Source: Rhodanobacter sp. DHB23
GTDB taxonomy: Bacteria; Pseudomonadota; Gammaproteobacteria; Xanthomonadales; Rhodanobacteraceae
DNA: 64,000 nucleotides
Assembly: GCF_014842975.1 (NCBI RefSeq)
Contig: NZ_JACYXK010000029.1
Coordinates: 1-64,000, forward strand
Direction: 5' to 3'
Positions 1 to 64,000 of this stretch are shown piece after piece (positions within the stretch are counted from its first letter, which is position 1; each line of letters begins with the position of its first letter). A program made the translations under genes and the position numbers. The notes below the pieces were generated by a model. The model was not told where the DNA came from and made no database searches. It was given only the letters and a program-made list of their open reading frames with translations.

Positions 1-111
1 CGCGGCAAGTGCGCCAAGGTCGCCATCACCGCCTGTATGCGCGTCCTCCTCACCCGCCTCAACGCCATGGCGCGTGACCGCGCTGAATGGAGAACGCCGA
101 TGGCGGAGTGA
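1..111 (+). CDS. IS110-family transposase, C-terminal end (partial)
   Basis: The first 36 codons read RGKCAKVAITACMRVLLTRL, then an NAM segment, and end in a TGA at 109-111. The pattern of a K-x-A-x-x-ACMR helix followed by LNAM is typical of the C-terminal tail of IS110/IS116/IS902 (DEDD plus Transposase_20) transposases. The gene enters from outside the window, so intactness, the catalytic residues and the element ends cannot be judged. It lies 25 bp from the ppc stop, tail to tail. The call rests on a short segment, so it is likely but not certain. Confidence 0.7.
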   Translation, partial: RGKCAKVAITACMRVLLTRLNAMARDRAEWRTPMAE

Positions 112-136
112 AGACAGTTGCTCCTACCGCAACCGC

Positions 137-3040
137 TCAGCCGGTGTTCTGCAGACCCTGTGCCACGCCGTTCACGCAGCTCACCAGCGCGCGCAGCAAG
201 GCGTCGTCCTGGCGGTTATCCGCGCGCCAGCGCTTGAGCAAGTCCACCTGCAGCAAACTCATCGGATCGATGTAAGGGTTGCGCAGGCGGATCGATGCGG
301 CGAGACGCGGATCGCCCTGCAGCAGTTCGCCCGCGCCCTTGAGCCTGAGCACCCAGTGGCGGCTGCGCTCGAACTCCGCTCGGATCAGCGCGAAGAACGG
401 TTCGTGCAGTTCGCCGGCCAGTTGCGAGAACGCCTCGGCGATGTCGAGGTCGCACTTGGCCAGCAGCATCTCCACGTCGTCCAGCGCGTTGGCGAAGAAC
501 GGCCAGTCGCGCGCCATCTCCGCCAGCGCCTGCTCGCCGTATTCGGCCGCACCCCACTCCAGCGCGCTGCCCAGGCCGTACCAGCCGGTGAGGATGGAGC
601 GGCACTGCGTCCACGCGAACACCCACGGGATCGCGCGCAGGTCCTCCACGCCGCGCATGCTGCGCCGGCGCGAGGGGCGCGAGCCCAGTGCCATACGCTC
701 GATCACGTCGATCGGCGTGGCGTTGCGGAAGTAGTCCACGAAGCCTTCGCGCTCGACCAGCGCGCGGTAGGCCTGCCGGCTGCGCGCGGACAGCGCGTGC
801 ATGCGCTCGCGCCATTGCGCCTCGCGCGCATCCTCGTCGCGCGGGCGCAGGCTGGCGCGCAGCACCGCGCCCACGGTCTGCTCGAAGTTGCGCAGCGCCA
901 GCGCGCGGATGCCGTACTTGCGGTGGATCACCTCGCCCTGCTCGGTGACGCGCAGCCGGCCGGCCACCGAGCCGCGCGGCGAGGACAGCAGCGCGGGCGT
1001 GATGCGCGCGCCGCCGCGGCTGGCCGAGCCGCCGCGGCCGTGGAAGAACGCCAGCACGATGCCGTGCTCGCGCGCCACCTCCAGCAGCTCCACCTGCGCC
1101 CGCTGCAGACCCCAGCGCGAGGCCAGCGTGCCGCCGTCCTTGCCGCTGTCGGAATAGCCCAGCATCACCCACTGGCGGTCGCCGCGCGCGGCGAGATGGG
1201 CGCGGTACAGCGGGTCGGCCAGCAGCGCACGCAGTGTGGCCGGGGCGTTCTGCAGGTCGGCGATGGTTTCGAAGAGGGGAGCGATGTCGAGGGGGACATG
1301 GCTCTTCGCGTTCGCCTCCCCGCTCTTATCAGACAACACGCTTCTTGCGATCGCCTCCTCTCCCCTTTGGGGAGAGGATTGAGGTGAGGGGCGGGTGCTC
1401 GCGGAAGTGTGGCTAGTGCCATTCGCATCAACGACAGCTTCCGGCAAGGCCGCCCCCTCACCCCAGCCCTCTCCCCGGAGGGGAGAGGGCGAAGATCCGG
1501 CAGCCTCGGCCAGTCCCCCATGCCTTGCCAGCGCCAGCACCGCCAGCACGTCGGCGGCGGAGCGCGCCATGCTGATGATGTAGAGGCCGGTGGCTTCCGC
1601 GCCATAGCGGCGGCGGGCATCGCGCAGGGCGGCGAACACGGCGCGCAGCGACGTGGCCACGCTGTCCTCGCTGGCGACGAAATCGCGTTCGCCGCGCAGG
1701 TGCGCATGCAAGGCGGCCACGCGTTCGTCCACGCCGCGCTGCGGCCATTCGGCATCGTTGAACAAGGCGCCCAGCGCGTCGTCGTGCACGCGCGAGTCCT
1801 GCCGCGCATCGAGCCGCGCGAGGTGGAAGCCGAAGCTGCGCACGCGCCAGACCAGCCGCTGTATCGCGTAGGCGCCGGCGTGCAGGCCGCAATGGTCGAC
1901 CAGGCTGGCGGCGATCAGCTCGAGGTCGTCGCGCAGTTCGTCGGCGCTGGCATAGGCCTCCGGATGCCCGTCCTCGTGCGTGGCCTCCAGCCGCGCGCCG
2001 ATCACCGTGAGCAGGCTGCGGTAAGGCATGTCGGCGTGGCGCGGCTTGATGTGCGCGGCCGCCTGCGGGTAGCGCGCACATGCCTCGTCCAACCGCTGGC
2101 GCAGGCGCGGATCGACCTGCACGCGGCTGTCGGTCTGGCTGAGAAAACGCGCCAGTGCGGCGACGTCGCCGATGTAGCGGTCCAGCACCTGCGTGCGCTG
2201 GCTGGCGAGGGTGGCGGTGATGGTGTCGGCGCCCACGTTGGGATTGCCGTCCATGTCGCCGCCCACCCAGGTGGCGAAGGAAAGCAGGCGCGGCAGCGGC
2301 ACCGCCACGCCGTACACCGCCTGCAGCGCGTCGGCCAGCGCCTCGTACAGCGCGGGCACGATGCGGTAGATCGGGTCGGCGATGTAGAAGCCCACGTGCT
2401 CGCGCTCGTCCTGCACGCTGGGCCGCAGCGGCGAAGCCTCGGCGGTCTGCCAGCCGGCGGTGAGCGCCATGTGGATGCGTTCCTCGTCCTCGCCGCGCTC
2501 CTGCGGCGTGCGGCCGGCGTCGAAGCCGTCGACCAGCGCGCGCACGATGGACTGCTCCTTCTCCAGCAGCGAGGCGCGCACCGCCTCGGTGGGGTGCGCG
2601 GTGAACACCGGCTCCACTTCCAGCCTGAGCAGCCAGTCGAGCAATTCCTGCGCGGCCACGCCCTGCGCCTGCAGGTGCTCCAGCACGTCGCGCAGCGATT
2701 CCGGCTGCGGCGCGCCGCCCTCGCGCTGGTAGTCGCGGCGGCGGCGGATGCGGTGCACGCGCTCGGCGATGTTCACCGCGTTGAAGTAGGTGGCGAAGGC
2801 GCGCGCCAGCGCTTCGGCATGCGCCGCGTCGAGCCCGGCCAGCGGCGCGGTCAGCCCGGCCAGCGGCGCGCCCTCCTGCCGGCGCGCGATGGCGGCGATG
2901 CGCACGCGCTCCACCTCGTCGAGGAAGGCCGGCGTGCCCTGCTCGGCCAGCATGCGGCCAACCAGGGCGCCGAGCCGGCGCACGTCGTCGCGCAGCGGGG
3001 CATCGGGCAAGGCGGGCTCGGGACTGCGGGAAGCGTTCAT
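137..3040 (-). CDS. ppc: phosphoenolpyruvate carboxylase
   Basis: Carboxylates phosphoenolpyruvate with bicarbonate to oxaloacetate, refilling the TCA cycle; cytoplasmic homotetramer. Family hallmarks are visible: VFTAHPTEA with the catalytic His near residue 149, the [10 protein letters not shown] loop, the [13 protein letters not shown] glycine-rich loop, and the invariant C-terminal QNTG. At 967 aa it is longer than the usual 880-930. The excess is explained by about 66 residues between GGLAEAAG and HVPLDIAPL that are translated from two copies of the intergenic GAGAGGG palindrome family (see 1301-1498). The frame stays open, so the enzyme may be functional with a surface insert. It is divergent from ahcY. 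The ATG at 3040 begins [10 protein letters not shown]. Confidence 0.95.
1301..1498. repeat. palindromic repeat pair inserted in frame within ppc
   Basis: This 198-bp block interrupts the conserved ppc segment between GGLAEAAG and HVPLDIAPL. It contains two inverted copies of the repeat found elsewhere between genes: CTCTCCCCTTTGGGGAGAG near 1358 and CTCTCCCCGGAGGGGAGAG near 1469. Its length is a multiple of three and it has no stop codon in the ppc frame. It encodes a low-complexity Pro/Ser/Gly/Glu-rich peptide absent from other PEPC proteins as I know them. Confidence 0.8.
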
Positions 3041-3188
3041 CGTGACGACATCGGCTCGCAGGAAACGGGTCTTCGAGACTAGCGCATATCCCGGCCGGAT
3101 TGTTGCAATGCCGCATATGACTTTCCGTCATCGGCGCGCCGTCCCCGCGGCATGCCCGCCCGCGAAGGACGCCGCTACGGCACGCGGC

Positions 3189-3194
3189 TATAAT
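3189..3194 (+). promoter_or_regulatory. -10 element (TATAAT) of the ahcY promoter
   Basis: A perfect TATAAT preceded by GCGGC sits 96 bp before the ahcY start. The predicted transcript would begin near 3201, directly at the P1 helix of the SAH riboswitch (3203), which supports the placement. No convincing -35 box is present at 17 bp spacing. Confidence 0.7.
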
Positions 3195-3202
3195 TTCGGC
3201 TT

Positions 3203-3271
3203 CCGTCGAGGGGCGCTGCGACCGTGGACATGCACGGCCAGGCTCGACGGCCTGTCCTTGCAACGGCGCTC
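3203..3271 (+). promoter_or_regulatory. S-adenosylhomocysteine (SAH) riboswitch
   Basis: The leader matches the SAH riboswitch architecture. P1 is CCGTCGAG (3203-3210) pairing with CTCGACGG (3243-3250). P2 is CCGTG (3222-3226) with CACGG (3233-3237). The conserved GGCGCTGCGA and GGCCAGGCTCG junction sequences are present. A pseudoknot forms between GGGCGC (3211-3216) and GCGCTC (3266-3271), preceded by the conserved CAACGG. The class is known to turn on ahcY when SAH accumulates. The ribosome binding site (GGAG at 3280-3283) starts 9 nt after the pseudoknot, so control may act on translation initiation; that part is inference. Confidence 0.95.
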
Positions 3272-3290
3272 GATCAACCGGAGATCCACG

Positions 3291-4718
<1,428 letters not shown>

Positions 4719-4746
4719 TCGGCGGCTCCGTTCCGGAACGGACAGG

Positions 4747-4779
4747 CGAAGGGCGCAGCTATGCGCCCTTCGTCGTTTC
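4747..4779 (+). terminator. intrinsic terminator after ahcY
   Basis: A perfect 11-bp stem CGAAGGGCGCA / TGCGCCCTTCG with a 4-nt loop (4747-4772) is followed by a short T-containing stretch, CGTCGTTTCC. The T tract is weak, but the location 28 bp after the ahcY stop fits a terminator. Confidence 0.7.
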
Positions 4780-4882
4780 CGGCGCCTGCTGCTGTAAGAA
4801 TCGGGCCGGTCGGCGCGTCTGAATGGGTGAACCCACCCGGAGACGCACCATGCCCCTCTCACTTTCCCGCGGAGGCGAACCC

Positions 4883-5407
4883 ATGACGGACATCGCACCG
4901 CCCGACGTGAACGCCCTCGCCCGTGGCTACGGCCGTGCCGTGTATCTCGCCGCGTACCGTGTGCTCGGCGATGCCAGCCAGGCCGAGGACGTGCAGCAGG
5001 ACGTGTTCCTGCGCCTGATCGAAAAGCCGCCGACCGACGTCGCCTCGTGGCCGGCCTACCTCGCCGCGATGGCTACCCGGCAGGCGATCGACCGCCTGCG
5101 CAGCCGGCAACGCTGGCGTCGGCTGCGCCCACTGTGGAAGGCTACCGAGCCCGCCACCATCGATACGGTCGAGGAAGCGGCCGCGCAGACCGAGCGCGCG
5201 CGGCAGCTGCGGGCTGCCCTGGCCCGGCTCAAGCCACAGCATGCCGAGTGTTTCGTATTGCGGTACGTCCACGGCCTCGACACCGCGGCGATTGCCCACG
5301 CCACCGGCCTTACCCCCAACCATGTCGGCGTTTGCCTGCACCGGGCTGCGCAGACGCTGGAATCCCTGCTCAACGACCAGGCGCGCCACGCGCCGGAGGT
5401 GCTGTGA
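4883..5407 (+). CDS. ECF-type RNA polymerase sigma factor
   Basis: A 174-aa extracytoplasmic-function sigma factor. Region 2 is visible as YLAAYRVLGDASQAEDVQQD followed by VFLRL; region 4 as LKPQHAECFVLRYVHGLDTA followed by a TGLTPNHVGVCLHRA helix-turn-helix. The ATG at 4883 is preferred over the one at 4823 because GGAGG (4871-4875) lies 7 nt before it. The stop overlaps the next start by one base (TGATG), so the two proteins are translationally coupled. It probably directs a small regulon and is held in check by the downstream membrane protein. The pair lies between ahcY and metF with no obvious metabolic link. Confidence 0.88.
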   Translation: MTDIAPPDVNALARGYGRAVYLAAYRVLGDASQAEDVQQDVFLRLIEKPPTDVASWPAYLAAMATRQAIDRLRSRQRWRRLRPLWKATEPATIDTVEEAAAQTERARQLRAALARLKPQHAECFVLRYVHGLDTAAIAHATGLTPNHVGVCLHRAAQTLESLLNDQARHAPEVL

Positions 5408-6171
5408 TGGAACCGACCCTGTCCCCCGCCCTGACCCGTCATCTGCAGGCGCTGGCCTGCGATCCGCCCGCCGCTGCGCTCGACGCCGCGCAGGCGAAGC
5501 TCGAGCGGCGCCTCGCCGGTGTCCGCCCGCGCAAGCTGCACCCTGCACGCTGGATCGGTGCATTGGCGACCGCAGCCACCGCCTGCCTGGTGCTCACCCT
5601 GGCGCTGATGCCGACGTCGCGCAGCGTCGCCTTCGAGGTGGCACTCAAGCACCTGCGCGACTTCCACACCCTCGCGCTGACCATAGAACAGCAATCGCAA
5701 GGCATGGCGATGCCGACGATCCAGGTGCGGATGGACCGCGGCGGCGATGCCCGCACCGACATCGGCGACACCACCAGCGTGGTGGTGAATGCCGCCGGGC
5801 ATCGCGTGCTGACGCTGCTGCATGGTCCGCGCATGGCGCTGGTGACCCTCCTGCCGGCGGACGCCAGGCCGACCCCGGATGCCGCGCTGAAGTGGCTGGA
5901 TGCAATCCGGCAATTCCAGGGCAACGCGGCCGAACTGCCCGGTCAGCGCGTGATCGACGGCCGCGTCACCCATGGCTGGCAGCTCGACGTGCAGGGCATG
6001 CGCATTGCCCTCTGGGCCGATTCCGATGGCGTGCCGCGGGCAGTCGAGGTCGGCGACGGCCATGTGCTGAGCCAGCGCGTCCACGTGACCGTCGATCCGC
6101 CGCTGGATGCCGGCACCTTCAATATGGCGGTCCCCGCGGGCTACCGCGAAGCCAGGCCCGATCAGGACTGA
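5407..6171 (+). CDS. membrane-anchored LolA/RseB-like protein, putative anti-sigma partner
   Basis: A 254-aa protein with a cytoplasmic N-terminal segment of about 45 residues, one membrane helix (about 46-66, WIGALATAATACLVLTLALM) and a periplasmic domain. The periplasmic part has the features of LolA/RseB-like lipid-binding folds: strands, an ALKWLDAIRQF segment, and a C-terminal LDAGTFNMAVPAGY resembling the closing strand of DUF2092/LolA-type proteins. It is coupled to the ECF sigma gene by a 1-nt overlap. No cysteine/histidine zinc anti-sigma motif is seen in the cytoplasmic part, so the anti-sigma role is inferred from topology and position only. Confidence 0.6.
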   Translation: MEPTLSPALTRHLQALACDPPAAALDAAQAKLERRLAGVRPRKLHPARWIGALATAATACLVLTLALMPTSRSVAFEVALKHLRDFHTLALTIEQQSQGMAMPTIQVRMDRGGDARTDIGDTTSVVVNAAGHRVLTLLHGPRMALVTLLPADARPTPDAALKWLDAIRQFQGNAAELPGQRVIDGRVTHGWQLDVQGMRIALWADSDGVPRAVEVGDGHVLSQRVHVTVDPPLDAGTFNMAVPAGYREARPDQD

Positions 6172-6184
6172 AGCAGCACGGTTG

Positions 6185-6217
6185 GGCGTGTCTCGGGCCG
6201 CAGGCCCGCGACACGCC
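6185..6217 (+). terminator. GC-rich hairpin after the sigma operon
   Basis: GGCGTGTCTCGGGCC and GGCCCGCGACACGCC form a near-perfect stem with a tiny GCA loop. There is no T tract, so it may be a transcript-end hairpin or a folded binding site. It lies 14 bp after the sigma-operon stop, and the flanking genes converge. Confidence 0.45.
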
Positions 6218-6330
6218 GCAGGGTTCATGGCCGATGGTGCGGCGGCTTGTTTCCGTACCCATCCCGGGCCAGTGAAAACCCACGTGGGCAACCCGGAAAT
6301 CCGGCCGACAGGCCGTTGGCAACGACGGCG

Positions 6331-6888
6331 CTATGGCCGCCAGTTCGCGTTGTTTTCCCAGAACGCCACCGCACGCCGATACGCCTCGCGGTCCAGCGGC
6401 ACGCCGGAACCACCCTCTTCCACGCCCAGCGCATTGCGCAACATGGTGATCGGCGCCATCGGGATCTCCTCCGGTTCCATCGTGTAGAGGCAGCCGACGA
6501 TGCCCCAGTCGGCGTCGATGGGCTCGCCTTCCTTCGCGAGCTGCTCGCGGCTGTAGAGGATCACCACCAGCCAGTCCGCCACCGGCGGCTGCACGCCCTC
6601 GAACCAGCGCACCAGCACCGGCAGTTCGGCCCTGGTGCGCGCCTCGTAGGCGGAGCGCAGCAGGTGGCGGTTGGCGTCGGTGACCGGTGCGGTGAGGCAG
6701 CGCGTGGAGGTCCAGTTGCGGTGCACGTGCAGCTTGCAGAACGGCGCGTAGCCGTCGAGTTGCTTGAACGGCGCTTCGTCGTTGAGACGGCGCTGGAACT
6801 CTTCGGGCGTGCAGTCCTGGATGGTGTTCCCGCGCGGCTCGCGCGGAAACAGGCGGGCACTGGCGAAGGGTGTGAGGATGATGGACAT
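6331..6888 (-). CDS. DUF3228 family protein
   Basis: A 185-aa soluble protein with the look of the DUF3228 family: MSIILTPFASARLFPREPRG at the start, TPEEFQRRLN, a central CLTAPVTDANRHLLRSAYEA and a C-terminal REAYRRAVAFWENNA. Its function is unknown. Both flanking spacers are noncoding. The ATG at 6888 was chosen because residues upstream of it are low-complexity Arg/Pro sequence and the family motif starts here. No signal peptide or membrane segment is seen. Confidence 0.75.
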   Translation of the reverse strand: MSIILTPFASARLFPREPRGNTIQDCTPEEFQRRLNDEAPFKQLDGYAPFCKLHVHRNWTSTRCLTAPVTDANRHLLRSAYEARTRAELPVLVRWFEGVQPPVADWLVVILYSREQLAKEGEPIDADWGIVGCLYTMEPEEIPMAPITMLRNALGVEEGGSGVPLDREAYRRAVAFWENNANWRP

Positions 6889-7062
6889 GGCCGGGCCGAT
6901 GGAAAAAGCAAAGCGTAACGCACGTGGCGCCCTCTCCTTGCCCGCTGGCGGGCGTCGGCCGGGAAGGCTTCCCGGTTCCCGGGGGCTGAAGGCACCCCAT
7001 CCGCCCTTCGTCCACGGGCACGAAGGGAATGCAGCGGGAACCATGATTTCCATCCTGCCGTT

Positions 7063-7098
7063 TGGACGTCTATCTTTTCATCGCGATGGACGTATAAA
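7063..7098 (+). promoter_or_regulatory. metF promoter region with two MetJ-box-like octamers
   Basis: Upstream of metF, GGACGTCT (7064-7071) and GGACGTAT (7088-7095) lie 24 bp apart, exactly three 8-bp steps, and each resembles the MetJ octamer AGACGTCT. The second overlaps a TATAAA -10 candidate (7093-7098). MetJ binds tandem octamers in 8-bp register, but no metJ gene is in the window, so the regulator is unproven. Confidence 0.45.
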
Positions 7099-7127
7099 AT
7101 CATCCAATACATTCACCGGGAACCCCC

Positions 7128-7952
7128 ATGCCCGCCATCAGCTTCGAATTCTTCCCGCCCAAGACCGACGAGCAGCGCGCGCAGCTGGACCAGGCCGCGC
7201 AGGCGCTGAAGGCGTGGCAACCCGAGTACGCGTCGGTCACGTTCGGCGCCGGCGGCTCCACGCTGAGCTACACCGGCGACACCGTGGCGCACCTGCACGC
7301 GGCGCACGGCTACGCGGTGGCGCCGCACCTGTCCTGCATGGGCGGCACGCGCGCGGAGATCCACGCCCTGCTCGACGGCTACAGGGCGGCGGGCTATCGC
7401 CGCATCGTGGCGCTGCGCGGCGACCTGCCCTCCGGCATGGCCAGCGCGGGCGATTTCCGCTACGCCGCGGAACTGGTGAGTTTCATCCGCGAGCACTCGG
7501 GCGACCACTTCCATATCGAAGTGGCGGCCTACCCGGAGACCCACCCGCAGGCCGACGACGCGCTGGCCGACCTGCGCCACTTCAAGGCCAAGGTGGAGGC
7601 CGGCGCGAACGGCGCGATCACCCAGTACTTCTTCAACCCGGACGCGTATTTCCGCTTCGTGGACGACGCGCACCGGCTCGGCGTGCGCGTGCCCATCGTG
7701 CCTGGCATCATGCCGATCGCGAACTTCACCCAGCTGAAGCGCTTCTCCGACGGCTGCGGCGCGGAGATCCCGCGCTGGATCGCCAAGCGCATGCAGGCGC
7801 ACGGCGACGATGCCGCGTCGGTGCGCGCACTGGGCGCGGAAGTGGTGGCGCAGCTGTGCCGGCGCCTGCTGGACGGCGGCGCGCCGGCGCTGCACTTCTA
7901 TACCTTGAACCGCGCCAGGGCCACGCGCGCGGTGCTGGAACAGCTGGACTGA
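7128..7952 (+). CDS. metF: methylenetetrahydrofolate reductase
   Basis: Reduces 5,10-methylene-THF to 5-methyl-THF with FAD, supplying the methyl group for methionine synthesis. It is 274 aa, normal for bacterial MetF. Signatures are ISFEFFPPKTDEQ at the N-terminus, VTFGAGGSTL, APHLSCMG, the ALRGDLP flavin-site motif, GANGAITQYFFN and the C-terminal GAPALHFYTLNRA. The ATG at 7128 follows an ACCGGGAACCCCC spacer with only a modest Shine-Dalgarno. With ahcY at 3.3-4.7 kb it forms a methyl-cycle neighbourhood. Confidence 0.97.
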   Translation: MPAISFEFFPPKTDEQRAQLDQAAQALKAWQPEYASVTFGAGGSTLSYTGDTVAHLHAAHGYAVAPHLSCMGGTRAEIHALLDGYRAAGYRRIVALRGDLPSGMASAGDFRYAAELVSFIREHSGDHFHIEVAAYPETHPQADDALADLRHFKAKVEAGANGAITQYFFNPDAYFRFVDDAHRLGVRVPIVPGIMPIANFTQLKRFSDGCGAEIPRWIAKRMQAHGDDAASVRALGAEVVAQLCRRLLDGGAPALHFYTLNRARATRAVLEQLD

Positions 7953-7991
7953 TTCACGCTTGCCCGGGCCGCGCATCGCTATGCTTGCGCG

Positions 7992-8510
7992 ATGCGCGCA
8001 TTCGCCCTGCTCCTGCTGACGCTCTGCATCCTCGCCACGGCCGCGCAGGCGCAGGGCACGATCCATCGCTGCGTGGATGCGCACGGCAACCCGCTGTTCA
8101 CCGACCAGCCGTGCCCGTCGCAACAGGCCGCGCCGGCGCCAGCCGCAAGCCTCGCGCCGCCCGGTGCGCCAGCGCCGCTGCAGCGCTGCGCCGCGACCGC
8201 GGCGGAGCTGCGCCAACGCGTGGTCGACGCCTTTGCCGCGCATGATCCCAACCGGCTCGCCGGGCTGATGCTGTGGGGCGGCTACGGCAACGGCTCGACC
8301 ACGGGCGACCTGCGCGCGCTGGCCCAGCTGGTACGGCAGCCCCTGCTGGAAATCCACTTCGACAACGAGTCGGCCGACGGCCTCCCGCCCCCCGCATCCT
8401 CCACGGTGCCACCCGCCAGGGCATTGCGACTGCGCACCGACGACGGCGGCACCGCCGGCTTCGCGATCACCCGCCAGGCCGGTTGCCTGTGGCTGCGCCA
8501 GGTGGACTGA
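7992..8510 (+). CDS. DUF4124 domain protein, secreted
   Basis: A 172-aa protein with a clear signal peptide (MRAFALLLLTLCILATAAQAQ) followed by IHRCVDAHGNPLFTDQPC, the short DUF4124 motif common in proteobacterial envelope proteins. A Pro/Ala linker follows, then a C-terminal domain of about 110 residues with two cysteines (QRCAAT, AGCLWLRQ) that may form a disulfide. It probably functions in the periplasm; no activity is known. It follows metF in the same direction by 39 bp. Confidence 0.75.
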   Translation: MRAFALLLLTLCILATAAQAQGTIHRCVDAHGNPLFTDQPCPSQQAAPAPAASLAPPGAPAPLQRCAATAAELRQRVVDAFAAHDPNRLAGLMLWGGYGNGSTTGDLRALAQLVRQPLLEIHFDNESADGLPPPASSTVPPARALRLRTDDGGTAGFAITRQAGCLWLRQVD

Positions 8511-8624
8511 AGCCGCCGCCGGGAGCGCACCGGCACACCGGAATTCCCCCGCGGCATGCTGCGCCGCAAACATCGGCACGCGGGGCTGGGGTTTATCATG
8601 GGCAGTCCCCCACGGAGAGTTCCC

Positions 8625-9542
8625 ATGGCGCAGCAGTACCCCGATTGGATCTGGCAGAACGGCGCGATCAAGCCGTGGGCCGAGGCCACCACCCACGTGA
8701 TGTCGCACGCGCTGCATTACGGCTCCTCGGTGTTCGAGGGCATCCGCAGCTACGCCACGCCGGACGGCGCGGCGATCTTCCGCCTCACCGACCACCTCAC
8801 CCGCCTGTTCCACTCGGCGAAGATCTACGACATGGCCGTGCCGTACACCCGCGACCAGATCGCCGCCGCCTGCCGCGAGGTGGTGAAGAAGAACGGCCTC
8901 GCCGCCGCCTACCTGCGCCCGGTGGCATGGCGCGGCCTGGGCGGTTTCGGCCTCTCCGCCGAAACGCCGATCGACGTGGCCGTGGCCGCGTGGCCGATGG
9001 GCCCCTACCTCGGGCCGGAGGCGCTGGAGCAGGGCATCACCGCCTGCGTGTCGAGCTGGCAGCGCTTCGCGCCCAACACCATCCCGGCCGGCGCCAAGGC
9101 CGGCGGCAACTACCTGTCCGGCCAGCTGATCGCGCGCGAGGCGCGCCGCCTGGGCTTCGGCGAAGGCATCGCGCTGGCCTCCACCGGCCTGCTCAGCGAA
9201 GGCGCGGGCGAGAACCTCTTCCTGGTGTTCGACGGCGCGCTGCACACCACGCCAGCCAGCGCCTCCATCCTCACCGGCATCACCCGCCACTCGCTGATCA
9301 CGCTGGCGCGCGAGGACGGCATCGAAGTGGTCGAACGCGACCTCCCGCGCGAATACCTCTACCTCGCCGACGAGGTGTTCATGTGCGGCACCGCCGCCGA
9401 AGTCACCCCGATCCGCGCGGTCGACGGCAAGCAGGTCGGCGCCGGCCATGCCGGCCCCGTCACCCGCCGCATCCAGGAGCTGTTCTTCGGCCTGTTCAAC
9501 GGCAAGACCCACGACAAGTGGGGCTGGCTGGAGCCGGTCTGA
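8625..9542 (+). CDS. ilvE: branched-chain amino acid aminotransferase
   Basis: PLP-dependent class IV transaminase interconverting Val/Leu/Ile with their 2-oxo acids. At 305 aa it is the same size as E. coli IlvE. Diagnostic features are HALHYGSSVFEGIR, the PLP lysine in PAGAKAGGNY (K158), the E-G-A-G-E-N-L-F motif, GTAAEVTPIRAVDG and the terminal KWGWLEPV. The ATG at 8625 has CGGAGAG 7 nt upstream. A TATCAT -10 candidate lies at 8594-8599. Confidence 0.96.
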   Translation: MAQQYPDWIWQNGAIKPWAEATTHVMSHALHYGSSVFEGIRSYATPDGAAIFRLTDHLTRLFHSAKIYDMAVPYTRDQIAAACREVVKKNGLAAAYLRPVAWRGLGGFGLSAETPIDVAVAAWPMGPYLGPEALEQGITACVSSWQRFAPNTIPAGAKAGGNYLSGQLIAREARRLGFGEGIALASTGLLSEGAGENLFLVFDGALHTTPASASILTGITRHSLITLAREDGIEVVERDLPREYLYLADEVFMCGTAAEVTPIRAVDGKQVGAGHAGPVTRRIQELFFGLFNGKTHDKWGWLEPV

Positions 9543-9551
9543 CGCATGAAG

Positions 9552-9647
9552 CCCCTCTCCCACTCGTGGGAGAGGGGTTGGGGAGAGGGCGCTTTTCCCG
9601 CAAGGCCGCCCTCTCCCCCGGCCCCTCTCCCGCAAGCGGGAGAGGGG
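9552..9647. repeat. two copies of the CCCCTCTCCC / GGGAGAGGGG palindrome
   Basis: Perfect hairpins at 9552-9577 (loop ACTCGT) and 9622-9647 (loop GCAAGC), separated by a related half-site, fill the space between convergent ilvE and the TlpA-like gene. They may also act as a bidirectional transcription stop. Same family as at 1.4, 29.4, 32.1, 36.5 and 38.9 kb. Confidence 0.85.
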
Positions 9648-9656
9648 AGCAAGCGG

Positions 9657-10460
9657 CTACTTCGCCGGCTGCTTCGCCAGCACGCCCGCGACCCAGCGAT
9701 CCAGATCCCGCGGCGTGATCGTGCCGTCGCCCTCGTGGATCGAGCCGCTGAAGCGGATATCCAGCAAACGACCATCCGCGCCCACCAGCGCCACTTGCGG
9801 ATAGGAGTCCACGCCCATCGCCTGGATGAAATCCATGCCGTCCGCCAGCACCGGCCAGCCGAAGCGGTGGGCGGCGACGTAGTCGCGGGCGGTCTTCACA
9901 TCGTCGAACGTCACCGCCAGCACGGGCATCCGCGGATGCGCCCTGGCATAGGCGTTCAACGCGGGCGTCTCCTGGATGCACGGCACACAGGTGGCGAAGA
10001 AGAAGTTCACCAGGGTGACGTGGCCATGCAGCGAAGCATTGTCGACCACGTGGCCGTCGAGATCGGCCAGGCGGAACGCCGGCAACGGCTGGCCCGGCTC
10101 GAGCGCATGGCCCTGCGCGCTCGTCTTCGCCATGGCGGCCGTCTGCGCCCTGAGCTCCTTGGCCTGCACCGAATCGGCGGCATTCAATCGCAACTCCGCC
10201 GTGCGCCTGGCCGGATCGCGCCTGACGTCGAACGTCATGGACTTCTGCATCACCGCGGCGACGAAATCAGCCTTCGCCATCACCTTGCCGTCGACGTCGC
10301 GATAGGCGACCGCGTAGCTGCCGTCGATGCCCTCCATCTTCAGCAGCGGATCCAGCGCCGTGCCGGCCTTGCCATCGCCCTGGGCCGAAGCCGCGAACCC
10401 CGCCAACGCCAGCACGCCACCCAGCAGGACCAGCCACCCGCGCGCACGCTCCATTCCCAT
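9657..10460 (-). CDS. TlpA-like thioredoxin-fold protein, exported
   Basis: A 267-aa protein with an N-terminal membrane/signal segment (GWLVLLGGVLALAGFAASAQ), a middle region of about 100 residues without a recognised motif, and a C-terminal AhpC/TSA-Redoxin domain. That domain carries FFFATCVPCIQE, the CxxC redox pair of the TlpA/ResA family, and a cis-proline-like SYPQVALVG. It is likely a periplasmic thiol-disulfide reductase. The start at 10460 (MGMERARG) has GGGAG about 8 nt upstream; 10454 is an alternative. It is divergent from rlmI. Confidence 0.75.
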   Translation of the reverse strand: MGMERARGWLVLLGGVLALAGFAASAQGDGKAGTALDPLLKMEGIDGSYAVAYRDVDGKVMAKADFVAAVMQKSMTFDVRRDPARRTAELRLNAADSVQAKELRAQTAAMAKTSAQGHALEPGQPLPAFRLADLDGHVVDNASLHGHVTLVNFFFATCVPCIQETPALNAYARAHPRMPVLAVTFDDVKTARDYVAAHRFGWPVLADGMDFIQAMGVDSYPQVALVGADGRLLDIRFSGSIHEGDGTITPRDLDRWVAGVLAKQPAK

Positions 10461-10534
10461 CACCACGCTCCCTTCCGGCGTCATCGACGCATCAGACTAC
10501 CTTCCCGCGAAACCGGCAAGCGCGGCGGTGCCGC

Positions 10535-10540
10535 TATCAT
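10535..10540 (+). promoter_or_regulatory. -10 element (TATCAT) of a probably leaderless rlmI transcript
   Basis: CGCTATCAT ends 6 nt before the ATG at 10547, so transcription would start at or next to the start codon. No Shine-Dalgarno is present in this spacing, consistent with leaderless initiation. Confidence 0.5.
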
Positions 10541-10546
10541 GTGCGG

Positions 10547-11722
10547 ATGACCGACACCGCATCCGCCTTGCCCACCATCCGCCTGAAATCCGACCGCGCG
10601 CCCGGCCACCCCTGGGTGTGGTCGGCGCAGGTGCACAAGCCCGAGGGGCGCATCCCGCCGGGTAGCGTGGTGGACGTGCTGGACGCGAAGGACCGCTTCG
10701 TCGGCCGCGGCTTCTGGAACGGCCACGCGCGCATCGCGCTGCGCCTGCTCACCGCCGACCCCGCCGAAGCCATCGACGCCGACTGGGTCGGCGCGCGCAT
10801 CGCCCGCGCCGTGAAGCTGCGCCGCGAATGGCTGGAACTGGACACGGCCACGGACGCCTGGCGCGTGGTGCACAGCGAGGGTGACGGCCTCAGCGGCCTG
10901 ATCGTGGATCGCTACGCCGACATCCTCGTCGTCGAATACTTCGCCGCCGGCATGTGGAAGTTCCGCGACGCTATCCGCGACGCACTGCTTTCGCATTTTC
11001 CCGGCGCGCGCATCTACGGCTTCGCCGAAACGCACGTGCAGAAGCAGGAGTCCTTCGACTGCCGCGCCAGCGAGCCGCCCGCGCCGGTGGCGGTGCACGA
11101 GCACGGCCTTGCCTTCCACGCCGCGCCCGGCGCGGGCCACAAGACTGGCTTCTTCGCCGACCAGCGCGACAACCGCCGGCGCTTCGCGGAACTCGCGCGC
11201 GGCCGCCGCGTGCTCGACCTGTGCTGCAACGCCGGCGGCTTCGCGGTGCATGCGATGGCCGCGGGCGCGCGCGCGGCGGTGGGCGTGGACATGGACGCCG
11301 GCATCCTCGAGATCGCCCGCGCCAATGCCGCCGCGAACAAGCTCGCGGTGGATTTCCAGCAGGCCGACATCTTCGACTGGCTGCGCGCCGCGGTGGCGCG
11401 CGGCGAGCACTACGACGCGGTGATCCTCGACCCCGCCAAGCTCACCCGCGACCGCAACAAGGTGTTCGACGCGCTGAAGAAATACTTCGCGATGAACCGC
11501 CTCGCGCTGGACGTGATCCCGCCCGGCGGCCTGCTGCTCACCTGTTCATGCACCGGCCTGGTCGGCGAGGCGGACTTCCTGGAGATGCTGCGCCGCGTGG
11601 CGCTCAACGCCGGCCGCGAGATCCAGATACTCGACGTGCGCGGCGCCGGCGCCGACCATCCGGTGCGCGCCGACGTGCCGGAGAACCGCTACCTCAAGGC
11701 GGTGTTCTGCCGGGTGGAGTGA
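10547..11722 (+). CDS. rlmI: 23S rRNA m5C methyltransferase, RlmI-type
   Basis: Class I SAM-dependent methyltransferase resembling RlmI, which makes m5C1962 in 23S rRNA. The 391-aa length fits. An N-terminal PUA-like part has HPWVWSAQVHKPEG; a central region has EGDGLSGLIVDRYAD; the SAM fold shows GHKTGFFADQRDNR, VLDLCCNAGGFAVHA and ILDPAKLTRDR, with TCSCTG near the C-terminus. ATG 10547 is preferred to GTG 10541 because the -10 element ends at 10540. Confidence 0.88.
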   Translation: MTDTASALPTIRLKSDRAPGHPWVWSAQVHKPEGRIPPGSVVDVLDAKDRFVGRGFWNGHARIALRLLTADPAEAIDADWVGARIARAVKLRREWLELDTATDAWRVVHSEGDGLSGLIVDRYADILVVEYFAAGMWKFRDAIRDALLSHFPGARIYGFAETHVQKQESFDCRASEPPAPVAVHEHGLAFHAAPGAGHKTGFFADQRDNRRRFAELARGRRVLDLCCNAGGFAVHAMAAGARAAVGVDMDAGILEIARANAAANKLAVDFQQADIFDWLRAAVARGEHYDAVILDPAKLTRDRNKVFDALKKYFAMNRLALDVIPPGGLLLTCSCTGLVGEADFLEMLRRVALNAGREIQILDVRGAGADHPVRADVPENRYLKAVFCRVE

Positions 11723-11736
11723 TGTTGCGGAAACGC

Positions 11737-11813
11737 CGTGGAGCGCACCCTGTGCGCGAATGCTTTTCGCCCTGATCGAGGCACCAAGGCCATCGCGCAC
11801 AGGGTGCTCCTAC
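11737..11813. repeat. GTAG/REP-type inverted repeat pair
   Basis: Two inverted arms (GAGCGCACCCTGTGCGCGA and TCGCGCACAGGGTGCTCCTAC) surround a short variable centre. Each arm itself folds (GCGCACCCTGTGCGC). The arrangement matches a REP doublet with a terminal GTAGGAG, like the SMAG/GTAG REPs of Stenotrophomonas. It lies between convergent rlmI and the flavoprotein gene. Confidence 0.85.
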
Positions 11814-11822
11814 GACGGGAAT

Positions 11823-13016
11823 TCAGGCCTGGCGCGGCAAGCGTCCCTGCAACGACGCCGCATCGAACGGCCCGGGCTCGGCGATCAGCGCGCGCGCCGC
11901 ATCCACCTGGCCCCAGGTGTTCCACAGCAGCACGCCGCGCACGCGGCCGCGTTCGAGGTAATACACCACGCCTTCGCGGCCGGGCTCGCGCCAGTCCTCG
12001 ACCACCTCCAGCCGCGTGTCGAGCAGGCCCACCGCCTCGTAGCCCAGGTCGAACAGGTCGGAATAGAAGAACGGCAAAGTGTCGTAGCTGTCCGCGATGC
12101 CGGCCATCGCGCGGCCGGCGCAGCGGCCCATGCCGAGCGCCGCGTCCTCGTGCTCCACGCGCAGGCGCCTGTCCAGCGCGGGGTTGTAGAAATTGGCGAC
12201 GTCGCCGGCGGCCCAGATGCCGGGATCGCTGCTGCGCAGCTGCGCGTCGACCACGATGCCGTTGTCCACCTTGAGGCCCGCCTGCTCGGCCAGCGCAACG
12301 TTCGGCGTCACGCCGAGGCCGGCCACCGCGGCCTCGACCCGCAGCAGGCTGCCGTCGGACAGGTCCAGTTCCACGCCGCCGTCGGTGGGGCGGCCGCCGT
12401 TCACCCGCACGCCGCTGCGCACGTCCACGCCGTGCTGGCGGTAGTAGTCGTCCAGGTAACGCGCGAGCCCATCGGGGTAGCGGCCCGCGCCGATGTGCGC
12501 ATCCGGAAACAGCATGCTCACCTTGCAGCCGACGCCGCACAGCGAAGCGGCCAGCTCGGCGCCGATGAAGCCGCCGCCGATCACCGCGATGATCGCACCG
12601 GGCCGGGCGTAGCGGCGCAGCGCCTGGTAATCGTCCAGCGTGCGGAAATGGATGACGCGGTCGCCGCCGTCGAACGGCAGCAGCCGCGGCGTGGCGCCGG
12701 TGGCGAGCAGCAGGCGTCGGTAGCGGTAGCTGTCGCCCTGCCCGTCGCGCACCACGTGCGCCGCGCGGTCCAGCGCCACGATACGCCGCCCGGGATACAG
12801 CTTCGCGCCGCTGGCCGCAGTACCCAGGTCGATGTCGGCCAGCGTCCTGTCGCCCTTCCACAGCGCCTTGGACAGCGGCGGGCGCTGGTACGGCGGCGAC
12901 GTTTCCTCGCCGACCATGCCGACATCCGCCGTGGTGTCGACCTCGCGGATCGCCTTCGCCGCCGCATCCGCCGCCATGCCGGCGCCGACGATCAGGTAAT
13001 CGTGCATGTGTTCCAT
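11823..13016 (-). CDS. FAD-dependent NAD(P)H:ferredoxin/rubredoxin-type reductase
   Basis: A 397-aa pyridine-nucleotide-disulfide family flavoprotein. The N-terminal DYLIVGAGMAADAAAKAI is the FAD Rossmann motif. YQRPPLSKALW matches putidaredoxin/rhodocoxin-reductase-type proteins. VIGGGFIGAELAASL is the NAD(P) Rossmann motif, and GIWAAGDVANF is the second FAD motif. It probably passes electrons from NAD(P)H to a small iron-sulfur or other acceptor not encoded next to it. Start 13016 (MEHMHDYL) is chosen because GGGAG lies 6 nt upstream; 13007 is possible. Confidence 0.85.
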   Translation of the reverse strand: MEHMHDYLIVGAGMAADAAAKAIREVDTTADVGMVGEETSPPYQRPPLSKALWKGDRTLADIDLGTAASGAKLYPGRRIVALDRAAHVVRDGQGDSYRYRRLLLATGATPRLLPFDGGDRVIHFRTLDDYQALRRYARPGAIIAVIGGGFIGAELAASLCGVGCKVSMLFPDAHIGAGRYPDGLARYLDDYYRQHGVDVRSGVRVNGGRPTDGGVELDLSDGSLLRVEAAVAGLGVTPNVALAEQAGLKVDNGIVVDAQLRSSDPGIWAAGDVANFYNPALDRRLRVEHEDAALGMGRCAGRAMAGIADSYDTLPFFYSDLFDLGYEAVGLLDTRLEVVEDWREPGREGVVYYLERGRVRGVLLWNTWGQVDAARALIAEPGPFDAASLQGRLPRQA

Positions 13017-13142
13017 GACCAGCTCCCATCCGGAATGCATTCGGCCATCATGCGCCGCCATGGCGAAAGCCGCGTGAATCGCAGGTGTTGCGACGCCAGG
13101 ACGTACACTTAGGAGAAGCCCGATCAATCGGCTTCTTGCTCG

Positions 13143-13223
13143 TCATTCCTGCGCGGGCAGGAATCCAGCGCCTTTGCGTTCAACACCCTGAAGACACTGG
13201 ATTCCTGCCTGCGCCGGGATGAC
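13143..13223. repeat. GTCATTCCTGC inverted repeat
   Basis: GTCATTCCTGCGCGGGCAGG followed by AATCCAG is repeated in inverted orientation as CTGGATTCCTGCCTGCGCCG followed by GGATGAC, giving an imperfect hairpin of about 28 bp per arm between the flavoprotein gene and rmuC. This is the widespread GTCATTCCNGC-type intergenic repeat. The rest of the 257-bp spacer shows no gene. Confidence 0.75.
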
Positions 13224-13273
13224 GGGCAAGATCAGAACATCCCTGCCGCATCCGATTCCAGCGAAACCTGCCC

Positions 13274-14722
13274 ATGCCTTCCAGCGAAACCCTGCTCATC
13301 CTCCTCGTCGTGCTCGCGCTGTTGCTGCTGGCGCTGCAGGTCGCGCTGCTGCTGCGCGGCCGCGGCGACGCCGGCGTGGCCGGCAAGCTCGACGCGCTGA
13401 AGGACGACAACGAACGCCTGCAGCGCAGCCTGCGCGACGAGCAGCGCAGCGGCCGCGAGGAACTGCAGCAGGGCTTCGAGCGCTTCCGCGGCCACGTCAA
13501 CGAACAGCTGGACGGCATGTCGCGCCAGCAGGCCGAACGCATCGACGGCTTCGGCCAGCGCCTCGCCGCACTCACCGACGGCACCAGCGCCGGCCTGCAG
13601 TCGCTGGCGCAGCGCCTCGCCGAGGACGCGCGCAAGAGCCGCGAGGAGCTCGCGCAGGCGCTGGACCGCTTCGGCGAACAGCAGCAGCAGCGCCTCACCG
13701 CGCTGGGCGCGCAGCACGAGCAGCGCATGGGCGAGGTGCGCGGCACGCTGGAAGGCCAGCTCAAGACGCTGCGCGAGGACAACGCCGCGCAGCTGGAAAA
13801 GATGCGCGCCACCGTGGACGAGAAGCTGCAGAGCACGCTGGAAACCCGGCTGGGCCAGTCGTTCAAGCTGGTCTCCGAGCGGCTGGAGGCCGTGCAGCGC
13901 GGCCTGGGCGAGATGCAGAGCCTGGCCACCGGCGTGGGCGACCTGAAGCGCGTGCTGGGCAACGTGAAGACGCGCGGCATCCTCGGCGAGGTGCAGCTGG
14001 GCGCATTGCTGGAACAGCTGCTGATCACCGACCAGTACGAGGCGAACGTGGCCACCGTGCCGGGCAGCAACGACCGCGTGGAGTACGCGATCCGCCTGCC
14101 CGGGGCCGACCGCGAGCATCCGGTGTGGCTGCCGGTGGACGCCAAGTTCCCGCGCGAGGACTACGAGCGCCTGCTGGACGCGCAGGAGCGCGCCGACGCC
14201 GATGCCGCCAATCTCGCCGCGACCGCGCTGGAACGCCGCGTGCGCGAGGAGGCCCGCACCATCCGCGCCAAGTACGTGGCACCGCCGCACACCACCGACT
14301 TCGCGATCCTGTTCCTGCCCACCGAGGGCCTGTACGCCGAGGTGCTGCGCCGGCCCGGCCTGTTCGAGTCGCTGCAGCACGAACACCGCGTCACCGTGGC
14401 CGGCCCCACCACGCTGAGCGCGCTGCTCAACAGCCTGCAGATGGGTTTCCGCACGCTGGCGATCCAGCAGCGCTCCAGCGAGGTGTGGCAACTGCTCGGC
14501 GCGGTGAAGAGCGAGTTCGGCAAGTTCGCGAACATCCTCGAAAAGGCCGAGCGCCAGCTCAACACGGTGAGCAAGAGCATCGGCGACGCCGGCAAGAAGA
14601 CCCGCACCATCGAGCGGCGGTTGCGCGGCGTGGAATCGCTCTCCGCCGACGACGCGACCCGGCTGCTCGGCGACGCCGCGGTCGACGACGATGCCGACAA
14701 CGGGACGGATGAAGACGCATGA
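13274..14722 (+). CDS. rmuC: DNA recombination protein RmuC
   Basis: A 482-aa protein of the RmuC family, known to limit inversions at short inverted repeats. It has an N-terminal membrane helix (LLILLVVLALLLLALQVALL), a long Gln/Arg/Glu-rich coiled coil (about 35-210), then the conserved nuclease-like domain with GDLKRVLGNVKTRGILGEVQ, EYAIRLPG, LPVDAKFPREDYERLLDA and a VAGPTTLSALLNSLQMGF segment. No strong ribosome site is visible. The last 4 bases overlap the next gene (ATGA). Confidence 0.93.
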   Translation: MPSSETLLILLVVLALLLLALQVALLLRGRGDAGVAGKLDALKDDNERLQRSLRDEQRSGREELQQGFERFRGHVNEQLDGMSRQQAERIDGFGQRLAALTDGTSAGLQSLAQRLAEDARKSREELAQALDRFGEQQQQRLTALGAQHEQRMGEVRGTLEGQLKTLREDNAAQLEKMRATVDEKLQSTLETRLGQSFKLVSERLEAVQRGLGEMQSLATGVGDLKRVLGNVKTRGILGEVQLGALLEQLLITDQYEANVATVPGSNDRVEYAIRLPGADREHPVWLPVDAKFPREDYERLLDAQERADADAANLAATALERRVREEARTIRAKYVAPPHTTDFAILFLPTEGLYAEVLRRPGLFESLQHEHRVTVAGPTTLSALLNSLQMGFRTLAIQQRSSEVWQLLGAVKSEFGKFANILEKAERQLNTVSKSIGDAGKKTRTIERRLRGVESLSADDATRLLGDAAVDDDADNGTDEDA

Positions 14723-15297
14723 ACAGGCCGAAGCGTCCGCTCGCCGAACACCGCCGGCAGTTCGACCTGCTGACCGACGAGGTCCTGTGGCTGTGGAAGG
14801 CGCTGCCGCCGCGCCAGCGCCTGATGCTCGGCACCGTGCACGCGCTGTGCGCGGTGGTGGCCGCCAGCCTCGGCTATTTCGGCGCGATCGCGCTGGGCCT
14901 GCAGCAAGGCTACTGGGCCGCGATCACCGCGATCTCGGTGAGCCAGAGCAGCTACGCGGAGGTGCGCAACTCCACGCGCGACCAGTTCCTCGGCGCGATG
15001 ATCGGCAGCCTGATCGGCATGGCCGTCGCCACGCTGGGCCACGACCAGTTTTCCACCTACGTGCTGGCGGTGATGATAGGCATGGTGCTGTGCGCGGCCT
15101 TCAACCTGGGCGCGGCGGGGCGCATCAGCGGCACCACCACCACGATCATCATGCTGGTGCCGCACCAGGGCGCGTTCTGGCAATTCGCGCTGTTCCGGCT
15201 GGGCGAAGTGATGCTGGGCGCCATCGCGGCGCTGCTTACGACCGTGCTGTTCAACCGGCTGGAACGCCGCCTGTTCGGCGAACCGCCGGCGGCGTGA
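14719..15297 (+). CDS. FUSC-like membrane protein
   Basis: A 192-aa protein with about four to six membrane helices after an N-terminal cytoplasmic stretch. [20 protein letters not shown] and the charged loop [23 protein letters not shown] match the pore-side motif of FUSC/aromatic-acid exporter proteins (YhfK/YccS type). It is shorter than full FUSC proteins and may act as a dimer. Its start overlaps the rmuC stop by 4 bp, so it is co-translated. Substrate unknown. Confidence 0.7.
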
Positions 15298-15309
15298 CCC
15301 GCTTGCCGC

Positions 15310-15315
15310 TAAAAT
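15310..15315 (+). promoter_or_regulatory. -10 element (TAAAAT) for folE
   Basis: CCGCTAAAAT lies 28 bp before the folE ATG and matches the CGCTANAAT form seen before purC and dinG. No clear -35 box. Confidence 0.5.
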
Positions 15316-15343
15316 GCGCTTTCACCCGATCCCCGGAAACACC

Positions 15344-15934
15344 ATGAGCAACGACGACGTCACCCAGCAGCAGGCCGAGGAAGCCGTGCGCACCCTGCTG
15401 CGCTGGGCCGGCGAGGATCCCGCACGCGAAGGCCTGCTCGACACGCCCAAGCGCGTGGTGAAGGCCTACCGCGACTGGTTCTCCGGCTACGGCGAGGATC
15501 CGGCCGACTACCTCCGGCGCACCTTCAAGGAAGTCGAGGGCTACGACGAGATGGTGGTGCTGCGCGACATCGAGTTCGAGAGCCACTGCGAGCATCACAT
15601 GGCGCCCATCGTCGGCCGCGCCCACGTGGGCTACCTGCCGACCTGCCGCGTGGTCGGCATCAGCAAGCTGGCGCGCGTGGTGGAAGGCTATGCGCGCCGC
15701 TTCCAGGTGCAGGAGAAGCTCACCGCGCAGATCGCGCACTGCATCCAGGAGAACCTGCAGCCGGCGGGCGTGGCGGTGGTGATCGACGCCAGCCACGAGT
15801 GCATGACCACCCGCGGCGTGCACAAGCGCGGCGTGTCGATGGTCACCAGCCAGATGCTGGGCGCGTTCCGCGACGACGCGCGCACGCGCGCCGAGTTCCT
15901 GCAGTTCATCGGCATCCACGGCGGGATGCGCTGA
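15344..15934 (+). CDS. folE: GTP cyclohydrolase I
   Basis: Converts GTP to 7,8-dihydroneopterin triphosphate, the first step of tetrahydrofolate synthesis. The 196-aa product carries the zinc-site and catalytic signatures: [20 protein letters not shown] (Cys/His ligands), [25 protein letters not shown] and [15 protein letters not shown] with the third ligand Cys. The ATG at 15344 ([10 protein letters not shown]) follows a CCGGAAAC box; the upstream ATG at 15314 overlaps the -10 element and is rejected. Confidence 0.97.
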
Positions 15935-16013
15935 AGCATGCCGCACCGCTGCCGATAACCGCTGCTTCCCCCGCAGCCACCATCCCGGCTCCGGCCCCGC
16001 CACTCCGGATAAC

Positions 16014-17240
16014 GTGCGCATCGATCTGGCCACCATCGCCCTGTTCGGCGCCCTGCAGGCGCTGCTGCTGGCGCCCCTGCTGCTCGCCGCCACGCGTGCC
16101 TACGCCGGCGTCGCCCGCACCAGCCTGCGCATCTGGGGCACCGTCCTGCTGCTGCAGGTCGTCGGCTGGGCGCTGATGGGACTGCGCGGGCACGCCAGCG
16201 ACTGGCTGTCGATCGTGCTCGCCAACGGCGTGCTGATGGTCGCCTATGCCGAGACCGCACGCGCGCTGCGCCTGCTGCTCGGCGCACCGCAGCGCCTGGC
16301 CCTGCTGGTGGCGATCGGCCTGGCCGGCTGGCTCGGCATCGCCTGGTTCGGCGTGGTCGCGCCCGACTTCCGCATGCGCGTGTACATCGCCTCGCTGGCG
16401 CTGGGCGCCTACCTGCTGTTGCTGGCGTGGCCGTTGCGGCATGCGCTGCAGCGCGGCGGTTCGACGGCGCAGCGGGTGATGCTGCTGGTCCTGCTGGGCA
16501 CCCTGGCGGCCTGGATCGCCCGGCTGGTCGAGCTGGCCACCCAGCCCGCCGACGCCGGGCTGCTCAGCTATTCGCCGGCCAACGCGGCGCAGATGATCTA
16601 CAGCGCGGTGGAACCGGTACTGGCCAGCATCGGCTTCCTGCTGATGTACAACGAGACGGTGCAGGCCGAACTGCGCCGCCTGGCGCGCACCGACCCGCTC
16701 ACCGGCACCTTGAACCGCCTGGCGCTGGACGAGGAATCCCTGCGGCTGTTCCGCGCCGCGGATCGCCCCAACACGCTGGCCGCGCTGATCATCGACGTCG
16801 ATCACTTCAAGCGCATCAACGACAACTTCGGCCACGTCGCCGGCGACCGCGTGCTGGCCGCCCTGGCCGCCGGCATCCGCTGGCGGCTGCAACCGCCGGC
16901 CGTGCTGGGCCGCATGGGCGGCGAGGAGTTCCTGGTGCTGCTGCCGGACACGGGCGTGGCCGAGGCCATCGCATTGGCGGAACGGCTGCGCGCGGCCATT
17001 GCCGCCATGCCGTCGGTGCCCGATGCCGGGATCGCAGGCGTCACCGCTTCCATCGGCATTGCCGCGTACCGGTCCGGGGATGCCAGCGTGGACGACCTGA
17101 TCCAGCGCGCGGACCGCGCGCTCTATGACGCCAAGCGCGCCGGGCGCAACCGCGTCGTCGCCGCCGTCGGCGACGCCTCGCCGGTGCAGGCCGACCCGAT
17201 GGCGTCCCCGGCGCCATCGTCCGTGCCCGAAGGGCGTTAG
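16014..17240 (+). CDS. membrane-bound diguanylate cyclase (GGDEF)
   Basis: A 408-aa protein with about six to seven N-terminal membrane helices (residues 5-220) followed by a GGDEF domain from about 225: RTDPLTGTLNRLALDEE, IIDVDHFKRINDNFGHVAGD, and the active-site RMGGEEFLVLLPDTG. The GGEEF motif is intact, so synthesis of c-di-GMP is predicted. The RxxD inhibitory site five residues before GGEEF is absent, so product feedback at that site is unlikely. The start is GTG at 16014, reading MRIDLATIALFGALQ. A Pro/Ser-rich tail of about 25 residues follows the domain. Confidence 0.9.
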   Translation: MRIDLATIALFGALQALLLAPLLLAATRAYAGVARTSLRIWGTVLLLQVVGWALMGLRGHASDWLSIVLANGVLMVAYAETARALRLLLGAPQRLALLVAIGLAGWLGIAWFGVVAPDFRMRVYIASLALGAYLLLLAWPLRHALQRGGSTAQRVMLLVLLGTLAAWIARLVELATQPADAGLLSYSPANAAQMIYSAVEPVLASIGFLLMYNETVQAELRRLARTDPLTGTLNRLALDEESLRLFRAADRPNTLAALIIDVDHFKRINDNFGHVAGDRVLAALAAGIRWRLQPPAVLGRMGGEEFLVLLPDTGVAEAIALAERLRAAIAAMPSVPDAGIAGVTASIGIAAYRSGDASVDDLIQRADRALYDAKRAGRNRVVAAVGDASPVQADPMASPAPSSVPEGR

Positions 17241-17331
17241 CACGCACGTGGCGCCACATCCTGCGTCCCGGTGGCAGGCCACGCACGCTCGACCTCGACG
17301 CGGCCACGTGGCATGCCGCACACTGCCGCGC

Positions 17332-17679
17332 ATGCCTTCCGCCACGCGCCACCTTCGCCACTTCCCTGCCGCGCTGTGCCTGTTGCTGCCACTCGTCGCG
17401 GCGGCACAGGATTCGCGCGATGCCTACCTGCGCCAGTTCGACACCGACGGCAACGGCTGCGTGAGCGAATCGGAATACGTGGCCTACATGAGCCGCGGCT
17501 TCGAGCAACTGGACCGCAACCACGACGGCGTGCTGGAACCGGACGAGCTTCCCGGCGGCCACGGCAAGCCGGTGACGCTGAAGGCATGGCAGGACAACCT
17601 GCGCCGCCAGTTCCACAAGCTGGATCGCCATCGCAACGGCTGCCTGGACGCGCAAGAACTCACGGCGCCGCCGGGCTGA
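17332..17679 (+). CDS. secreted EF-hand protein
   Basis: A 115-aa protein with a signal peptide (HFPAALCLLLPLVAAAQ) and three EF-hand loops: DTDGNGCVSESE, DRNHDGVLEPDE and DRHRNGCLDAQE. The first two keep the usual calcium ligands at positions 1, 3, 5 and 12; the third has Asn at position 5-6 and may be weaker. Likely a periplasmic or outer-surface calcium-binding protein. Start at the ATG 17332, which gives the signal sequence. Confidence 0.8.
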   Translation: MPSATRHLRHFPAALCLLLPLVAAAQDSRDAYLRQFDTDGNGCVSESEYVAYMSRGFEQLDRNHDGVLEPDELPGGHGKPVTLKAWQDNLRRQFHKLDRHRNGCLDAQELTAPPG

Positions 17680-17752
17680 CATTCCGCCGCAGGCCAGGCC
17701 GCAACGCGCGGCGATGCGCTATCGTTCCGCGTCTGCCGTCACCGCACATGCC

Positions 17753-19039
17753 ATGAACCAGCCCACTGCCCACACGCCGCGCCACCAGGCCGCGCTTGCC
17801 TTCATCTTCGTCACCGTGATGCTGGACATGCTGGCGTTCGGCATCGTCATCCCGGTGCTGCCGCACCTGATCGAAGGCCTGATCGGCGGCGACATCGCCA
17901 AGGCGGCATCCTGGGTGGGCTGGTTCGCCGCCTTGTTCATGACCATGCAATTCGTGTTTTCCCCGGTGCAGGGCACGTTGTCGGACCGCTTCGGCCGGCG
18001 CACGGTGATCCTGATTTCCAGCTTCGGCCTCGGCGTGGATTTCATCGTGATGGCGCTGGCGCCGACGCTTTGGCTGCTGTTCGTGGGACGACTGTTCTCG
18101 GGTGCCTGCGCGGCGAGCTTTTCCACCGCGAATGCCTACATCGCCGACATCGTGCCGAAGGAGAAGCGCGCCGCCGCGTTCGGCATGCTGGGGGCGGCGT
18201 TCGGCATCGGCTTCATCATCGGCCCGGCGCTGGGCGGCTTCCTCGGCCACTGGCATCTGCGCCTGCCGTTCTGGGTGGCCGCATGCCTGTCGCTGCTCAA
18301 CTTCTGCTACGGCTTCTTCGTGCTGCCCGAATCGCTGCCCAAGGAACGCCGCTCGCCGCGCTTCGACTGGCGCCACGCCAACCCGTTCGGCGCGGTGGTG
18401 CTGCTGCGCCGCTACCCGCAGGTGTTCACGCTGGCCGCGGTGTTCTTCCTGCTCAACCTCGCGCAGTTCTCGCTCAACTCCACCTACGTGCTGTTCATCC
18501 AGTACCGCTTCGACTGGGGTCCGCAGACCGCGGGCTACACGCTGGGCCTGGTCGGCGTGTGCAGCGGCCTCGTGCAGGCGGTGCTGGTGCGCCGGCTGAT
18601 GCCGAAGCTCGGCGAGCGGCGGATGATCCTGATCGGCCTGCCGCTGTGCGTGCTGGGCTACCTCGCGTTCGGCCTCGCGCCGACGCCATGGCTGTTCCTG
18701 CTGGCGATCCCGGTGTTCTGCCTCGGCGGACTCGCCGGACCGCCGGCGCAATCGATGATGACCCACCAGGTCGATCCGCACGAACAGGGCCGCCTGCAGG
18801 GCGCGCTGACCAGCCTGGCCAGCCTGGCCGGCATCTTCGGCCCGGCGATGTTCGCCAACCTGTTCGCGCTGTTCATCAGCGACCACGCGCCGGTGCAACA
18901 CCTGCCCGGCGCCGCCTTCGTGCTGGCCGCCCTGCTGCTGGTCGCCGCCACGCTGGTGGCGATCCGCGCCACACGCCACGCCGCGCCGGCGTTCACGGCC
19001 GCCCCCTCTTCCCCCGAACCACTGGAGCACATCCCATGA
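17753..19039 (+). CDS. MFS transporter, TetA/TCR-like
   Basis: A 428-aa major facilitator with 12 predicted helices. The loop 2-3 motif is [16 protein letters not shown] and the helix 5 motif C region is [19 protein letters not shown], both typical of the drug:H+ antiporter group that includes TetA. Its last 4 bases overlap the next gene. Substrate cannot be read from the sequence; TetA-like multidrug efflux is a reasonable default. Start at 17753 ([11 protein letters not shown]) because upstream codons lack membrane or family character. Confidence 0.85.
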
Positions 19040-19542
19040 GCCTCTCCATGTACCAGGCCTCCGTACCCGTCTTCGTCCGCGCGCTCACCAACCTGCGCCA
19101 CGTGCTGCAGAAGGGCGAGGCACACGCCAGGGCCAAGGGCGTCACCGACGCCGTGCTGCTGCAGACGCGCCTGATCCCCGACATGCTGCCGCTGGTGAAG
19201 CAGGTGCAGATCGCCTGCGACATGGCCTGCCGCGGCACCGCCCGCCTCGCCGGCGAGGAACCGAAGAGCTTCGAGGACAACGAAGCCACGATGGCCGAAG
19301 TGCTCGACCGCGTCGATCGCGCCATCGCCTACGTGCAATCGTTCAAGGCCGGATAGATCGACGGCAGCGAAGCCCGCGCGATCCAGCTCAAGATGCGCAA
19401 CGGCGAACTGAACCTGGACGGCCAGTCCTACCTGCTGCAGTTCATCCAGCCCAACCTGTATTTCCACTGCACCACCGCCTACAACCTGTTCCGCGGCATG
19501 GGCGTGGAGATCGGCAAGACCGATTTCACCGGCGCGCTTTGA
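19036..19542 (+). pseudogene. DUF1993 family gene interrupted by an in-frame amber codon
   Basis: The reading frame starts [20 protein letters not shown] and stops after 106 codons at TAG (19354-19356). The same frame continues without any shift as IDGSEARAIQLKMRNGELNL, through SYLLQFIQPNLYFHCTTAYN, to TGA at 19540-19542. Together they give a normal-length DUF1993 protein of about 168 aa. In homologues as I recall them the stop position is often Gln, so CAG to TAG is the simplest change. The start overlaps the MFS stop by 4 bp (ATGA), so the two were one transcription unit. It could also be a sequencing error or a suppressed stop. Confidence 0.85.
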
Positions 19543-19787
19543 AGGGCGACTGCCCTCCCGTCTTCGGGACGCAGTGAAGGGAAGAGCCATGGATGGCTCT
19601 GCCTTGGGCGATGAGGGAAAGGGGTGGGAACCACGACGGGTTTCCACTTCCGCAGACTGCTCCACCAGCAACGGGTTTGCTGGCCCCAATGCAGACTCCC
19701 CGGCCAGCATGCGCCGCCCTACTCAAACCGGAGTTTGTCGGATACGCTGCGCCGGCGTGCAATGCGCATCCAATGGGGACTTCAAAT

Positions 19788-20999
19788 ATGGACAAACTCG
19801 TTTATGGAAACGAGCGGAAGCTGCGCGCGATCGCGCTGGTGCTCTCGGCACTGATCTGGCTGGCACTGTTGGTGGCCACCTTCGGCATCGTCCTGATCTA
19901 CGTCCCCCTCATCGCACTGTTCCTGCTGGCGGCCCACTCTGCGCTGATTGCGCATCTGCGAGGAAACGGCATCCGCATCAGCGCCAGACAGATGCCCGAT
20001 CTCCACGACCGCATCTCCGCCTGCTCCAGCAAACTGGGCATGCCGGTTCCGGAGGCCTATCTGATCAATGGCAGCGGCGTTCTCAATGCCTTCGCCACAC
20101 GATTCCTCGGGCGCAACTTCGTGGTGTTGCTGTCCGACATCGTTGACAGCATGGACGACCGCCCGGAGGCGCTCAATTTCTACATCGGCCACGAACTGGG
20201 CCACATCCGCATGCACCATCTGACGTGGGGGAAAATCCTCGCGCCCGCACTGTGGCTGCCACTGCTCGGGGCGGCATATGCACGGGCCCGTGAATACACC
20301 TGCGACCGTCACGGCCTCGCCGTGTGCGCGCAACCCGAAGACGCCCAGTACGGCCTCGCGGCGCTGGCTGCCGGCAAGCGACGCTGGCGCCAGGTCGACC
20401 TGGAGGAGTACAGCCGCAGCGCCGCCGAACGGCCGGGGTTCTGGATGTCGCTGCACGAACTGAGCAGCGATTACCCGTGGCTCAACAAACGTCAGGCCTG
20501 GCTGCGCGCAATTGCCGGACAAGGCAAGCCAAGGCTCGGCGGGCGCAATGTCTTCGCCTACCTGCTCAGCCTGTTCTTGGCACGCATTCCAGGGCTGGGG
20601 CCATTCGGCGGCATCGTCATGGTGTGCTACGTGGCCATTCTTGCGGCCATCGCCATACCTGCCTATCAGGACTACATCGTACGTACCGAGGCGACCACGG
20701 CGTATGTAGACACCGCACCGTACCGGGAAGCGGTGGTGCGCTACGCCACCGTCCAGCACCAATGGCCCGAATCGCTGGACCAGATGGGCATGGCGCCATT
20801 CGCTGGCGATAAAGCCGTGTCGTCCATTTCGCTGGCTCCGCAAGGCGTGTTGATCGCCACCCTTGTAGCCAAACCGCATGCGGCACCGCTCACTCTCGAG
20901 TTGTCACCCTATGTGCAGAATCACGCCGTCCTTTGGTCCTGCGGCGGCGACATTCCGTCAAGGCAACTGCCAGTGGCTTGCCGCCAGCCGCCCAAGTAA
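19788..20999 (+). CDS. M48-family metallopeptidase fused to a type IV pilin-like domain
   Basis: A 403-aa protein. Residues 1-260 form an M48 (HtpX/Ste24-like) peptidase: two N-terminal membrane helices (15-52), the zinc motif HELGH (135-139) and the third ligand E169 in AREYTCD. After a second hydrophobic stretch come residues 280-403, which look like a pilin: AILAAIAIPAYQDYIVR (284-299) equals the pilin N-helix core, and the C-terminal WSCGGDIPSRQLPVAC has the two-cysteine closing loop of type IV pilins. The GFTLIE prepilin cleavage motif is missing. Start at 19788 with GGGGAC upstream. The 245 bp before it hold no recognisable gene. Codon use is less GC-extreme than neighbours. Confidence 0.8.
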   Translation: MDKLVYGNERKLRAIALVLSALIWLALLVATFGIVLIYVPLIALFLLAAHSALIAHLRGNGIRISARQMPDLHDRISACSSKLGMPVPEAYLINGSGVLNAFATRFLGRNFVVLLSDIVDSMDDRPEALNFYIGHELGHIRMHHLTWGKILAPALWLPLLGAAYARAREYTCDRHGLAVCAQPEDAQYGLAALAAGKRRWRQVDLEEYSRSAAERPGFWMSLHELSSDYPWLNKRQAWLRAIAGQGKPRLGGRNVFAYLLSLFLARIPGLGPFGGIVMVCYVAILAAIAIPAYQDYIVRTEATTAYVDTAPYREAVVRYATVQHQWPESLDQMGMAPFAGDKAVSSISLAPQGVLIATLVAKPHAAPLTLELSPYVQNHAVLWSCGGDIPSRQLPVACRQPPK

Positions 21000-21128
21000 C
21001 CGAGCCCGACCGGGTGCCCGCAGGAGATGCGGGCACCCCGCCTTTCCAAGCCTGGCGCGACAAAGCAACTCCGCCGCCGGCCGAAGCAGCATGTGAAAAT
21101 GGGAGCCTCTCCTACAACTGCACCGCGC

Positions 21129-22757
21129 ATGCTGCGACTGACCGACATCAAGCTCCCACTGGATCATCCTGCGGAGGCCTTGCCCGCCGCGATCCGCGCA
21201 AAGCTGGGCATCCGACCCGAGGCACTGCGCGGTTTCAGCGTGTTCCGCCGCGGCTACGACGCGCGCAAGCGCGGCGCCATCGCGCTGATCTACACGCTGG
21301 ACGTGGACGTGGCCGACGAAGCCGCGCTGCTGGCGCGCCATGCCGCCGACCGCCACGTGCAGCCCACGCCGGACACCAGCTACACCTTCGTGGCGCAGGC
21401 GCCGGCGAAGCTGGAGCACCGGCCCATCGTGATCGGCTTCGGCCCCTGCGGCATCTTCGCGGCGCTGATCCTGGCGCAGTCGGGCTTCCGCCCCATCGTG
21501 CTGGAACGTGGCAAGGCAGTACGCGAGCGCACGAAAGACACCTGGGACCTGTGGCGCAAGCGCGAGCTGCACCCGGATTCCAACGTGCAGTTCGGCGAGG
21601 GCGGCGCAGGCACGTTCTCCGACGGCAAGCTGCACAGCCAGATCCGCGACACCCAGCACCACGGCCGCAAGGTGCTGACCGAGTTCGTCGAGGCCGGCGC
21701 GCCTGAGGAAATCCTCTACGTCAGCAAGCCGCATATCGGCACCTTCCGATTGGTGACGATGGTGGAAAACATGCGCGGCACCATCGAGGCGCTGGGCGGC
21801 GAGATCCGCTTCGGCCAACGCGTGGACGACCTGCTGGTGGAAACCGGTGCGCACGGCGAGCGCCACGTGCGTGGCGTGCGGCTGGCCGACGGCAGCGAAC
21901 TGCGCAGCGACCACGTGGTGCTGGCGCTGGGCCACAGCGCGCGCGACACCTTCGAGATGCTGCATGCGCGCGGCGTCTACGTGGAAGCCAAGCCGTTCTC
22001 GATCGGCTTCCGCATCGAGCACCCGCAGTCACTGATCGACCAGGCGCGCTTCGGCCCGCAGGCCGGCCACCCCATCCTCGGCGCGGCGGACTACAAGCTG
22101 GTGCACCACGGCAAGGATGGACGTTCCGTCTACAGCTTCTGCATGTGCCCCGGCGGCACCGTGGTGGCCGCCACCAGCGAACCGGGCCGCGTGGTCACCA
22201 ACGGCATGAGCCAGTACTCGCGCAACGAGCGCAACGCGAACGCGGCGATCGTCTGCGACATCACGCCCACCGACTACGCGCCCTACGGCGAGGGTCCGCT
22301 GGCCGGCATCGCGCTGCAGCGGCACTGGGAATCGCATGCGTACGCGCTGGGCGGCGGCGACTACAGCGCACCGGGCCAGCGCGTGGGCGATTTCCTCGTG
22401 GGCAAGCCCTCGCGCGCCTTCGGCGACGTGCTGCCCTCGTACCAGCCGGGCGTGCACCTCACCGATCTTTCCACCGCGCTGCCCGACTACGCGGTGGCGG
22501 CGATCCGTGCCGCGATCCCCGCGTTCGACCGCCAGATCCGCGGCTATGCGCTGCCCGACGCGATGCTCACCGGTGTGGAAACGCGCACCTCGTCGCCCGT
22601 GCGCATCCGCCGCAACGACGACGACTTGCAGAGCCTCAACACGCGCGGCCTGTATCCGGCCGGCGAAGGCGCGGGCTATGCGGGCGGGATTCTTTCCGCC
22701 GCGGTGGACGGCATACGCGTGGCGGAGGCGGTGGCGCTTTCGATCGCCAACGATTAA
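21129..22757 (+). CDS. FAD-dependent oxidoreductase, COG2509 family
   Basis: A 542-aa flavoprotein. An N-terminal domain of about 90 residues (SVFRRGYDARKRGAIALIYT) is followed by an FAD-binding Rossmann motif, VIGFGPCGIFAALILAQSG. It continues with QFGEGGAGTFSDGKLHSQIR, GHSARDTFEMLHARGVYVEA, SFCMCPGGTVVAATSEPG and the C-terminal LYPAGEGAGYAGGILSAAVDG. This is the layout of the uncharacterised FAD-dependent dehydrogenases of COG2509 found across bacteria. Physiological substrate unknown. Start at ATG 21129 (MLRLTDIKLPLDHP). Confidence 0.85.
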   Translation: MLRLTDIKLPLDHPAEALPAAIRAKLGIRPEALRGFSVFRRGYDARKRGAIALIYTLDVDVADEAALLARHAADRHVQPTPDTSYTFVAQAPAKLEHRPIVIGFGPCGIFAALILAQSGFRPIVLERGKAVRERTKDTWDLWRKRELHPDSNVQFGEGGAGTFSDGKLHSQIRDTQHHGRKVLTEFVEAGAPEEILYVSKPHIGTFRLVTMVENMRGTIEALGGEIRFGQRVDDLLVETGAHGERHVRGVRLADGSELRSDHVVLALGHSARDTFEMLHARGVYVEAKPFSIGFRIEHPQSLIDQARFGPQAGHPILGAADYKLVHHGKDGRSVYSFCMCPGGTVVAATSEPGRVVTNGMSQYSRNERNANAAIVCDITPTDYAPYGEGPLAGIALQRHWESHAYALGGGDYSAPGQRVGDFLVGKPSRAFGDVLPSYQPGVHLTDLSTALPDYAVAAIRAAIPAFDRQIRGYALPDAMLTGVETRTSSPVRIRRNDDDLQSLNTRGLYPAGEGAGYAGGILSAAVDGIRVAEAVALSIAND

Positions 22758-22768
22758 GCGGAAACACT

Positions 22769-22847
22769 GTAGGAGCGCACCCTGTGCGCGATGGCTCCGA
22801 TGCTTGATCGGAGCAAAAGCATTCGCGCACAGGGTGCACTCCTACAG
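22769..22847. repeat. GTAG/REP-type inverted repeat pair
   Basis: GTAGGAGCGCACCCTGTGCG and its inverted partner CGCGCACAGGGTG..CTCCTAC flank a centre that also folds (GCTCCGATGCTTGATCGGAGC). It sits between the convergent COG2509 flavoprotein and HAD genes. Same family as 11737-11813 and 48028-48105. Confidence 0.88.
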
Positions 22848-22852
22848 GCGCG

Positions 22853-23557
22853 TCATTGCCACTCGACGCGACCGACCACGCGCCCGAGCGCGGCATCCAT
22901 CTTCTTGCACAGCTTGGGCGTGCCGTTGACCAGCACGGGCTCGGCCGCGGGCTTGAGCATGGGCACGTCCATCAGCGAGTCGGTGTAGGCGACCTGCCAT
23001 GCGCGCACGCCGTGCGCGGCCAGCGCCTTGAGCTTGTTCGCGCCGATGTTGTGGAAGCCGGTGCGCATGCCCGACCAGCCGGGGCGCAGCCGCGAGGCGA
23101 GCAGTTCGACATCGCCCAGGCCCAGCTGTCCGAGGATGCCGCCCACCAGCGCCTGTTCGCAGCCGGTCACCACGATCACGCGGTCGCCGGCCTGCTGGTG
23201 GCGGCGCAACTGGCGCAGCGCGTCGCGGTTGAAGCGGCGCGAATGCTGCACGAGTTCGGTCGCGCAGGCCTGGGCCTGCGCACGGTAGCGTTGCTCGCCG
23301 GTACCGAACAGCGCGACATGCACCAGGGTGCGCAGGGCGAGCCGGCGCGAGAACGGCAGCACCAGCAGCAGCCACGGCAGACAGGGCAGCACCAGCAGCC
23401 GGCGCCACCACGAACGCCGGTAGCGGCTGCGGATGAACAGCCCGAACGCGTCGCCGTGCAGCAGCACACCGTCGAAGTCGAACAGCACCACGCGCGGCGC
23501 GGGCAAGCCGGCATCGGCCGTCGCGGACGGCGGCGCATCCCCTGTCTGCATGGACAT
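22853..23557 (-). CDS. HAD-IB family hydrolase (SerB-like phosphatase)
   Basis: A 234-aa haloacid-dehalogenase phosphatase. Motif I is LFDFDGVLLHGD with the nucleophile Asp, motif II is VIVVTGCEQ, the motif III lysine lies in GANKLKAL, and motif IV is YTDSLMDVPML. The spacing and the helical cap after motif I fit subclass IB (phosphoserine-phosphatase-like). A hydrophobic stretch LLVLPCLPWLLLVLPF lies in the cap and may contact membrane. Its ATG shares one base with the trpC stop (TAATG), so it is coupled to trpGDC; Xanthomonas genomes show the same order. Substrate unknown. Confidence 0.8.
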   Translation of the reverse strand: MSMQTGDAPPSATADAGLPAPRVVLFDFDGVLLHGDAFGLFIRSRYRRSWWRRLLVLPCLPWLLLVLPFSRRLALRTLVHVALFGTGEQRYRAQAQACATELVQHSRRFNRDALRQLRRHQQAGDRVIVVTGCEQALVGGILGQLGLGDVELLASRLRPGWSGMRTGFHNIGANKLKALAAHGVRAWQVAYTDSLMDVPMLKPAAEPVLVNGTPKLCKKMDAALGRVVGRVEWQ

Positions 23558-24351
23558 TACTTCGTACCGAACAGTCGCTTCAGTTCCGCGCCCGGGTCCT
23601 CGGCGCGCATGAAGGCCTCGCCGACGAGGAAGGCGTGGATGCCGCCTTCACGCAACTGCGCCACGTCCGCCGGCGTGCGGATGCCGGACTCGGCCACGAG
23701 GACGCGGTCGTACTCCATCAGCTCCTGCAGCCGCAGCGAGGTCTCCAGCGAGGTCTCGAAATTGCGCAGGTTGCGGTTGTTCACGCCGATCAGCGGCACC
23801 GGCAATGCCAGTGCGCGTTCCAGCTCCTCCTCGTCGTGCACTTCGCACAGTACGTCGAGGTCTAGCTCGGCGGCCTGCAGCGAGAGCTGCAGCAGCACGT
23901 CGTCGTCCAGCGCCGAGACGATCAGCAGCACGCAGTCGGCGCCGATCGCGCGCGCCTCGTGCACCTGGTACGGGTCGATGATGAAGTCCTTGCGCAGCAC
24001 CGGCAGCGAGCACGCCGCGCGCGCCTGCTGCAGGAAGGCCTCGCTGCCCTGGAAAAAGTCGCTGTCGGTGAGCACGGAGAGGCAGGCCGCGCCGCCCTTC
24101 TCGTAGCTCTTCGCGATGGCGGCCGGGTCGAAATCGGGCCGGATCACGCCCTTGCTGGGGCTGGCCTTCTTCACTTCGGCGATCACCGCGGGCTGGCCGG
24201 CGGCGATCTTCGCCTCGATCGCCGCGGCGAAACCGCGCGTGTCGGGCAGGTCGTGGATGCGCGCGGCGAGTTCGGCCAGCGGCAGGCGCGACTGGCGTTC
24301 GGCGACTTCTTCCGCCTTGCGGGCGAGGATGCGGTTGAGGATGTCGGTCAT
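23557..24351 (-). CDS. trpC: indole-3-glycerol phosphate synthase
   Basis: Converts CdRP to indole-3-glycerol phosphate in tryptophan synthesis. The 264-aa TIM barrel shows [20 protein letters not shown] (catalytic Lys), [39 protein letters not shown] and [12 protein letters not shown]. No PRAI (TrpF) domain is fused. It is the third gene of the trpGDC transcription unit, 66 bp after trpD, and its stop overlaps the HAD gene start. The ATG at 24351 ([12 protein letters not shown]) matches the family N-terminus. Confidence 0.97.
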
Positions 24352-24417
24352 GGCACTCGGGGGGATGCGGGGGCCGGAGCATCGTGGCGGCGCAAACATC
24401 GCCGCGCCGTCAAGCTA

Positions 24418-25473
24418 TCACAGCTTGTCGGCCAACCGTTGCGTCGCTGCCACGAAGGCCTGCATTTTCGCACGTGCGGCGCCGCTGGCAATCGTCGCGC
24501 GCGCCAGCGCGATGCCCTCGGCGATCGAGGCGGCCACGTTCGCCGCGTACAGCGCCGCGCCTGCGTTCAGACAGACGATGTCGTGCGGCACGCCGCGCTC
24601 GCCGGCCAGCGCCTGCTCCAGCATCGCCTTCGACCCGGCCACGTCGGCCACGCGCAGGTTGCGGCTGGAAGCCATCGCCAAACCGAAGTCCTCCGGCTCC
24701 ACCTCGTACTCGCGCACCACGCCATCGCGCAGCTCGCCGACCAGGGTGGCCGCGCCCAGCGAAATCTCGTCCATGCCGTCGCGGCCCCACACCACCAGCG
24801 CGCGCCGCGCGCCGAGCTGCTGCAGCACGCGCACCTGGATGCCGACGAGGTCGGGATGGAACACGCCCATCAGGATGTTCGGCGCGCCGGCCGGATTGGT
24901 CAGCGGCCCGAGGATGTTGAACAGCGTGCGCACGCCCATTTCCTTGCGCACCGGCGCCACCACCTTCATCGCCGGATGATGGTTCGGCGCGAACATGAAA
25001 CCGATGCCGGTCTCGGCGAGGCACTCGGCCACCTGCGCGGGCTTGAGGTCGATGCGCGCGCCCAATGCCTCCAGCACGTCGGCGCTGCCGGACTTCGACG
25101 ACACGCTGCGCCCGCCGTGCTTGGCGATGCGCGCACCCGCCGCCGCCGCCACGAACATCGAGGCGGTGGAGATGTTGAAGCTGGACGCGCCGTCGCCGCC
25201 GGTGCCCACGATGTCGAGCAGGTGCGCGTCGTCGCCGCCCACCGGCACGCGCTCGGCCAGCTCGCGCATCACGCGCGCCGCGCCGGTGATCTCGCCCACG
25301 GTCTCCTTCTTCACGCGCAGGCCAGTGACGATGGCCGCGGTCATCAGCGGGCTCACCTCGCCCGCCATGATCTGGCGCATCAGCGCGATCATCTCGTCGT
25401 GGAAGATCTCGCGGTGCTCGATCGTGCGCTGCAGGGCTTCCTGCGGCGTGATCGTGATGGCGCGCCCGCTCAT
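24418..25473 (-). CDS. trpD: anthranilate phosphoribosyltransferase
   Basis: Transfers phosphoribosyl from PRPP to anthranilate. It is 351 aa, stand-alone and not fused to TrpG. Signatures are [20 protein letters not shown] (PRPP-binding glycine loop), [32 protein letters not shown] and [20 protein letters not shown]-like sequence (here [20 protein letters not shown]). The ATG overlaps the trpG stop by four bases (ATGA), indicating translational coupling. Confidence 0.98.
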
Positions 25474-26069
25474 GCCGCCAGCTTCCGCTGCGGCAGGCCG
25501 AGGAAATTCGCCAGCATGTCGTGGCCGTGCTGGGTGAGGATGGATTCGGGGTGGAACTGCACGCCCTCGACCGGCAGGGTCCTGTGGCGCAGGCCCATGA
25601 TCTCGTCGAGGCTGCCGTCCGCGTTTTCCGTCCATGCGGTGACTTCGAGGCAATCCGGCAACGAGCCCTGCTCCACCACCAGCGAGTGGTAGCGCGTGGC
25701 CTCGAACGGATCCGGCAGCCCGGCGAACACGCCCTGGCCGCGATGGCGCACCGGCGAAGTCTTGCCGTGCATGATCTGCTTGGCGCGGATCACCTTGCCG
25801 CCGAAGGCCTGGCCGATCGCCTGGTGGCCCAGGCACACGCCGAACACCGGGATCTCGCCCGACAACCCGCGCAGCACGTCCAGCGACACGCCCGCATCGT
25901 CCGGCGTGCCCGGTCCGGGCGAGATCATGATGTGCGAAGGCTTGAGCGCGCGGATGCCCGCCACGTCCAGCGCATCGTTGCGCACCACCTTGACCTCCTG
26001 CCCCAGCTCGCCCAGGTACTGCACGAGGTTGAAGGTGAAGCTGTCGTAGTTGTCGATCATCAGCAGCAT
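25470..26069 (-). CDS. trpG: anthranilate synthase glutamine amidotransferase component
   Basis: Supplies ammonia from glutamine to TrpE; in many bacteria the same subunit also serves PabB. The 199-aa class I amidotransferase has [20 protein letters not shown], the oxyanion strand [11 protein letters not shown], the catalytic Cys in [16 protein letters not shown] and the His-Glu pair in [10 protein letters not shown]. It is first of the trpGDC-HAD unit, with its own -10 element upstream (26116-26121). Its partner trpE lies 15.5 kb away at 41606-43081. Confidence 0.97.
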
Positions 26070-26115
26070 GGCGGGCCTGCGGGCAGGACGGCGCGGCGAC
26101 CGTCGGGGATTTCGC

Positions 26116-26121
26116 AGTATA
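26116..26121 (-). promoter_or_regulatory. -10 element (TATACT) for trpGDC
   Basis: Read leftward, GGTTATACTGCG provides a good -10 hexamer 47 bp before the trpG ATG. It lies in the 93-bp gap after the D-amino-acid dehydrogenase gene, so trpGDC probably has its own promoter. No clear -35 box and no obvious Trp-codon leader peptide are visible. Confidence 0.5.
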
Positions 26122-26162
26122 ACCGGCCAAATCGCGGGCGTCGGCGCCGCCTTGCAGCGGCT

Positions 26163-27299
26163 TCAGCGCGTCCCGTTCCGCGGCGCCAGCATCCCGGCGG
26201 CGATGCCGGCCCCGGCCAGATGCGCCGGCAATGCGCGGCCCAGCGCGAGGTACGCGCAGGCCTCGCCCATCGCGGCGCTGGTCTGGATGCCGTAGCCGCC
26301 CTGCGCGGCCACCCAGAAGAAGCCCTCCGCGTCCGGCGCGAAGCCGCCCACCAGGTCGCCGGTGTCGCCGACGAAGCTGCGCAGGCCGGCCCAGCTGCGG
26401 GTCGGCCGGTTGATCGTCATCGTGGTGGCCTGCTCGATGCGGTCGATGCCCAGCGCGATGTCGAGATCCTCCGGCTGCACGTCGTGCGGCGGCACCGGGT
26501 CGGCGTTGGCGGGCGAACCCAGCAGCAGGCCGGCGTCGGGCTTGAAGTAGAAGCTCTCTTCCGCGTCGATCACGAAGGGCCAGTGCGAAGTGTCCAGGCC
26601 TTTCGGCGGCTCGAACAGGAAGGCGGTGCGCCGCTTCGGCTGCAGGCCCAGCGGCACCACGCCGGCGAGGCGCGCCACTTCGTCCGCCCATGCACCCGCG
26701 GCGTCGAGCAGCAGCGGCGCGCGATACACCGTTTCGCCGCAATCAACTTGCCACTGACCCTGTTCGCATCTGATCGACCGGATGGCCACATCGACGCGCA
26801 GCGTGCCGCCGCGCTGGCGCAGGCCGCGCAGGAAGCCCTGGTGCAGTTCGTTGACGTCGATGTCGGCCGCGCCGGGTTCGAGCATGCCGATCTGCGCGGC
26901 TTCCGGTTTCAGCACCGGCACCATCGCCTGCACTTCGGCGGCGTCGAGCAGGCGCAGGTCGGGGATGTGCACGCGGTTTTCCTCGTACATCCTGCGCACG
27001 TCATCGGCTTGCTCGGCACTGCCGATCACCAGCGTGGGGCGCTGGGTCAGAATGGGATGTTCGGCGAAGCCTGCCGGCGGATGTTCGAGGAACGGCCGCG
27101 TGGCGCGCGACAGCGCGCGCACCTGCGCCGAGCCATAGGTCTCGCTGAACAATGCCGCGGAGCGGCCGGTGGAATGCATGCCTGGCCAGGCCTCGCGCTC
27201 CAGCACCAGCACGCGCGCGTGCGGCGCCATGAACCATGCGACCGAGGTGCCGGCCATGCCCGCGCCGATGACGATGGCGTCGAAGTCGTTCGCCTGCAT
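26163..27299 (-). CDS. D-amino-acid dehydrogenase, DauA-like flavoprotein
   Basis: A 378-aa FAD-dependent DAO-family enzyme that oxidises D-amino acids to 2-oxo acids. The Rossmann motif is [18 protein letters not shown], followed by [16 protein letters not shown] and late motifs [20 protein letters not shown] and [20 protein letters not shown]. The overall sequence closely follows Pseudomonas D-arginine dehydrogenase (DauA) as I remember it, including the carboxylate-binding Arg and Tyr residues (R222, Y250, R306 here). The His and Glu contacting the arginine side chain appear as L50 and T89, so a different D-amino acid is likely. It is 2 bp downstream of the symporter gene, in the same unit. 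Confidence 0.8.
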
Positions 27300-27301
27300 G
27301 T

Positions 27302-28579
27302 TCAATCCTGTTTCATTTCGCCTTCCCCGTTCACCGGGGAAGCGTTGGAGGTGTCGTTGCGCGACTGCCGCGCCACCACGCTGGTCACGGTGAGGTCGGC
27401 GGTGACGTTGCCCAGCGTGGCGAACACGTCGGGCAGCGCGTCCACCGCCAGCATCAGGCCCAGCGGCGCCACCGGCACGCCCATCGCCTGCGCCACCGGC
27501 AGGTTGGTCGCCATGAAAGTGACCTGGCCGGGCAGACCCACCGACCCCAGGCTGATCACCACCGCCAGCGCCGCGCCTGCCACGAGCTGCGCCGGCCCCA
27601 GGTGGATGCCGCTGGCCCAGGCGATGAAGCAGGCCGAGGCGATGTACTGCACCGGACTGGTGAGCCGGCACAGCGACACCGCCATCGGCAACGCCAGCGC
27701 GGTGACCTGGGTCGGGTAGCCGAGCCGACGTTCCGCGCTCTCCAGCATCGCCGGCAACGAGGCCAGCGAGGACTGCGTGCTGGCTGCCACCGCCTGTGCC
27801 GGCGCCAGCGCGACGACGAAACGCCGCAACCGTTCGCCACCCCACAACACCGCCACCGGCAGCATCAACACGGTGACTGTGAGATGCAGGACGATCTCCA
27901 GCAGCACGAACACGCCCAGCGCGCGCACCATGCCCAAGCCGACGCGCGCGCAGACGGCGAGGATCAGTGCGAACACGCCCAACGGCGCCAGCCACAGCAC
28001 CCAGCGCACGATCGCGATCATCGCGTCGGCCATGGCCTGGAAGAACTCCACCAACAGGGCGCGCCGCGCCGGCTGCAACTGCGTGAGCGCGAAGCCGAGG
28101 AACAGCGCGAACACCACCAGCGGCAGCATCGCGCTCTGCGCCGCGGCCATCAGCGCGTTGCTGGGCACGATGCCCTCGAACCAGTCGGCCCAACCCGGCG
28201 CGGCGGCCACCGGTGCATTGGCGGCGTGGCCGCTGAGCACTTCGCCCAAGGCCGGGTTGTGCGGGAACAGCGCCAGCAGCGGCGGTGCGAGCAGCGCGGC
28301 GACCGCCGCGCCGAGCGCGAGCACCACGATGATGGCGACGAGAGTGCGCCGCGCAATGCGCCCGGAAGCCGCCGCATCGCTGGCCGTGTTCACGCCCACC
28401 ACCACCAGTGCCAGCACCAGCGGCACCACCGTCATCTGCAAGGCGTTCAACCACAGGTGGCCGATCGGCTGGGCAACATCCGCCGCCCGCACGGCCCAGC
28501 CCGGAGCCCAGGTGGCAAGCACCAGACCGGCCAGCGCGCCGGCCGCGAGGCCCAGCAACACACGGGTGGTGGCGCTCAT
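27302..28579 (-). CDS. dicarboxylate/amino acid:cation symporter (SLC1/DAACS family)
   Basis: A 425-aa membrane protein with the glutamate-transporter-like fold. Visible features are the N-terminal helices ending HLWLNALQMTVVPLVLALVV, the serine-rich reentrant loop AASTQSSLASLPAMLES, the SLGSVGLPGQVTF reentrant loop and LMLAVDALPDVFATLGNVTA with the substrate-contacting Asp/Asn helix. Sodium- or proton-coupled uptake of an acidic or small amino acid is predicted. Its start overlaps the L,D-transpeptidase stop (ATGA) and it is followed by the D-amino-acid dehydrogenase, so it may bring in the D- or L-amino acid released from cell-wall peptides. Confidence 0.88.
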   Translation of the reverse strand: MSATTRVLLGLAAGALAGLVLATWAPGWAVRAADVAQPIGHLWLNALQMTVVPLVLALVVVGVNTASDAAASGRIARRTLVAIIVVLALGAAVAALLAPPLLALFPHNPALGEVLSGHAANAPVAAAPGWADWFEGIVPSNALMAAAQSAMLPLVVFALFLGFALTQLQPARRALLVEFFQAMADAMIAIVRWVLWLAPLGVFALILAVCARVGLGMVRALGVFVLLEIVLHLTVTVLMLPVAVLWGGERLRRFVVALAPAQAVAASTQSSLASLPAMLESAERRLGYPTQVTALALPMAVSLCRLTSPVQYIASACFIAWASGIHLGPAQLVAGAALAVVISLGSVGLPGQVTFMATNLPVAQAMGVPVAPLGLMLAVDALPDVFATLGNVTADLTVTSVVARQSRNDTSNASPVNGEGEMKQD

Positions 28580-29346
28580 TGGCCCGCCCCCACGCCGGGC
28601 AGCTGCCACGTGTGGCGCAGGCGCGCGTATTCGTCCTGCGGCAGCAACACGAACACCGGGTGCTCCTGCGGCTTCAGCCACGCCAGCAGGCGCTGCATGG
28701 TGCCGGGCGTCATCGCGGTGCAGCCGGTGGTGCCCGTGGTGGGCGACGACCACAGGTGCGCGAAGATGCAGCTGCCGCCGTGCGCCACGCCGTCCGGGTT
28801 GTGCTCGATCACGAAGCCGATGCGGTAGGCCTGGTCTCCATGGAAATGCAGGTCGCGCCGCATCGGCTCGCTGGAACCCTTGAGCGCCGCTTCGCCGACT
28901 TTCGCCGTATCGGCAATGCGGTTGTAGAGCGGCGTGCCGCTGACGTCCATGCAGTAGTCGGTGGCGCTGAGCGCGAGGTACGGCATCGCCGTGTCGGTGT
29001 ACGCCGCGTAGCCGAAGGTAGTGCCGATGCGGAACACACCCGCCGGGCTGCGGCCATCGCCTTCGTGCTTCTGCGGGCCGTCACTTTCCCGCGGGCTGAG
29101 GCCGAGACCCCAAGCCGAACCGCTCTGGCCGATCACCACTGGCTGCGCCTTGCCCACTTCGTGCCACGCGCCACCGTGGTCACGCTGGTAGGTGCGCAGC
29201 GTGCCCTCGATGGTGTTCCAGTCAGGCACGGTGACCAGCACCATCTGCCCGGCGTTGGACCAGGCGGCGGTCGGATCATTCGCGGCGACGGCGTTGCCCG
29301 CGAGGGCCAGTCCGGCGATCAGCAAGGGGATGAAGGGATTACGCAT
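28576..29346 (-). CDS. L,D-transpeptidase (YkuD-type) family protein, secreted
   Basis: A 256-aa protein with a signal peptide (FIPLLIAGLALAGNAVAA) and a catalytic domain ending in the YkuD-like motif, H197 in IFAHLWSS and C209 in TTGTTGCTAM. The family forms or remodels peptidoglycan crosslinks or attaches proteins to diaminopimelate. GDGRSPAGVFRIG is the usual strand before the active site. It is first gene of the symporter/D-amino-acid dehydrogenase unit, sharing ATGA with the symporter. The ATG at 29346 is chosen because upstream codons read through a repeat. Confidence 0.82.
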   Translation of the reverse strand: MRNPFIPLLIAGLALAGNAVAANDPTAAWSNAGQMVLVTVPDWNTIEGTLRTYQRDHGGAWHEVGKAQPVVIGQSGSAWGLGLSPRESDGPQKHEGDGRSPAGVFRIGTTFGYAAYTDTAMPYLALSATDYCMDVSGTPLYNRIADTAKVGEAALKGSSEPMRRDLHFHGDQAYRIGFVIEHNPDGVAHGGSCIFAHLWSSPTTGTTGCTAMTPGTMQRLLAWLKPQEHPVFVLLPQDEYARLRHTWQLPGVGAGQ

Positions 29347-29369
29347 GACAGCGATGACTCCAACGAAAA

Positions 29370-29408
29370 GCCCCTCTCCCCAACCCCTCTCCCGCTTGCG
29401 GGAGAGGG
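29370..29408. repeat. CCCTCTCCC / GGGAGAGGG palindrome
   Basis: One full hairpin, CCCTCTCCCGCTTGCGGGAG followed by AGGG (29385-29408), plus an upstream half-site, lies in the 101-bp gap between the RpiR regulator and the L,D-transpeptidase. It could attenuate read-through between the two units. Confidence 0.8.
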
Positions 29409-29447
29409 AACAAGAACCGAGGCACGGGTAGACGTCCGGACGTCCAT

Positions 29448-30305
29448 TCACGACTCCAGCACCTGCTGGATGCGTTCCAGGTTGGCAACGAGCTGCGCGT
29501 GGCGCGCGTCGTCGCCCTCGCACAGCTGCACGAACAAAACATCCAGCAGGTGCTGCAACGCGGACTGGTAAAGCAGCGATTGGATGTACGGCCGTTCGTC
29601 GTGCGCCGATACCAGCAGGGCCACGTCAGCCAGCGCGCGCAGCGGGTTCGCGTTGTGCCGGGTCACGCTGACCAGCAGGCCGCGGCGCTCGCGGAAATGC
29701 CGGCCGATCTTGCACAGCGCCGGCTGGTTGCCGTGTTCGGAGAACACCAGCAGCACGTCGCCGGGGCCGGCGGCGGAGACATTGGCGGTCATCCGCGCGA
29801 GGTCGAAGTTGTGCACCACGGGCAGACCGAGCAGCGCGAGCTTGTAGGCGAAGGCGCGTGCATGGATGTCGTCCTCGCCGAGGCCGATGAGGAACAGCTT
29901 GCCGCCGCGAGCTGCCTTGGCCATGGCCTTGACCACCGCGGCCAGCGTCTGTGGCGGATTGATGAGTCGCGTGGCCTCCTCCGCCTCGGACTTGCGCCGC
30001 CACAGGCTGGTAGCCAACGACTCGCCAACCTCGCCACGGACCTGAGCGGCGGTTTCCACCTCGTCGCCATTGTCGGCACGGGCGATCGCCTCGCCCACCG
30101 AATACTTGAGGTCGGGATAGCCCTTGAAGCCCAGCTTCTGGGTGAACTTCACCACGCTCGACTGGCTGATGCCCAGCGCGTTGGCGAGCTGCTGCGAGGA
30201 GTAGTCGCGCAGCAGCTGCGCATTGTCCAGCACGAAATCGGCGATGCGGCGTTCCACCGCCGACATCCGGTCGCGCTCGGAGCGGATCTTGACCAGCGGC
30301 GACAT
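29448..30305 (-). CDS. RpiR/MurR-family transcriptional regulator
   Basis: A 285-aa regulator with an N-terminal HTH_6 domain (ERRIADFVLDNAQLLRDYSS, then QQLANALGISQSSVVKFTQK as the DNA-reading helices) and a C-terminal SIS sugar-phosphate-binding domain (LFLIGLGEDDIHARAFAYKL, DVLLVFSEHGNQPALCKIG). Members sense phosphosugars; MurR senses MurNAc-6-P. It lies 1 bp after the dipeptide epimerase gene and probably controls the surrounding peptidoglycan-peptide genes; the ligand is inferred only. A palindrome at 33633-33647 is a candidate operator. Confidence 0.88.
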   Translation of the reverse strand: MSPLVKIRSERDRMSAVERRIADFVLDNAQLLRDYSSQQLANALGISQSSVVKFTQKLGFKGYPDLKYSVGEAIARADNGDEVETAAQVRGEVGESLATSLWRRKSEAEEATRLINPPQTLAAVVKAMAKAARGGKLFLIGLGEDDIHARAFAYKLALLGLPVVHNFDLARMTANVSAAGPGDVLLVFSEHGNQPALCKIGRHFRERRGLLVSVTRHNANPLRALADVALLVSAHDERPYIQSLLYQSALQHLLDVLFVQLCEGDDARHAQLVANLERIQQVLES

Positions 30306-30306
30306 G

Positions 30307-31407
30307 TCAGCCCCCGGCGCCGGTTTCCAGCCCGCGGATCTCGCGGATGCCCAGGCCCGGCGCATCGGTCACCGAGATCTCGGACTCGTTGAAGATCACG
30401 CCGCCGTCCACCGGATTGAACTGGCACAGCGAGGGTCCGTCCAGGTCCACCTTGGTGATCGCGTTGGACTTCGCCACCGCCACGTGCACCGCCGCCGCCA
30501 CGCTGATCGAGGTTTCCAGCATGCAGCCGATCATGCACTCCACGCCGTGCAGCGCGGCGATGTCCGCGATCTTGATCGCGTTGGAGATGCCGCCGGTCTT
30601 CATCAGCTTGATGTTGATGATGTCGGCGGCGCGCAGGCGGATCAGGTCGATCACTTCCATCGGCCCGAACACGCTTTCATCGGCCATGATCGGCGTATGC
30701 ACGCGCTCGGTGACGTAGCGCATGCCCTCAAGGTCGCGCGCCTTCACCGGCTGCTCGACCAGCTCCAGCTTGATGCCGGCATCCTCCAGCGTCTGCAGCG
30801 CGTAGACCGCCTGCTTGGCGGTCCAGCCCTGGTTGGCATCCAGTCGCAGCAGCGCGCGGCCTTCGACTGCCGCGTAGATCGCCTTGACGCGCTCGATGTC
30901 GACGCCGATGTCCTTGCCCACCTTGATCTTCAGCGACTCGAAGCCGCGCTCCACCGCGGCGACGGAATCGGCCACCATCTTGTCGATGTAGTCCACGCTG
31001 ATGGTGATGTCGGTGGTGATCACCGGGTCGCCGCCGCCCAGCAGCTTGTACAACGGTGCCCCGTAGAGCTGGCCCCACAGGTCGTACAGCGCGATCTCCA
31101 CTGCCGCCTTGGCGCTGGTGTTCTTCTCCATCGCCGACTGCACCAGGTGGGTCAGCCGGTTGAGCTCGGCCACGTCCTGGCTGAGCAGGCGCGGCGTGAT
31201 GTAGTGGCGGATCGCGTCGGTGATCGAACCGTGGGTGTCGCCGGTGATCACCGCGGTGGCCGGCGCTTCGCCGTAGCCGACGTGGCCGGTGTCGGTGTGC
31301 ACCATCACCACGATGTCCTCGACCTGGTTGACGGTGCGCAGCGCGGTCTTGAACGGTGTCTTCAGCGGGACGCGCAGCATGCCGAACTGGATGTCGGTGA
31401 TTTTCAT
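30307..31407 (-). CDS. dgcA: dipeptide epimerase (L-Ala-D/L-Glu type), enolase superfamily
   Basis: A 366-aa muconate-lactonizing-subgroup enzyme. The catalytic lysine pair is visible: KIKVGKD (KxK) and NIKLMKTGG. Metal ligands lie in LRLDANQGW, LVEQPV and MADESVFG, and the VDLDGP DxD motif is the one that binds the amino group in L-Ala-D/L-Glu epimerases. It would convert L-Ala-D-Glu from cell-wall peptide to L-Ala-L-Glu for cytosolic peptidases. No signal peptide. It is followed by the RpiR regulator and preceded, across the 590-bp palindrome, by the NlpC/P60 gene. Other dipeptides are possible substrates. Confidence 0.88.
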   Translation of the reverse strand: MKITDIQFGMLRVPLKTPFKTALRTVNQVEDIVVMVHTDTGHVGYGEAPATAVITGDTHGSITDAIRHYITPRLLSQDVAELNRLTHLVQSAMEKNTSAKAAVEIALYDLWGQLYGAPLYKLLGGGDPVITTDITISVDYIDKMVADSVAAVERGFESLKIKVGKDIGVDIERVKAIYAAVEGRALLRLDANQGWTAKQAVYALQTLEDAGIKLELVEQPVKARDLEGMRYVTERVHTPIMADESVFGPMEVIDLIRLRAADIINIKLMKTGGISNAIKIADIAALHGVECMIGCMLETSISVAAAVHVAVAKSNAITKVDLDGPSLCQFNPVDGGVIFNESEISVTDAPGLGIREIRGLETGAGG

Positions 31408-31470
31408 GGGATGGCTTTCATCCTTGGTGGGTGCGTTTTGTATTCGTGTGCGCGTGTCGCGTAGACAGAG

Positions 31471-32057
31471 CGGTTTCGAGCGCCTGTCGGCGCCCGAGTC
31501 ACTTTTCTCTGCGTGGCCAGAGAAAAGTAACCAAAAGAGAGGCCACCCCGATGGCGCGCCCTTCGGGCATCCTGCCCTGCGGGTGCGCGGGCGGGTTCCG
31601 GGGTTTTCCGACGGCACATCCATGTACCGGCGGAAAACTGGCCGGCTTCCTGCCGGCCATCCTGCGGACTTTTCCTCCCCCCGCCCGCCGCGCCATAGGG
31701 GCCCCGGGTAAAGCAGCGCGCTCCCAGCGCGCACTTTTCAAAAGAGCCAAAGCACCGCAAGTTTGCGGCGCTTTGGCTTTGGCTTTTGCTTCTGGCGCGC
31801 ACGATGCGCGCCTGCTTTTCCGGGGCCCCTGGGCGGCGGTGAGGCGGGGACGACAAGGCCGCGCAGCGGGCGAGTCCAAGGATGGACTCGCCTTTTCGAC
31901 CGGACAGGAGTCCGGCCGAAAAGCCCGGCCACGCCTCACGGACTTGCCGGGCAGGACGCCCGGCAAGCGCCAACCGGGGTGGCCTTTCTCTTTGGTTACT
32001 TTCTCTTTGGCCACGCAAAGAGAAAGTAACTCGGGCGCCGACAGGCGACCGAAACCG
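31471..32057. repeat. giant nested palindrome (~590 bp) with ~80-bp terminal inverted repeats
   Basis: The left end (31471-31550) and right end (31975-32057) are near-perfect inverted copies, sharing CGCCTGTCGGCGCCCGAGT and GCGTGGCCA. A second inverted pair lies inside (31694-31735 with 31794-31840), and the centre folds as GCCAAAGCACCGCAA / GCGGCGCTTTGGC near 31746. Several short perfect hairpins lie between, e.g. CTTGCCGGGC / CGCCCGGCAAG at 31943-31967. Open frames across it in several phases look like products of the palindrome, not genes. Nothing else is seen between 31408 and 32161 apart from a GAGAGGG repeat at 32089. Confidence 0.85.
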
Positions 32058-32088
32058 CTTTGAACCTTGCGATGGCACAGCAAAAGCG

Positions 32089-32136
32089 CCCTCTCCCCCA
32101 ACCTCTCTCCCGCCAGCAGGCAAGGGGAGAAACAGA
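32089..32136. repeat. degenerate CCCTCTCCC repeat
   Basis: GCCCTCTCCCCCAACCTCTC followed by TCCCGCCAGCAGGCAAGGGG matches the GAGAGGG family with a decayed right arm. It lies between the giant palindrome and the stop of the NlpC/P60 gene. Confidence 0.65.
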
Positions 32137-32161
32137 GCCCGCGATTGGACGCGCAAACAAT

Positions 32162-33571
32162 TCATCGGCGGATGCGCACGATGCTGGTCATGTGGTCGAT
32201 AAAGGTGGAACCGTCCTTGCCATAAAGCATGGGCAGCAGCGGCGTCACCGACACCGCGTTGAGGTCGACGTGCGCGACGGAGCCGTCCGGCTTGAGGTAG
32301 CTCATGCCCAGCACGTCGTGGATCACCCACGGCTGTCCCTGCCACTGGCCCAGCACCATCATCACGTGGCCGGGGATGTAGACCAAGTCGCCGAGTTGCA
32401 GCTGCATCGCCGCCTGCAGGCGCACCGCGTGGCTGTCGGCGTCGGTGAACAAACGATGTTCCAGTGCGGGACTCTTGGCCTGGTCGCCGGTGTTGCGCGG
32501 CATCTGCACACCGAGGCTGCGGTACACGTCGGAGACAAAACCCGAGCAGTCGCGGCCGTCGTACGAATGGCCCCAACCGTAGCGCTCGCCGAGGAACTTG
32601 AATGCCTGGGTGATCAGGTTGCGCGGCGTCAGCGGCAGGTAGTCGGCGGCAGTGTCGGTGTTCTTCTGCAGCAGCGCGGGCACCAGCGCCATGCTGCCGT
32701 CAGCCTTGCGGATGGGCAACTGCAACGTGTACGCGGCATACGGCGTCTGGCCGTTCACCGGCTGGTCGGGCGGCAACGTGGCAAGCAGCGGCACGCGCGT
32801 GCCCATGTCCAGTTGCAGTTGCGACACCTCTGGCTGTTCGGGCGTGAACACGGTGCGCACGCTGGCGCCGGTGACGATGCGGTACGGCGTCTTCGCGGCG
32901 TAAGCCAGCACCACGTCCTTCGCGCCTTCCGCCACGTACTGCTTCTGCATCCATGCCGCGTAACGCGGACTCACCACGAACAGCCACTGGCCGTCGCGGC
33001 TCGCATGCACGATCACCACCGGCGTACCGGGGAATTCGGCACTCTCCTGGAAACGGTCGATGTCGTGGTCGTCGTCGCTGCTGAACACGCGCAGCGTGGT
33101 GGGAAAGGTGCGCAGCGCGGCGCGCTCCACCACCAAGCCGTAACGCACCGTGGTCTGCGCGGGGATGGTGTCCAGCGCCATATCGTTTTCGATCTTGTCC
33201 AGCGCAGTCGTCGGCACCGGCTGGCCGCGCTCGTCGTACAGCGCGTGCGTGGGCCGCTTCGACAGGTGTTCGATCCATGCGGCCACCTGCGCACGCGGCA
33301 GCGTGGCGGGCAATGCCGCGAGGTCGTGCATGGTGGGATCGAGCTTGAACAGCTTCGCGTTCTGCGCGTCGATCTCCGCGCGGGTAAAGATGTTCCGGTC
33401 GGGTTGCGATTGCAGGCCGATCCAGAACGCCGGCGTGAGTTGCGCATCGCCCACGCCGAGCACGCCGCTGGGCGGGATCGGCAAGCTGCTCGCGGGCACG
33501 CCGCGCGCCGGCAACGGCACGCTGGTCACCGCGAGGGCAAGAACCAAGGCTGCAAGAACCGGACGCTTCAT
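32162..33571 (-). CDS. NlpC/P60 endopeptidase with SH3-like domains (YkfC-like)
   Basis: A 469-aa exported protein: signal peptide 1-24, a long N-terminal region including two SH3-like segments (about 135-300), then the NlpC/P60 domain with catalytic Cys342 in YDGRDCSGFV, His402 in PGHVMMV and third polar residue His418 in WVIHDV. SH3-NlpC/P60 proteins such as Bacillus YkfC cut gamma-D-Glu-diaminopimelate bonds in free stem peptides. It is the first leftward gene of the cluster, and its promoter shares the AT-rich divergent region at 33572-33738 with the transglutaminase-like gene. ATG 33571 gives MKRPVLAALV, a proper signal peptide start. Confidence 0.87.
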   Translation of the reverse strand: MKRPVLAALVLALAVTSVPLPARGVPASSLPIPPSGVLGVGDAQLTPAFWIGLQSQPDRNIFTRAEIDAQNAKLFKLDPTMHDLAALPATLPRAQVAAWIEHLSKRPTHALYDERGQPVPTTALDKIENDMALDTIPAQTTVRYGLVVERAALRTFPTTLRVFSSDDDHDIDRFQESAEFPGTPVVIVHASRDGQWLFVVSPRYAAWMQKQYVAEGAKDVVLAYAAKTPYRIVTGASVRTVFTPEQPEVSQLQLDMGTRVPLLATLPPDQPVNGQTPYAAYTLQLPIRKADGSMALVPALLQKNTDTAADYLPLTPRNLITQAFKFLGERYGWGHSYDGRDCSGFVSDVYRSLGVQMPRNTGDQAKSPALEHRLFTDADSHAVRLQAAMQLQLGDLVYIPGHVMMVLGQWQGQPWVIHDVLGMSYLKPDGSVAHVDLNAVSVTPLLPMLYGKDGSTFIDHMTSIVRIRR

Positions 33572-33632
33572 CGTTTCACCCCTTCGCCTGCGCATCGCCG
33601 GGAGCGGCGGCACGGCGATGCCATGACACCAA

Positions 33633-33647
33633 GGAATATTTGATTCC
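33633..33647. promoter_or_regulatory. palindrome GGAAT-N5-ATTCC in the divergent promoter region
   Basis: The 167-bp gap between the divergent NlpC/P60 and transglutaminase-like genes is strikingly AT-rich for this genome. It holds the 15-bp palindrome GGAATATTTGATTCC, a rightward TTGACC (33675-33680) spaced 17 bp from TACACA (33698-33703), and a leftward TTGATG near 33661. The position suits an operator for both arms, with the RpiR-type regulator as the first candidate. Confidence 0.5.
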
Positions 33648-33738
33648 AATAACTTTCATCAACAGCATAAATTATTGACCACCATTTGCAAGCGTGCTAC
33701 ACAACCCGTTGGGGAAGCATCGCGGGGAGCTCTTTCAA

Positions 33739-35217
33739 ATGGCGAATGTGGCAAGCACTCCACGCCGGGCAACGCGCCTGCTGCTCGCACTGGCCTTGCT
33801 GGCCGCACCATGCGCGATGGCCTGGGCCGCGGACACGCCAACCAGCATCGCCGCCCTGGTCGACGCCGGCCAGTTCCAGGCCGCCGACGCCGACATCACG
33901 CAGGCACTGAACCAGCCCGGGCTGGACGCCATCACGCGCGACGCGCTGCTGTTCCAGCGCGAACGCATGCGCCGCATCCGCTACGACTTTTCGCTCGATG
34001 CCGACGCGCTGAAGGCGCGCATCCGCAAGCAGGTGCCCGACCTGCGCGACGACGAATTCCGCGACTGGGACGAGCACGGCCTGCTCGAACGCATGGTGAT
34101 CGACGGCCGCGTGATGTACTTCAAGCGCGACGCCTCCAACATCTTCCGCCTCAGCGCCGGGGCCGCCGCGCGCCGCGCCCATCCCGCGCCGTTCGACGAC
34201 GACCCGATGGGCGTGCTGAACGACTACCACCGCGAAGTGCGCACCGCATCGCTGCAGGAAAGCCGTAGCAGCGTGCTGCCGCACCGCGTGCGCATCACCC
34301 AGACGCTCACCGTGGATGCCGACGCAGTGCCGGCCGGCAAGACCGTGCGCGCGTGGATTCCCTACCCCAAGGCACTGCCGGGCCAGCAGGACGACATCCG
34401 CTACGTGAGCAGCGTGCCAACAAAGCACGCCATCGCGCCCGATGCCGCGCCGATGCGCACGGTGTACTTCGAAAAGGCCGCGCAGGCCGGCAAGCCCACC
34501 ATCTTCTCGGTCACCTACGAAGTCACGCTGTCCGCGCAATACCACGCGATCGATCCGGCCAAGCTGGTGCCCGCGACGATCACGCCGGAACTTGCACCCT
34601 ATGTCGCGGAGCGCGCTCCGCACCTGGTGTTCACCGAGCAGCTGCGCCTGTTCTCGCGGCAGGTGGTGGGCGACGAGAAGAATCCCTACCGCATCGCGCA
34701 GAAGCTGTTCGCCGCGGTGGACGAGATCCCGTGGGCCGGCGCGCGCGAGTACTCCACCATCCCCGACCTCAGCGACTACACCTTGCACGCGGGCCACGGC
34801 GACTGCGGCCAGCAGACCATGCTGCTGATCGCCCTGCTGCGCCTGAACGGCATACCGGCGCGCTGGCAGTCCGGCGCGATCTTCGCCGACGGCGGTTACA
34901 ACGACATCCACGACTGGGGCCAGCTCTACCTCGCGCCCTACGGCTGGGTGCCGATGGACGTCACCTTCGGCCGCCTGCATCCGGGCGCGCAAGCCAAGCC
35001 CGGCGACGACGCGCTGGAGTGGTTCTACCTCGGTGGGCTGGATGCCTGGCGCGTCGCCTTCAACAGCGACTTCGGCCAGAGCTTCACGCCGGCCAAGCAG
35101 TCGTTCCGCTCCGACAACGTGGATTCGCAGCGCGGCGAAGTCGAGTGGAGCGGCGGCAACCTCTACTACGACCAGTGGAACTACGGCTTCGACTGGTCGC
35201 CGGTCGATCGGCATTGA
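33739..35217 (+). CDS. transglutaminase-like (cysteine protease fold) protein, secreted
   Basis: A 492-aa protein with a signal peptide (LLLALALLAAPCAMAWA) and a C-terminal transglutaminase-core domain. The catalytic triad is C356 in HAGHGDCGQQT, H391 in IHDWGQLYL and D407 in PMDVTFG. The middle part has an Ig-like/strand-rich segment (VRITQTLTVDADAVPAGKTV). Such bacterial proteins are usually peptidases or amidases, not crosslinkers. First rightward gene of the cluster, 19 bp before the decarboxylase gene. A GGGGAG lies 8-9 nt before ATG 33739. A cell-wall or peptide substrate is inferred from neighbours. Confidence 0.8.
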   Translation: MANVASTPRRATRLLLALALLAAPCAMAWAADTPTSIAALVDAGQFQAADADITQALNQPGLDAITRDALLFQRERMRRIRYDFSLDADALKARIRKQVPDLRDDEFRDWDEHGLLERMVIDGRVMYFKRDASNIFRLSAGAAARRAHPAPFDDDPMGVLNDYHREVRTASLQESRSSVLPHRVRITQTLTVDADAVPAGKTVRAWIPYPKALPGQQDDIRYVSSVPTKHAIAPDAAPMRTVYFEKAAQAGKPTIFSVTYEVTLSAQYHAIDPAKLVPATITPELAPYVAERAPHLVFTEQLRLFSRQVVGDEKNPYRIAQKLFAAVDEIPWAGAREYSTIPDLSDYTLHAGHGDCGQQTMLLIALLRLNGIPARWQSGAIFADGGYNDIHDWGQLYLAPYGWVPMDVTFGRLHPGAQAKPGDDALEWFYLGGLDAWRVAFNSDFGQSFTPAKQSFRSDNVDSQRGEVEWSGGNLYYDQWNYGFDWSPVDRH

Positions 35218-35236
35218 CCCCTTCATAGACTCCGCA

Positions 35237-36505
35237 ATGAACCCACTCACCCTGGACACCCTGCCCTCCACGCATTTCGACGGCGTGGACCTTGTCACGC
35301 TCGCCGAACGACTCGGCACGCCACTTTACGCCTACTCGGCCAACGCGATCCGCCAGCGCATCAGTGGCCTGCAGGCGGCGCTGCACGGCATGGATGCGAT
35401 GATCTGCTATGCGGTCAAGGCGAACAGCAACCGCGCCATCCTCGAACTGATGGCACAGGCGGGACTGGGTGCGGACATCGTGTCCGCCGGCGAACTGCAG
35501 CGCGCGCTGCATGCCGGCATCCCGCCCGAACGCATCGTGTTCTCCGGGGTGGGCAAGAACGACGACGAGATCGCCGAGGCGCTGGCCGCCGGCATCCAGC
35601 GCTTCAACGTGGAATCGCTGGACGAGCTGCATGCCATCGAGCGCATCGCCGGCGAACACGGCGCGATGGCACGCGCAGCGGTGCGCATCAACCCCGACGT
35701 CGACGCGCTCACCCACGCCAAGATCTCCACCGGCAAGTCGGAAAACAAGTTCGGCGTGGGCATTGCCGAGGCACGCCGCTGGTTCGACGCGCGCGCCACG
35801 CTGAAGCATGTGCAGCTCGACGGCCTGCACGTCCACATCGGCTCGCAGATCCTGTCGCTGGAACCGTATCGCCAGGCCCTGCAGCGCGTGGCCGCGTTCT
35901 GGCGCGAACTGCGTGACGCCGGCCATCCCGTCGCCAGCATCGACGTGGGCGGCGGCCTCGGCGTGCGCTACCGCGATGGCGACGTGCCGATTGCGCCAGC
36001 GGATTACGTCGCGGTGATCCGCGAAGCACTCGCCGGCTTCGAGGGCCGCTTGCTGCTGGAACCCGGCCGCTACCTGGTGGCCGAGGCCGGCGTGCTGCTG
36101 ACGCGCGTGTTGCGCATCAAGCACGGCGAGGCGCGCGATTTCCTGGTGCTGGATGCGGCGATGAACGATCTCGCCCGCCCCAGCCTGTACGACGCCTGGC
36201 ACGACATCGTGCCGGTGTCCGACGAGGCGCGACCGCAAGCGGTGTACGACATCGTCGGCCCGGTCTGCGAGACCGGCGACACCTTCGCGCAGGCGCGCGA
36301 GCTGCCCGCCTGCGCGGCGGGTGACCTGGTGATGATCCGCGGCACCGGCGCCTATGGCGCCTCGATGGCCTCCACCTACAACTCGCGGCCGCTGGCCGCC
36401 GAAGTGCTGCTCGACCGCGGCCGCCATGCGCTGATCCGCCGGCGGCAGACACTGGATGAAATGCTCGCTGGCGAACAGTCCGCCAGCCAGTGGGAGACGA
36501 CATGA
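35237..36505 (+). CDS. lysA: diaminopimelate decarboxylase-like PLP enzyme (fold type III)
   Basis: A 422-aa alanine-racemase-fold decarboxylase. The PLP lysine is K61 in ICYAVKANSN; other signatures are GLGADIVSAGEL, VHIGSQILSLEPY, SIDVGGGLGVRY, LEPGRYLVAEAG, and the cross-subunit Cys344 in VGPVCETGDTFA, as in LysA. It would turn meso-diaminopimelate into L-lysine. Placed here it fits processing of diaminopimelate released from wall peptides, but it could equally be the main biosynthetic lysA. ATG 35237; its stop overlaps the next start (ATGA). Confidence 0.9.
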   Translation: MNPLTLDTLPSTHFDGVDLVTLAERLGTPLYAYSANAIRQRISGLQAALHGMDAMICYAVKANSNRAILELMAQAGLGADIVSAGELQRALHAGIPPERIVFSGVGKNDDEIAEALAAGIQRFNVESLDELHAIERIAGEHGAMARAAVRINPDVDALTHAKISTGKSENKFGVGIAEARRWFDARATLKHVQLDGLHVHIGSQILSLEPYRQALQRVAAFWRELRDAGHPVASIDVGGGLGVRYRDGDVPIAPADYVAVIREALAGFEGRLLLEPGRYLVAEAGVLLTRVLRIKHGEARDFLVLDAAMNDLARPSLYDAWHDIVPVSDEARPQAVYDIVGPVCETGDTFAQARELPACAAGDLVMIRGTGAYGASMASTYNSRPLAAEVLLDRGRHALIRRRQTLDEMLAGEQSASQWETT

Positions 36506-38166
36506 AGCACATTGCGCGCACGAAGCCTCCTCTCCCCCCAGGGGAGAGGGTTGGGGTGATGGGCCAACCTCGCCGCCATCCCGCATGGCCGCGCAAGGCA
36601 CTCCTAGCTCTCGCATTCGCGCTGCCCTGCACAGTCACCCTCGCTGCGCAGACCACACCTGTCGCCACAACACCCGAAGCTCGCACCTACGACCACATCC
36701 TCGACACCGTGGTCGCGCGCTACCACCTGCCGGGCATCGCGCTCGGCGTGATCGAGAACGGCAAGGTGGTCTACGTCGCCACCCGCGGCGAGACCGTCGC
36801 CGGCTCGGGGCAGAAGATCACCCCGCGCACGCTGTTCGAGATCGCCTCCAACAGCAAGGCGATGACCACCGCCCTGCTCGGCCGGCTGGTCGACCAGGGC
36901 AAGCTGCACTGGGACGACCCGGTGACGAAGTACCTGCCCGGCTTCCAGATGTACGACCCGTGGGTCACGAAGAACATGCGCGTGGCCGACCTGCTCACGC
37001 ACTCCAGCGGCCTGCCCGAGGGCGGCGGCGACCTGATGCTGTGGCCGGAGCCGAACGGCTACACCCGCGCCGACATCATCCACGGCCTGCGCTACATCAA
37101 GCCCGGCTACAGCTTCCGTTCGAAGTACGAGTACGACAACCTGCTCTACGTGGTGGCCGGCGAGGTCGCCGCCGCCGCGGGCGGCGCGCCCTACGAGACA
37201 TTGATGCATCGCGAGGTGTTCCAGCCGCTGGGTCTTTCGCGCTGCCAGGTCGGCGAGTGGAACCGCGATACCGTGGGCGACGTGGCCGCACCGCACGCGC
37301 GCGAGGACAGCCGCAACATCCCGCGGCAGTCGGACAACCCGGTCATCCCCGCCATCACCTCCGCGCCCGCCGGCGGCATCCGCTGCGACCTCGACGACAT
37401 GCTGGCCTGGGCGCGCAACTGGCTGGTGCCCACGCCGGCTCAATTGCAGTGGCTGTCGGCGGAACAGCGCCACGTGCTGCAATCGCCGCACATGCTGATC
37501 CCCGTCTCCCAACAGCGCCGCGACTGGGACAACAGCCACATCATGGCCTACGGCTACGGCTGGCGCATGACCGACGTGGACGGCACCTGGACGGTGTGGC
37601 ACACCGGCACGCTGGACGGCATGTATTCCGAACTGATGCTGCTGCCCGACCGGAAGGACGGCTTCGTCTTCCTCATCAACGGCGAGGCGGAATCCGCGCG
37701 CACCGTGCTGGGCGAGGCGCTGCTCAAGCACTTCACCAAGCCGGACGACGCGCACGACGTCACCTGGTACGCCGACGCGCAGCAACGCGCCGACGAGCAA
37801 GCCACCCGGCGCGCCGCCGCGCCCGACACCTCGAAGGCCACGCCTGTTGCACCCGCGGCCCTGGCTGCGTGGACGGGGCGCTATCGCGATCCGTGGCTGG
37901 GCGATCTCGTGTTGTGCCCGAGCGGCGAGCGCGTGCATTTCGCCGTCGCCAAGTCGCCACGGCTCAATGGCGACGTGATGCGCCTCGGCAATCGCGACCT
38001 GGTGCATTGGAGCAACCATGGCATGGACCCCGACGCGTGGCTGGACTTCCATCCCGCGCGAGACGGACAGCCCGCTACCTTGACCATGGCCAAGGTCGAC
38101 GCGCTCGGCGACTTCAGTTCCGACTACGAAGACCTGCATTTCGTGCGCACCGGGGATTGCCCATGA
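36502..38166 (+). CDS. serine hydrolase, beta-lactamase/DD-peptidase fold, exported
   Basis: A 554-aa class C beta-lactamase-related protein. Active-site motifs are S116-N-S-K119, Y211-D-N213 and H367-T-G, followed by a C-terminal DUF3471-like beta domain (about 455-555). The signal sequence is unusual: ATG 36502 (ATGA overlap with lysA) gives KPPLPPGERVGVMGQPRRHP before the hydrophobic stretch, and this segment is a translated copy of the GAGAGGG repeat. A start at ATG 36559 (MGQPRRHPAW) would give a normal signal peptide. Possible roles are D-aminopeptidase, esterase or DD-peptidase; true beta-lactamase is less likely. Confidence 0.82.
   Translation: MKHIARTKPPLPPGERVGVMGQPRRHPAWPRKALLALAFALPCTVTLAAQTTPVATTPEARTYDHILDTVVARYHLPGIALGVIENGKVVYVATRGETVAGSGQKITPRTLFEIASNSKAMTTALLGRLVDQGKLHWDDPVTKYLPGFQMYDPWVTKNMRVADLLTHSSGLPEGGGDLMLWPEPNGYTRADIIHGLRYIKPGYSFRSKYEYDNLLYVVAGEVAAAAGGAPYETLMHREVFQPLGLSRCQVGEWNRDTVGDVAAPHAREDSRNIPRQSDNPVIPAITSAPAGGIRCDLDDMLAWARNWLVPTPAQLQWLSAEQRHVLQSPHMLIPVSQQRRDWDNSHIMAYGYGWRMTDVDGTWTVWHTGTLDGMYSELMLLPDRKDGFVFLINGEAESARTVLGEALLKHFTKPDDAHDVTWYADAQQRADEQATRRAAAPDTSKATPVAPAALAAWTGRYRDPWLGDLVLCPSGERVHFAVAKSPRLNGDVMRLGNRDLVHWSNHGMDPDAWLDFHPARDGQPATLTMAKVDALGDFSSDYEDLHFVRTGDCP
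36526..36562. repeat. GAGAGGG palindrome inside the 5' end of a serine hydrolase gene
   Basis: CCTCTCCCCCCAGGGGAGAGG (split as CCTCTCCCC / GGGGAGAGG) followed by GTTGGGGTGA lies between two candidate start codons of the serine hydrolase gene. The repeat is either translated as an N-terminal extension or supplies the purine-rich ribosome site for ATG 36559. Confidence 0.75.
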
Positions 38167-38873
38167 AGCCGCTGCTGCTTGCCGCTCTGCTCGCCCTGCC
38201 GTTCGCGGCGCAAGCCGACGAACCACCGCCACAGCTCTCGCCCGCGAAAACCGCGGCGGAAGCGAACCTGGTGGACATCCGCAGCCTGGTGCCCGACATC
38301 GCCGAGGACATCAAGTACGCCGGCAGCGACAATTTCGTCGGCCGGCCGGTGGATGGTTACCTCGCGCCCAAGTGCCTGCTGCTGCGCCCCGCCGCCGAGG
38401 CGCTGGCGCGGGTCGAACACGAGCTCCGCGCACAGCACTATCGGCTGAGATTGTGGGACTGCTACCGACCCGCTCGCGCGGTGGCCGACTTCGTGCGCTG
38501 GGCACACGACCTGTCCGACCAGCGCACCAAGGCCGCCCACTATCCGGAGCTGGACAAGTCCCAACTGCTGGGCGACTACATCGCCCCCGTCTCCGGCCAC
38601 AGCCGCGGCGCCACCACCGATCTCACCATGGAACGCTGCGACACCAGCGACACGCAGTGCACGCCGCTGGACATGGGCACCGGCTTCGACTGGTTCGGCG
38701 TGCGCGCCCACACCGACGCACCCGGCATCAGCGCGGAACAACACGCCAACCGCCTGCTGCTGCGCACGGCCATGGAGCGCGAAGGCTTCCAGAACTACAC
38801 GCTGGAATGGTGGCACTACACGCTCACGCCCGAGCCCACTCCGCACACGCTGTACGACGTGCCGGTGCAATGA
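38163..38873 (+). CDS. D-alanyl-D-alanine dipeptidase (VanX/DdpX type), exported
   Basis: A 236-aa M15D zinc peptidase with a signal peptide (LLLAALLALPFAAQA). Zinc ligands and catalytic residues are in VSGHSRGATTDLT (H146, D153) and LEWWHYT (E215, H218); R102 in DCYRPARA corresponds to the VanX catalytic arginine. The enzyme splits D-Ala-D-Ala to two D-Ala. Overlap of ATGA with the previous gene indicates one operon. Here it probably frees D-Ala for nutrition, with the D-amino-acid dehydrogenase as consumer; vancomycin resistance is unlikely as no vanHA partners are present. Confidence 0.9.
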   Translation: MKPLLLAALLALPFAAQADEPPPQLSPAKTAAEANLVDIRSLVPDIAEDIKYAGSDNFVGRPVDGYLAPKCLLLRPAAEALARVEHELRAQHYRLRLWDCYRPARAVADFVRWAHDLSDQRTKAAHYPELDKSQLLGDYIAPVSGHSRGATTDLTMERCDTSDTQCTPLDMGTGFDWFGVRAHTDAPGISAEQHANRLLLRTAMEREGFQNYTLEWWHYTLTPEPTPHTLYDVPVQ

Positions 38874-38904
38874 ACGCTACACCCTTGCCACACTTCACAC
38901 GATT

Positions 38905-39017
38905 GAATCCCTCTCCCTCCGGGAGAGGGTACCGACAGGCGGGAGAGGGTTCGGGCGAAGCGCAACGCCCAACTCCGCCCGAACCCTCACCCCACCCCCT
39001 CTCCCGGCGGGAGAGGA
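38905..39017. repeat. compound GAGAGGG repeat cluster
   Basis: Between vanX-like and the second serine hydrolase, CCCTCTCCCTCCGGGAGAGG (from about 38910) and CCCCTCTCCCGGCGGGAGAG (about 38996-39015) are two hairpins. Between them AGGGTTCGGGCG (38946-38957) pairs with CGCCCGAACCCT (about 38976-38987). The whole 173-bp gap folds and contains no gene. Confidence 0.78.
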
Positions 39018-39046
39018 GCTCAAGCTTCAGCGCCCGGAGAACCGCC

Positions 39047-40102
39047 ATGCGCCTCGCCGCCACCCTCGTCGCATCGATGTTCGCCGCCAGCACCGCAAGC
39101 GCCTCCACCGCCGACGCCATCAACCACGCCAACCAGCTGATGCAGCCCTACACCGGCGACGTGCCCGGTGCCGCGCTGCTGGTCATCAAGGACGGCAAGC
39201 CGCTGATCGACCGCGGCTACGGCATGGCAGACCTTGAACGGCACGTCGCCGCCACGTCCGCCACCGATTACCGCCTCGCCTCGGTCACCAAGCAGTTCAC
39301 CGCCGCCGCGATCCTGCTGCTGGCGCAGGACGGCAAGCTCAGGCTCGACGATTCGATCCGCCACTGGCTACCCGTGCTGCCCGCCTTCACCGACCAGGTG
39401 ACGCTGCGCGAACTGCTCAGCCACACCGGCGGCCTGCTCGATTACGAAGACCTGGTGCCGCCCGGCCGTACCGCTCAGCTCAACGACGACGACGTGCTGC
39501 ACATGGTCGCCGCCACCACGCACGGCTACTTCCCGCCCGGTACTTCCTATCGCTACAGCAACACCGGCTACGTGCTGCTCGGCTTGGTGGTGGAAAAGTC
39601 GTCCGGCCAGCACCTGCAGGATTTCCTCGCACAGCGGATCTTCCAACCGCTGCACATGGACCACACCCTGCTCTACGTGCACGACGCCAAGAACGTACCG
39701 AACCGCGCCTATGGCTACAGCGAGACCGACGGCCACTGGCAGCGCACCGACCAGGACCTCACCAGCGCCACGCGCGGCGACGGCGGCATCTATTCGAACA
39801 TCGACGATCTCGCGAAGTGGGATGCCGCGCTCTACGACGACCGCCTGCTCAGCGACACCTCGCGCAAGCTCGCCTTCAGCCCGCACGTGAAAGTCGTTGG
39901 CGAGCCGTACGAAGCCAGCTACGGCTTCGGCTGGCGCATCACCGGCGACACGCTGTGGCATTCCGGCGAGAGCATCGGCTTCCGCAACGTGATCGTGCGC
40001 TGGCCGAAGCAGCACCTCACGGTGATCCTGCTCAGCAACCGCAACGACCCCGAGCCCTACCGCACCGTGCTGGCGATTGCCGAACCGTTCCTGCAACACT
40101 GA
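39047..40102 (+). CDS. serine hydrolase, beta-lactamase family, exported
   Basis: A 351-aa protein with a signal peptide (LAATLVASMFAASTASA). The three family motifs are S79-V-T-K82, Y170-S-N172 and a late HSG in LWHSGESIGF. No C-terminal accessory domain is present, unlike the other copy at 36502. It is likely a periplasmic peptidase or esterase of the AmpH/EstB-like group. CCGGAGA lies 6 nt before the ATG at 39047. It is separated from vanX-like by a repeat cluster, so its expression could differ from the upstream genes. Confidence 0.85.
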   Translation: MRLAATLVASMFAASTASASTADAINHANQLMQPYTGDVPGAALLVIKDGKPLIDRGYGMADLERHVAATSATDYRLASVTKQFTAAAILLLAQDGKLRLDDSIRHWLPVLPAFTDQVTLRELLSHTGGLLDYEDLVPPGRTAQLNDDDVLHMVAATTHGYFPPGTSYRYSNTGYVLLGLVVEKSSGQHLQDFLAQRIFQPLHMDHTLLYVHDAKNVPNRAYGYSETDGHWQRTDQDLTSATRGDGGIYSNIDDLAKWDAALYDDRLLSDTSRKLAFSPHVKVVGEPYEASYGFGWRITGDTLWHSGESIGFRNVIVRWPKQHLTVILLSNRNDPEPYRTVLAIAEPFLQH

Positions 40103-40126
40103 CGCATCCATCGGGACACTGCATCC

Positions 40127-40954
40127 ATGCATGCCTCACACGACACGCCGCGCCGCCGCTTCGCCTTCATCCGCCTTGCCGCGTTGCTGGTCGCGCCCAT
40201 GCTGCTCGCCGCCTGCGCCAGCGCACCGCCGCGCAATCCGCTGGCGACCTGGATGCCGTCGCCGAACTACGACACCCGCCGGCCCGTGCTGATCGTGTTG
40301 CACTTCACCGACGAGCACTCCGCGCAGGAGGCGTTGGATACCCTGCGCACGCGCAACAGCGGCGGCCCGGTAAGCGCGCACTACCTGATCGGCAGCGACG
40401 GCCACATCTACCAGTTGGTGCCCGACCAGTTGCGCGCATGGCAGGCGGGACCGGGACGCTGGGGCACCATCACCGACCTCAACTCCGCCTCCATCGGCAT
40501 CGAGCTGGACAACGACGGCCACTCGCCGTTCGCACAGCCGCAGATCGCCAGCCTGCTGCACCTGCTGGGCGACCTCACCACGCGGTTGCACATCCCGCCC
40601 ACGCAGATCATCGGCCACGAGGACCTCGCGCCCGGGCGCAAGGACGACCCCGGCCCGCTGTTCCCGTGGCAGCAACTCGCCGAAGCCGGCTTCGGTCGCT
40701 GGCCTAGCGGCCCGCTGTGCGACCCGCCGCCCGGCTTCGACCCGTGGATGGCGATGGCCGTGGTCGGCTACGCGCTGGACGACCGCACCGCCGCCGTGCA
40801 GTCCTTCCACCACCACTTCCGCGGCATGGAAGGCGACACGCTGGACGCGCAGGACCTGCGCATCCTCTACAACCTCGCACAGCAGATCGAGCCGACCACG
40901 AACACCTGCACCGCACCGTCATCGCCGGCGCAGGCGCCGGCCGGTCAAGGCTGA
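40127..40954 (+). CDS. N-acetylmuramoyl-L-alanine amidase, AmpD/AmiD-like lipoprotein
   Basis: A 275-aa Amidase_2 (PGRP-fold) enzyme with a lipobox LLAAC (Cys30), so likely anchored in the outer membrane like AmiD. Zinc and catalytic residues are H59 in IVLHFTD, E126 in IGIELDNDG, H164 in IIGHEDLAPGRK and D174 in KDDPG. A C-terminal peptidoglycan-binding-like helical part follows (about 205-260, DPWMAMAVVGYALDD). It would release stem peptides from MurNAc or anhydroMurNAc, feeding the other enzymes of the cluster. Its 3' end overlaps the convergent gene by 10 bp. Confidence 0.9.
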   Translation: MHASHDTPRRRFAFIRLAALLVAPMLLAACASAPPRNPLATWMPSPNYDTRRPVLIVLHFTDEHSAQEALDTLRTRNSGGPVSAHYLIGSDGHIYQLVPDQLRAWQAGPGRWGTITDLNSASIGIELDNDGHSPFAQPQIASLLHLLGDLTTRLHIPPTQIIGHEDLAPGRKDDPGPLFPWQQLAEAGFGRWPSGPLCDPPPGFDPWMAMAVVGYALDDRTAAVQSFHHHFRGMEGDTLDAQDLRILYNLAQQIEPTTNTCTAPSSPAQAPAGQG

Positions 40955-41601
40955 ACCAGCACGCTCGCGGTGTAGCTCTCCACCACCAGACTGAAAGGCT
41001 GGTTGTCCTGCGTGTACAGCAAGGCGCGGTGCTGCAGCACGTGGGATGGAATCGCCAATGGCTGCCTGCTTGCCGGCGGCAAGGTGGCACCGCTATCCCA
41101 GCCTTGCGGCAACGGCGACCACAACAGCTCGGCGGAGAGCGTCTGGCGATGGAAGTGCAGCGGCTGCACCACCTTGCCGAACGGCACGTCGGTGGTGTCG
41201 AGCTGCCGGTTCATCGTCGCCGTCAGTCGCGACGGCACATACCAGTTGTCGGCATCGGAAAGCACAACGTTGCCGCAGGCCAGCTGCACGCGGCGATAGC
41301 GCACCGGCTCATCCGCACCGATGCCGAGCAGCGTGCGCCCATCCGGCGGCAGCGGCTTGTCCGCGCCCTGCACGCGATGCGCCACGATTTTCGCCTGCGT
41401 CGCCAGATGATGCGCGCCGCACCAGTGCTCCAGGGTCAACGTGGCGCTGGGATGGCTCAGCAACTCGGCGTTGAGCGTCTGCAATTCGGCCAGCGCCTGC
41501 GTGCGCGCAAGTGGCGTGTCCGGCCAGCCGTCACGCGCGGAGGCGACTGGCGCGACCACCAGCGCCAACGCAACGCATGCAACAAGGTTCCGCGAACGCA
41601 T
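40945..41601 (-). CDS. exported protein, remotely chorismate-lyase-like
   Basis: A 218-aa protein with a signal peptide (VACVALALVVAPVASA). I do not recognise the family with certainty. The segment RYRRVQLACGNVVLSDADNW followed by YVPSRLTATMNRQL and TTDVPFGKVV resembles the UbiC/UTRA fold pattern (R-x-x-L-x-C, then VP-x-x-L, then TPLG), but export is unusual for a chorismate lyase. It starts 4 bp after the trpE stop, same strand, so it may be co-transcribed with trpE, itself a chorismate-using enzyme. The function should be regarded as unknown. Confidence 0.55.
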   Translation of the reverse strand: MRSRNLVACVALALVVAPVASARDGWPDTPLARTQALAELQTLNAELLSHPSATLTLEHWCGAHHLATQAKIVAHRVQGADKPLPPDGRTLLGIGADEPVRYRRVQLACGNVVLSDADNWYVPSRLTATMNRQLDTTDVPFGKVVQPLHFHRQTLSAELLWSPLPQGWDSGATLPPASRQPLAIPSHVLQHRALLYTQDNQPFSLVVESYTASVLVQP

Positions 41602-41605
41602 GCGC

Positions 41606-43081
41606 CTACAGCCCCTTCGCCGCCTGCGCCACGGCGCGGAACAGCGCGCGGCCCTTGTTCATCGTCTCCTCCCACTCGGCAGCGGGATCGGAGTCGTAGA
41701 CAATGCCGGCGCCGGCCTGCACGTGCAGGCGGCCGTCCTGGATCACCGCGGTACGGATCGCGATGGCAGTGTCGGCGTCGCCCCACCAGCCGATCCAGCC
41801 GATCGCGCCGGCATAGATATTGCGCTTGTACGGCTCCAGCTCCTGGATGATTTCCAGCGCGCGGATCTTCGGCGCGCCACTGAGCGTGCCCGCCGGGAAG
41901 GTGGCCTTGAGTACGTCCATGTAGCTCAGGTTGGGCTTCGCCGTGCCCTGTACCTGCGAGACGATGTGCATCACGTGCGAGTAACGCTCGATCGCGAACG
42001 ATTCGCTCACTTCCACCGTGCCGGTCTCACTGATCCGGCCGATGTCGTTGCGGCCGAGGTCGATCAACATCACGTGCTCGGCGCGTTCCTTGGGATCGGC
42101 CAGCAGCTCGGCTTCCAACGCCTGGTCTTCTTCCTCAGTGGCGCCGCGCTTGCGCGTGCCGGCGAGCGGGCGCACCAGCACCTTGCCGTCCTTCAGCCGC
42201 GCGAGGATCTCCGGCGAGGAACCCACGATCTGCGTGCCGCCGAGATCAACGAAGTACATGTAGGGCGAGGGATTGAGTGCACGCAGTGCGCGGTACACGT
42301 CCACCGGCCGCGCGTTGAAGCCCACGCTCAGGCGCTGCGAGGGCACCACCTGGAAGATGTCGCCGGCGCGGATGTATTCCTTCGCGCGCTCGACCATCGC
42401 CTCGAATTCCTCCTTGGTGAAGGAGGAAGTGAAATCGCCCTCGTCCAGTGCCACCGACTGCGTAAGCTGCGGATACGCCGCGCCGCCCTGGCGCAACCGA
42501 TGCACCAGTGCATCCAGGCGGCGCTGCGCGGCGGCATAGGCCTGCGGCTGCGACGGATCCGCGTGCACGATCAGGTACAGCCGGCCCTTGAGGTTGTCGA
42601 ACACCGCGACTTCCTCGGCCAGCATCAGCAGCACATCGGGCGTGCCCAGTTCATCGGCGCGATCCCACTGCGCTAGGCGCGGTTCGATATAGCCGATGGT
42701 CTCGAAACCGAAATAGCCGACCAGGCCGCCACTGAACGCAGGCAACTGCGGCAGGCGCGGCACGTCGTACTGCTGGCGCAGCGTTTCGATCTCGGCAAGC
42801 GGATCGGCCACGTGACGACGCTCGGTGACCTCGCCCGAATCCTCCACCTCCAGTTCGTGCCCGCGCAACCGGTACACGCGCTTCGCCGGCAGCCCGATGA
42901 TGGAATAACGACCCCAGGTAGCGCCGCCCTCGACCGATTCGAACAGGAAGGTGTACGGGCCATCGGCCAGCTTCAGGTACACCGACAGCGGCGTGTCGAG
43001 GTCGGAAAACACCTCGCGCACCAGCGGAATGCGGGTGTGGCCCTGCGCAGCCAGCGCGTCGAAGTCGCTACGGGAGATCAC
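41606..43081 (-). CDS. trpE: anthranilate synthase component I
   Basis: Makes anthranilate from chorismate with TrpG. The 491-aa chorismate-utilising enzyme shows the N-terminal LLES-like FLFESVEGGATWGRYSIIG (tryptophan feedback site region), GDIFQVVPSQRLSVGF, NPSPYMYFVDLGGTQIVGSS, RPLAGTRKRGATEEED, DLGRNDIGRISETGTVEV and the C-terminal QAGAGIVYDSDPAAEWEET. ATG 43081 begins MISRSDFDALAAQG. It is separated from trpGDC by the peptidoglycan cluster. Upstream lies TATGGACGTCCAT (43141-43153), a short palindrome of unknown role. Confidence 0.98.
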   Translation of the reverse strand: MISRSDFDALAAQGHTRIPLVREVFSDLDTPLSVYLKLADGPYTFLFESVEGGATWGRYSIIGLPAKRVYRLRGHELEVEDSGEVTERRHVADPLAEIETLRQQYDVPRLPQLPAFSGGLVGYFGFETIGYIEPRLAQWDRADELGTPDVLLMLAEEVAVFDNLKGRLYLIVHADPSQPQAYAAAQRRLDALVHRLRQGGAAYPQLTQSVALDEGDFTSSFTKEEFEAMVERAKEYIRAGDIFQVVPSQRLSVGFNARPVDVYRALRALNPSPYMYFVDLGGTQIVGSSPEILARLKDGKVLVRPLAGTRKRGATEEEDQALEAELLADPKERAEHVMLIDLGRNDIGRISETGTVEVSESFAIERYSHVMHIVSQVQGTAKPNLSYMDVLKATFPAGTLSGAPKIRALEIIQELEPYKRNIYAGAIGWIGWWGDADTAIAIRTAVIQDGRLHVQAGAGIVYDSDPAAEWEETMNKGRALFRAVAQAAKGL

Positions 43082-43163
43082 GGACGGACGATCCAGACGG
43101 GGACGGATTGCACACGATAGCAGGGCGGCGCGGGTTTACGTATGGACGTCCATCCCGTGGCCG

Positions 43164-45176
43164 CTACAGTCGTTGCCGCGGCATCCCGTGCAGGCGCAGG
43201 CTGAAGGCCACGCCGCTGCCGTCGTCAAGGTTGCGCGCGCTGGCAACCCCGCCGTGGCGCTCGGCCACCAGCCGCACCACGTACAGGCCCAGGCCGAGGT
43301 GCGGCGCATCGCCCGGGGTGGCCTTGTCGCGCAGGCTGACCAGCGAGTCGAACAGGCGCCCCTGCATCGCCGCGGGCAGCACGGGCCCCTGGTTGGCCAG
43401 TTCGATCTCGGCACCATCGTCGGCGGCGTGCAGGCTCAGCCGCAGCCAGCCGTCGGGCGGGGTGAACGAGAGCGCGTTGTCGAACAGCTTGTCCAGCGCC
43501 TGCGCGATGGGCTCGGGCGCGCAATGCAGGCGCAACGGCGCCTCGGGCAGCATGCAGTCCAGTCGACGGGCACCGGCCAGCGGGCGATAAGCCTCGGCGC
43601 AGCCGCGCACCACCTCGCGCAGGTCCACGTCCTCCGGCTCGGCGGCGGCGATGGCGCGCTCCATGCGGCTGGCCTCGCTCATCGCGCGCACCAGCGCCCC
43701 CAGCCGCGCCACGCCGTCGCGGGCACGGGCGAGGTAGGGCTGCGCATCCGGCGGCAGCTCGGCGTGCTCCAGGTTGTCCAGCGAGGACTTCACGATGGCC
43801 AGCGGCGTGTTGAGTTCGTGCGAGAGCTTGGAGGCCAGCGTGCGCAGGTAGTCGGTGTAGCCGCCCACTGCCTCGAACAGCTTCTCGAAGCTGCGCGCGA
43901 GGTCGCCGATTTCGTCCGGCGCATCGGTCATCGGGAAACGGCCGCGCTCGAACAGGCCGTCCAGGCGTCCATCAGACAGTTGCGCGCGCTCGGCCGCGTT
44001 GCGCAGGCGCCCCAGCCGCAGGCTCAGGCGGGTGGCGAAGAACAGCAGGATCGCGCCCGCCACCAGCAGCACGCCGAAACTGGTGAGCAGCAGGCCGAAC
44101 AGCGCGCGATTCGCCAGCAGCGGCACCGCGCGACTGGCCTGCTCCAGCAGCAGCACGCCGGCGGGCCTGCCGTCCTGTTCGATCGGCACCGCCGCGGAAA
44201 GCACCACGCTGCCGCGCTCCTCACCGCTGCGCCACACGCTTACCGGCTGGCCGGCACGGGCCTGCAGCACTTCCGGCGTGTCCAGCCGCGGCACGTCCTG
44301 CGCCCACAGGTTGGCATCCTCGAGGCGGGCCGCCAGCAGCGCTCGGTAGACCAGCGACGCGAACCAGCCCGGCTGGCCCTGTGCGCCGAGCGCGGCGTCC
44401 AGCCTGCCGCTGCGCGCAAGCAGCCAACCCTGCGGCGACAGCACGCGCGCCTGCGTGTGGTCGGGCGCGAGGCTGGCGAGCTCGCTGGCGAGCGCGGGCG
44501 AATAGACCAGCAGCGGCCGCGCTTCCGCCGCCATGCGATCGCCGCCGTCCGCCGCCACGTAGGCGCCGATGCCGAGCGTCAGCAAGGGCAAGCTGCGCGG
44601 CAGGCGCAACTCGACGCGAAAGCCGCTGCCGTCCTCCTGCCATTGCGCGGGGAACTCCGCGGGCAGGCCGGCCACCGGCGCATCCAGCGCCCTGGCCGTG
44701 ATCGCACCGGGCGCGTCGCTCTCCAGCAGGTAATGCTGCGTGCCGGCTGCATTGCCGAGCACCAGGTTGAGGTGGTCGACCGCCAGCGCATTGGCGCCAT
44801 CCACCGCGTCGGCACGGGTACGCCGGGTGTCGCGCACCTCGGCGTACAGGTACAGCCCGTTCGCATCCTCGGCCAGCAACAGCTTGCCGCGCGTGCCGAA
44901 CGGCTGGCTCCACGGCGTCAAGGGCGCCCAGTCGTCGCCATAGCCGTCCACGGTGATCGGGTCGACCGCCTGTTCCACGTACCAGGCCGCGTCGCCCTGC
45001 GGCAGCGGGGCATTCGTCGCCACCAGGCTGCGCGCCACCGCGCGCGCCGAGGCGATCAGCGCCTGCGCCTGCCCTTCACGCAGCAGCGCCTCCATCTGCC
45101 GCACGTACAACCAGCCGGCCACCGGCAACGCCAGCGTGCACAGCGCGACGAGCAGCAGCTTGCGGCGGAGGTTCAT
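43164..45176 (-). CDS. sensor histidine kinase, PdsS-like, with CBM9/DOMON-like sensor domain
   Basis: A 670-aa kinase. TM1 lies at about 6-23. The periplasmic region starts with a CBM9-like fold (about 70-200: ITVDGYGDDWAPLTPW, GLYLYAEVRDTRR, FRVELRLPR). TM2 is about 358-381, then HAMP, HisKA with H453 in ASKLSHELNTPLAIVKSS, and HATPase with FDNALSFTPPDG and HLGLGLYVVRLVAERHGG. The size and layout match the kinase of the proteobacterial dedicated sortase system (PdsS), and the paired regulator fits PdsR. No sortase gene is in the window. It overlaps the preceding small gene by 4 bp. Confidence 0.75.
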   Translation of the reverse strand: MNLRRKLLLVALCTLALPVAGWLYVRQMEALLREGQAQALIASARAVARSLVATNAPLPQGDAAWYVEQAVDPITVDGYGDDWAPLTPWSQPFGTRGKLLLAEDANGLYLYAEVRDTRRTRADAVDGANALAVDHLNLVLGNAAGTQHYLLESDAPGAITARALDAPVAGLPAEFPAQWQEDGSGFRVELRLPRSLPLLTLGIGAYVAADGGDRMAAEARPLLVYSPALASELASLAPDHTQARVLSPQGWLLARSGRLDAALGAQGQPGWFASLVYRALLAARLEDANLWAQDVPRLDTPEVLQARAGQPVSVWRSGEERGSVVLSAAVPIEQDGRPAGVLLLEQASRAVPLLANRALFGLLLTSFGVLLVAGAILLFFATRLSLRLGRLRNAAERAQLSDGRLDGLFERGRFPMTDAPDEIGDLARSFEKLFEAVGGYTDYLRTLASKLSHELNTPLAIVKSSLDNLEHAELPPDAQPYLARARDGVARLGALVRAMSEASRMERAIAAAEPEDVDLREVVRGCAEAYRPLAGARRLDCMLPEAPLRLHCAPEPIAQALDKLFDNALSFTPPDGWLRLSLHAADDGAEIELANQGPVLPAAMQGRLFDSLVSLRDKATPGDAPHLGLGLYVVRLVAERHGGVASARNLDDGSGVAFSLRLHGMPRQRL

Positions 45177-45754
45177 CGCTTCTTCGGTTCGACGTAACGC
45201 TCGTAGCGCGCGCCGGTCGCCACCTGCATGAAGGCGTCGAGCAACGCGCGTTGCATGGCGTCGCCGTCGGCGAAGCTCATCGACCAGCTGAAGCGGATGC
45301 CACTGGCCTGGCCCGGATCGCAGAACACCACCACGTCGTCGATGCGGTCACCGCCCTGGTACAACACGCCTGCGCAAGGCATGCGTGGATTGTCGATGCG
45401 TATATCGGTGGCCTTGCCCCTGGCATCGCGCTGCAGGTATTGCTTGCGGTCGGTCGCCACTTCGTCGGCCAGCGTGGCCAGCTTGCGCGTCCACGTGTTG
45501 AGCACCATCACGCGCTCGGGCTTGCCCGTCCATTCGCCTTGGTAGAGCACGGCATCGACGCCGATGGCCTTGGCGTACATGCAGCAATCGCGCGTCCAGG
45601 CCGGCGGACTCGCCACCGCGATCGCCCATGCCGGTGCATCGCCATCGCGCGCGCCGTGGGCCAGCATGTCGTCGCCGGTTTGCGCCGTCGCACCAAACGT
45701 GCAGGAAAGAAGCAGGATCAAGGCCAGCCAACGGCGCACGCTCACGGCCTCCAT
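45173..45754 (-). CDS. exported protein of unknown function between PdsR and PdsS genes
   Basis: A protein of up to 193 aa with a signal peptide (WLALILLLSCTFGATAQ). The mature part has four or five cysteines (RDCCMYAKAIGVDAVLYQGE, RMPCAGVLYQGG, VVFCDPGQASG) suggesting disulfides. No family recognised. It is wedged between the response regulator (13-bp overlap) and the kinase (ATGA), so it probably takes part in the same signalling system, perhaps modulating the sensor. The start is uncertain: GTG at 45739 with GGAGG 8 nt upstream may be the real one. Confidence 0.65.
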   Translation of the reverse strand: MEAVSVRRWLALILLLSCTFGATAQTGDDMLAHGARDGDAPAWAIAVASPPAWTRDCCMYAKAIGVDAVLYQGEWTGKPERVMVLNTWTRKLATLADEVATDRKQYLQRDARGKATDIRIDNPRMPCAGVLYQGGDRIDDVVVFCDPGQASGIRFSWSMSFADGDAMQRALLDAFMQVATGARYERYVEPKKR

Positions 45755-46431
45755 CGGTAGCCCACGCCATGCACCGTCTCGATGGCGTCGAACTCCGGCG
45801 CCACCGCGATGAACTTCTTGCGGATGCGCTTGATGTGCGAAGTGATGGTGGCGTCGTCCACGACCAGCTCCGCCTCACGCATCAACTGGTCGCGGTTCTT
45901 CACGTGGCCGGGGAAGCGGATCAGGGTGTGCACCATCCAGAACTCGGTGACGGTGAGCGGCACTTCCGCGCCGTCCCAGGTGATGCGCATGCGCTCGGAT
46001 TCCATCTTCAGCGGACCGTGCTCGATCACCGTCTCGCTGGCCGTCGGCGCCTTCAGCGACTCGATGCGGCGGAACAACGCGGCGATGCGCGCGGCGAGCT
46101 GGTGCAGGCTGGTGTCCTTGCTGAGGTAATCGTCCGCGCCCAGGCGCAAGCCGGAGATCACGTCGAAGTCCGAATCGCGCGCGGTGAGGAAGATGATCGG
46201 CAGCGTGGCCGACTTCGCGCGCAGCTCGCGGCACAGGTCGAAGCCGCCCTCCGGCTCGTCGCCGAGGCCGATGTCGATGATCACCAGCTCCGGCAGCTTG
46301 ATCGCGAACGCGTTCGACGCCTCCTGCCGCGAGCCGTAGCCGCGGGTGTCGTAGCCGAAGCGGTTGAGCGCCTCGACGTAGTTGGCGCGGATCAGCGGTT
46401 CGTCCTCGACGATGGCAATGCTGCGGCCCAT
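45742..46431 (-). CDS. OmpR-type response regulator, PdsR-like
   Basis: A 229-aa regulator. The receiver domain has the acidic pocket in IAIVEDEPLIRANYVEAL, the phospho-acceptor D53 in LVIIDIGLGDE, FLTARDSDFDVISGLRLGAD and the switch lysine in DDYLSKD. The C-terminal winged helix has ITSHIKRIRKKF and ETVHGVGYRW. This strongly recalls PdsR of the proteobacterial dedicated sortase system. It is the promoter-proximal gene of a three-gene unit with the kinase. CAGGGAG lies 6 nt before ATG 46431. Confidence 0.82.
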   Translation of the reverse strand: MGRSIAIVEDEPLIRANYVEALNRFGYDTRGYGSRQEASNAFAIKLPELVIIDIGLGDEPEGGFDLCRELRAKSATLPIIFLTARDSDFDVISGLRLGADDYLSKDTSLHQLAARIAALFRRIESLKAPTASETVIEHGPLKMESERMRITWDGAEVPLTVTEFWMVHTLIRFPGHVKNRDQLMREAELVVDDATITSHIKRIRKKFIAVAPEFDAIETVHGVGYRWRP

Positions 46432-46615
46432 GGGCGGCTCCCTGTTTCGATGCTGCGATGCGATGGCGCAGCGTGCTATGTGCGCGCCGATGGCGCAAGC
46501 CGCAAGCCACCGCTGCCCGCGTTTTGCCACAAACCGGCGGCAAGCGGGCCCAAGCCCGCCGCTCCCGCGGCCGCGGCCGGGCGTGGAATGGCTCCACCCC
46601 CACCGGAACGCCCCC

Positions 46616-46735
46616 ATGACCCGCAACGATGCCGCCGACCGCGACCCCAACGCTGAACTGCGCAGCTTCGAGCCGCTGCGCGTGACGCTGGCGCTGGGCG
46701 CATTGCTGCTCGGCCTGCTCATGGGGCTGCACTGA
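46616..46735 (+). CDS. small single-helix membrane protein
   Basis: A 39-aa frame, MTRNDAADRDPNAELRSFEP, followed by a hydrophobic helix VTLALGALLLGLLMGL. It is divergent from the pdsR-like gene and directly followed by a structured RNA and terminator. The acidic head plus one membrane helix is plausible for a real small protein. No strong Shine-Dalgarno (CGGAACG at 9 nt). No homologue is known to me. Confidence 0.45.
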   Translation: MTRNDAADRDPNAELRSFEPLRVTLALGALLLGLLMGLH

Positions 46736-46744
46736 GATCCCGTG

Positions 46745-46884
46745 GAAGGGCCGGAGTGCGACCGGCGCGCAGGGAAGCGCGCCGGCCGCGGGGCACGAAC
46801 GCCCGGCACGACGGCCCTTTCCGCCCAGGCTTTCCTCCAACCGTGATGGCTCCTTCAATCCCCTCCCAGCGAGGGGATTTTTTT
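46745..46884 (+). ncRNA. candidate structured RNA 1 with intrinsic terminator
   Basis: Closing stem AAGGGCC (46746-46752) pairs with GGCCCTT (46813-46819), extended by GTGC (46756-46759) with GCAC (46806-46809). Inside are two hairpins: CCGGCGCGC / GCGCGCCGG with loop AGGGAA (46762-46785) and GGGC / GCCC with loop ACGAAC (46791-46804). A linker of about 38 nt leads to the terminator at 46858-46884. This may be a stand-alone sRNA or the 3' UTR of the small gene before it. Not matched to a known class. Confidence 0.5.
46858..46884 (+). terminator. intrinsic terminator
   Basis: ATCCCCT / AGGGGAT 7-bp stem with loop CCCAGCG followed immediately by seven T residues: a textbook Rho-independent terminator for rightward transcription. 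Confidence 0.88.
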
Positions 46885-47100
46885 GCAGCCATCGCCCCGG
46901 CCTCGTCACTCCAGCGAAGATCAGTATCCGGCCACTCCCGGCGAGGAACGAGGGCACCGCAATGGCTCGCAGCGCGTGCTTTTCCGGGGCCAGTCTGTTG
47001 ACCCTGCGCGTTCCGCGCCCACCCAACCTTCGCCGGATGAGGGCAAAATCGCTCGCGGTGATTTTTTCGGGAACCAATCGGGTGGGGGCCTGTCTGACTT

Positions 47101-47258
47101 ATCGACCGACGCCTTCCATTGCCGTGGATGGTGCGGATACGGGTATCGCCCCCTCCCCGGTGACCGTATCCGCACCACGGCGTCGGTCGATGGTGTCTCC
47201 TCGCACGTCATGCAATGACGTTTGCCCCGGTGCGGCCTCCCCCGCGCCGGGGCTTTTT
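47101..47258 (+). ncRNA. candidate structured RNA 2 (three-way junction) with intrinsic terminator
   Basis: A perfect 13-bp stem ATCGACCGACGCC (47101-47113) / GGCGTCGGTCGAT (47179-47191) encloses a short TCCA/TGGA hairpin and a second perfect 13-bp stem, GGTGCGGATACGG (47130-47142) / CCGTATCCGCACC (47164-47176), with a pyrimidine-rich 21-nt loop. About 33 nt later an intrinsic terminator ends the unit. The only gene downstream is rpe on the opposite strand, so a stand-alone sRNA is the simplest reading. No clear promoter was found and no known family was recognised. A further AAAATC / GATTTT stem with T tract lies just upstream (about 47045-47066). Confidence 0.55.
47225..47258 (+). terminator. 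intrinsic terminator
   Basis: CCCCGGTGCGG and CCGCGCCGGGG (one mismatch pair) with loop CCTCCC, followed by TTTTT. It ends candidate RNA 2 and faces the 3' end of rpe. Confidence 0.85.
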
Positions 47259-47342
47259 GTTTGCGCCCGCGACCTTCCCCGCCATCGCTGGCGCGACGCC
47301 CGGAACCGCTACCGGCGACTCCCGGCCGCCTGCCACGTGGAT

Positions 47343-48011
47343 TCAGCCAATGGCGGCATGCATCGCGGCGATCTCGGCGCGATAGTCCTTGGCGTGGAAG
47401 ATCGCCGAGCCGGCAACGAAGGTGTCCGCACCCGCGGCGGCGATGGCGCCGATGTTCTCCGCGGTGACGCCTCCGTCCACTTCCAGCCGCACCGGCAGGC
47501 CGCGCTCGTCGATCATCCGGCGCACGCGGCGCAGCTTCTCCAGCGCCATCGGGATGAACTTCTGGCCGCCGAAGCCGGGGTTCACCGACATGATCAGCAC
47601 CAGGTCGAGCTTGTCCAGCACGTAGTCCAGGCAATCCAGCGAAGTGGCCGGGTTGAACACCAGGCCGGCCTTGCAGCCGGAATCCTTGATCAGGCCGATG
47701 GTGCGGTCGACGTGCTCGCTGGCCTCGGGGTGGAAGCTGATCAGCGTGGCGCCGGCCTTGGCGAAGTCGGGCACGATGCGATCCACCGGCTTCACCATCA
47801 GGTGCACGTCGATCGGCGCCGCGATGCCGTACTTGCGCAGCGACTGCAGCACCATCGGGCCGATCGTGAGGTTGGGCACGTAATGGTTGTCCATCACGTC
47901 GAAATGCACCCAGTCCGCGCCCGCGGCCAGCGCCGCGGCGGTGTCCTCGCCCAGCCGCGCGAAGTCGGCGGCGAGGATGGAGGGGGCGATGACGGGACTC
48001 TGCTTGCTCAT
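47343..48011 (-). CDS. rpe: ribulose-phosphate 3-epimerase
   Basis: Interconverts ribulose-5-P and xylulose-5-P in the pentose phosphate pathway. The 222-aa TIM barrel has [70 protein letters not shown] and [11 protein letters not shown]; metal-binding His/Asp residues are present in these motifs. ATG 48011 gives [16 protein letters not shown] repeat lies 16 bp upstream of the start and separates it from the djlA-like gene. Confidence 0.97.
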
Positions 48012-48027
48012 GGCGTCGGCTCTGCGG

Positions 48028-48105
48028 GTAGGAGCGCACCTTGTGCGCGATGGGAGTTTACGGCGTCGCCGCTTCGTCGGCTTTTCGCGCACAGGGTGCT
48101 CCTAC
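48028..48105. repeat. GTAG/REP-type inverted repeat pair overlapping the djlA-like stop
   Basis: GTAGGAGCGCACCTTGTGCG and CGCGCACAGGGTGCTCCTAC form the inverted arms. The left-facing GTAG of one arm supplies the TAG stop codon of the djlA-like gene (48102-48104), so the repeat sits exactly at the end of that reading frame. Confidence 0.88.
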
Positions 48106-48908
48106 TTGAAGCCTTTTTCCGCCTTGATGCGCTCGTAGGCTGCGTTGATCTCGCTGGCGCGCGCCTCGGCCTGCTTGCGCATCGCCTCGGGCAGGTCGCC
48201 GAGGCGGTCGGGGTGGTGTTCGGAAATCAGCTTGCGGTAGGCGCGCTTCACCGCGCGGTCGTCGGCGTTGCGATCGATGCCGAGTACGGCATAGGGATCG
48301 GGCCCCTGCGTATTGCGCTGCGGCGGCACGTAGCCGCCACCGCCGTAGCCTTGGCCGCCGTGGCCACGCGCGCCGCCCGCGTTCCATGCATAGCCCTTCA
48401 TCGCCATCAGCGCCATCAGTTCCATGTCGCTGACGCGCAGGGCGAAGGCGAGCTGGTGCAGTATCGCCATCTTCTCCGGCGGCGGATTGCCTTCCGCGAT
48501 CACGGTGTCGATCACCACGTCCAGCACCGGGAAGGCGTGGTCGCGCCGCAGGCCGGCCCAGCGGCGCAGGTCCTCGATGGTGGGCGCCACGTCGAACTCG
48601 GGCTGCTTGCCCGCGTTGAAGCTGGCGATGGCCTGCTGGCGCTGCGCGGCGTCCAGCCCCATGCGCGTCATCATGCGCTCGGCGATGGCGATTTCCGCCT
48701 CGGAAACGCGGCCGTCGGACTTCGCCACCGCGCCGAGCAGGGCGAACAGCGGCCCGACGAAACCGCCCGCTTCCGGCGTGGCCTGCTTGCGCTGGCTGTG
48801 GCGCAGGTTGTCGAACACGAAGCCGATGACCGCACCGGTGATCGCGCCGGGCAGGTGCCCGATCAGCAGGCCGAAAAAGCCGAACCAGAGCGTGTAGCCG
48901 AAGCTCAT
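48102..48908 (-). CDS. djlA: DjlA-like membrane-anchored DnaJ co-chaperone
   Basis: A 268-aa protein with an N-terminal glycine-containing membrane helix (YTLWFGFFGLLIGHLPGAIT), a TerB-like domain (about 50-165: FALLGAVAKSDGRVSEAEI, MTRMGLDAAQRQQAIASFN), a Gly-rich linker and a C-terminal J domain with DPYAVLGIDRNADDRAVKRA and the HPD motif in SEHHPDRLG. It stimulates DnaK at the membrane. ATG 48908 overlaps the cytochrome gene stop (ATGA). Its stop codon comes from the GTAG repeat. Confidence 0.92.
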   Translation of the reverse strand: MSFGYTLWFGFFGLLIGHLPGAITGAVIGFVFDNLRHSQRKQATPEAGGFVGPLFALLGAVAKSDGRVSEAEIAIAERMMTRMGLDAAQRQQAIASFNAGKQPEFDVAPTIEDLRRWAGLRRDHAFPVLDVVIDTVIAEGNPPPEKMAILHQLAFALRVSDMELMALMAMKGYAWNAGGARGHGGQGYGGGGYVPPQRNTQGPDPYAVLGIDRNADDRAVKRAYRKLISEHHPDRLGDLPEAMRKQAEARASEINAAYERIKAEKGFK

Positions 48909-49219
48909 GGCTTGGCCGCCACCGGGACTTGCGCGCTGTACCAGCGCGCCAGCGCGTCCAGCTCGGCATCGCCGAGCGGGCCGACGGCGGCACGCATCAC
49001 CGGCACTTCGCGGCTGCCGTCGCGATAGTGCTTCAGCGCCGCGCGCAGGTAATCCAGCCGCTGCCCGGCAAGGTTGGGCGCACCGGGCACCACGGCCATG
49101 CCGGTTTCGCCGTGGCAGGCCGCACACAGGCCCAGCCGCGCCGGCCTGGGCGACACCGTTTGCGCCAGGCCCGGAAGGGCGACGACGAGGCAGAGTACCG
49201 TGGTCAACAGGATGCGCAT
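48905..49219 (-). CDS. class I c-type cytochrome, exported
   Basis: A 104-aa protein with a signal peptide (ILLTTVLCLVVALPGLAQT) and one haem-binding motif CAACH in RLGLCAACHGETG. The distal Met ligand is probably in SREVPVMRAAVGPL. This is a small cytochrome c of the c4/c5/c553 type, working in periplasmic electron transfer. It is translationally coupled to the djlA-like gene. Confidence 0.87.
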   Translation of the reverse strand: MRILLTTVLCLVVALPGLAQTVSPRPARLGLCAACHGETGMAVVPGAPNLAGQRLDYLRAALKHYRDGSREVPVMRAAVGPLGDAELDALARWYSAQVPVAAKP

Positions 49220-49298
49220 CGACGGGATCTGAGGCCGAAAGCCGCGAATTCTAGCAGCGCCACCCGCTACACACCGCGGCGGCGCCGACGCCAGCCGC

Positions 49299-49304
49299 TA
49301 CAAT
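49299..49304 (+). promoter_or_regulatory. -10 element (TACAAT) of purC
   Basis: GCCGCTACAAT has the CGCTANAAT form seen before folE and dinG. It contains the ATG at 49303, showing that codon cannot be the purC start. Confidence 0.6.
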
Positions 49305-49338
49305 GCGCGTTCCCCCTTCGTCCCACGGAACCGCCGTC

Positions 49339-50235
49339 GTGCCCACCACCCTGCCGCAATCGAACCTGCCCGGCCTGGAACTGATCCATCGCGGCAAGGT
49401 GCGCGACGTCTACGCGCTGGACGACCAGCGCCTGCTGATGGTGGCCACCGACCGTCTCTCCGCGTTCGACGTGGTGCTGCCCAACCCGATTCCCGGCAAG
49501 GGCGAGATGCTCACGCAGATCTCCAACTTCTGGTTCGGCAAGACCGCGCACCTGATCCCCAACCACCTGCTGGACGTGCCGCTGGCCGACGTGCTGCCGC
49601 CCGGCATCGATCTCAAGCTCTACGAAAAGCGCGCCGTGGTCACGCGCCGCCTGAAGCCGGTGCCGGTGGAAGCGATCGCGCGCGGCTACATCATCGGCTC
49701 GGGCTGGAAGGACTACCAGAAGACCGGCACGGTGTGCGGCATCGCGCTGCCCGCGGGCCTCCAGCAGGCGCAGCAGCTGCCCGAGCCGATCTTCACGCCG
49801 TCGACCAAGGCCGCCGTGGGCGACCACGACGAGAACGTCAGCTTCGACGTGATGGTCGACAAGGTGGGCCGCGAACTGGCGGACAAGGTGCGCGACGCCA
49901 CGCTGGCGATCTACCGCTGGGCTGCTGCCTACGCCGCCGAGCGCGGCATCATCCTCGCGGACACCAAGTTCGAGTTCGGCACCGACGCCGACGGCAAGCT
50001 GTATGTCATGGACGAGATGCTCACACCGGACTCCACCCGCTACTGGCCCGCCGACAGCTACCAGGTCGGCATCAGCCCGCCCAGCTACGACAAGCAGTTC
50101 GTGCGCGATTGGCTGGAGGCGCAGGGCTGGGACAAGACCCCGCCCGGCCCAGTGATCCCCGACGAAGTGATCGCACGCACCGCCGCCAAGTACGCCGAGG
50201 CGCTGGAGCGGCTGGCGGGCATCAAGCTGTCCTGA
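49339..50235 (+). CDS. purC: phosphoribosylaminoimidazole-succinocarboxamide synthase
   Basis: Joins CAIR and aspartate with ATP to SAICAR in purine synthesis. The 298-aa protein is of the longer plant/yeast-like SAICAR synthetase type: [85 protein letters not shown] and [14 protein letters not shown]. The start is taken as GTG 49339 (reading [12 protein letters not shown]) because the upstream ATG lies inside the -10 element. Confidence 0.95.
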
Positions 50236-50242
50236 TCGATCC

Positions 50243-50300
50243 GTAGGAGCGGCTTCAGCCGCGATCACGTAGCGCAAGTCGCGGCCGAAGCCGCTCCTAC
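50243..50300. repeat. GTAG/REP-type inverted repeat pair, GCGGCTTCAGCCGC variant
   Basis: GTAGGAGCGGCTTCAGCCGC-GA and its inverted copy TCGCGGCCGAAGCCGCTCCTAC lie directly after purC. The inner stem differs from the other copies (GCGGCT..AGCCGC instead of GCGCAC..GTGCGC) but keeps the GTAGGAG end, as expected for subfamilies of one REP type. Confidence 0.85.
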
Positions 50301-50372
50301 GACCAGCCCGGCTTGCGACACCCGCCTTCGCCGTGCTGCTATTGCATCCCTGATCCACGAGGGGAGCGCACC

Positions 50373-50864
50373 ATGACCACGCAAGCCGCAAACCCGCGCA
50401 GCATGCAGGACTGGCTGGACAGCTACAGCAACGACCACCGCAACCACGTCAACCAGGTCTTCCACTGGTGCTGCGTGCCGCCCATCGTGTGGTCGGTGAT
50501 CGCGCTGCTGTGGGCGATCCCGGTGCCGCAGACCTGGCTGCGCCCCGGCGCCTGGGCCGTGGCTGTGATGGTGCTGGCGTTCTACTGGTACTGGAGGCGC
50601 GCACGCGTGCTGGCGCTGGCGTTGCTGGTCGCGTTCGCCTTGCTCGGCCTGCTCACCAACCTCCTGTACGCGCAGCTCGGCGTGGCGCATCTCTGCTGGC
50701 TCGCCGTCGGCGTGTTCGTGGTGGCGTGGATCGGCCAGTTCATTGGCCACAAGTTCGAAGGCCGCAAGCCCAGCTTCCTCACCGATCTTGCCTACCTGCT
50801 GATCGGCCCGGCCTGGCTGATGGCCAAGCTGCTGCGCCGCCTCGGCTTCAAGCACGTCGCATGA
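50373..50864 (+). CDS. Mpo1-like (DUF962) membrane protein
   Basis: A 163-aa protein with about four membrane helices. The N-terminal NDHRNHVNQVFHWCCVPPIV and the C-terminal IGQFIGHKFEGRKPSFLTDL carry the conserved histidines of the Mpo1/YGL010w family, iron-dependent 2-hydroxy fatty acid dioxygenases in yeast. A role in fatty acid breakdown or membrane lipid handling is inferred. GAGGGGAG lies 7 nt before ATG 50373. The stop overlaps the next start by 4 bp. Confidence 0.8.
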   Translation: MTTQAANPRSMQDWLDSYSNDHRNHVNQVFHWCCVPPIVWSVIALLWAIPVPQTWLRPGAWAVAVMVLAFYWYWRRARVLALALLVAFALLGLLTNLLYAQLGVAHLCWLAVGVFVVAWIGQFIGHKFEGRKPSFLTDLAYLLIGPAWLMAKLLRRLGFKHVA

Positions 50865-51268
50865 ATGCCCTGCTCACCCTCGTCAGCTCCCTGGTGTGGT
50901 GGGTGCTCTACGGCAGCATCGGCGCGCTGTTCTGCGCACTGATCGCGTGGTCGGTGCTGCGCTGGACCGAGCGCTGCAACGTGGTGTTCAATCGCGTCTA
51001 CCTCGCCTGCCTGCTGTGGACGCTGCTCGGCTTGCTGCTGGTGGTTGGCGTCGCTGCGCATGAAGGTCACCTGCATCCGCCGTTCCGCGCGCTGCTCGAC
51101 TCGGGGTTGCTGCGCTGGGCGCTGGTCGCGGACATGCTGGCGGGGGTGGTGCTGATGTGGCGGCTGACGCCGCGGACGGATGCACATCGGGTGCGGCCAG
51201 GGAGCGCATGCCTGGCGGTGGCGGCGGTAATGGCGGTGGGGTTTGGGGTGGCGACCAGCCTGGTGTGA
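50861..51268 (+). CDS. conserved hypothetical membrane protein
   Basis: A 135-aa protein with four predicted membrane helices (about 7-30, 45-65, 80-98, 112-132) and a short loop AAHEGHLHPPFRALLD rich in histidine. No family recognised. It is coupled by ATGA to the Mpo1-like gene and may work with it. No catalytic motif can be identified. Confidence 0.65.
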   Translation: MNALLTLVSSLVWWVLYGSIGALFCALIAWSVLRWTERCNVVFNRVYLACLLWTLLGLLLVVGVAAHEGHLHPPFRALLDSGLLRWALVADMLAGVVLMWRLTPRTDAHRVRPGSACLAVAAVMAVGFGVATSLV

Positions 51269-51318
51269 ATGGCATCGACCGGCCAGGCAGGCCAGAGCGC
51301 ATCGAGAGCCAATGCTCG

Positions 51319-51582
51319 TCAGGCGGCTACCGACTCGTTGTCCAACTGCCACGGTTCCGATGGATCGGCCGGTCGCGCATGCTGTACCAGGATCACTTCG
51401 TACTCGGGAGATGAAAGGACGACCTTGGTAGTCACCCGGGCGCTGGCATGCACGTCGCGAGCCAATTGGCGCGCGTGCTTGATCGCCGCTGCGAAGGAAA
51501 GATCTTCGAGGACAGACACATCTTCGCGACAGACGCGCCACAGGCCACGGGCGTCTTCCATGATGTTGAAGACGATGCTCAT
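51319..51582 (-). CDS. small hypothetical protein with a strongly palindromic promoter
   Basis: An 87-aa soluble protein beginning MSIVFNIMEDARGLWRVCRE, with FAAAIKHARQLARDVHA as an amphipathic helix and EYEVILVQHARPADPSEPWQ near the end. The pattern is like short DUF2188-type helix-strand proteins, but I cannot assign it. GGAGAG lies 6 nt before ATG 51582. The upstream region holds a Clp/CRP-type site and an 8-bp-arm palindrome (51632-51685). Base composition is lower in GC than the neighbours. Confidence 0.6.
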   Translation of the reverse strand: MSIVFNIMEDARGLWRVCREDVSVLEDLSFAAAIKHARQLARDVHASARVTTKVVLSSPEYEVILVQHARPADPSEPWQLDNESVAA

Positions 51583-51631
51583 GCAGCACTCTCCGGCGAT
51601 CAGGGAATGGTGTAGCCAGTACCGTCGACAC

Positions 51632-51685
51632 GTTGGCACTGTCAGGTGCCAACGGTATTAAACCATAACAGTGACGACCGTCACA
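51632..51685 (-). promoter_or_regulatory. Clp/CRP-type site and operator-like palindrome upstream of the small gene
   Basis: AGTGA-N6-TCACA at 51670-51685 differs by one base from the CRP/Clp consensus TGTGA-N6-TCACA. GTTGGCAC-N6-GTGCCAAC at 51632-51653 is a perfect 8-bp-arm palindrome. Between them, read leftward, TTTAAT (51662-51657) is a -10 candidate. The layout suggests activation by Clp and repression at the palindrome; both are inference. Confidence 0.6.
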
Positions 51686-51761
51686 TTGTGCAATGGATGT
51701 CCGATAGGCACCGTTTGGGTGTGTACTCCCAATGCCTCAACTCGTTGCGCAGTCCCAGAAA

Positions 51762-51787
51762 CAAAAAGGCCCCGCCGGAGCGGAGCC
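51762..51787 (-). terminator. intrinsic terminator after tRNA-Gln
   Basis: Read leftward, GGCTCCGC / GCGGGGCC with a TCCG loop is followed by TTTTTG. It lies 8 bp after the tRNA 3' end. Confidence 0.85.
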
Positions 51788-51794
51788 TTGATGT

Positions 51795-51868
51795 TGGCTG
51801 GGAGACTAGGATTCGAACCTAGATAGGCAGAGTCAGAGTCTGCAGTCCTACCATTAGACGATCTCCCA
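51795..51868 (-). tRNA. tRNA-Gln (anticodon CTG)
   Basis: The 74-nt sequence folds as a cloverleaf: acceptor TGGGAGA / TCTCCCA with the U1-A72 pair typical of bacterial tRNA-Gln, a D arm with TAATGGTA, anticodon stem GCAGA / TCTGC with loop CTCTGAC (anticodon CTG, reads CAG), T arm TAGG-TTCGAAT-CCTA, and encoded CCA end (51797-51795). It follows rpsI on the same strand. Confidence 0.97.
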
Positions 51869-51879
51869 AAACCCTTGCC

Positions 51880-51910
51880 GTGCGGCGCGCTCTGACCTGG
51901 AGCGCCGCAC
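51880..51910 (-). terminator. hairpin after rpsI
   Basis: GTGCGGCGCTC and GAGCGCGCCGCAC form a stem (one bulge) with a 7-nt loop, followed leftward by GGCAAGGGTTTT. Likely the weak terminator of the rplM-rpsI unit; read-through into tRNA-Gln is possible. Confidence 0.6.
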
Positions 51911-51922
51911 GTCGAAGCGCGG

Positions 51923-52315
51923 TTAGCGCTTCGAGAACTGGGTGGCGCGGCGGGCCTTGTGGAGGCCGACCTTCTTGCGCTCGACCTCGCGGGCGTCGCG
52001 GGTCACGAAGCCGGCCTTGCGCAGCGGCGACTTCAGGCTTTCGTCGTACTCGATCAGCGCGCGGGCGATGCCGAGGCGGATCGCGCCGGCCTGGCCGGTG
52101 ATGCCGCCGCCTTCAACGGTGACCTTGATGTCGAACTTGTCGGTGTTCTGGGTCAGTTCGAGCGGCTGGCGCACGATCATGCGCGAGGTCTCGCGACCGA
52201 AGAACTGGTCGAGGGACTTGCCGTTGACTTCGATCGCGCCGGTGCCCTTGCGCAGGAACACGCGGGCGGCGGAGGTCTTGCGGCGGCCGGTGCCGTAATT
52301 CTGCTGAATCGCCAT
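51923..52315 (-). CDS. rpsI: 30S ribosomal protein S9
   Basis: A 130-aa S9 protein with the family features [20 protein letters not shown], the [19 protein letters not shown] core and the basic C-terminal tail [11 protein letters not shown] that reaches the P-site tRNA. ATG 52315 ([12 protein letters not shown]). It forms the usual rplM-rpsI pair, 66 bp after rplM. Confidence 0.99.
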
Positions 52316-52381
52316 GGTTTTACTCTTGAAAAGTGCGGCCATGGATGGCCGCTTTCACGCGCAGGGACTGCGCAATAAAGC

Positions 52382-52810
52382 TTAAACTTCCAGCGCCTGC
52401 GGCTGCTGCGCGGTATGCGGGTGCTCGGCGCCGCCGTACACCTTGAGCTTGCGGTACATCTCGCGGCCCAGTGCGTTCTTCGGCAGCATGCCCTTGACGG
52501 CGATCTCGATCACGCGCTCCGGGTGGGTGGCCAGCATGTCCTTCAGACTGGTGGTCTTCAGGTTGCCGACGTAGCCGGTGAAGCGGTGGTACATCTTGTC
52601 GTCGAGCTTGGCGCCGGTGACGGCCACCTTCTGCGCGTTGACCACGACGATGTAGTCGCCGGTGTCCACGTGCGGGGTGAACTCAGGCTTGTGCTTGCCG
52701 CGCAGGCGACGCGCGATTTCGGTCGACAGGCGACCGAGCGTCTTGTTGGTGGCGTCCACCACGAACCAGTCGCGCTTGACGCTTTCTGCCTTGGCGCTGA
52801 AAGTTTTCAT
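52382..52810 (-). CDS. rplM: 50S ribosomal protein L13
   Basis: A 142-aa L13 protein: [20 protein letters not shown], then [59 protein letters not shown] and a final [14 protein letters not shown] 52810. It is the first gene of the rplM-rpsI unit with its own promoter at 52877-52906, divergent from the iron-sulfur gene. Confidence 0.99.
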
Positions 52811-52876
52811 CTCGAGATACCCGTATGCCGCCAGCGAGGGCGGTTGCACATTAGATCGGTGAAGCAAAGAGGCGGA

Positions 52877-52906
52877 ATGATAGCGAAGCTGTCACCGCCT
52901 GCGCAA
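52877..52906 (-). promoter_or_regulatory. rplM promoter
   Basis: Read leftward, TTGCGC (52906-52901) and TATCAT (52882-52877) are spaced 18 bp, and the -10 has the CGCTATCAT form also seen before rlmI. The predicted transcript start is about 60 bp before the rplM ATG. Confidence 0.6.
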
Positions 52907-52954
52907 GTCCACCGAGTGGGTGGGCTGTGGGCCGGCGATGATAGCATGCCCGGC

Positions 52955-54133
52955 ATGGCACTTGAACAGCCCCCCAAACGCATCGCGGAACTGGCTGATC
53001 AGTGCGTGCAGTGCGGCCTGTGCCTGCCGGCCTGCCCCACCTACGCGCTGGATCGCAGCGAGGCGGAATCACCGCGCGGCCGCATCGCCATCGCCGCCGC
53101 GCTGGCCCGCGGCGCGGCCGAGCCCACGGCGGAACTGCGCGCCCACCTGGACCACTGCCTGGGTTGCCTGGGCTGCCAGCGGGCCTGCCCGGCCGAGGTG
53201 CGCTACGACGAACTGCTGATCGAGACGCGCGCCCTGCTGGGTCCGGCGCCGCAGCGACCGCGCCGGTTGCTGGGCCTGCTGCAGCGCCCCGGCCTGCTGC
53301 GCGGCCTGCGCCGGGTCGGCACGATGCTGGGTGCAGCACACTGGCTTGGCGCCCTGGCGCGACGCCTGCCGACCGGATCGCCATGGCGCGTGGCCCTGCA
53401 AATGTTGCCGGGCACGCCGCCTGCGGCCTTGCCGCAAGGCGATGCGGCCGGCGCCGAGCTCGCGCTGTTCCCCGGTTGCGTGGCAAGCGTCGAGGATGCC
53501 GAGGCGCAGCAGGCCGCGCTGACCCTGCTGCGCGCCGCCGGCTACCGGGTCCACGTGTTGCCGGCCTTCTGCTGTGGCGCGATGGATCTGCACGATGGCG
53601 AAGCCGCGGCGGCTGAACAGGCTGCCGAACGCGTGCGACAGGCCTGGCGGGCCAGCGGCGCCACGCGCCTGCTGAGCGTGACGCCCGGCTGCCTCGGCAC
53701 GCTGCGCCATGCCCTGTCCGGCGTGCCGGTGCTCGACCCGCTGAGCCTGCTGGCCGAACGCGCCGAACGCCTGCGCTTCCGCCCGCTGCCGCTGCGGGTG
53801 GCGCTGCACCTGCCCTGCACCCAGGCCAACGTGGCACGCAGCGAGGCCGCGATGCTGCAGTTGCTGCGCCGCGTGCCGCAGCTCGACGTGGTGTCGTTGC
53901 CGCGGCCACCAAGCTGCTGCGGCGCGGCCGGCAGCCATCTGCTTCAATTTCCCGGGCGCGCAGCGCAGTTGCGCGAGGCCACGCTGCGACCACTCGCCAC
54001 GCTGGCGCCGGCACGCCTGCTGTCGTCCAATATCGGCTGCCGCCTGCACCTCGCCGCTGGCGACGAGGCGGCGCAGTGGACCACGCAGCACCCGCTGAGC
54101 CTGCTGGCGCAGCAACTGGAGAACTCCCCATGA
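52955..54133 (+). CDS. GlcF-like (Fe-S)-binding protein with two CCG domains
   Basis: A 392-aa protein with two 4Fe-4S motifs ([12 protein letters not shown] near the N-terminus and [12 protein letters not shown]) and two cysteine-rich CCG domains ([21 protein letters not shown] and [21 protein letters not shown]). This is the layout of glycolate oxidase subunit GlcF and heterodisulfide-reductase-like proteins. No glcD/glcE genes are adjacent, so the flavoprotein partner is elsewhere or different. The start could be 52946 or 52955; [13 protein letters not shown] was preferred. It is coupled to coq7 by ATGA. Confidence 0.82.
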
Positions 54134-54771
54134 ACGCACGCACGCTCAGCCCGCTGGACCGCCTGCTCGCCGGCATCGAACGCGCGCTGGAAACCGTGGC
54201 CGGCGCACCGGAGGCGAACCGCGCCTCGCCCGCACGCGGCACCGCCGACGCGGAACTGGACGACGCCGAGCGCCGCCATGCCGCCGGCCTGATGCGCATC
54301 AACCACACCGGCGAGGTCTGCGCGCAGGCGCTGTACGACGGCCAGGCCGCGTTCGCGCGCCACGACGGGAATCGCGAGCACCTGTTGCACGCCGCCGCCG
54401 AGGAAACCGACCACCTCGCGTGGTGCGCCGAACGCCTGAAGGAACTGGACAGCCGCCCCAGCCTGCTCAACCCGCTGTGGTACGCCGGCAGCTACGCGAT
54501 CGGCGCGCTGGCCGCGCTGGCCGGCGACGCGGTGAGCCTGGGCTTCGTGGTGGAAACCGAGCGCCAGGTGGAAGCGCACCTGGCCGAGCACCTGGAGCGA
54601 CTGCCCGCGCAGGACGAGCGCTCGCGCGCCGTGCTGGCGCAGATGCAGGCGGACGAGGTGCGCCACGCGCAAGCTGCGCAGGCGCGCGGCGGCATCGACC
54701 TGCCGTTCCCGGTCCCGCAGCTGATGCAGGCCAGCTCGATGGTGATGAAGACGGTGGCGTATCGCTGGTGA
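54130..54771 (+). CDS. coq7: 2-polyprenyl-3-methyl-6-methoxy-1,4-benzoquinone monooxygenase
   Basis: Hydroxylates a late ubiquinone intermediate. The 213-aa di-iron protein has ligand motifs [19 protein letters not shown] (Glu), [20 protein letters not shown] (Glu and His), [18 protein letters not shown] (Glu) and [12 protein letters not shown] (Glu and His). An N-terminal extension of about 45 residues is usual in this bacterial branch. ATG 54130 overlaps the iron-sulfur gene stop. Confidence 0.96.
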
Positions 54772-54788
54772 GCTCAGCTCACCAGCGA

Positions 54789-54878
54789 CGGGATTCGGGA
54801 TTCGGGATTCGGAAGAGCCTCAAGCTCGCGGCGACACTGCTTTATCGAATCCCGAATCCCGTCATCCCGAATCCCGGC
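54789..54878. repeat. GGGATTC tandem/inverted repeat
   Basis: Three direct GGGATTC units (54790-54811) are mirrored by GAATCCC units (54847-54877) across a 35-bp centre, giving a loose hairpin between the convergent coq7 and speD genes. It resembles the common GGGATTCGGGATTCGG intergenic repeat. Confidence 0.75.
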
Positions 54879-54879
54879 T

Positions 54880-55665
54880 CTACATCAGGTTGCGGCCGTG
54901 GAACAGCTCCTCGATCTCCCGGCGCAGCAGCGACTCGATGCGCTGGCGTTCCTTGAACGAGAGGTCGTCGGCGTGGGCGTCGAACAGGTAGGTGTCGAGG
55001 TCGAAGTCCTTCACGTGCATCTTCGTGTGGAAGATGTTTTCCTGGTACACGTTGACGTCGAACATCTCGTACTTCTGGCGGATGTGCCGCGCCAGGTAGT
55101 CCTGCACCGAGTTGATCTTGTGGTCGATGAAGTGCTTCTTGCCCTTCACGTCGCGGGTGAAGCCGCGCACGCGGTAGTCGCACACCACGATGTCCGACTC
55201 GAAGCTGTCGATCAGGTAGTTCAACGCCTTCAGCGGCGAGATTACGCCGCAGGTGGCCACGTCGATGTCGGCGCGGAAGGTGGCGATGCCGTTGTGCGGG
55301 TGCGTCTCGGGGTAGGTGTGGACGGTGATGTGGCTCTTGTCCATGTGCGCCACCACGGCGCCGGCGATCGAGTCGCGGCCCAGCTTCTCCACCACCGGCT
55401 CCTCGGAGATCAGGATGGTGACCGAGGCACCCTGCGGGTCGTAGTCCTGGCGGGCCACGTTGAGGATGTTCGCGCCGATGATCTCGGCCACGTCGGTGAG
55501 GATCTGGGTGAGGCGGTCGGCGTCGTACTGCTCGTCGATGTACTCGATGTAGCGCTGGCGCTGTTCTTCCGACACCGCGTAGCAGATGTCGTAGATGTTG
55601 AAGCTCAGGGCCTTGGTGAGGTTGTTGAAACCCTGCAGGCGCAGGCGGGGCAACGGCTTGACCAC
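54880..55665 (-). CDS. speD: S-adenosylmethionine decarboxylase proenzyme
   Basis: Decarboxylates SAM for spermidine synthesis after self-cleavage to a pyruvoyl enzyme. The 261-aa protein is of the E. coli type: [20 protein letters not shown] near the start, the cleavage site Lys-Ser in [37 protein letters not shown] and the C-terminal [14 protein letters not shown]. The start is GTG 55665 with GGAGAG 6-7 nt upstream; no ATG lies nearby in frame. speD beside clp is a Xanthomonadales arrangement. Confidence 0.95.
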
Positions 55666-55715
55666 GACGACTCTCCATGGCCGGGCGACGGCCAGCAGAT
55701 GAGGCGGGTTAGCAC

Positions 55716-55754
55716 CAAGGGTCCCCGCGGGAATTCGGGCCATGGGGACCCTTG
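55716..55754 (-). promoter_or_regulatory. perfect 11-bp hairpin in the speD leader
   Basis: CAAGGGTCCCC (55716-55726) and GGGGACCCTTG (55744-55754) are perfect inverted repeats 17 bp apart, 51 bp upstream of the speD start. It may be an operator or an RNA hairpin in the 5' leader. No T tract follows. Confidence 0.5.
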
Positions 55755-55917
55755 TCTCCCGCGACCCGGCGAACACCCGCGGCCGACGGCCACGAGCGAA
55801 AGACTGCGAAGTATGCGGCAAAATTGCGGAAAACAGAACCTGCGTCAACACGCCCGCGTTTGCCATAATGGCCGGATCAGGTGGGGGAAGCCACCCAATC
55901 AAGGGGAACCCAGCACA

Positions 55918-56613
55918 GTGGCGCTGCTCAAATACCAGCTACAACAGGCTTTCGAACGTTCCCAGGCGCCGCTCGCCTTCGCCCCGGACCCGGCCTCGAT
56001 GGAGCGCTTCCTCGCGCTCTGCCATCGCCGCCGCTACCCCAGCAAGACCGCGATCATCCGCCCCGGCGACCCGGCCAACACGCTCTACTACGTGATCGAC
56101 GGCTCGCTGGCGGTATGCACCGAGGACGAGCAGGGGCGCGAGCTGATCCTCGCCTACATCAGCCGTGGCCAGTTCATCGGCGAGATGGGCCTGTTCGTGG
56201 AGCAGTCGCAGCGCGAATCGGTGGTGCGCACGCGCACCGTGTGCGAGATGGCCGAGGTCAGCTACGAGCGACTGTTCACGCTGATGAAGGGCCCGCTCGC
56301 CGAGGAGTGCCCCAAGATCCTGTTCGCGATCGGCGCCCAGCTCACCAACCGCCTGTTGCGCACCTCGCGCCAGGTGAGCCGCATGGCCTTCATGGACGTC
56401 ACCAACCGCATCTCGCGCACCCTGCTCGACCTGTGCGAGGAGCCGGACGCGATGACCCACCCCGAGGGCACCCAGATCCGCATCTCGCGCCAGGAAGTGA
56501 GCCGCATCGTGGGCTGCTCGCGCGAGATGGTCGGCCGCGTGCTCAAGCAGCTCGAGGAGCAGGGCATGATCGACGTCTCAGGCAAGACCATCGTGGTGCG
56601 CGGCACCCGCTGA
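55918..56613 (+). CDS. clp: CRP/FNR-family global regulator, Clp type
   Basis: A 231-aa regulator: a cyclic-nucleotide-binding fold ([40 protein letters not shown]), a long dimer helix and a C-terminal HTH ([20 protein letters not shown]) whose recognition helix keeps the CRP-type Ser-Arg-Glu. Xanthomonas Clp is known to bind c-di-GMP, not cAMP, which blocks DNA binding. The start is GTG 55918 with AAGGGGAA about 9 nt upstream; a CATAAT -10 lies at 55864-55869. It is divergent from speD and convergent with a GGDEF-EAL gene. Confidence 0.93.
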
Positions 56614-56636
56614 CGCCCTGGAAGGCGCGCCGCCCG

Positions 56637-59552
56637 CTAGCCGTCATGCGGCTGCGGGCCCGGGCGGCTGAACAGGAAGCCCTGCCCGAATTCGCAGCCC
56701 ATCGCCCGCAGCGCATCGCGCTGCGCGCCGGTCTCGATGCCCTCGGCGATCACGTCGATGCCCAGCGCACGGGTGGCCAGCGCGAGGATCGCCGCCACCA
56801 CGGTGTTGGCGCCCGCGCCGCCGGCGGTATCCAGTTCGCGCACGAACATCTGGTCGATCTTCAACTTGCCCAGCGGCAAGGTGTGCAGGTAGCCCAGCGA
56901 GGAGTAGCCGGTGCCGAAGTCGTCCAGCGCCGCCTGCACGCCGACGGCGCGCAGGCGCTCCAGCGTGGCGCGCACCTGCACGGGATCCTCCAGCAGCGCG
57001 TCCTCGGTCAGCTCGATCAGCAAGCGTTCCGGCGGCAGGCCGCTGTCCGCCAGCAACTGCAGCAAGCGGCGGTCGAAATCCACGTGGCGCAGGTGCAGCG
57101 GCGAGACATTGATGGTCACGAAGCCCTTGCCCGCATCCGGCAGCGCCATGCGCTCGCAGACCTTGCCGTACAACTGCCAGTCGATCGCCTCCAGCTGGCC
57201 GCAATCCTGCGCCACGCGCACGAAGTCGCCCGGCGGCAACACGCCGCGGCGCGGGTGGTTCCAGCGCAGCAACGCCTCGTGACCCACCACCTCGCCGTCG
57301 TCCAGCCGGAAGATCGGCTGGAAGTACGGCACGAACTCGCCGTGCTGCAGGGCGTGGCGCAGCTCGACCTCCAGCGCCAGCTCATCCACCGCGCTCCGCG
57401 CCATCGTCTCGTCGAACAGCGCGTAGCGCCCACGCCCCAGTTGCTTGGCGCGGTACAGCGCGATGTCGGCGTCGCGCAGCAAGGCGTCGGGCCGCTCGTG
57501 CTGCGCGGCGATCGCGATGCCCACGCTGGCGGAAGGCTCCAGCTCGCGGCCGCCGATCGACAGCGGCTGGCGCAGCGCCTGCAACACGCCGTGCGCCATG
57601 CGCTCGGCGACGGCCGGCTCGGCCACCGCGTCCAGCAGTATCGCGAACTCGTCGCCGGACAGCCGCGCCGCCACGTCCGGCGCGCTCACGCAGGAACGCA
57701 GGCGGTTCGCCACAGCCTGCAGGAAGGCGTCGCCGGCCAGGTGGCCGAGGCTGTCGTTGATGACCTTGAAGCGGTCCACGTCGAGGTACAGCAGCGCGCA
57801 CGGCGCGCCCGCCGACCGCCGCGCCAGGCGCTCGCCCAGCCGCTCGCGCAGGAAGCCGCGATTGGGCAGGCCGGTCAGCGGGTCGTGCATCACCTCGTGG
57901 CGCAGTTGCCGCTGCACCTGCTCGCGCTCGACGATCTGCTCGCGCAGCTCGCGGGTGCGCCCCTCCACCCGGTGCTCCAGTTGCAGGTTGGCCTGCAGCA
58001 ACGCGGCGGCTGCGTGGCGGCGGTGGATGCTGTTGGCGATCTGCAGCGCGGCGAAACTGAGCAGTTCCTGGTCCGCCGCATCGAAGCGCGTCTGGTCGCC
58101 GTAGCCCTGCACGGCAACCACGCCGATCACCGTCTCGCCCGTGCGCAACGGCACGCCAAGCCAGCAGGCCGATGGCTTGCCGATGTGATGCGGCACCACT
58201 TCGCCCGCGTGCGCCAGGGCATCCAGTTCGCGCCGGCTGCCCAGGAACGGCCGGCCGGTACGCAGCACGTAGGCAGTGAGGCTGCGCTCCAGCGGCAGGC
58301 TGAACGAGCTCTGCACGCCGGCATCCACGAAATACGGGAAATCCAGCCATTGCCGCTGCTCGTCCAGCAAGGCGATGTAGAAGTTCGACGCGTCCAGCAG
58401 GCTGCCGACCTCGGCGTGCACGCGCCGATAGAACGCCTCCTCGTCGAGGTCGGCCGTACCCAGCTCGGCCAGCCGGAACAGCACCGACTGCAGGCGCTCC
58501 GCGCGCTGGCGCTCGAGCACCTCCTCCTGCAACTCGCGGTTGGCGGCGGCCAGTTCGCGGGTGCGTTGCAATACGCGGCCTTCCAGTTCGTCCTTGTTCC
58601 GCCGGCGTTCCAGCGCGGTGAGCACGTGCTCGGCGACGAAGCCGAGCACCGCGCGGTCCTCGTCGGAATAACCGATGCCCTGGCGATAGCTCTGCACCAC
58701 CAGCGCGCCATGCGTGCGCCCGCCGCGCAGCATCGGCACGCCCAGCCAGTCCACGCTGTCCGGGCCCATCACGTCCAGCGGGACGCCGATCTGGGCGGCC
58801 AGTTGCTCGGTGCTGCCCATCAGCGGCCGCCCCAGGGTGAGCAGGTGCCAGGTCAGCGAACCGCGCATCGCCTCCAGCGAGTCCTCGCGCACGATGTCGG
58901 GGCCTTCGGCGTCCTCGGTGTCGGCGTAGTACAGGAAACGCGTCGTGCCGCCGTCGGGGTCGTGCCGCACGATGAAGAAGTTCTCCGCGTACATCAGCGT
59001 GCCGACGATGGCGTGGATGCCGCGCAGGAACTCGGGCATGTCGAGGTCGGCGCCGGCGAGGTCGACAATGGAGAACAGCGCACGCAGCAGGTGTTCCGAG
59101 CGCTCCAGCTGGCGGTGCGAATCGTGCAGCTCGGTCAGTGCCAGCAACTGCTGCAGTTGCCGCCCGGCCAGCACCAGGCAGCGCTCCAGCCCCACGCGCA
59201 ACGCCGGGCCCGCCTCGGCATCGCCATGCAACACGCACAACACCGCCGGGACACCCGGCGCCAGCCACAGCATCAGCTCGCCGTCGGCGGGCAGCGGCGC
59301 ATCGGCCTCGTCGCGCAGCACGGCCAGCATGCGCGCCGCGTCCTGCGCATCCGGTGCGCCGGGCGTGCCGCGGCATTCGCCGTGCTCCAGCCACCACACG
59401 CGTGCATCGCGACAGTCCGGGCACCTGCGGACCAGCTCCACCACCAGTTCGGCTACCGCCTGCGGCGTGGGCGCGACGACCAGCCGCCCCAGCCAGGCCA
59501 ACTGGTCGGCTTCGCTCGGAATCGTGGCATGCGACTCGCGGTACGGATTCAT
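56637..59552 (-). CDS. GAF-GAF-GGDEF-EAL c-di-GMP turnover protein
   Basis: A 971-aa soluble protein: N-terminal region (1-150), GAF domain 1 (about 160-315), coiled coil, GAF domain 2 (about 360-515), second coiled coil, GGDEF domain (about 555-715) with SGDEF at 632-636, and EAL domain (about 735-965) with E759-A-L, LIELTEDALL, DDFGTGYSSLGYLH, KIDQMFVREL and AEGIETGAQ. All the main EAL catalytic motifs are intact, so phosphodiesterase activity is likely; cyclase activity is possible. ATG 59552 (MNPYRESHAT). It converges on clp, 23 bp apart, and Clp itself responds to c-di-GMP. Confidence 0.93.
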   Translation of the reverse strand: MNPYRESHATIPSEADQLAWLGRLVVAPTPQAVAELVVELVRRCPDCRDARVWWLEHGECRGTPGAPDAQDAARMLAVLRDEADAPLPADGELMLWLAPGVPAVLCVLHGDAEAGPALRVGLERCLVLAGRQLQQLLALTELHDSHRQLERSEHLLRALFSIVDLAGADLDMPEFLRGIHAIVGTLMYAENFFIVRHDPDGGTTRFLYYADTEDAEGPDIVREDSLEAMRGSLTWHLLTLGRPLMGSTEQLAAQIGVPLDVMGPDSVDWLGVPMLRGGRTHGALVVQSYRQGIGYSDEDRAVLGFVAEHVLTALERRRNKDELEGRVLQRTRELAAANRELQEEVLERQRAERLQSVLFRLAELGTADLDEEAFYRRVHAEVGSLLDASNFYIALLDEQRQWLDFPYFVDAGVQSSFSLPLERSLTAYVLRTGRPFLGSRRELDALAHAGEVVPHHIGKPSACWLGVPLRTGETVIGVVAVQGYGDQTRFDAADQELLSFAALQIANSIHRRHAAAALLQANLQLEHRVEGRTRELREQIVEREQVQRQLRHEVMHDPLTGLPNRGFLRERLGERLARRSAGAPCALLYLDVDRFKVINDSLGHLAGDAFLQAVANRLRSCVSAPDVAARLSGDEFAILLDAVAEPAVAERMAHGVLQALRQPLSIGGRELEPSASVGIAIAAQHERPDALLRDADIALYRAKQLGRGRYALFDETMARSAVDELALEVELRHALQHGEFVPYFQPIFRLDDGEVVGHEALLRWNHPRRGVLPPGDFVRVAQDCGQLEAIDWQLYGKVCERMALPDAGKGFVTINVSPLHLRHVDFDRRLLQLLADSGLPPERLLIELTEDALLEDPVQVRATLERLRAVGVQAALDDFGTGYSSLGYLHTLPLGKLKIDQMFVRELDTAGGAGANTVVAAILALATRALGIDVIAEGIETGAQRDALRAMGCEFGQGFLFSRPGPQPHDG

Positions 59553-59659
59553 GTGCCGATGGCTCCCTCGGCACGATGGTAGCGCTCCGCCGGCGCAGCG
59601 CACAGCACACCCCCGCCCACCCCAATCGCTAGAATGACCGGCCCGCTCCGGAACCCCGC

Positions 59660-61756
59660 ATGCTCGCCGACACCACCAAGGACGCCATCCGCGCCGCCTA
59701 TGCGCGCCTGAAAGACGGCCTGCCCGGCTTCCGTCCGCGCGCCTCGCAGGGAAAGATGATCGCCGAGGTGGCCAAGGCGCTGGCCGGTGAAGGCGGCGTC
59801 GCCGCGATCGAGGCGCCCACCGGCACCGGCAAGTCGATGGCCTACCTGATCGCGGGCCACGAGGTGGCGCGCGCGCAGAAGAAGAAGCTGCTGATCGCCA
59901 CCGCCACCGTGGCATTGCAGGAGCAGCTGGTGGAGCGCGACATCCCGCTCTACCTGCAGCTGTCCGGCCACGCGGCCAAGGTGGCCCTGGCCAAGGGCCG
60001 CGGCCGCTACCTGTGCCCGCGGAATCTTGCGATGGCGCGCAACAGCCTCGCCGGCCCGGCGCAATCGAGTCTCGGCTTCGACGCCGACCTCGCGCTGTGG
60101 AGCAGGCCGCCCGCCGAACGCGACAAGCAGGCGCTGTCCAAGCTTGCCCAGGCCTTCGACGACGGCGAGTGGAACGGCGACATGGACGCCGCGCCCGAGC
60201 CGGTGGGCGACCTGCTGCGCCCCATGCTCACCACCAGCGCCGGCGGCTGCACCAACCGCAAGTGCGGGCAGTTCATGATCTGCCCGTTCTTCGCCGCGCG
60301 CCGCGCGGTGGACGACGCCGACATCATCGTGGCGAACCAGGACTTGGTGCTGGCCGACCTCACCATGCCGGGCGAGGACGACGGCTGGGGCGGCGTGATC
60401 CTGCCGCGCCCGGACGAAACCCTGTACGTGTTCGACGAGGCCCACCACATCCCCGGCAAGGCGATCGACCGCGGCGCCTCCGACGTGCACATGGCCGTCG
60501 GCGTGCGCCAGCTGAGCCGGCTCGGCCGGCAGGTGCACGCGGCCTATTCGCTTACCGACAAGGAAAACCTCGGCAAGCTCACGCTGGACGCCGGCGACGC
60601 GAAGCTGCAGGAGCTGAGCGATTCGCTCGAAGCGCTGGAAAAGGAAATCCGCCTCGGCTGGCTGCCCGATCCCGCCGAAAGCGAGCCGATGTACCGCGGC
60701 TCGCTGGGCCGCCTGCCCGAGGCCTGGATCGGACACGCGCGCCTGCTCAGCCTGCAGACCGCCGAAGTGCAGCGCTGGCTCGCCGCGGTACGCCGCGCGG
60801 TGGTGGAGATGACCGACGGCGGCCCCACCCAGGAAGCGCTCTCGCGCGAGCTCGGCATGGCGCTGGAGCGCATCGGCAAGCAGGCCTCCTGCTGGCATGC
60901 CTGGGCCGCGGAGGATCCCGAGCAGGCGCCGCCGCTGGCGCGCTGGGTCACCCTCACCGGCGACCAGCAACTGATCTGCCACGCCTCGTCGGTATCCGCC
61001 GCGGGCCTGCTGCGCAACGTGCTGTGGGGCAACGCCAGCGGCGTGGTGCTGACTTCGGCCACGCTGAGCGCGGGCGGCAATTTCCGCGGCTACGCCGATG
61101 CCGTGGGCCTGCCCGACGACGCGGCCACGCTCAGCCTGCCTTCGCCCTTCGACCTCGCCGCGCAGGCCAGCCTCGAAGTGCCGGCCATGGACGCGCTGCC
61201 CGATGCGCGCGAGGAGCACGCGCAGGCGATCAGTGACTGGCTGGCCGACCACCTCGACTGGAACGCCGGCAACCTCGTGCTGTTCACCTCGCGCGCCAAG
61301 CTCGACCGCGTGCTGCAGCGCCTGCCGATCGACAAGGTGCGCAAGGTGCGCGCGCAGGGCTCGCTGGGCAAGACGCAGCTGATCGCCGAACACGTCAGCG
61401 ACGTGGAAGCCGGCAAAGGCAGCACGCTGTTCGGCCTGGCCAGCTTCGGCGAAGGCCTCGACCTGCCCGGCAAGCTGTGCGAGACCGTGGTCATCACCCA
61501 GCTGCCGTTCGCCGTGCCCACCGACCCGGTCGGCGCCACCTACGCGGAATGGCTGGAGTCGCGCGGGCGCAATCCCTTCATCGAGGTGAGCATCCCCGAG
61601 GCCACGCGCCTGCTCACCCAGTACTGCGGACGATTGATCCGCAACGAGAGCGACAGTGGCCGCATCGTGCTGCTGGACCGGCGGGTGGTCACCAAGCGTT
61701 ACGGCGCGGGCATGCTGCGCGCGTTGCCGCCGTTCCGGCGCGTGATCGAGAGGTAG
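59660..61756 (+). CDS. dinG: ATP-dependent DNA helicase DinG
   Basis: A 698-aa XPD-like superfamily 2 helicase, 5'-3', linked to repair and R-loop removal. The Walker A motif is EAPTGTGKS (51-59), the DEAH box is VFDEAHHIPG, and the iron-sulfur cluster cysteines are in RYLCPRN, GGCTNRKC and MICPFF. Late motifs are SATLSAGGNFRGY, SFGEGLDLPGKLCETVVITQ and QYCGRLIRNESDSGR. A TAGAAT -10 candidate (59630-59635) precedes ATG 59660 by 24 bp. Confidence 0.96.
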   Translation: MLADTTKDAIRAAYARLKDGLPGFRPRASQGKMIAEVAKALAGEGGVAAIEAPTGTGKSMAYLIAGHEVARAQKKKLLIATATVALQEQLVERDIPLYLQLSGHAAKVALAKGRGRYLCPRNLAMARNSLAGPAQSSLGFDADLALWSRPPAERDKQALSKLAQAFDDGEWNGDMDAAPEPVGDLLRPMLTTSAGGCTNRKCGQFMICPFFAARRAVDDADIIVANQDLVLADLTMPGEDDGWGGVILPRPDETLYVFDEAHHIPGKAIDRGASDVHMAVGVRQLSRLGRQVHAAYSLTDKENLGKLTLDAGDAKLQELSDSLEALEKEIRLGWLPDPAESEPMYRGSLGRLPEAWIGHARLLSLQTAEVQRWLAAVRRAVVEMTDGGPTQEALSRELGMALERIGKQASCWHAWAAEDPEQAPPLARWVTLTGDQQLICHASSVSAAGLLRNVLWGNASGVVLTSATLSAGGNFRGYADAVGLPDDAATLSLPSPFDLAAQASLEVPAMDALPDAREEHAQAISDWLADHLDWNAGNLVLFTSRAKLDRVLQRLPIDKVRKVRAQGSLGKTQLIAEHVSDVEAGKGSTLFGLASFGEGLDLPGKLCETVVITQLPFAVPTDPVGATYAEWLESRGRNPFIEVSIPEATRLLTQYCGRLIRNESDSGRIVLLDRRVVTKRYGAGMLRALPPFRRVIER

Positions 61757-61759
61757 CGC

Positions 61760-62320
61760 ATGAGCATCGTCCGTCTCGCCGATTGCCCCGCGATGCCATG
61801 GAAGAACGGCCGCGGCCGCACCCGGGAATTGGCCGTCCATCCGTCCGGCGCTGGGATGGACGATTTCCTTTGGCGGGTGAGCCTCGCCGAGGTGGACAGC
61901 GCCGCACCGTTCTCCGCGTTTCCCGGCATCGATCGCGTGATCGCCCTGCTGGCCGGTGACGGCTTCACGATGACGCTGGACGATGGCCGCAGCCATGCGC
62001 TCACCACGCCGTGCGCACCGTTCGCCTTTCCCGGCGAAGCCGGCGTGGACGTGACGCTGGCTGGCGGCCCCAGCCACGATTTCAACCTGATGTTGCGCCG
62101 CGGTCGGGCGCGCGGCGGCATCGAGGCATGGCACGGCGCAGGTACGCGGCAAGCCGATGCCGGCATTGTGCTGGTGTATTGCGTGCGCGGGTGCCTCGAC
62201 TGCGCCGATGGCAGCCTGCAGGCAGGCGACGCGTGGCGACCGCCGGCAGCGACCGGCGGGGCGATCATCCTGCATGCAGATGCACTGGCGCTGGCCGTGC
62301 GTGTCGAAATCCTTGCCTGA
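61760..62320 (+). CDS. HutD/Ves family protein
   Basis: A 186-aa cupin-like protein with the family start IVRLADCPAMPWKNGRGRTR and FLWRVSLAEVDSAAPFSAFP, GIDRVIALLAGDGFTMTLD and PFAFPGEAGVDVTL. HutD proteins accompany histidine use and Ves responds to cold in E. coli; the biochemical role is not settled. No hut genes are nearby, so the role here is open. It begins 3 bp after the dinG stop and is likely co-transcribed. Confidence 0.85.
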   Translation: MSIVRLADCPAMPWKNGRGRTRELAVHPSGAGMDDFLWRVSLAEVDSAAPFSAFPGIDRVIALLAGDGFTMTLDDGRSHALTTPCAPFAFPGEAGVDVTLAGGPSHDFNLMLRRGRARGGIEAWHGAGTRQADAGIVLVYCVRGCLDCADGSLQAGDAWRPPAATGGAIILHADALALAVRVEILA

Positions 62321-62385
62321 AGCTTGCCGCGAAAACGTCACGCGGGCGCCTATACTCGACCGGTCGCCTTCCCCGGAGTACCGCG

Positions 62386-62964
62386 ATGTCCGTGCTGATC
62401 CTCGGTCTCGTGCTGTTTCTCGGCTCGCATTCGCTGCGCATCTTTGCTGATGGCTGGCGCAAGCGGCAGATCGCCCGCCTCGGCGAGAAGAAGTGGAAGC
62501 TCCTGTACTCGCTGACGGCGATCGTCGGTTTCGTGCTGATCTGCTGGGGCTTCGGGCTCGCGCGGCATGAACCCGTGCTGCTGTACACGCCGCCGGCGTG
62601 GCTGATGCGGCTCAACGCGCTGTTCACCCTGGTGGCCTTCGTGCTGCTCGCCGCGGCGCGGGTGCCGCGCAACGGCATCAAGGCGCGCCTGCACCATCCG
62701 CAGGTGCTGGCGGTGAAGACCTGGGCGTTCGGCCACCTGCTCGCCACCGGCATGCTGCACGACGTGGTGCTGTTCGGCGCCTTCCTGCTGTGGGCCGTGG
62801 CGCTGTTCGCCGCCTCACGCCGGCGCGATCGCCGCGAGGGCGCGGTCTATCCGCCCGGCACGCTCAAGGGCACCGTCATCACCGTCGTCGCCGGCGTGGT
62901 GGCCTGGGCGGTCTTCGCGCTCTGGCTGCACGCGCTGCTGATCGGCGTGAAGCCAGTGATGTGA
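62386..62964 (+). CDS. NnrU family membrane protein
   Basis: A 192-aa protein with about five membrane helices, starting MSVLILGLVLFLGSHSLRIF and carrying the NnrU motifs GEKKWKLLYSLTAIVGFVLI, then HHPQVLAVKTWAFGHLLATG. The family relates to the PEMT/isoprenylcysteine-type membrane fold and was named from nitric-oxide reductase loci; its function is unclear and no nor genes are present. CCGGAG lies 8 nt before ATG 62386. A TATACT -10 candidate lies at 62351-62356. Confidence 0.87.
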   Translation: MSVLILGLVLFLGSHSLRIFADGWRKRQIARLGEKKWKLLYSLTAIVGFVLICWGFGLARHEPVLLYTPPAWLMRLNALFTLVAFVLLAAARVPRNGIKARLHHPQVLAVKTWAFGHLLATGMLHDVVLFGAFLLWAVALFAASRRRDRREGAVYPPGTLKGTVITVVAGVVAWAVFALWLHALLIGVKPVM

Positions 62965-63052
62965 GCGCCTGCAGGTATGCCGAAAGCCATCTGCGCAGCC
63001 GCCTGCAGATCGCGCTAGAGTGCATCCCTCTGCCCCCCCGTGAGGTCGTGCC

Positions 63053-63250
63053 ATGGCCGCCTTCCTGCTCTGGCTGTTGCTGCTGGTGTTCTGCTGGCCG
63101 CTCGCGCTGCTGGCGCTGGTGCTGTATCCCATCGTGTGGCTGATCTGCCTGCCGCTGCGGCTGGTCGGCATCACCGTGGGCGCGGTATTCGCCTTCCTCG
63201 GTGCGCTGCTGATGCTGCCGGCCCGCGTGCTGCGCGGCCGCCCGGCCTGA
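63053..63250 (+). CDS. small hydrophobic membrane protein
   Basis: A 65-aa protein made almost wholly of two membrane helices (FLLWLLLLVFCWPLALLALV and LVGITVGAVFAFLGALLML) joined by LYPIVWLICLPLR, with a basic tail ARVLRGRPA. Function unknown. The next gene starts 4 bp after its stop, so they are probably one operon. Confidence 0.65.
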   Translation: MAAFLLWLLLLVFCWPLALLALVLYPIVWLICLPLRLVGITVGAVFAFLGALLMLPARVLRGRPA

Positions 63251-63254
63251 CGGC

Positions 63255-63869
63255 ATGGGCGTGGACAAGCCCCACGCCCCCTCCTGCGAGCGCAACCGCG
63301 AACCCATCCTCGAGGTGTTGCGCCGGCACTTTGCCGATCGGCGGCGGGTGCTGGAGATCGGCAGCGGCACCGGCCAGCACGCCGTGCATTTCGCCGCTGC
63401 GCTGACCTGGCTGGACTGGCAATGTTCGGAGCGCGCTGAGAACTTGCCGGGCATCCACAGCTGGCTGGACGAGGCCTCGCTGCCGAACACGCCGCCGCCA
63501 CTGGAACTCGACGTCGTTGGACCGTGGCCACGCGGCCCGTTCGACGCGATGTTCAGCGCCAACACCCTGCACATCATGGCCTGGCACGAGGTAGAGGCAC
63601 TGTTCGCGCAACTGCAAGCCGTCACGGCCGACGACGCGCGACTGGTGATCTACGGTCCGTTCAATGACGGCGGCCACTACACCAGCGACAGCAATGCCGC
63701 GTTCGACCAGTGGTTGAAGGCGCGCGGCCCGCACATGGGCATCCGCGACACCGAAGCGGTGGACGGATTGGCCGCAGCCGTGGGCTTCACGCTGGTCGAC
63801 GACGTGGCAATGCCGGCGAACAACCGCTGCCGCGTCTGGCAGCGCACCCGGCATCATTCAAACAGGTAG
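63255..63869 (+). CDS. DUF938 family SAM-dependent methyltransferase-like protein
   Basis: A 204-aa class I methyltransferase fold of the DUF938 family. The conserved N-terminus APSCERNREPILEVLRRHF leads to the SAM motif VLEIGSGTGQHAVHFAAAL, FSANTLHIMAWHEVEALFAQ and the C-terminal YGPFNDGGHYTSDSNAAFDQ. Substrate unknown. ATG 63255 lies 4 bp after the preceding small membrane protein gene. Confidence 0.85.
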   Translation: MGVDKPHAPSCERNREPILEVLRRHFADRRRVLEIGSGTGQHAVHFAAALTWLDWQCSERAENLPGIHSWLDEASLPNTPPPLELDVVGPWPRGPFDAMFSANTLHIMAWHEVEALFAQLQAVTADDARLVIYGPFNDGGHYTSDSNAAFDQWLKARGPHMGIRDTEAVDGLAAAVGFTLVDDVAMPANNRCRVWQRTRHHSNR

Positions 63870-63918
63870 ATTTTCCCGTTCGCCCTGGGCGTGGCGAAGC
63901 GGAGCGGAGTCGGAGGGC

Positions 63919-64000
63919 ATGTACCTCGCACCCGATCCGGTCCGGATCAACAAGAGCCTGCGCGCCGACGCCAAGAGCCTGCCCCATATCTCCACCTGGC
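63919..64000 (+). CDS. 5' end of an unidentified gene (cut by the window edge)
   Basis: An open frame starts at ATG 63919 and reads MYLAPDPVRINKSLRADAKS, followed by LPHISTW, to the end of the window. Two GGAG boxes lie just upstream (63902-63905 and 63912-63916); the first gives a 13-nt spacing and the second only 2-3 nt. A TAGATT -10 candidate lies near 63867. The 27 residues are too few to identify the product. Confidence 0.5.
   Translation, partial: MYLAPDPVRINKSLRADAKSLPHISTW

Follow-up and report, generated by a model that had tools for sequence, protein, structure and literature searches.

A predicted RpiR-controlled gene cluster for the breakdown of peptidoglycan stem peptides in Rhodanobacter and its relatives

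Rhodanobacter sp. DHB23 carries, in the 64,000-nucleotide stretch of DNA analysed here (the window), two divergent arms of 12 genes with wall-peptide enzymes which, judging from their sequences, very likely form an RpiR-controlled operon pair breaking down peptidoglycan stem peptides. Cell-wall peptides would probably be broken down to usable amino acids by this jointly controlled cluster, and the window's locus is a reduced version of a cluster conserved in relatives. These results support the original prediction of a wall-peptide breakdown locus, every listed gene of which was found. The span it reported (28576–40954) is too narrow, because an SLC1 symporter gene and an FAD oxidase gene lie outside it in the same arm; the full locus covers 26163–40954. 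In Rhodanobacter, it lies between trpE and trpG. A literature search, for which subscription papers and preprints were mostly out of reach, found no earlier description of such a locus.

Two neighbouring genes on the minus strand, encoding an epimerase (30307–31407) and an SH3b1-NlpC/P60 protein (32162–33571; Pfam SH3_6 and NLPC_P60), had been equated with Bacillus YkfB and YkfC. The first half of this equivalence held. The predicted L-Ala-D/L-Glu dipeptide epimerase, in which no signal peptide is seen, matched YkfB (1jpm) over residues 1–354 (phmmer, E 2.3e-103) and contains KIK160, LDANQ189, EQP218, ADES242, KLMK267 and DLDGP321, in agreement with what we take to be the criteria for the family (KxK, metal ligands D/E/D, a second Lys, and the DxD motif, here D321-L-D323 as originally cited). 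It scored below the equivalog cut-offs of NCBIfam NF041118 (250.1 of 500 bits) and NF011708 (111.9 of 343 bits). Judging by their names, both models represent different branches of epimerases (Thermotoga-type and PRK15129).

The second half did not hold. In the accessible part of the B. cereus YkfC paper, Asp at position 256 marks specificity for free L-Ala and serves as the criterion for the YkfC subfamily (PMC2954226). The equivalent residue of the NlpC/P60 protein is N360, and Asn was found at this position in 18 of 18 aligned sequences, window included, which by this criterion places the protein outside the subfamily. (Our two alignments comprised 33 and 18 sequences, window included, out of more than 80 available for each.) The nearest solved structure was 3m1u (E 5.2e-32); the match to YkfC (3h41) was weaker (E 4.6e-6), and that alignment covers residues 311–368 only, with the SH3b region (Tyr118 of BcYkfC) outside it. 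The gamma-D-Glu site of NlpC/P60 enzymes (equivalents of Tyr226, Trp228, Asp237, Ser239 and Cys-His(-His)) is present. Y331, W333, D341, H402 and C342, the last also cited originally, are invariant in the 18 sequences; at position 343, 14 of them have Ser and 4 have Thr, and at position 418, 16 have His and 2 have Gln (Ser and His in the window), the equivalences of H402 and H418 being assigned by position, not by alignment to 3h41. The protein is a probable exported gamma-D-glutamyl endopeptidase.

The remainder of the minus-strand arm encodes a DauA-like FAD-dependent D-amino-acid dehydrogenase (26163–27299; Pfam DAO, 168.6 bits; no signal peptide seen), the SLC1-family (SDF) symporter (27302–28579; Pfam SDF, 253 bits), a YkuD-type protein of the L,D-transpeptidase fold (28576–29346; H-x(n)-TTGC motif) with a signal-peptide-like N terminus (judged, here and below, by eye without a predictor), and an RpiR/MurR-family HTH-SIS regulator (29448–30305). 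The dehydrogenase, which the original prediction placed at 26163, is closest among solved structures to the D-arginine dehydrogenase DauA (3nyc, E 5.9e-135, residues 6–375), an enzyme with a broad substrate range. The proposed L,D-transpeptidase stayed just under the Pfam gathering cut-off in the window (23.1 versus 23.4 bits) and exceeded it in locus L127, where its homologue is fused to the transglutaminase-like protein (31.3 bits).

The plus-strand arm begins with a transglutaminase-core cysteine hydrolase (33739–35217; C356/H391/D407) with a signal-peptide-like N terminus, whose family likely has a role in wall-peptide breakdown. It is followed by a second diaminopimelate decarboxylase, LysA2 (35237–36505; no signal peptide seen), which scored 484.8 bits against TIGR01048 (cut-off 297.9) and is an extra copy, a separate LysC-LysA fusion being encoded elsewhere in the genome. 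Two SxxK serine hydrolases, one combining a beta-lactamase fold with DUF3471 (36502–38166; Pfam Beta-lactamase, 210.8 bits; SNSK at 116) and the other carrying SVTK at 79, YSN and HSG (39047–40102; Pfam Beta-lactamase, 236.8 bits), matched class C beta-lactamase and D-aminopeptidase NCBIfam models below their cut-offs. Between them lies a VanX-type M15 D-Ala-D-Ala dipeptidase with a signal-peptide-like N terminus (38163–38873; Peptidase_M15, PF01427, 148 bits, cut-off 27), in which SGHSRGATTD and EWWH at 215 fit the SxHxxGxxxD and ExxH motifs that we assume to define the type. The arm ends with a lipoprotein N-acetylmuramoyl-L-alanine amidase of the AmiD/AmpD family (40127–40954; Pfam Amidase_2, 112.8 bits), which has LLAAC at C30 and the predicted residues H59/E126/H164/D174 and scored below its NCBIfam cut-off (95 of 143 bits). 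In L127 and L139 the amidase forms a fusion with a serine hydrolase.

Joint control of the two arms is suggested by a conserved element that accompanies the regulator. Pfam HTH_6 and SIS domains place the regulator in the RpiR family, but the MurR part of its original label was not borne out (NCBIfam NF012026, 86.5 of 408 bits). Upstream of the transglutaminase gene on the plus strand, a putative operator-promoter element (33633–33703) consists of GGAATATTTGATTCC at 33633–33647, ATAAATTATTGACC at 33667–33680 with the −35 box TTGACC inside it, and the extended −10 TGCTACACA at 33695–33703; its 14-mer has one exact copy in the genome. One count found the element upstream of the transglutaminase gene in 86 of 88 cases (84 of 86 distinct, L003 being the window's own genome and L097 the same genome as L050). 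When loci were scanned with a score matrix at a cut-off of 35, 90 of 91 RpiR-carrying loci (89 of 90 distinct) had the element, against 0 of 29 that lack RpiR, L001–L003 and L118 being excluded. Of the positives, 85 had served to train the matrix; six RpiR loci had no part in the training, and five of these scored 45–92 while L006 failed, its contig ending before the site. The 29 negatives (15 with epimerase and NlpC, 14 stray or partial loci) reached at best −9.9. In later scans, L131 and L132 were positive (L132 repeats the genome of L007), L127 (22.6) and L186 (21.9), both with RpiR, fell below the cut-off and above the RpiR-less loci, and L128, whose RpiR is 30% identical, scored −5.9. We infer that both arms are under RpiR control, as repression or as activation. 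In this genome NamZ had no match and MurQ none over the cut-off, so the regulator's ligand here may be other than MurNAc-6-P.

The original prediction had stated that genes not co-conserved or co-regulated in relatives would refute it, and at the level of sequence it withstood this test. Of the 299 genomes searched in the order, 121 have a strong orthologue of the epimerase, 124 one of NlpC/P60 and 120 both, no more than 5 kb apart in 118; the transglutaminase occurred in 88, together with the epimerase in 84 and within 5 kb of it in all 84. In 50 of 50 genomes, no more than 5 kb separated locus-type DUF819 copies from the genes for the epimerase and NlpC. The cut-offs behind these counts (E ≤1e-99 for the epimerase, the next weaker match being 3e-59; ≤1e-30 for NlpC and transglutaminase; >300 bits for DUF819) leave out paralogues, some epimerase-like match being present in 184 of 299 genomes and some DUF819 match in 183, and co-occurrence p-values overstate the association because related genomes are non-independent samples. 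Genomes of the L054 type, such as G054, have the epimerase and NlpC genes far apart.

A search with the epimerase gave 582 loci; we annotated genes at the best 80 of these, 67 of which have both flanks complete, and counted relatives' genes by tblastn (the frame caller misses genes). These 80 loci contained RpiR in 80, the TonB-dependent receptor in 72, SLC1 in 66, DUF819 in 54, M19 dipeptidase in 48 and the FAD oxidase in 34, the latter being thus accessory; amidase, serine hydrolase 2 and VanX were likewise optional, and the counts for these three and serine hydrolase 1 are lower bounds because the 10-kb flank cuts the arm. In 20 extended arms, hand-picked among the 84 genomes with both transglutaminase and epimerase, all outside the window's clade and some in genomes that the 80 loci already cover, we found the receptor in 20, serine hydrolase 1 in 19, VanX in 18, M19 in 16, LysA2 and serine hydrolase 2 in 14 each and AmiD in 7. 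Gene order was the same across the best 80 of 582 loci and the 20 arms, and its retention across many genera argues that the locus is more than a chance assembly.

In two other families (f14 and f8), genes for NamZ, MurQ and a BadF-type kinase adjoin the peptide genes of orthologous loci, a link between the locus and wall catabolism. Further neighbours, at one locus or another, are genes for an SSF symporter, NagA, MpaA (over cut-off in the f8 relative G007), S66 LD-carboxypeptidase, alanine racemase, D-Glu cyclase or class IV aminotransferase. In genera g54 and g63, 5 of 15 loci carry an LprI-type inhibitor gene and a gene whose product combines VgrG3-like hydrolase, peptidoglycan-binding and XVIPCD domains. 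With a second wall-hydrolase-like gene counted, antibacterial-type wall hydrolases occur at at least 7 of these 15 loci, which represent all genomes of the two genera with a strong epimerase (L087–L091, L123 and L178–L186; L091 as G298); the figure is a lower bound because L089, L090, L123, L181, L182 and L186 end early. Effector-type genes had no match in the best 80 of 582 loci (10-kb flanks) or in the 64-kb window.

We propose that exported enzymes would act outside the inner membrane. There the lipoprotein amidase would release stem peptides from MurNAc, and D-Ala ends and cross-links would be the targets of the transglutaminase-like protein, YkuD, VanX and the serine hydrolases, to be trimmed or opened. 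The NlpC/P60 protein would cleave gamma-D-Glu-mDAP, and L-Ala-D-Glu, mDAP and D-Ala would pass to the cytoplasm, in many relatives probably via the TonB receptor in the outer membrane and DUF819, SLC1 or an APC permease in the inner one. In the cytoplasm, the epimerase would produce L-Ala-L-Glu, a substrate of ordinary dipeptidases, LysA2 could convert mDAP to lysine, and the DauA-like enzyme could oxidise D-amino acids.

The wall being consumed could be foreign or the cell's own. The window's copy lacks the TonB receptor, DUF819 and M19 genes, and SLC1 is its only transporter gene, with no dipeptide importer assigned; the genome contains no close TonB receptor (best paralogue 34%), and DUF819 was not found in it at E up to 1e-10. 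Receptor and DUF819 are also missing in the closest relatives (L004, L005 and L131), and the receptor in L016, L032 and L049. In such clusters no gene would import outside material across the outer membrane, and peptides from the cell's own turnover would also be substrates of the amidase, VanX and NlpC, so the locus could recycle the products of its own periplasmic wall turnover. We consider this unlikely, though it deserves serious weight. The receptor is present at 72 of the best 80 of 582 loci and adjoins the transglutaminase gene in 71 of the 71 with both; in relatives the neighbours include the exo-muramidase NamZ and genes of MurNAc catabolism, and some relatives have wall hydrolases of the antibacterial type there, which favour a foreign wall as food; conversion of mDAP to lysine and oxidation of D-amino acids are catabolic and save no precursor; and Mpl, which serves ordinary recycling, lies elsewhere in the genome, making this locus a separate route.

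An outer-membrane importer in many relatives and antibacterial-type wall enzymes in some hint at feeding on other bacteria. Taken further, the complete form would couple killing to feeding, with a wall-sensing regulator and a cut-down copy in Rhodanobacter, a reading to which we give somewhat less than an even chance. Neighbouring cells would be broken open by secreted wall hydrolases, wall peptides would be taken up through a dedicated TonB receptor, and periplasmic enzymes, including the transglutaminase-fold protein as a cross-link peptidase, would yield L-Ala-D-Glu, mDAP and D-Ala. DUF819 could be the missing inner-membrane carrier for the L-Ala-D-Glu or D-Ala product, and the regulator might switch on the peptide branch upon sensing a wall-derived amino-sugar phosphate.

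It is improbable that the cluster instead has a general role in handling peptides, ordinary or containing D-amino acids, or in the detoxification of D-amino acids and beta-lactams, with wall peptides as one of many substrates. The FAD oxidase closest to DauA, the below-cut-off matches of the serine hydrolases to beta-lactamase and D-aminopeptidase models, and SLC1 and APC permeases from amino-acid carrier families are consistent with such a role, but the YkfB-type epimerase and an NlpC/P60 protein whose gamma-D-Glu site is conserved form the most constant pair, and the genes next to the locus in other families have functions particular to MurNAc and murein peptides. That unrelated wall enzymes merely gathered at a hotspot, as the optional AmiD, SH2 (serine hydrolase 2), VanX and FAD oxidase, the separated pair in L054-type genomes such as G054 and the position between trpE and trpG might suggest, is scarcely credible against the regulator-operator co-occurrence (90/91 versus 0/29), the 11 of 11 tested gene pairs that are neighbours wherever both occur in the best 80 of 582 loci (adjacent, that is, in the list of sought genes, where an unsought gene between them would escape notice) and the transglutaminase, which is without RpiR in 0 of 104 epimerase-NlpC loci. 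A point against the proposed unit is that the transglutaminase also occurs in L107–L110, where RpiR, epimerase and NlpC are all missing.

The proposed breakdown of stem peptides by a jointly controlled cluster has parallels in several known systems. Xanthomonads have TonB-dependent loci for utilising plant carbohydrates or GlcNAc, which share a common plan with the one described here (receptor, periplasmic hydrolases, inner-membrane permease, cytoplasmic enzymes and local regulator); the substrate here would be wall peptides, and the window's copy lacks the receptor. NamZ-MurK-MurQ constitutes a MurNAc scavenging pathway, whose families, with the BadF-type kinase, adjoin the peptide genes in the f14 and f8 relatives, whereas the window's genome has the peptide branch only. 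The genes at 5 of 15 g54/g63 loci resemble the effector-immunity pairs of the xanthomonad type IV secretion system (X-Tfe, XVIPCD), unlike the best 80 of 582 loci (10-kb flanks) and the window, where none was found. Antibacterial-type wall hydrolases at a peptide-catabolic locus make it a directly testable question whether killers eat their victims' walls. In the murein-recycling side route MpaA-YcjG-PepD of E. coli, as outlined in the accessible text of PMC2954226, gamma-D-Glu-mDAP cleavage is followed by L-Ala-D-Glu epimerisation, the same two steps as proposed here; MpaA is a metallopeptidase unrelated to NlpC/P60, whereas our locus encodes a likely exported cysteine endopeptidase. The Bacillus ykfABC(D) cluster (YkfA LD-carboxypeptidase, YkfB epimerase, YkfC NlpC/P60) likewise pairs a YkfB-type epimerase with an SH3b-NlpC/P60 gene. 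The window's cluster differs in having no YkfA, an NlpC protein nearest to 3m1u with Asn at the Asp256 position, and additional transglutaminase, LysA2, VanX, serine hydrolase, amidase, YkuD and RpiR genes, and many relatives add the TonB receptor and DUF819. As far as the available portion of the B. cereus study goes, YkfC is exported, cleavage outside followed by L-Ala-gamma-D-Glu import is proposed, and the stem-peptide permease of B. subtilis is still to be found (PMC2954226). The locus supplies candidate importers of wall peptides, DUF819 and the TonB receptor family, as well as an RpiR operator predicted to the base.

The wall-peptide locus comprises two divergent arms with twelve genes in total, extending from 26163 to 40954 of the window. 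The minus arm carries, in order, NlpC/P60, epimerase, RpiR regulator, YkuD, SLC1 symporter, and DauA-like FAD oxidase; the plus arm carries a transglutaminase-like protein, the second diaminopimelate decarboxylase (LysA2), serine hydrolase 1, VanX, serine hydrolase 2, and a lipoprotein amidase. The residues and motifs quoted in the original prediction were all correct when re-checked, and its span left the final two minus-arm genes outside. The nearest named loci, those of Rhodanobacter sp. 7MK24 and DHG33, have 99% epimerase identity. In the window, the locus lies between trpGDC and trpE (23557-26069 and 41606-43081). trpE and trpG also border it in L005, L104, and L105 (L numbers denote fetched loci), and in L158 and L162 trpE follows the amidase side. 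A protein without a Pfam match (40945-41601) has a counterpart kept between the amidase or serine hydrolase 2 and trpE in several relatives. Beside trpE, at 43164-46431, a histidine kinase and a response regulator match proteobacterial dedicated sortase system models, the regulator above the cut-off and the kinase below it. The gap between epimerase and NlpC (31408-32161) holds a 40-nt inverted repeat (90%; 31466-31505 and 32023-32062) with nested repeats, which looks like a non-coding repeat element, and the spacer between VanX and serine hydrolase 2 (38874-39046) contains GGGAGAGG-type repeats, which are common between Xanthomonad genes.

The enzymes themselves fit wall peptides as substrate. 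The epimerase aligns over its full length to YkfB (E 2.3e-103) and retains the catalytic and DxD motifs, and the NlpC/P60 protein retains the gamma-D-Glu site by the residue criteria of PMC2954226. The locus decarboxylase scores above the LysA cut-off. Because LysA2 is additional to a separate LysC-LysA fusion in the same genome, and Mpl is also present there, the locus looks, by gene content, like an extra, catabolic route. In relatives, amidase is found fused to serine hydrolase, and transglutaminase to YkuD; the fused frames lie at 4056-6512 and 7576-9699 of L127 and at 9934-12438 of L139.

The locus is a conserved unit. Among 299 genomes drawn evenly across the order, strong epimerase orthologues were found in 121 and the NlpC/P60 protein in 124; both occurred together in 120 and lay at most 5 kb apart in 118, although kinship among the genomes makes co-occurrence p-values too small. 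The transglutaminase-like protein was present in 88 of the 299, 84 of which had the epimerase, in every case (84/84) within 5 kb. We also examined the best 80 of 582 loci found by the window's epimerase alone, which are a biased sample because they were chosen as its closest relatives; the 299-genome survey is closer to unbiased. RpiR was present in all 80, NlpC in 79 of them, transglutaminase in 77, YkuD in 72, SLC1 in 66, LysA2 in 52, and the FAD oxidase in 34. Each of the 11 gene pairs tested adjoined among the sought genes wherever both members were present. The epimerase match in L098 (G160:C7:105558-106639) is broken into two frames.

The divergent intergenic region contains an operator-promoter element at 33633-33703, made up of GGAATATTTGATTCC, ATAAATTATTGACC, and TGCTACACA in that order. 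ATAAATTATTGACC includes a -35 box, TTGACC, and TGCTACACA is an extended -10 box; TTGACC and TACACA are spaced by 17 bases, and the element is oriented towards the transglutaminase gene. The commonest 8-mer occurred in 86 of 88 intergenic regions, compared with no more than 8 of 88 when each region was shuffled once, and the layout was found in 86 of the 88 (84 of 86 when repeated genomes are counted once). When whole loci were scanned, 90 of the 91 loci that have an RpiR orthologue carried the element (89 of 90 when repeated genomes are counted once), as did none of 29 loci without RpiR; the sole negative RpiR locus, L006, is a cut contig, and five positive loci lay outside the training set. 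Two RpiR-containing loci scanned afterwards, L127 (family f14) and L186 (genus g63), had weak elements (22.6 and 21.9 versus a cut-off of 35). Among 104 epimerase-NlpC loci, RpiR and transglutaminase occurred together in 86, RpiR without transglutaminase in 3, neither gene in 15, and transglutaminase without RpiR in none; transglutaminase alone was found in L107-L110, which have no epimerase or NlpC. The 14-mer core of the element has one exact copy in the window's genome. From these sequence patterns we infer that RpiR would act at 33633-33703, with this locus as its main or sole target.

The window carries a reduced version of the locus. In relatives, the gene order is longer: one arm consists of transglutaminase, TonB receptor, LysA2, M19 dipeptidase, serine hydrolase 1, VanX, serine hydrolase 2, and amidase, and the other arm of DUF819, NlpC, epimerase, RpiR, YkuD, SLC1, and FAD oxidase. 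Among the best 80 of 582 loci, the TonB receptor was present in 72, DUF819 in 54, and M19 in 48. Of the eight without the receptor, L006, L034, and L067 are cut contigs, and L004, L005, L016 (with one shortened flank), L032, and L049 appear truly to lack it. Locus-type DUF819 occurred in 50 of the 299 genomes, and in each of these 50 it lay at most 5 kb from the epimerase and from NlpC. All three genes were missing from the loci of the window, L004, L005, and L131; elsewhere in the window's genome, DUF819 had no match with E of 1e-10 or better, and the receptor had only distant paralogues (best 34%). Since most neighbors on the list of relatives carry the three genes, they were probably lost, rather than never gained, in the window's lineage.

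The strongest argument for wall peptides is the gene neighborhoods in other families. Strong matches were found in 11 of 398 genomes across the phylum, 8 from this order and 3 from family f14 (G611, G639, and G421). The f14 islands, which vary in content between genomes and in which several G639 and G421 members were recognized by eye, contain orthologues of the epimerase, NlpC, and YkuD genes, accompanied in part by those of transglutaminase, VanX, amidase, DUF819, and TonB receptor. Their neighbors include NamZ, MurQ-type, BadF-kinase, SSF symporter, GH3, D-Glu cyclase, and FAD/Fe-S oxidase genes, as well as a class IV aminotransferase scoring below the D-amino-acid transaminase model cut-offs. 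In family f8, about 23 kb of genome G007 contains MpaA, a racemase-family gene, alanine racemase, S66 LD-carboxypeptidase, epimerase, NlpC, amidase, TonB receptor, NagA, NamZ, and MurQ, plus one further gene each of the S66 and NamZ types; among 21 genomes searched, G007 alone had NamZ, and MurQ above the cut-off. Adjoining its S66-epimerase-NlpC run (L101, 6231-7426) are two small membrane-protein frames, one with a Gate (nucleoside recognition) domain, a possible alternative transporter.

The TonB receptors of most relatives point to outside material as the source of the peptides. For genera g54 and g63 (family f2), we inspected every sampled genome with a strong epimerase, 15 in total, and by raw count antibacterial-type wall-hydrolase genes beyond the amidase were present in 7 of the 15 loci. 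Five of the 15 (L087, L088, L183, L184, and L186) have a gene combining VgrG3-like hydrolase, peptidoglycan-binding, and XVIPCD T4SS-effector domains, read directly in L087 (4476-6496) and by similarity in the others, and adjoining an LprI-type lysozyme-inhibitor gene. In four loci the effector gene is inside the cluster, because VanX stands on its far side. Another gene, whose only Pfam match is a peptidoglycan-binding domain, occurs in L089, L123, L183, L184, and L186. Effector-type genes had no match in the best 80 of 582 loci as fetched, or within the 64-kb window. The window's version, whose cluster has no outer-membrane importer, may serve periplasmic turnover products.

In open-licence papers we found no prior description of the locus or of its TonB receptor, DUF819, transglutaminase, or operator. 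Epimerase-NlpC pairs are already known from several phyla (PMC2954226), and we assign the locus to a known kind of system, peptidoglycan-peptide catabolism.
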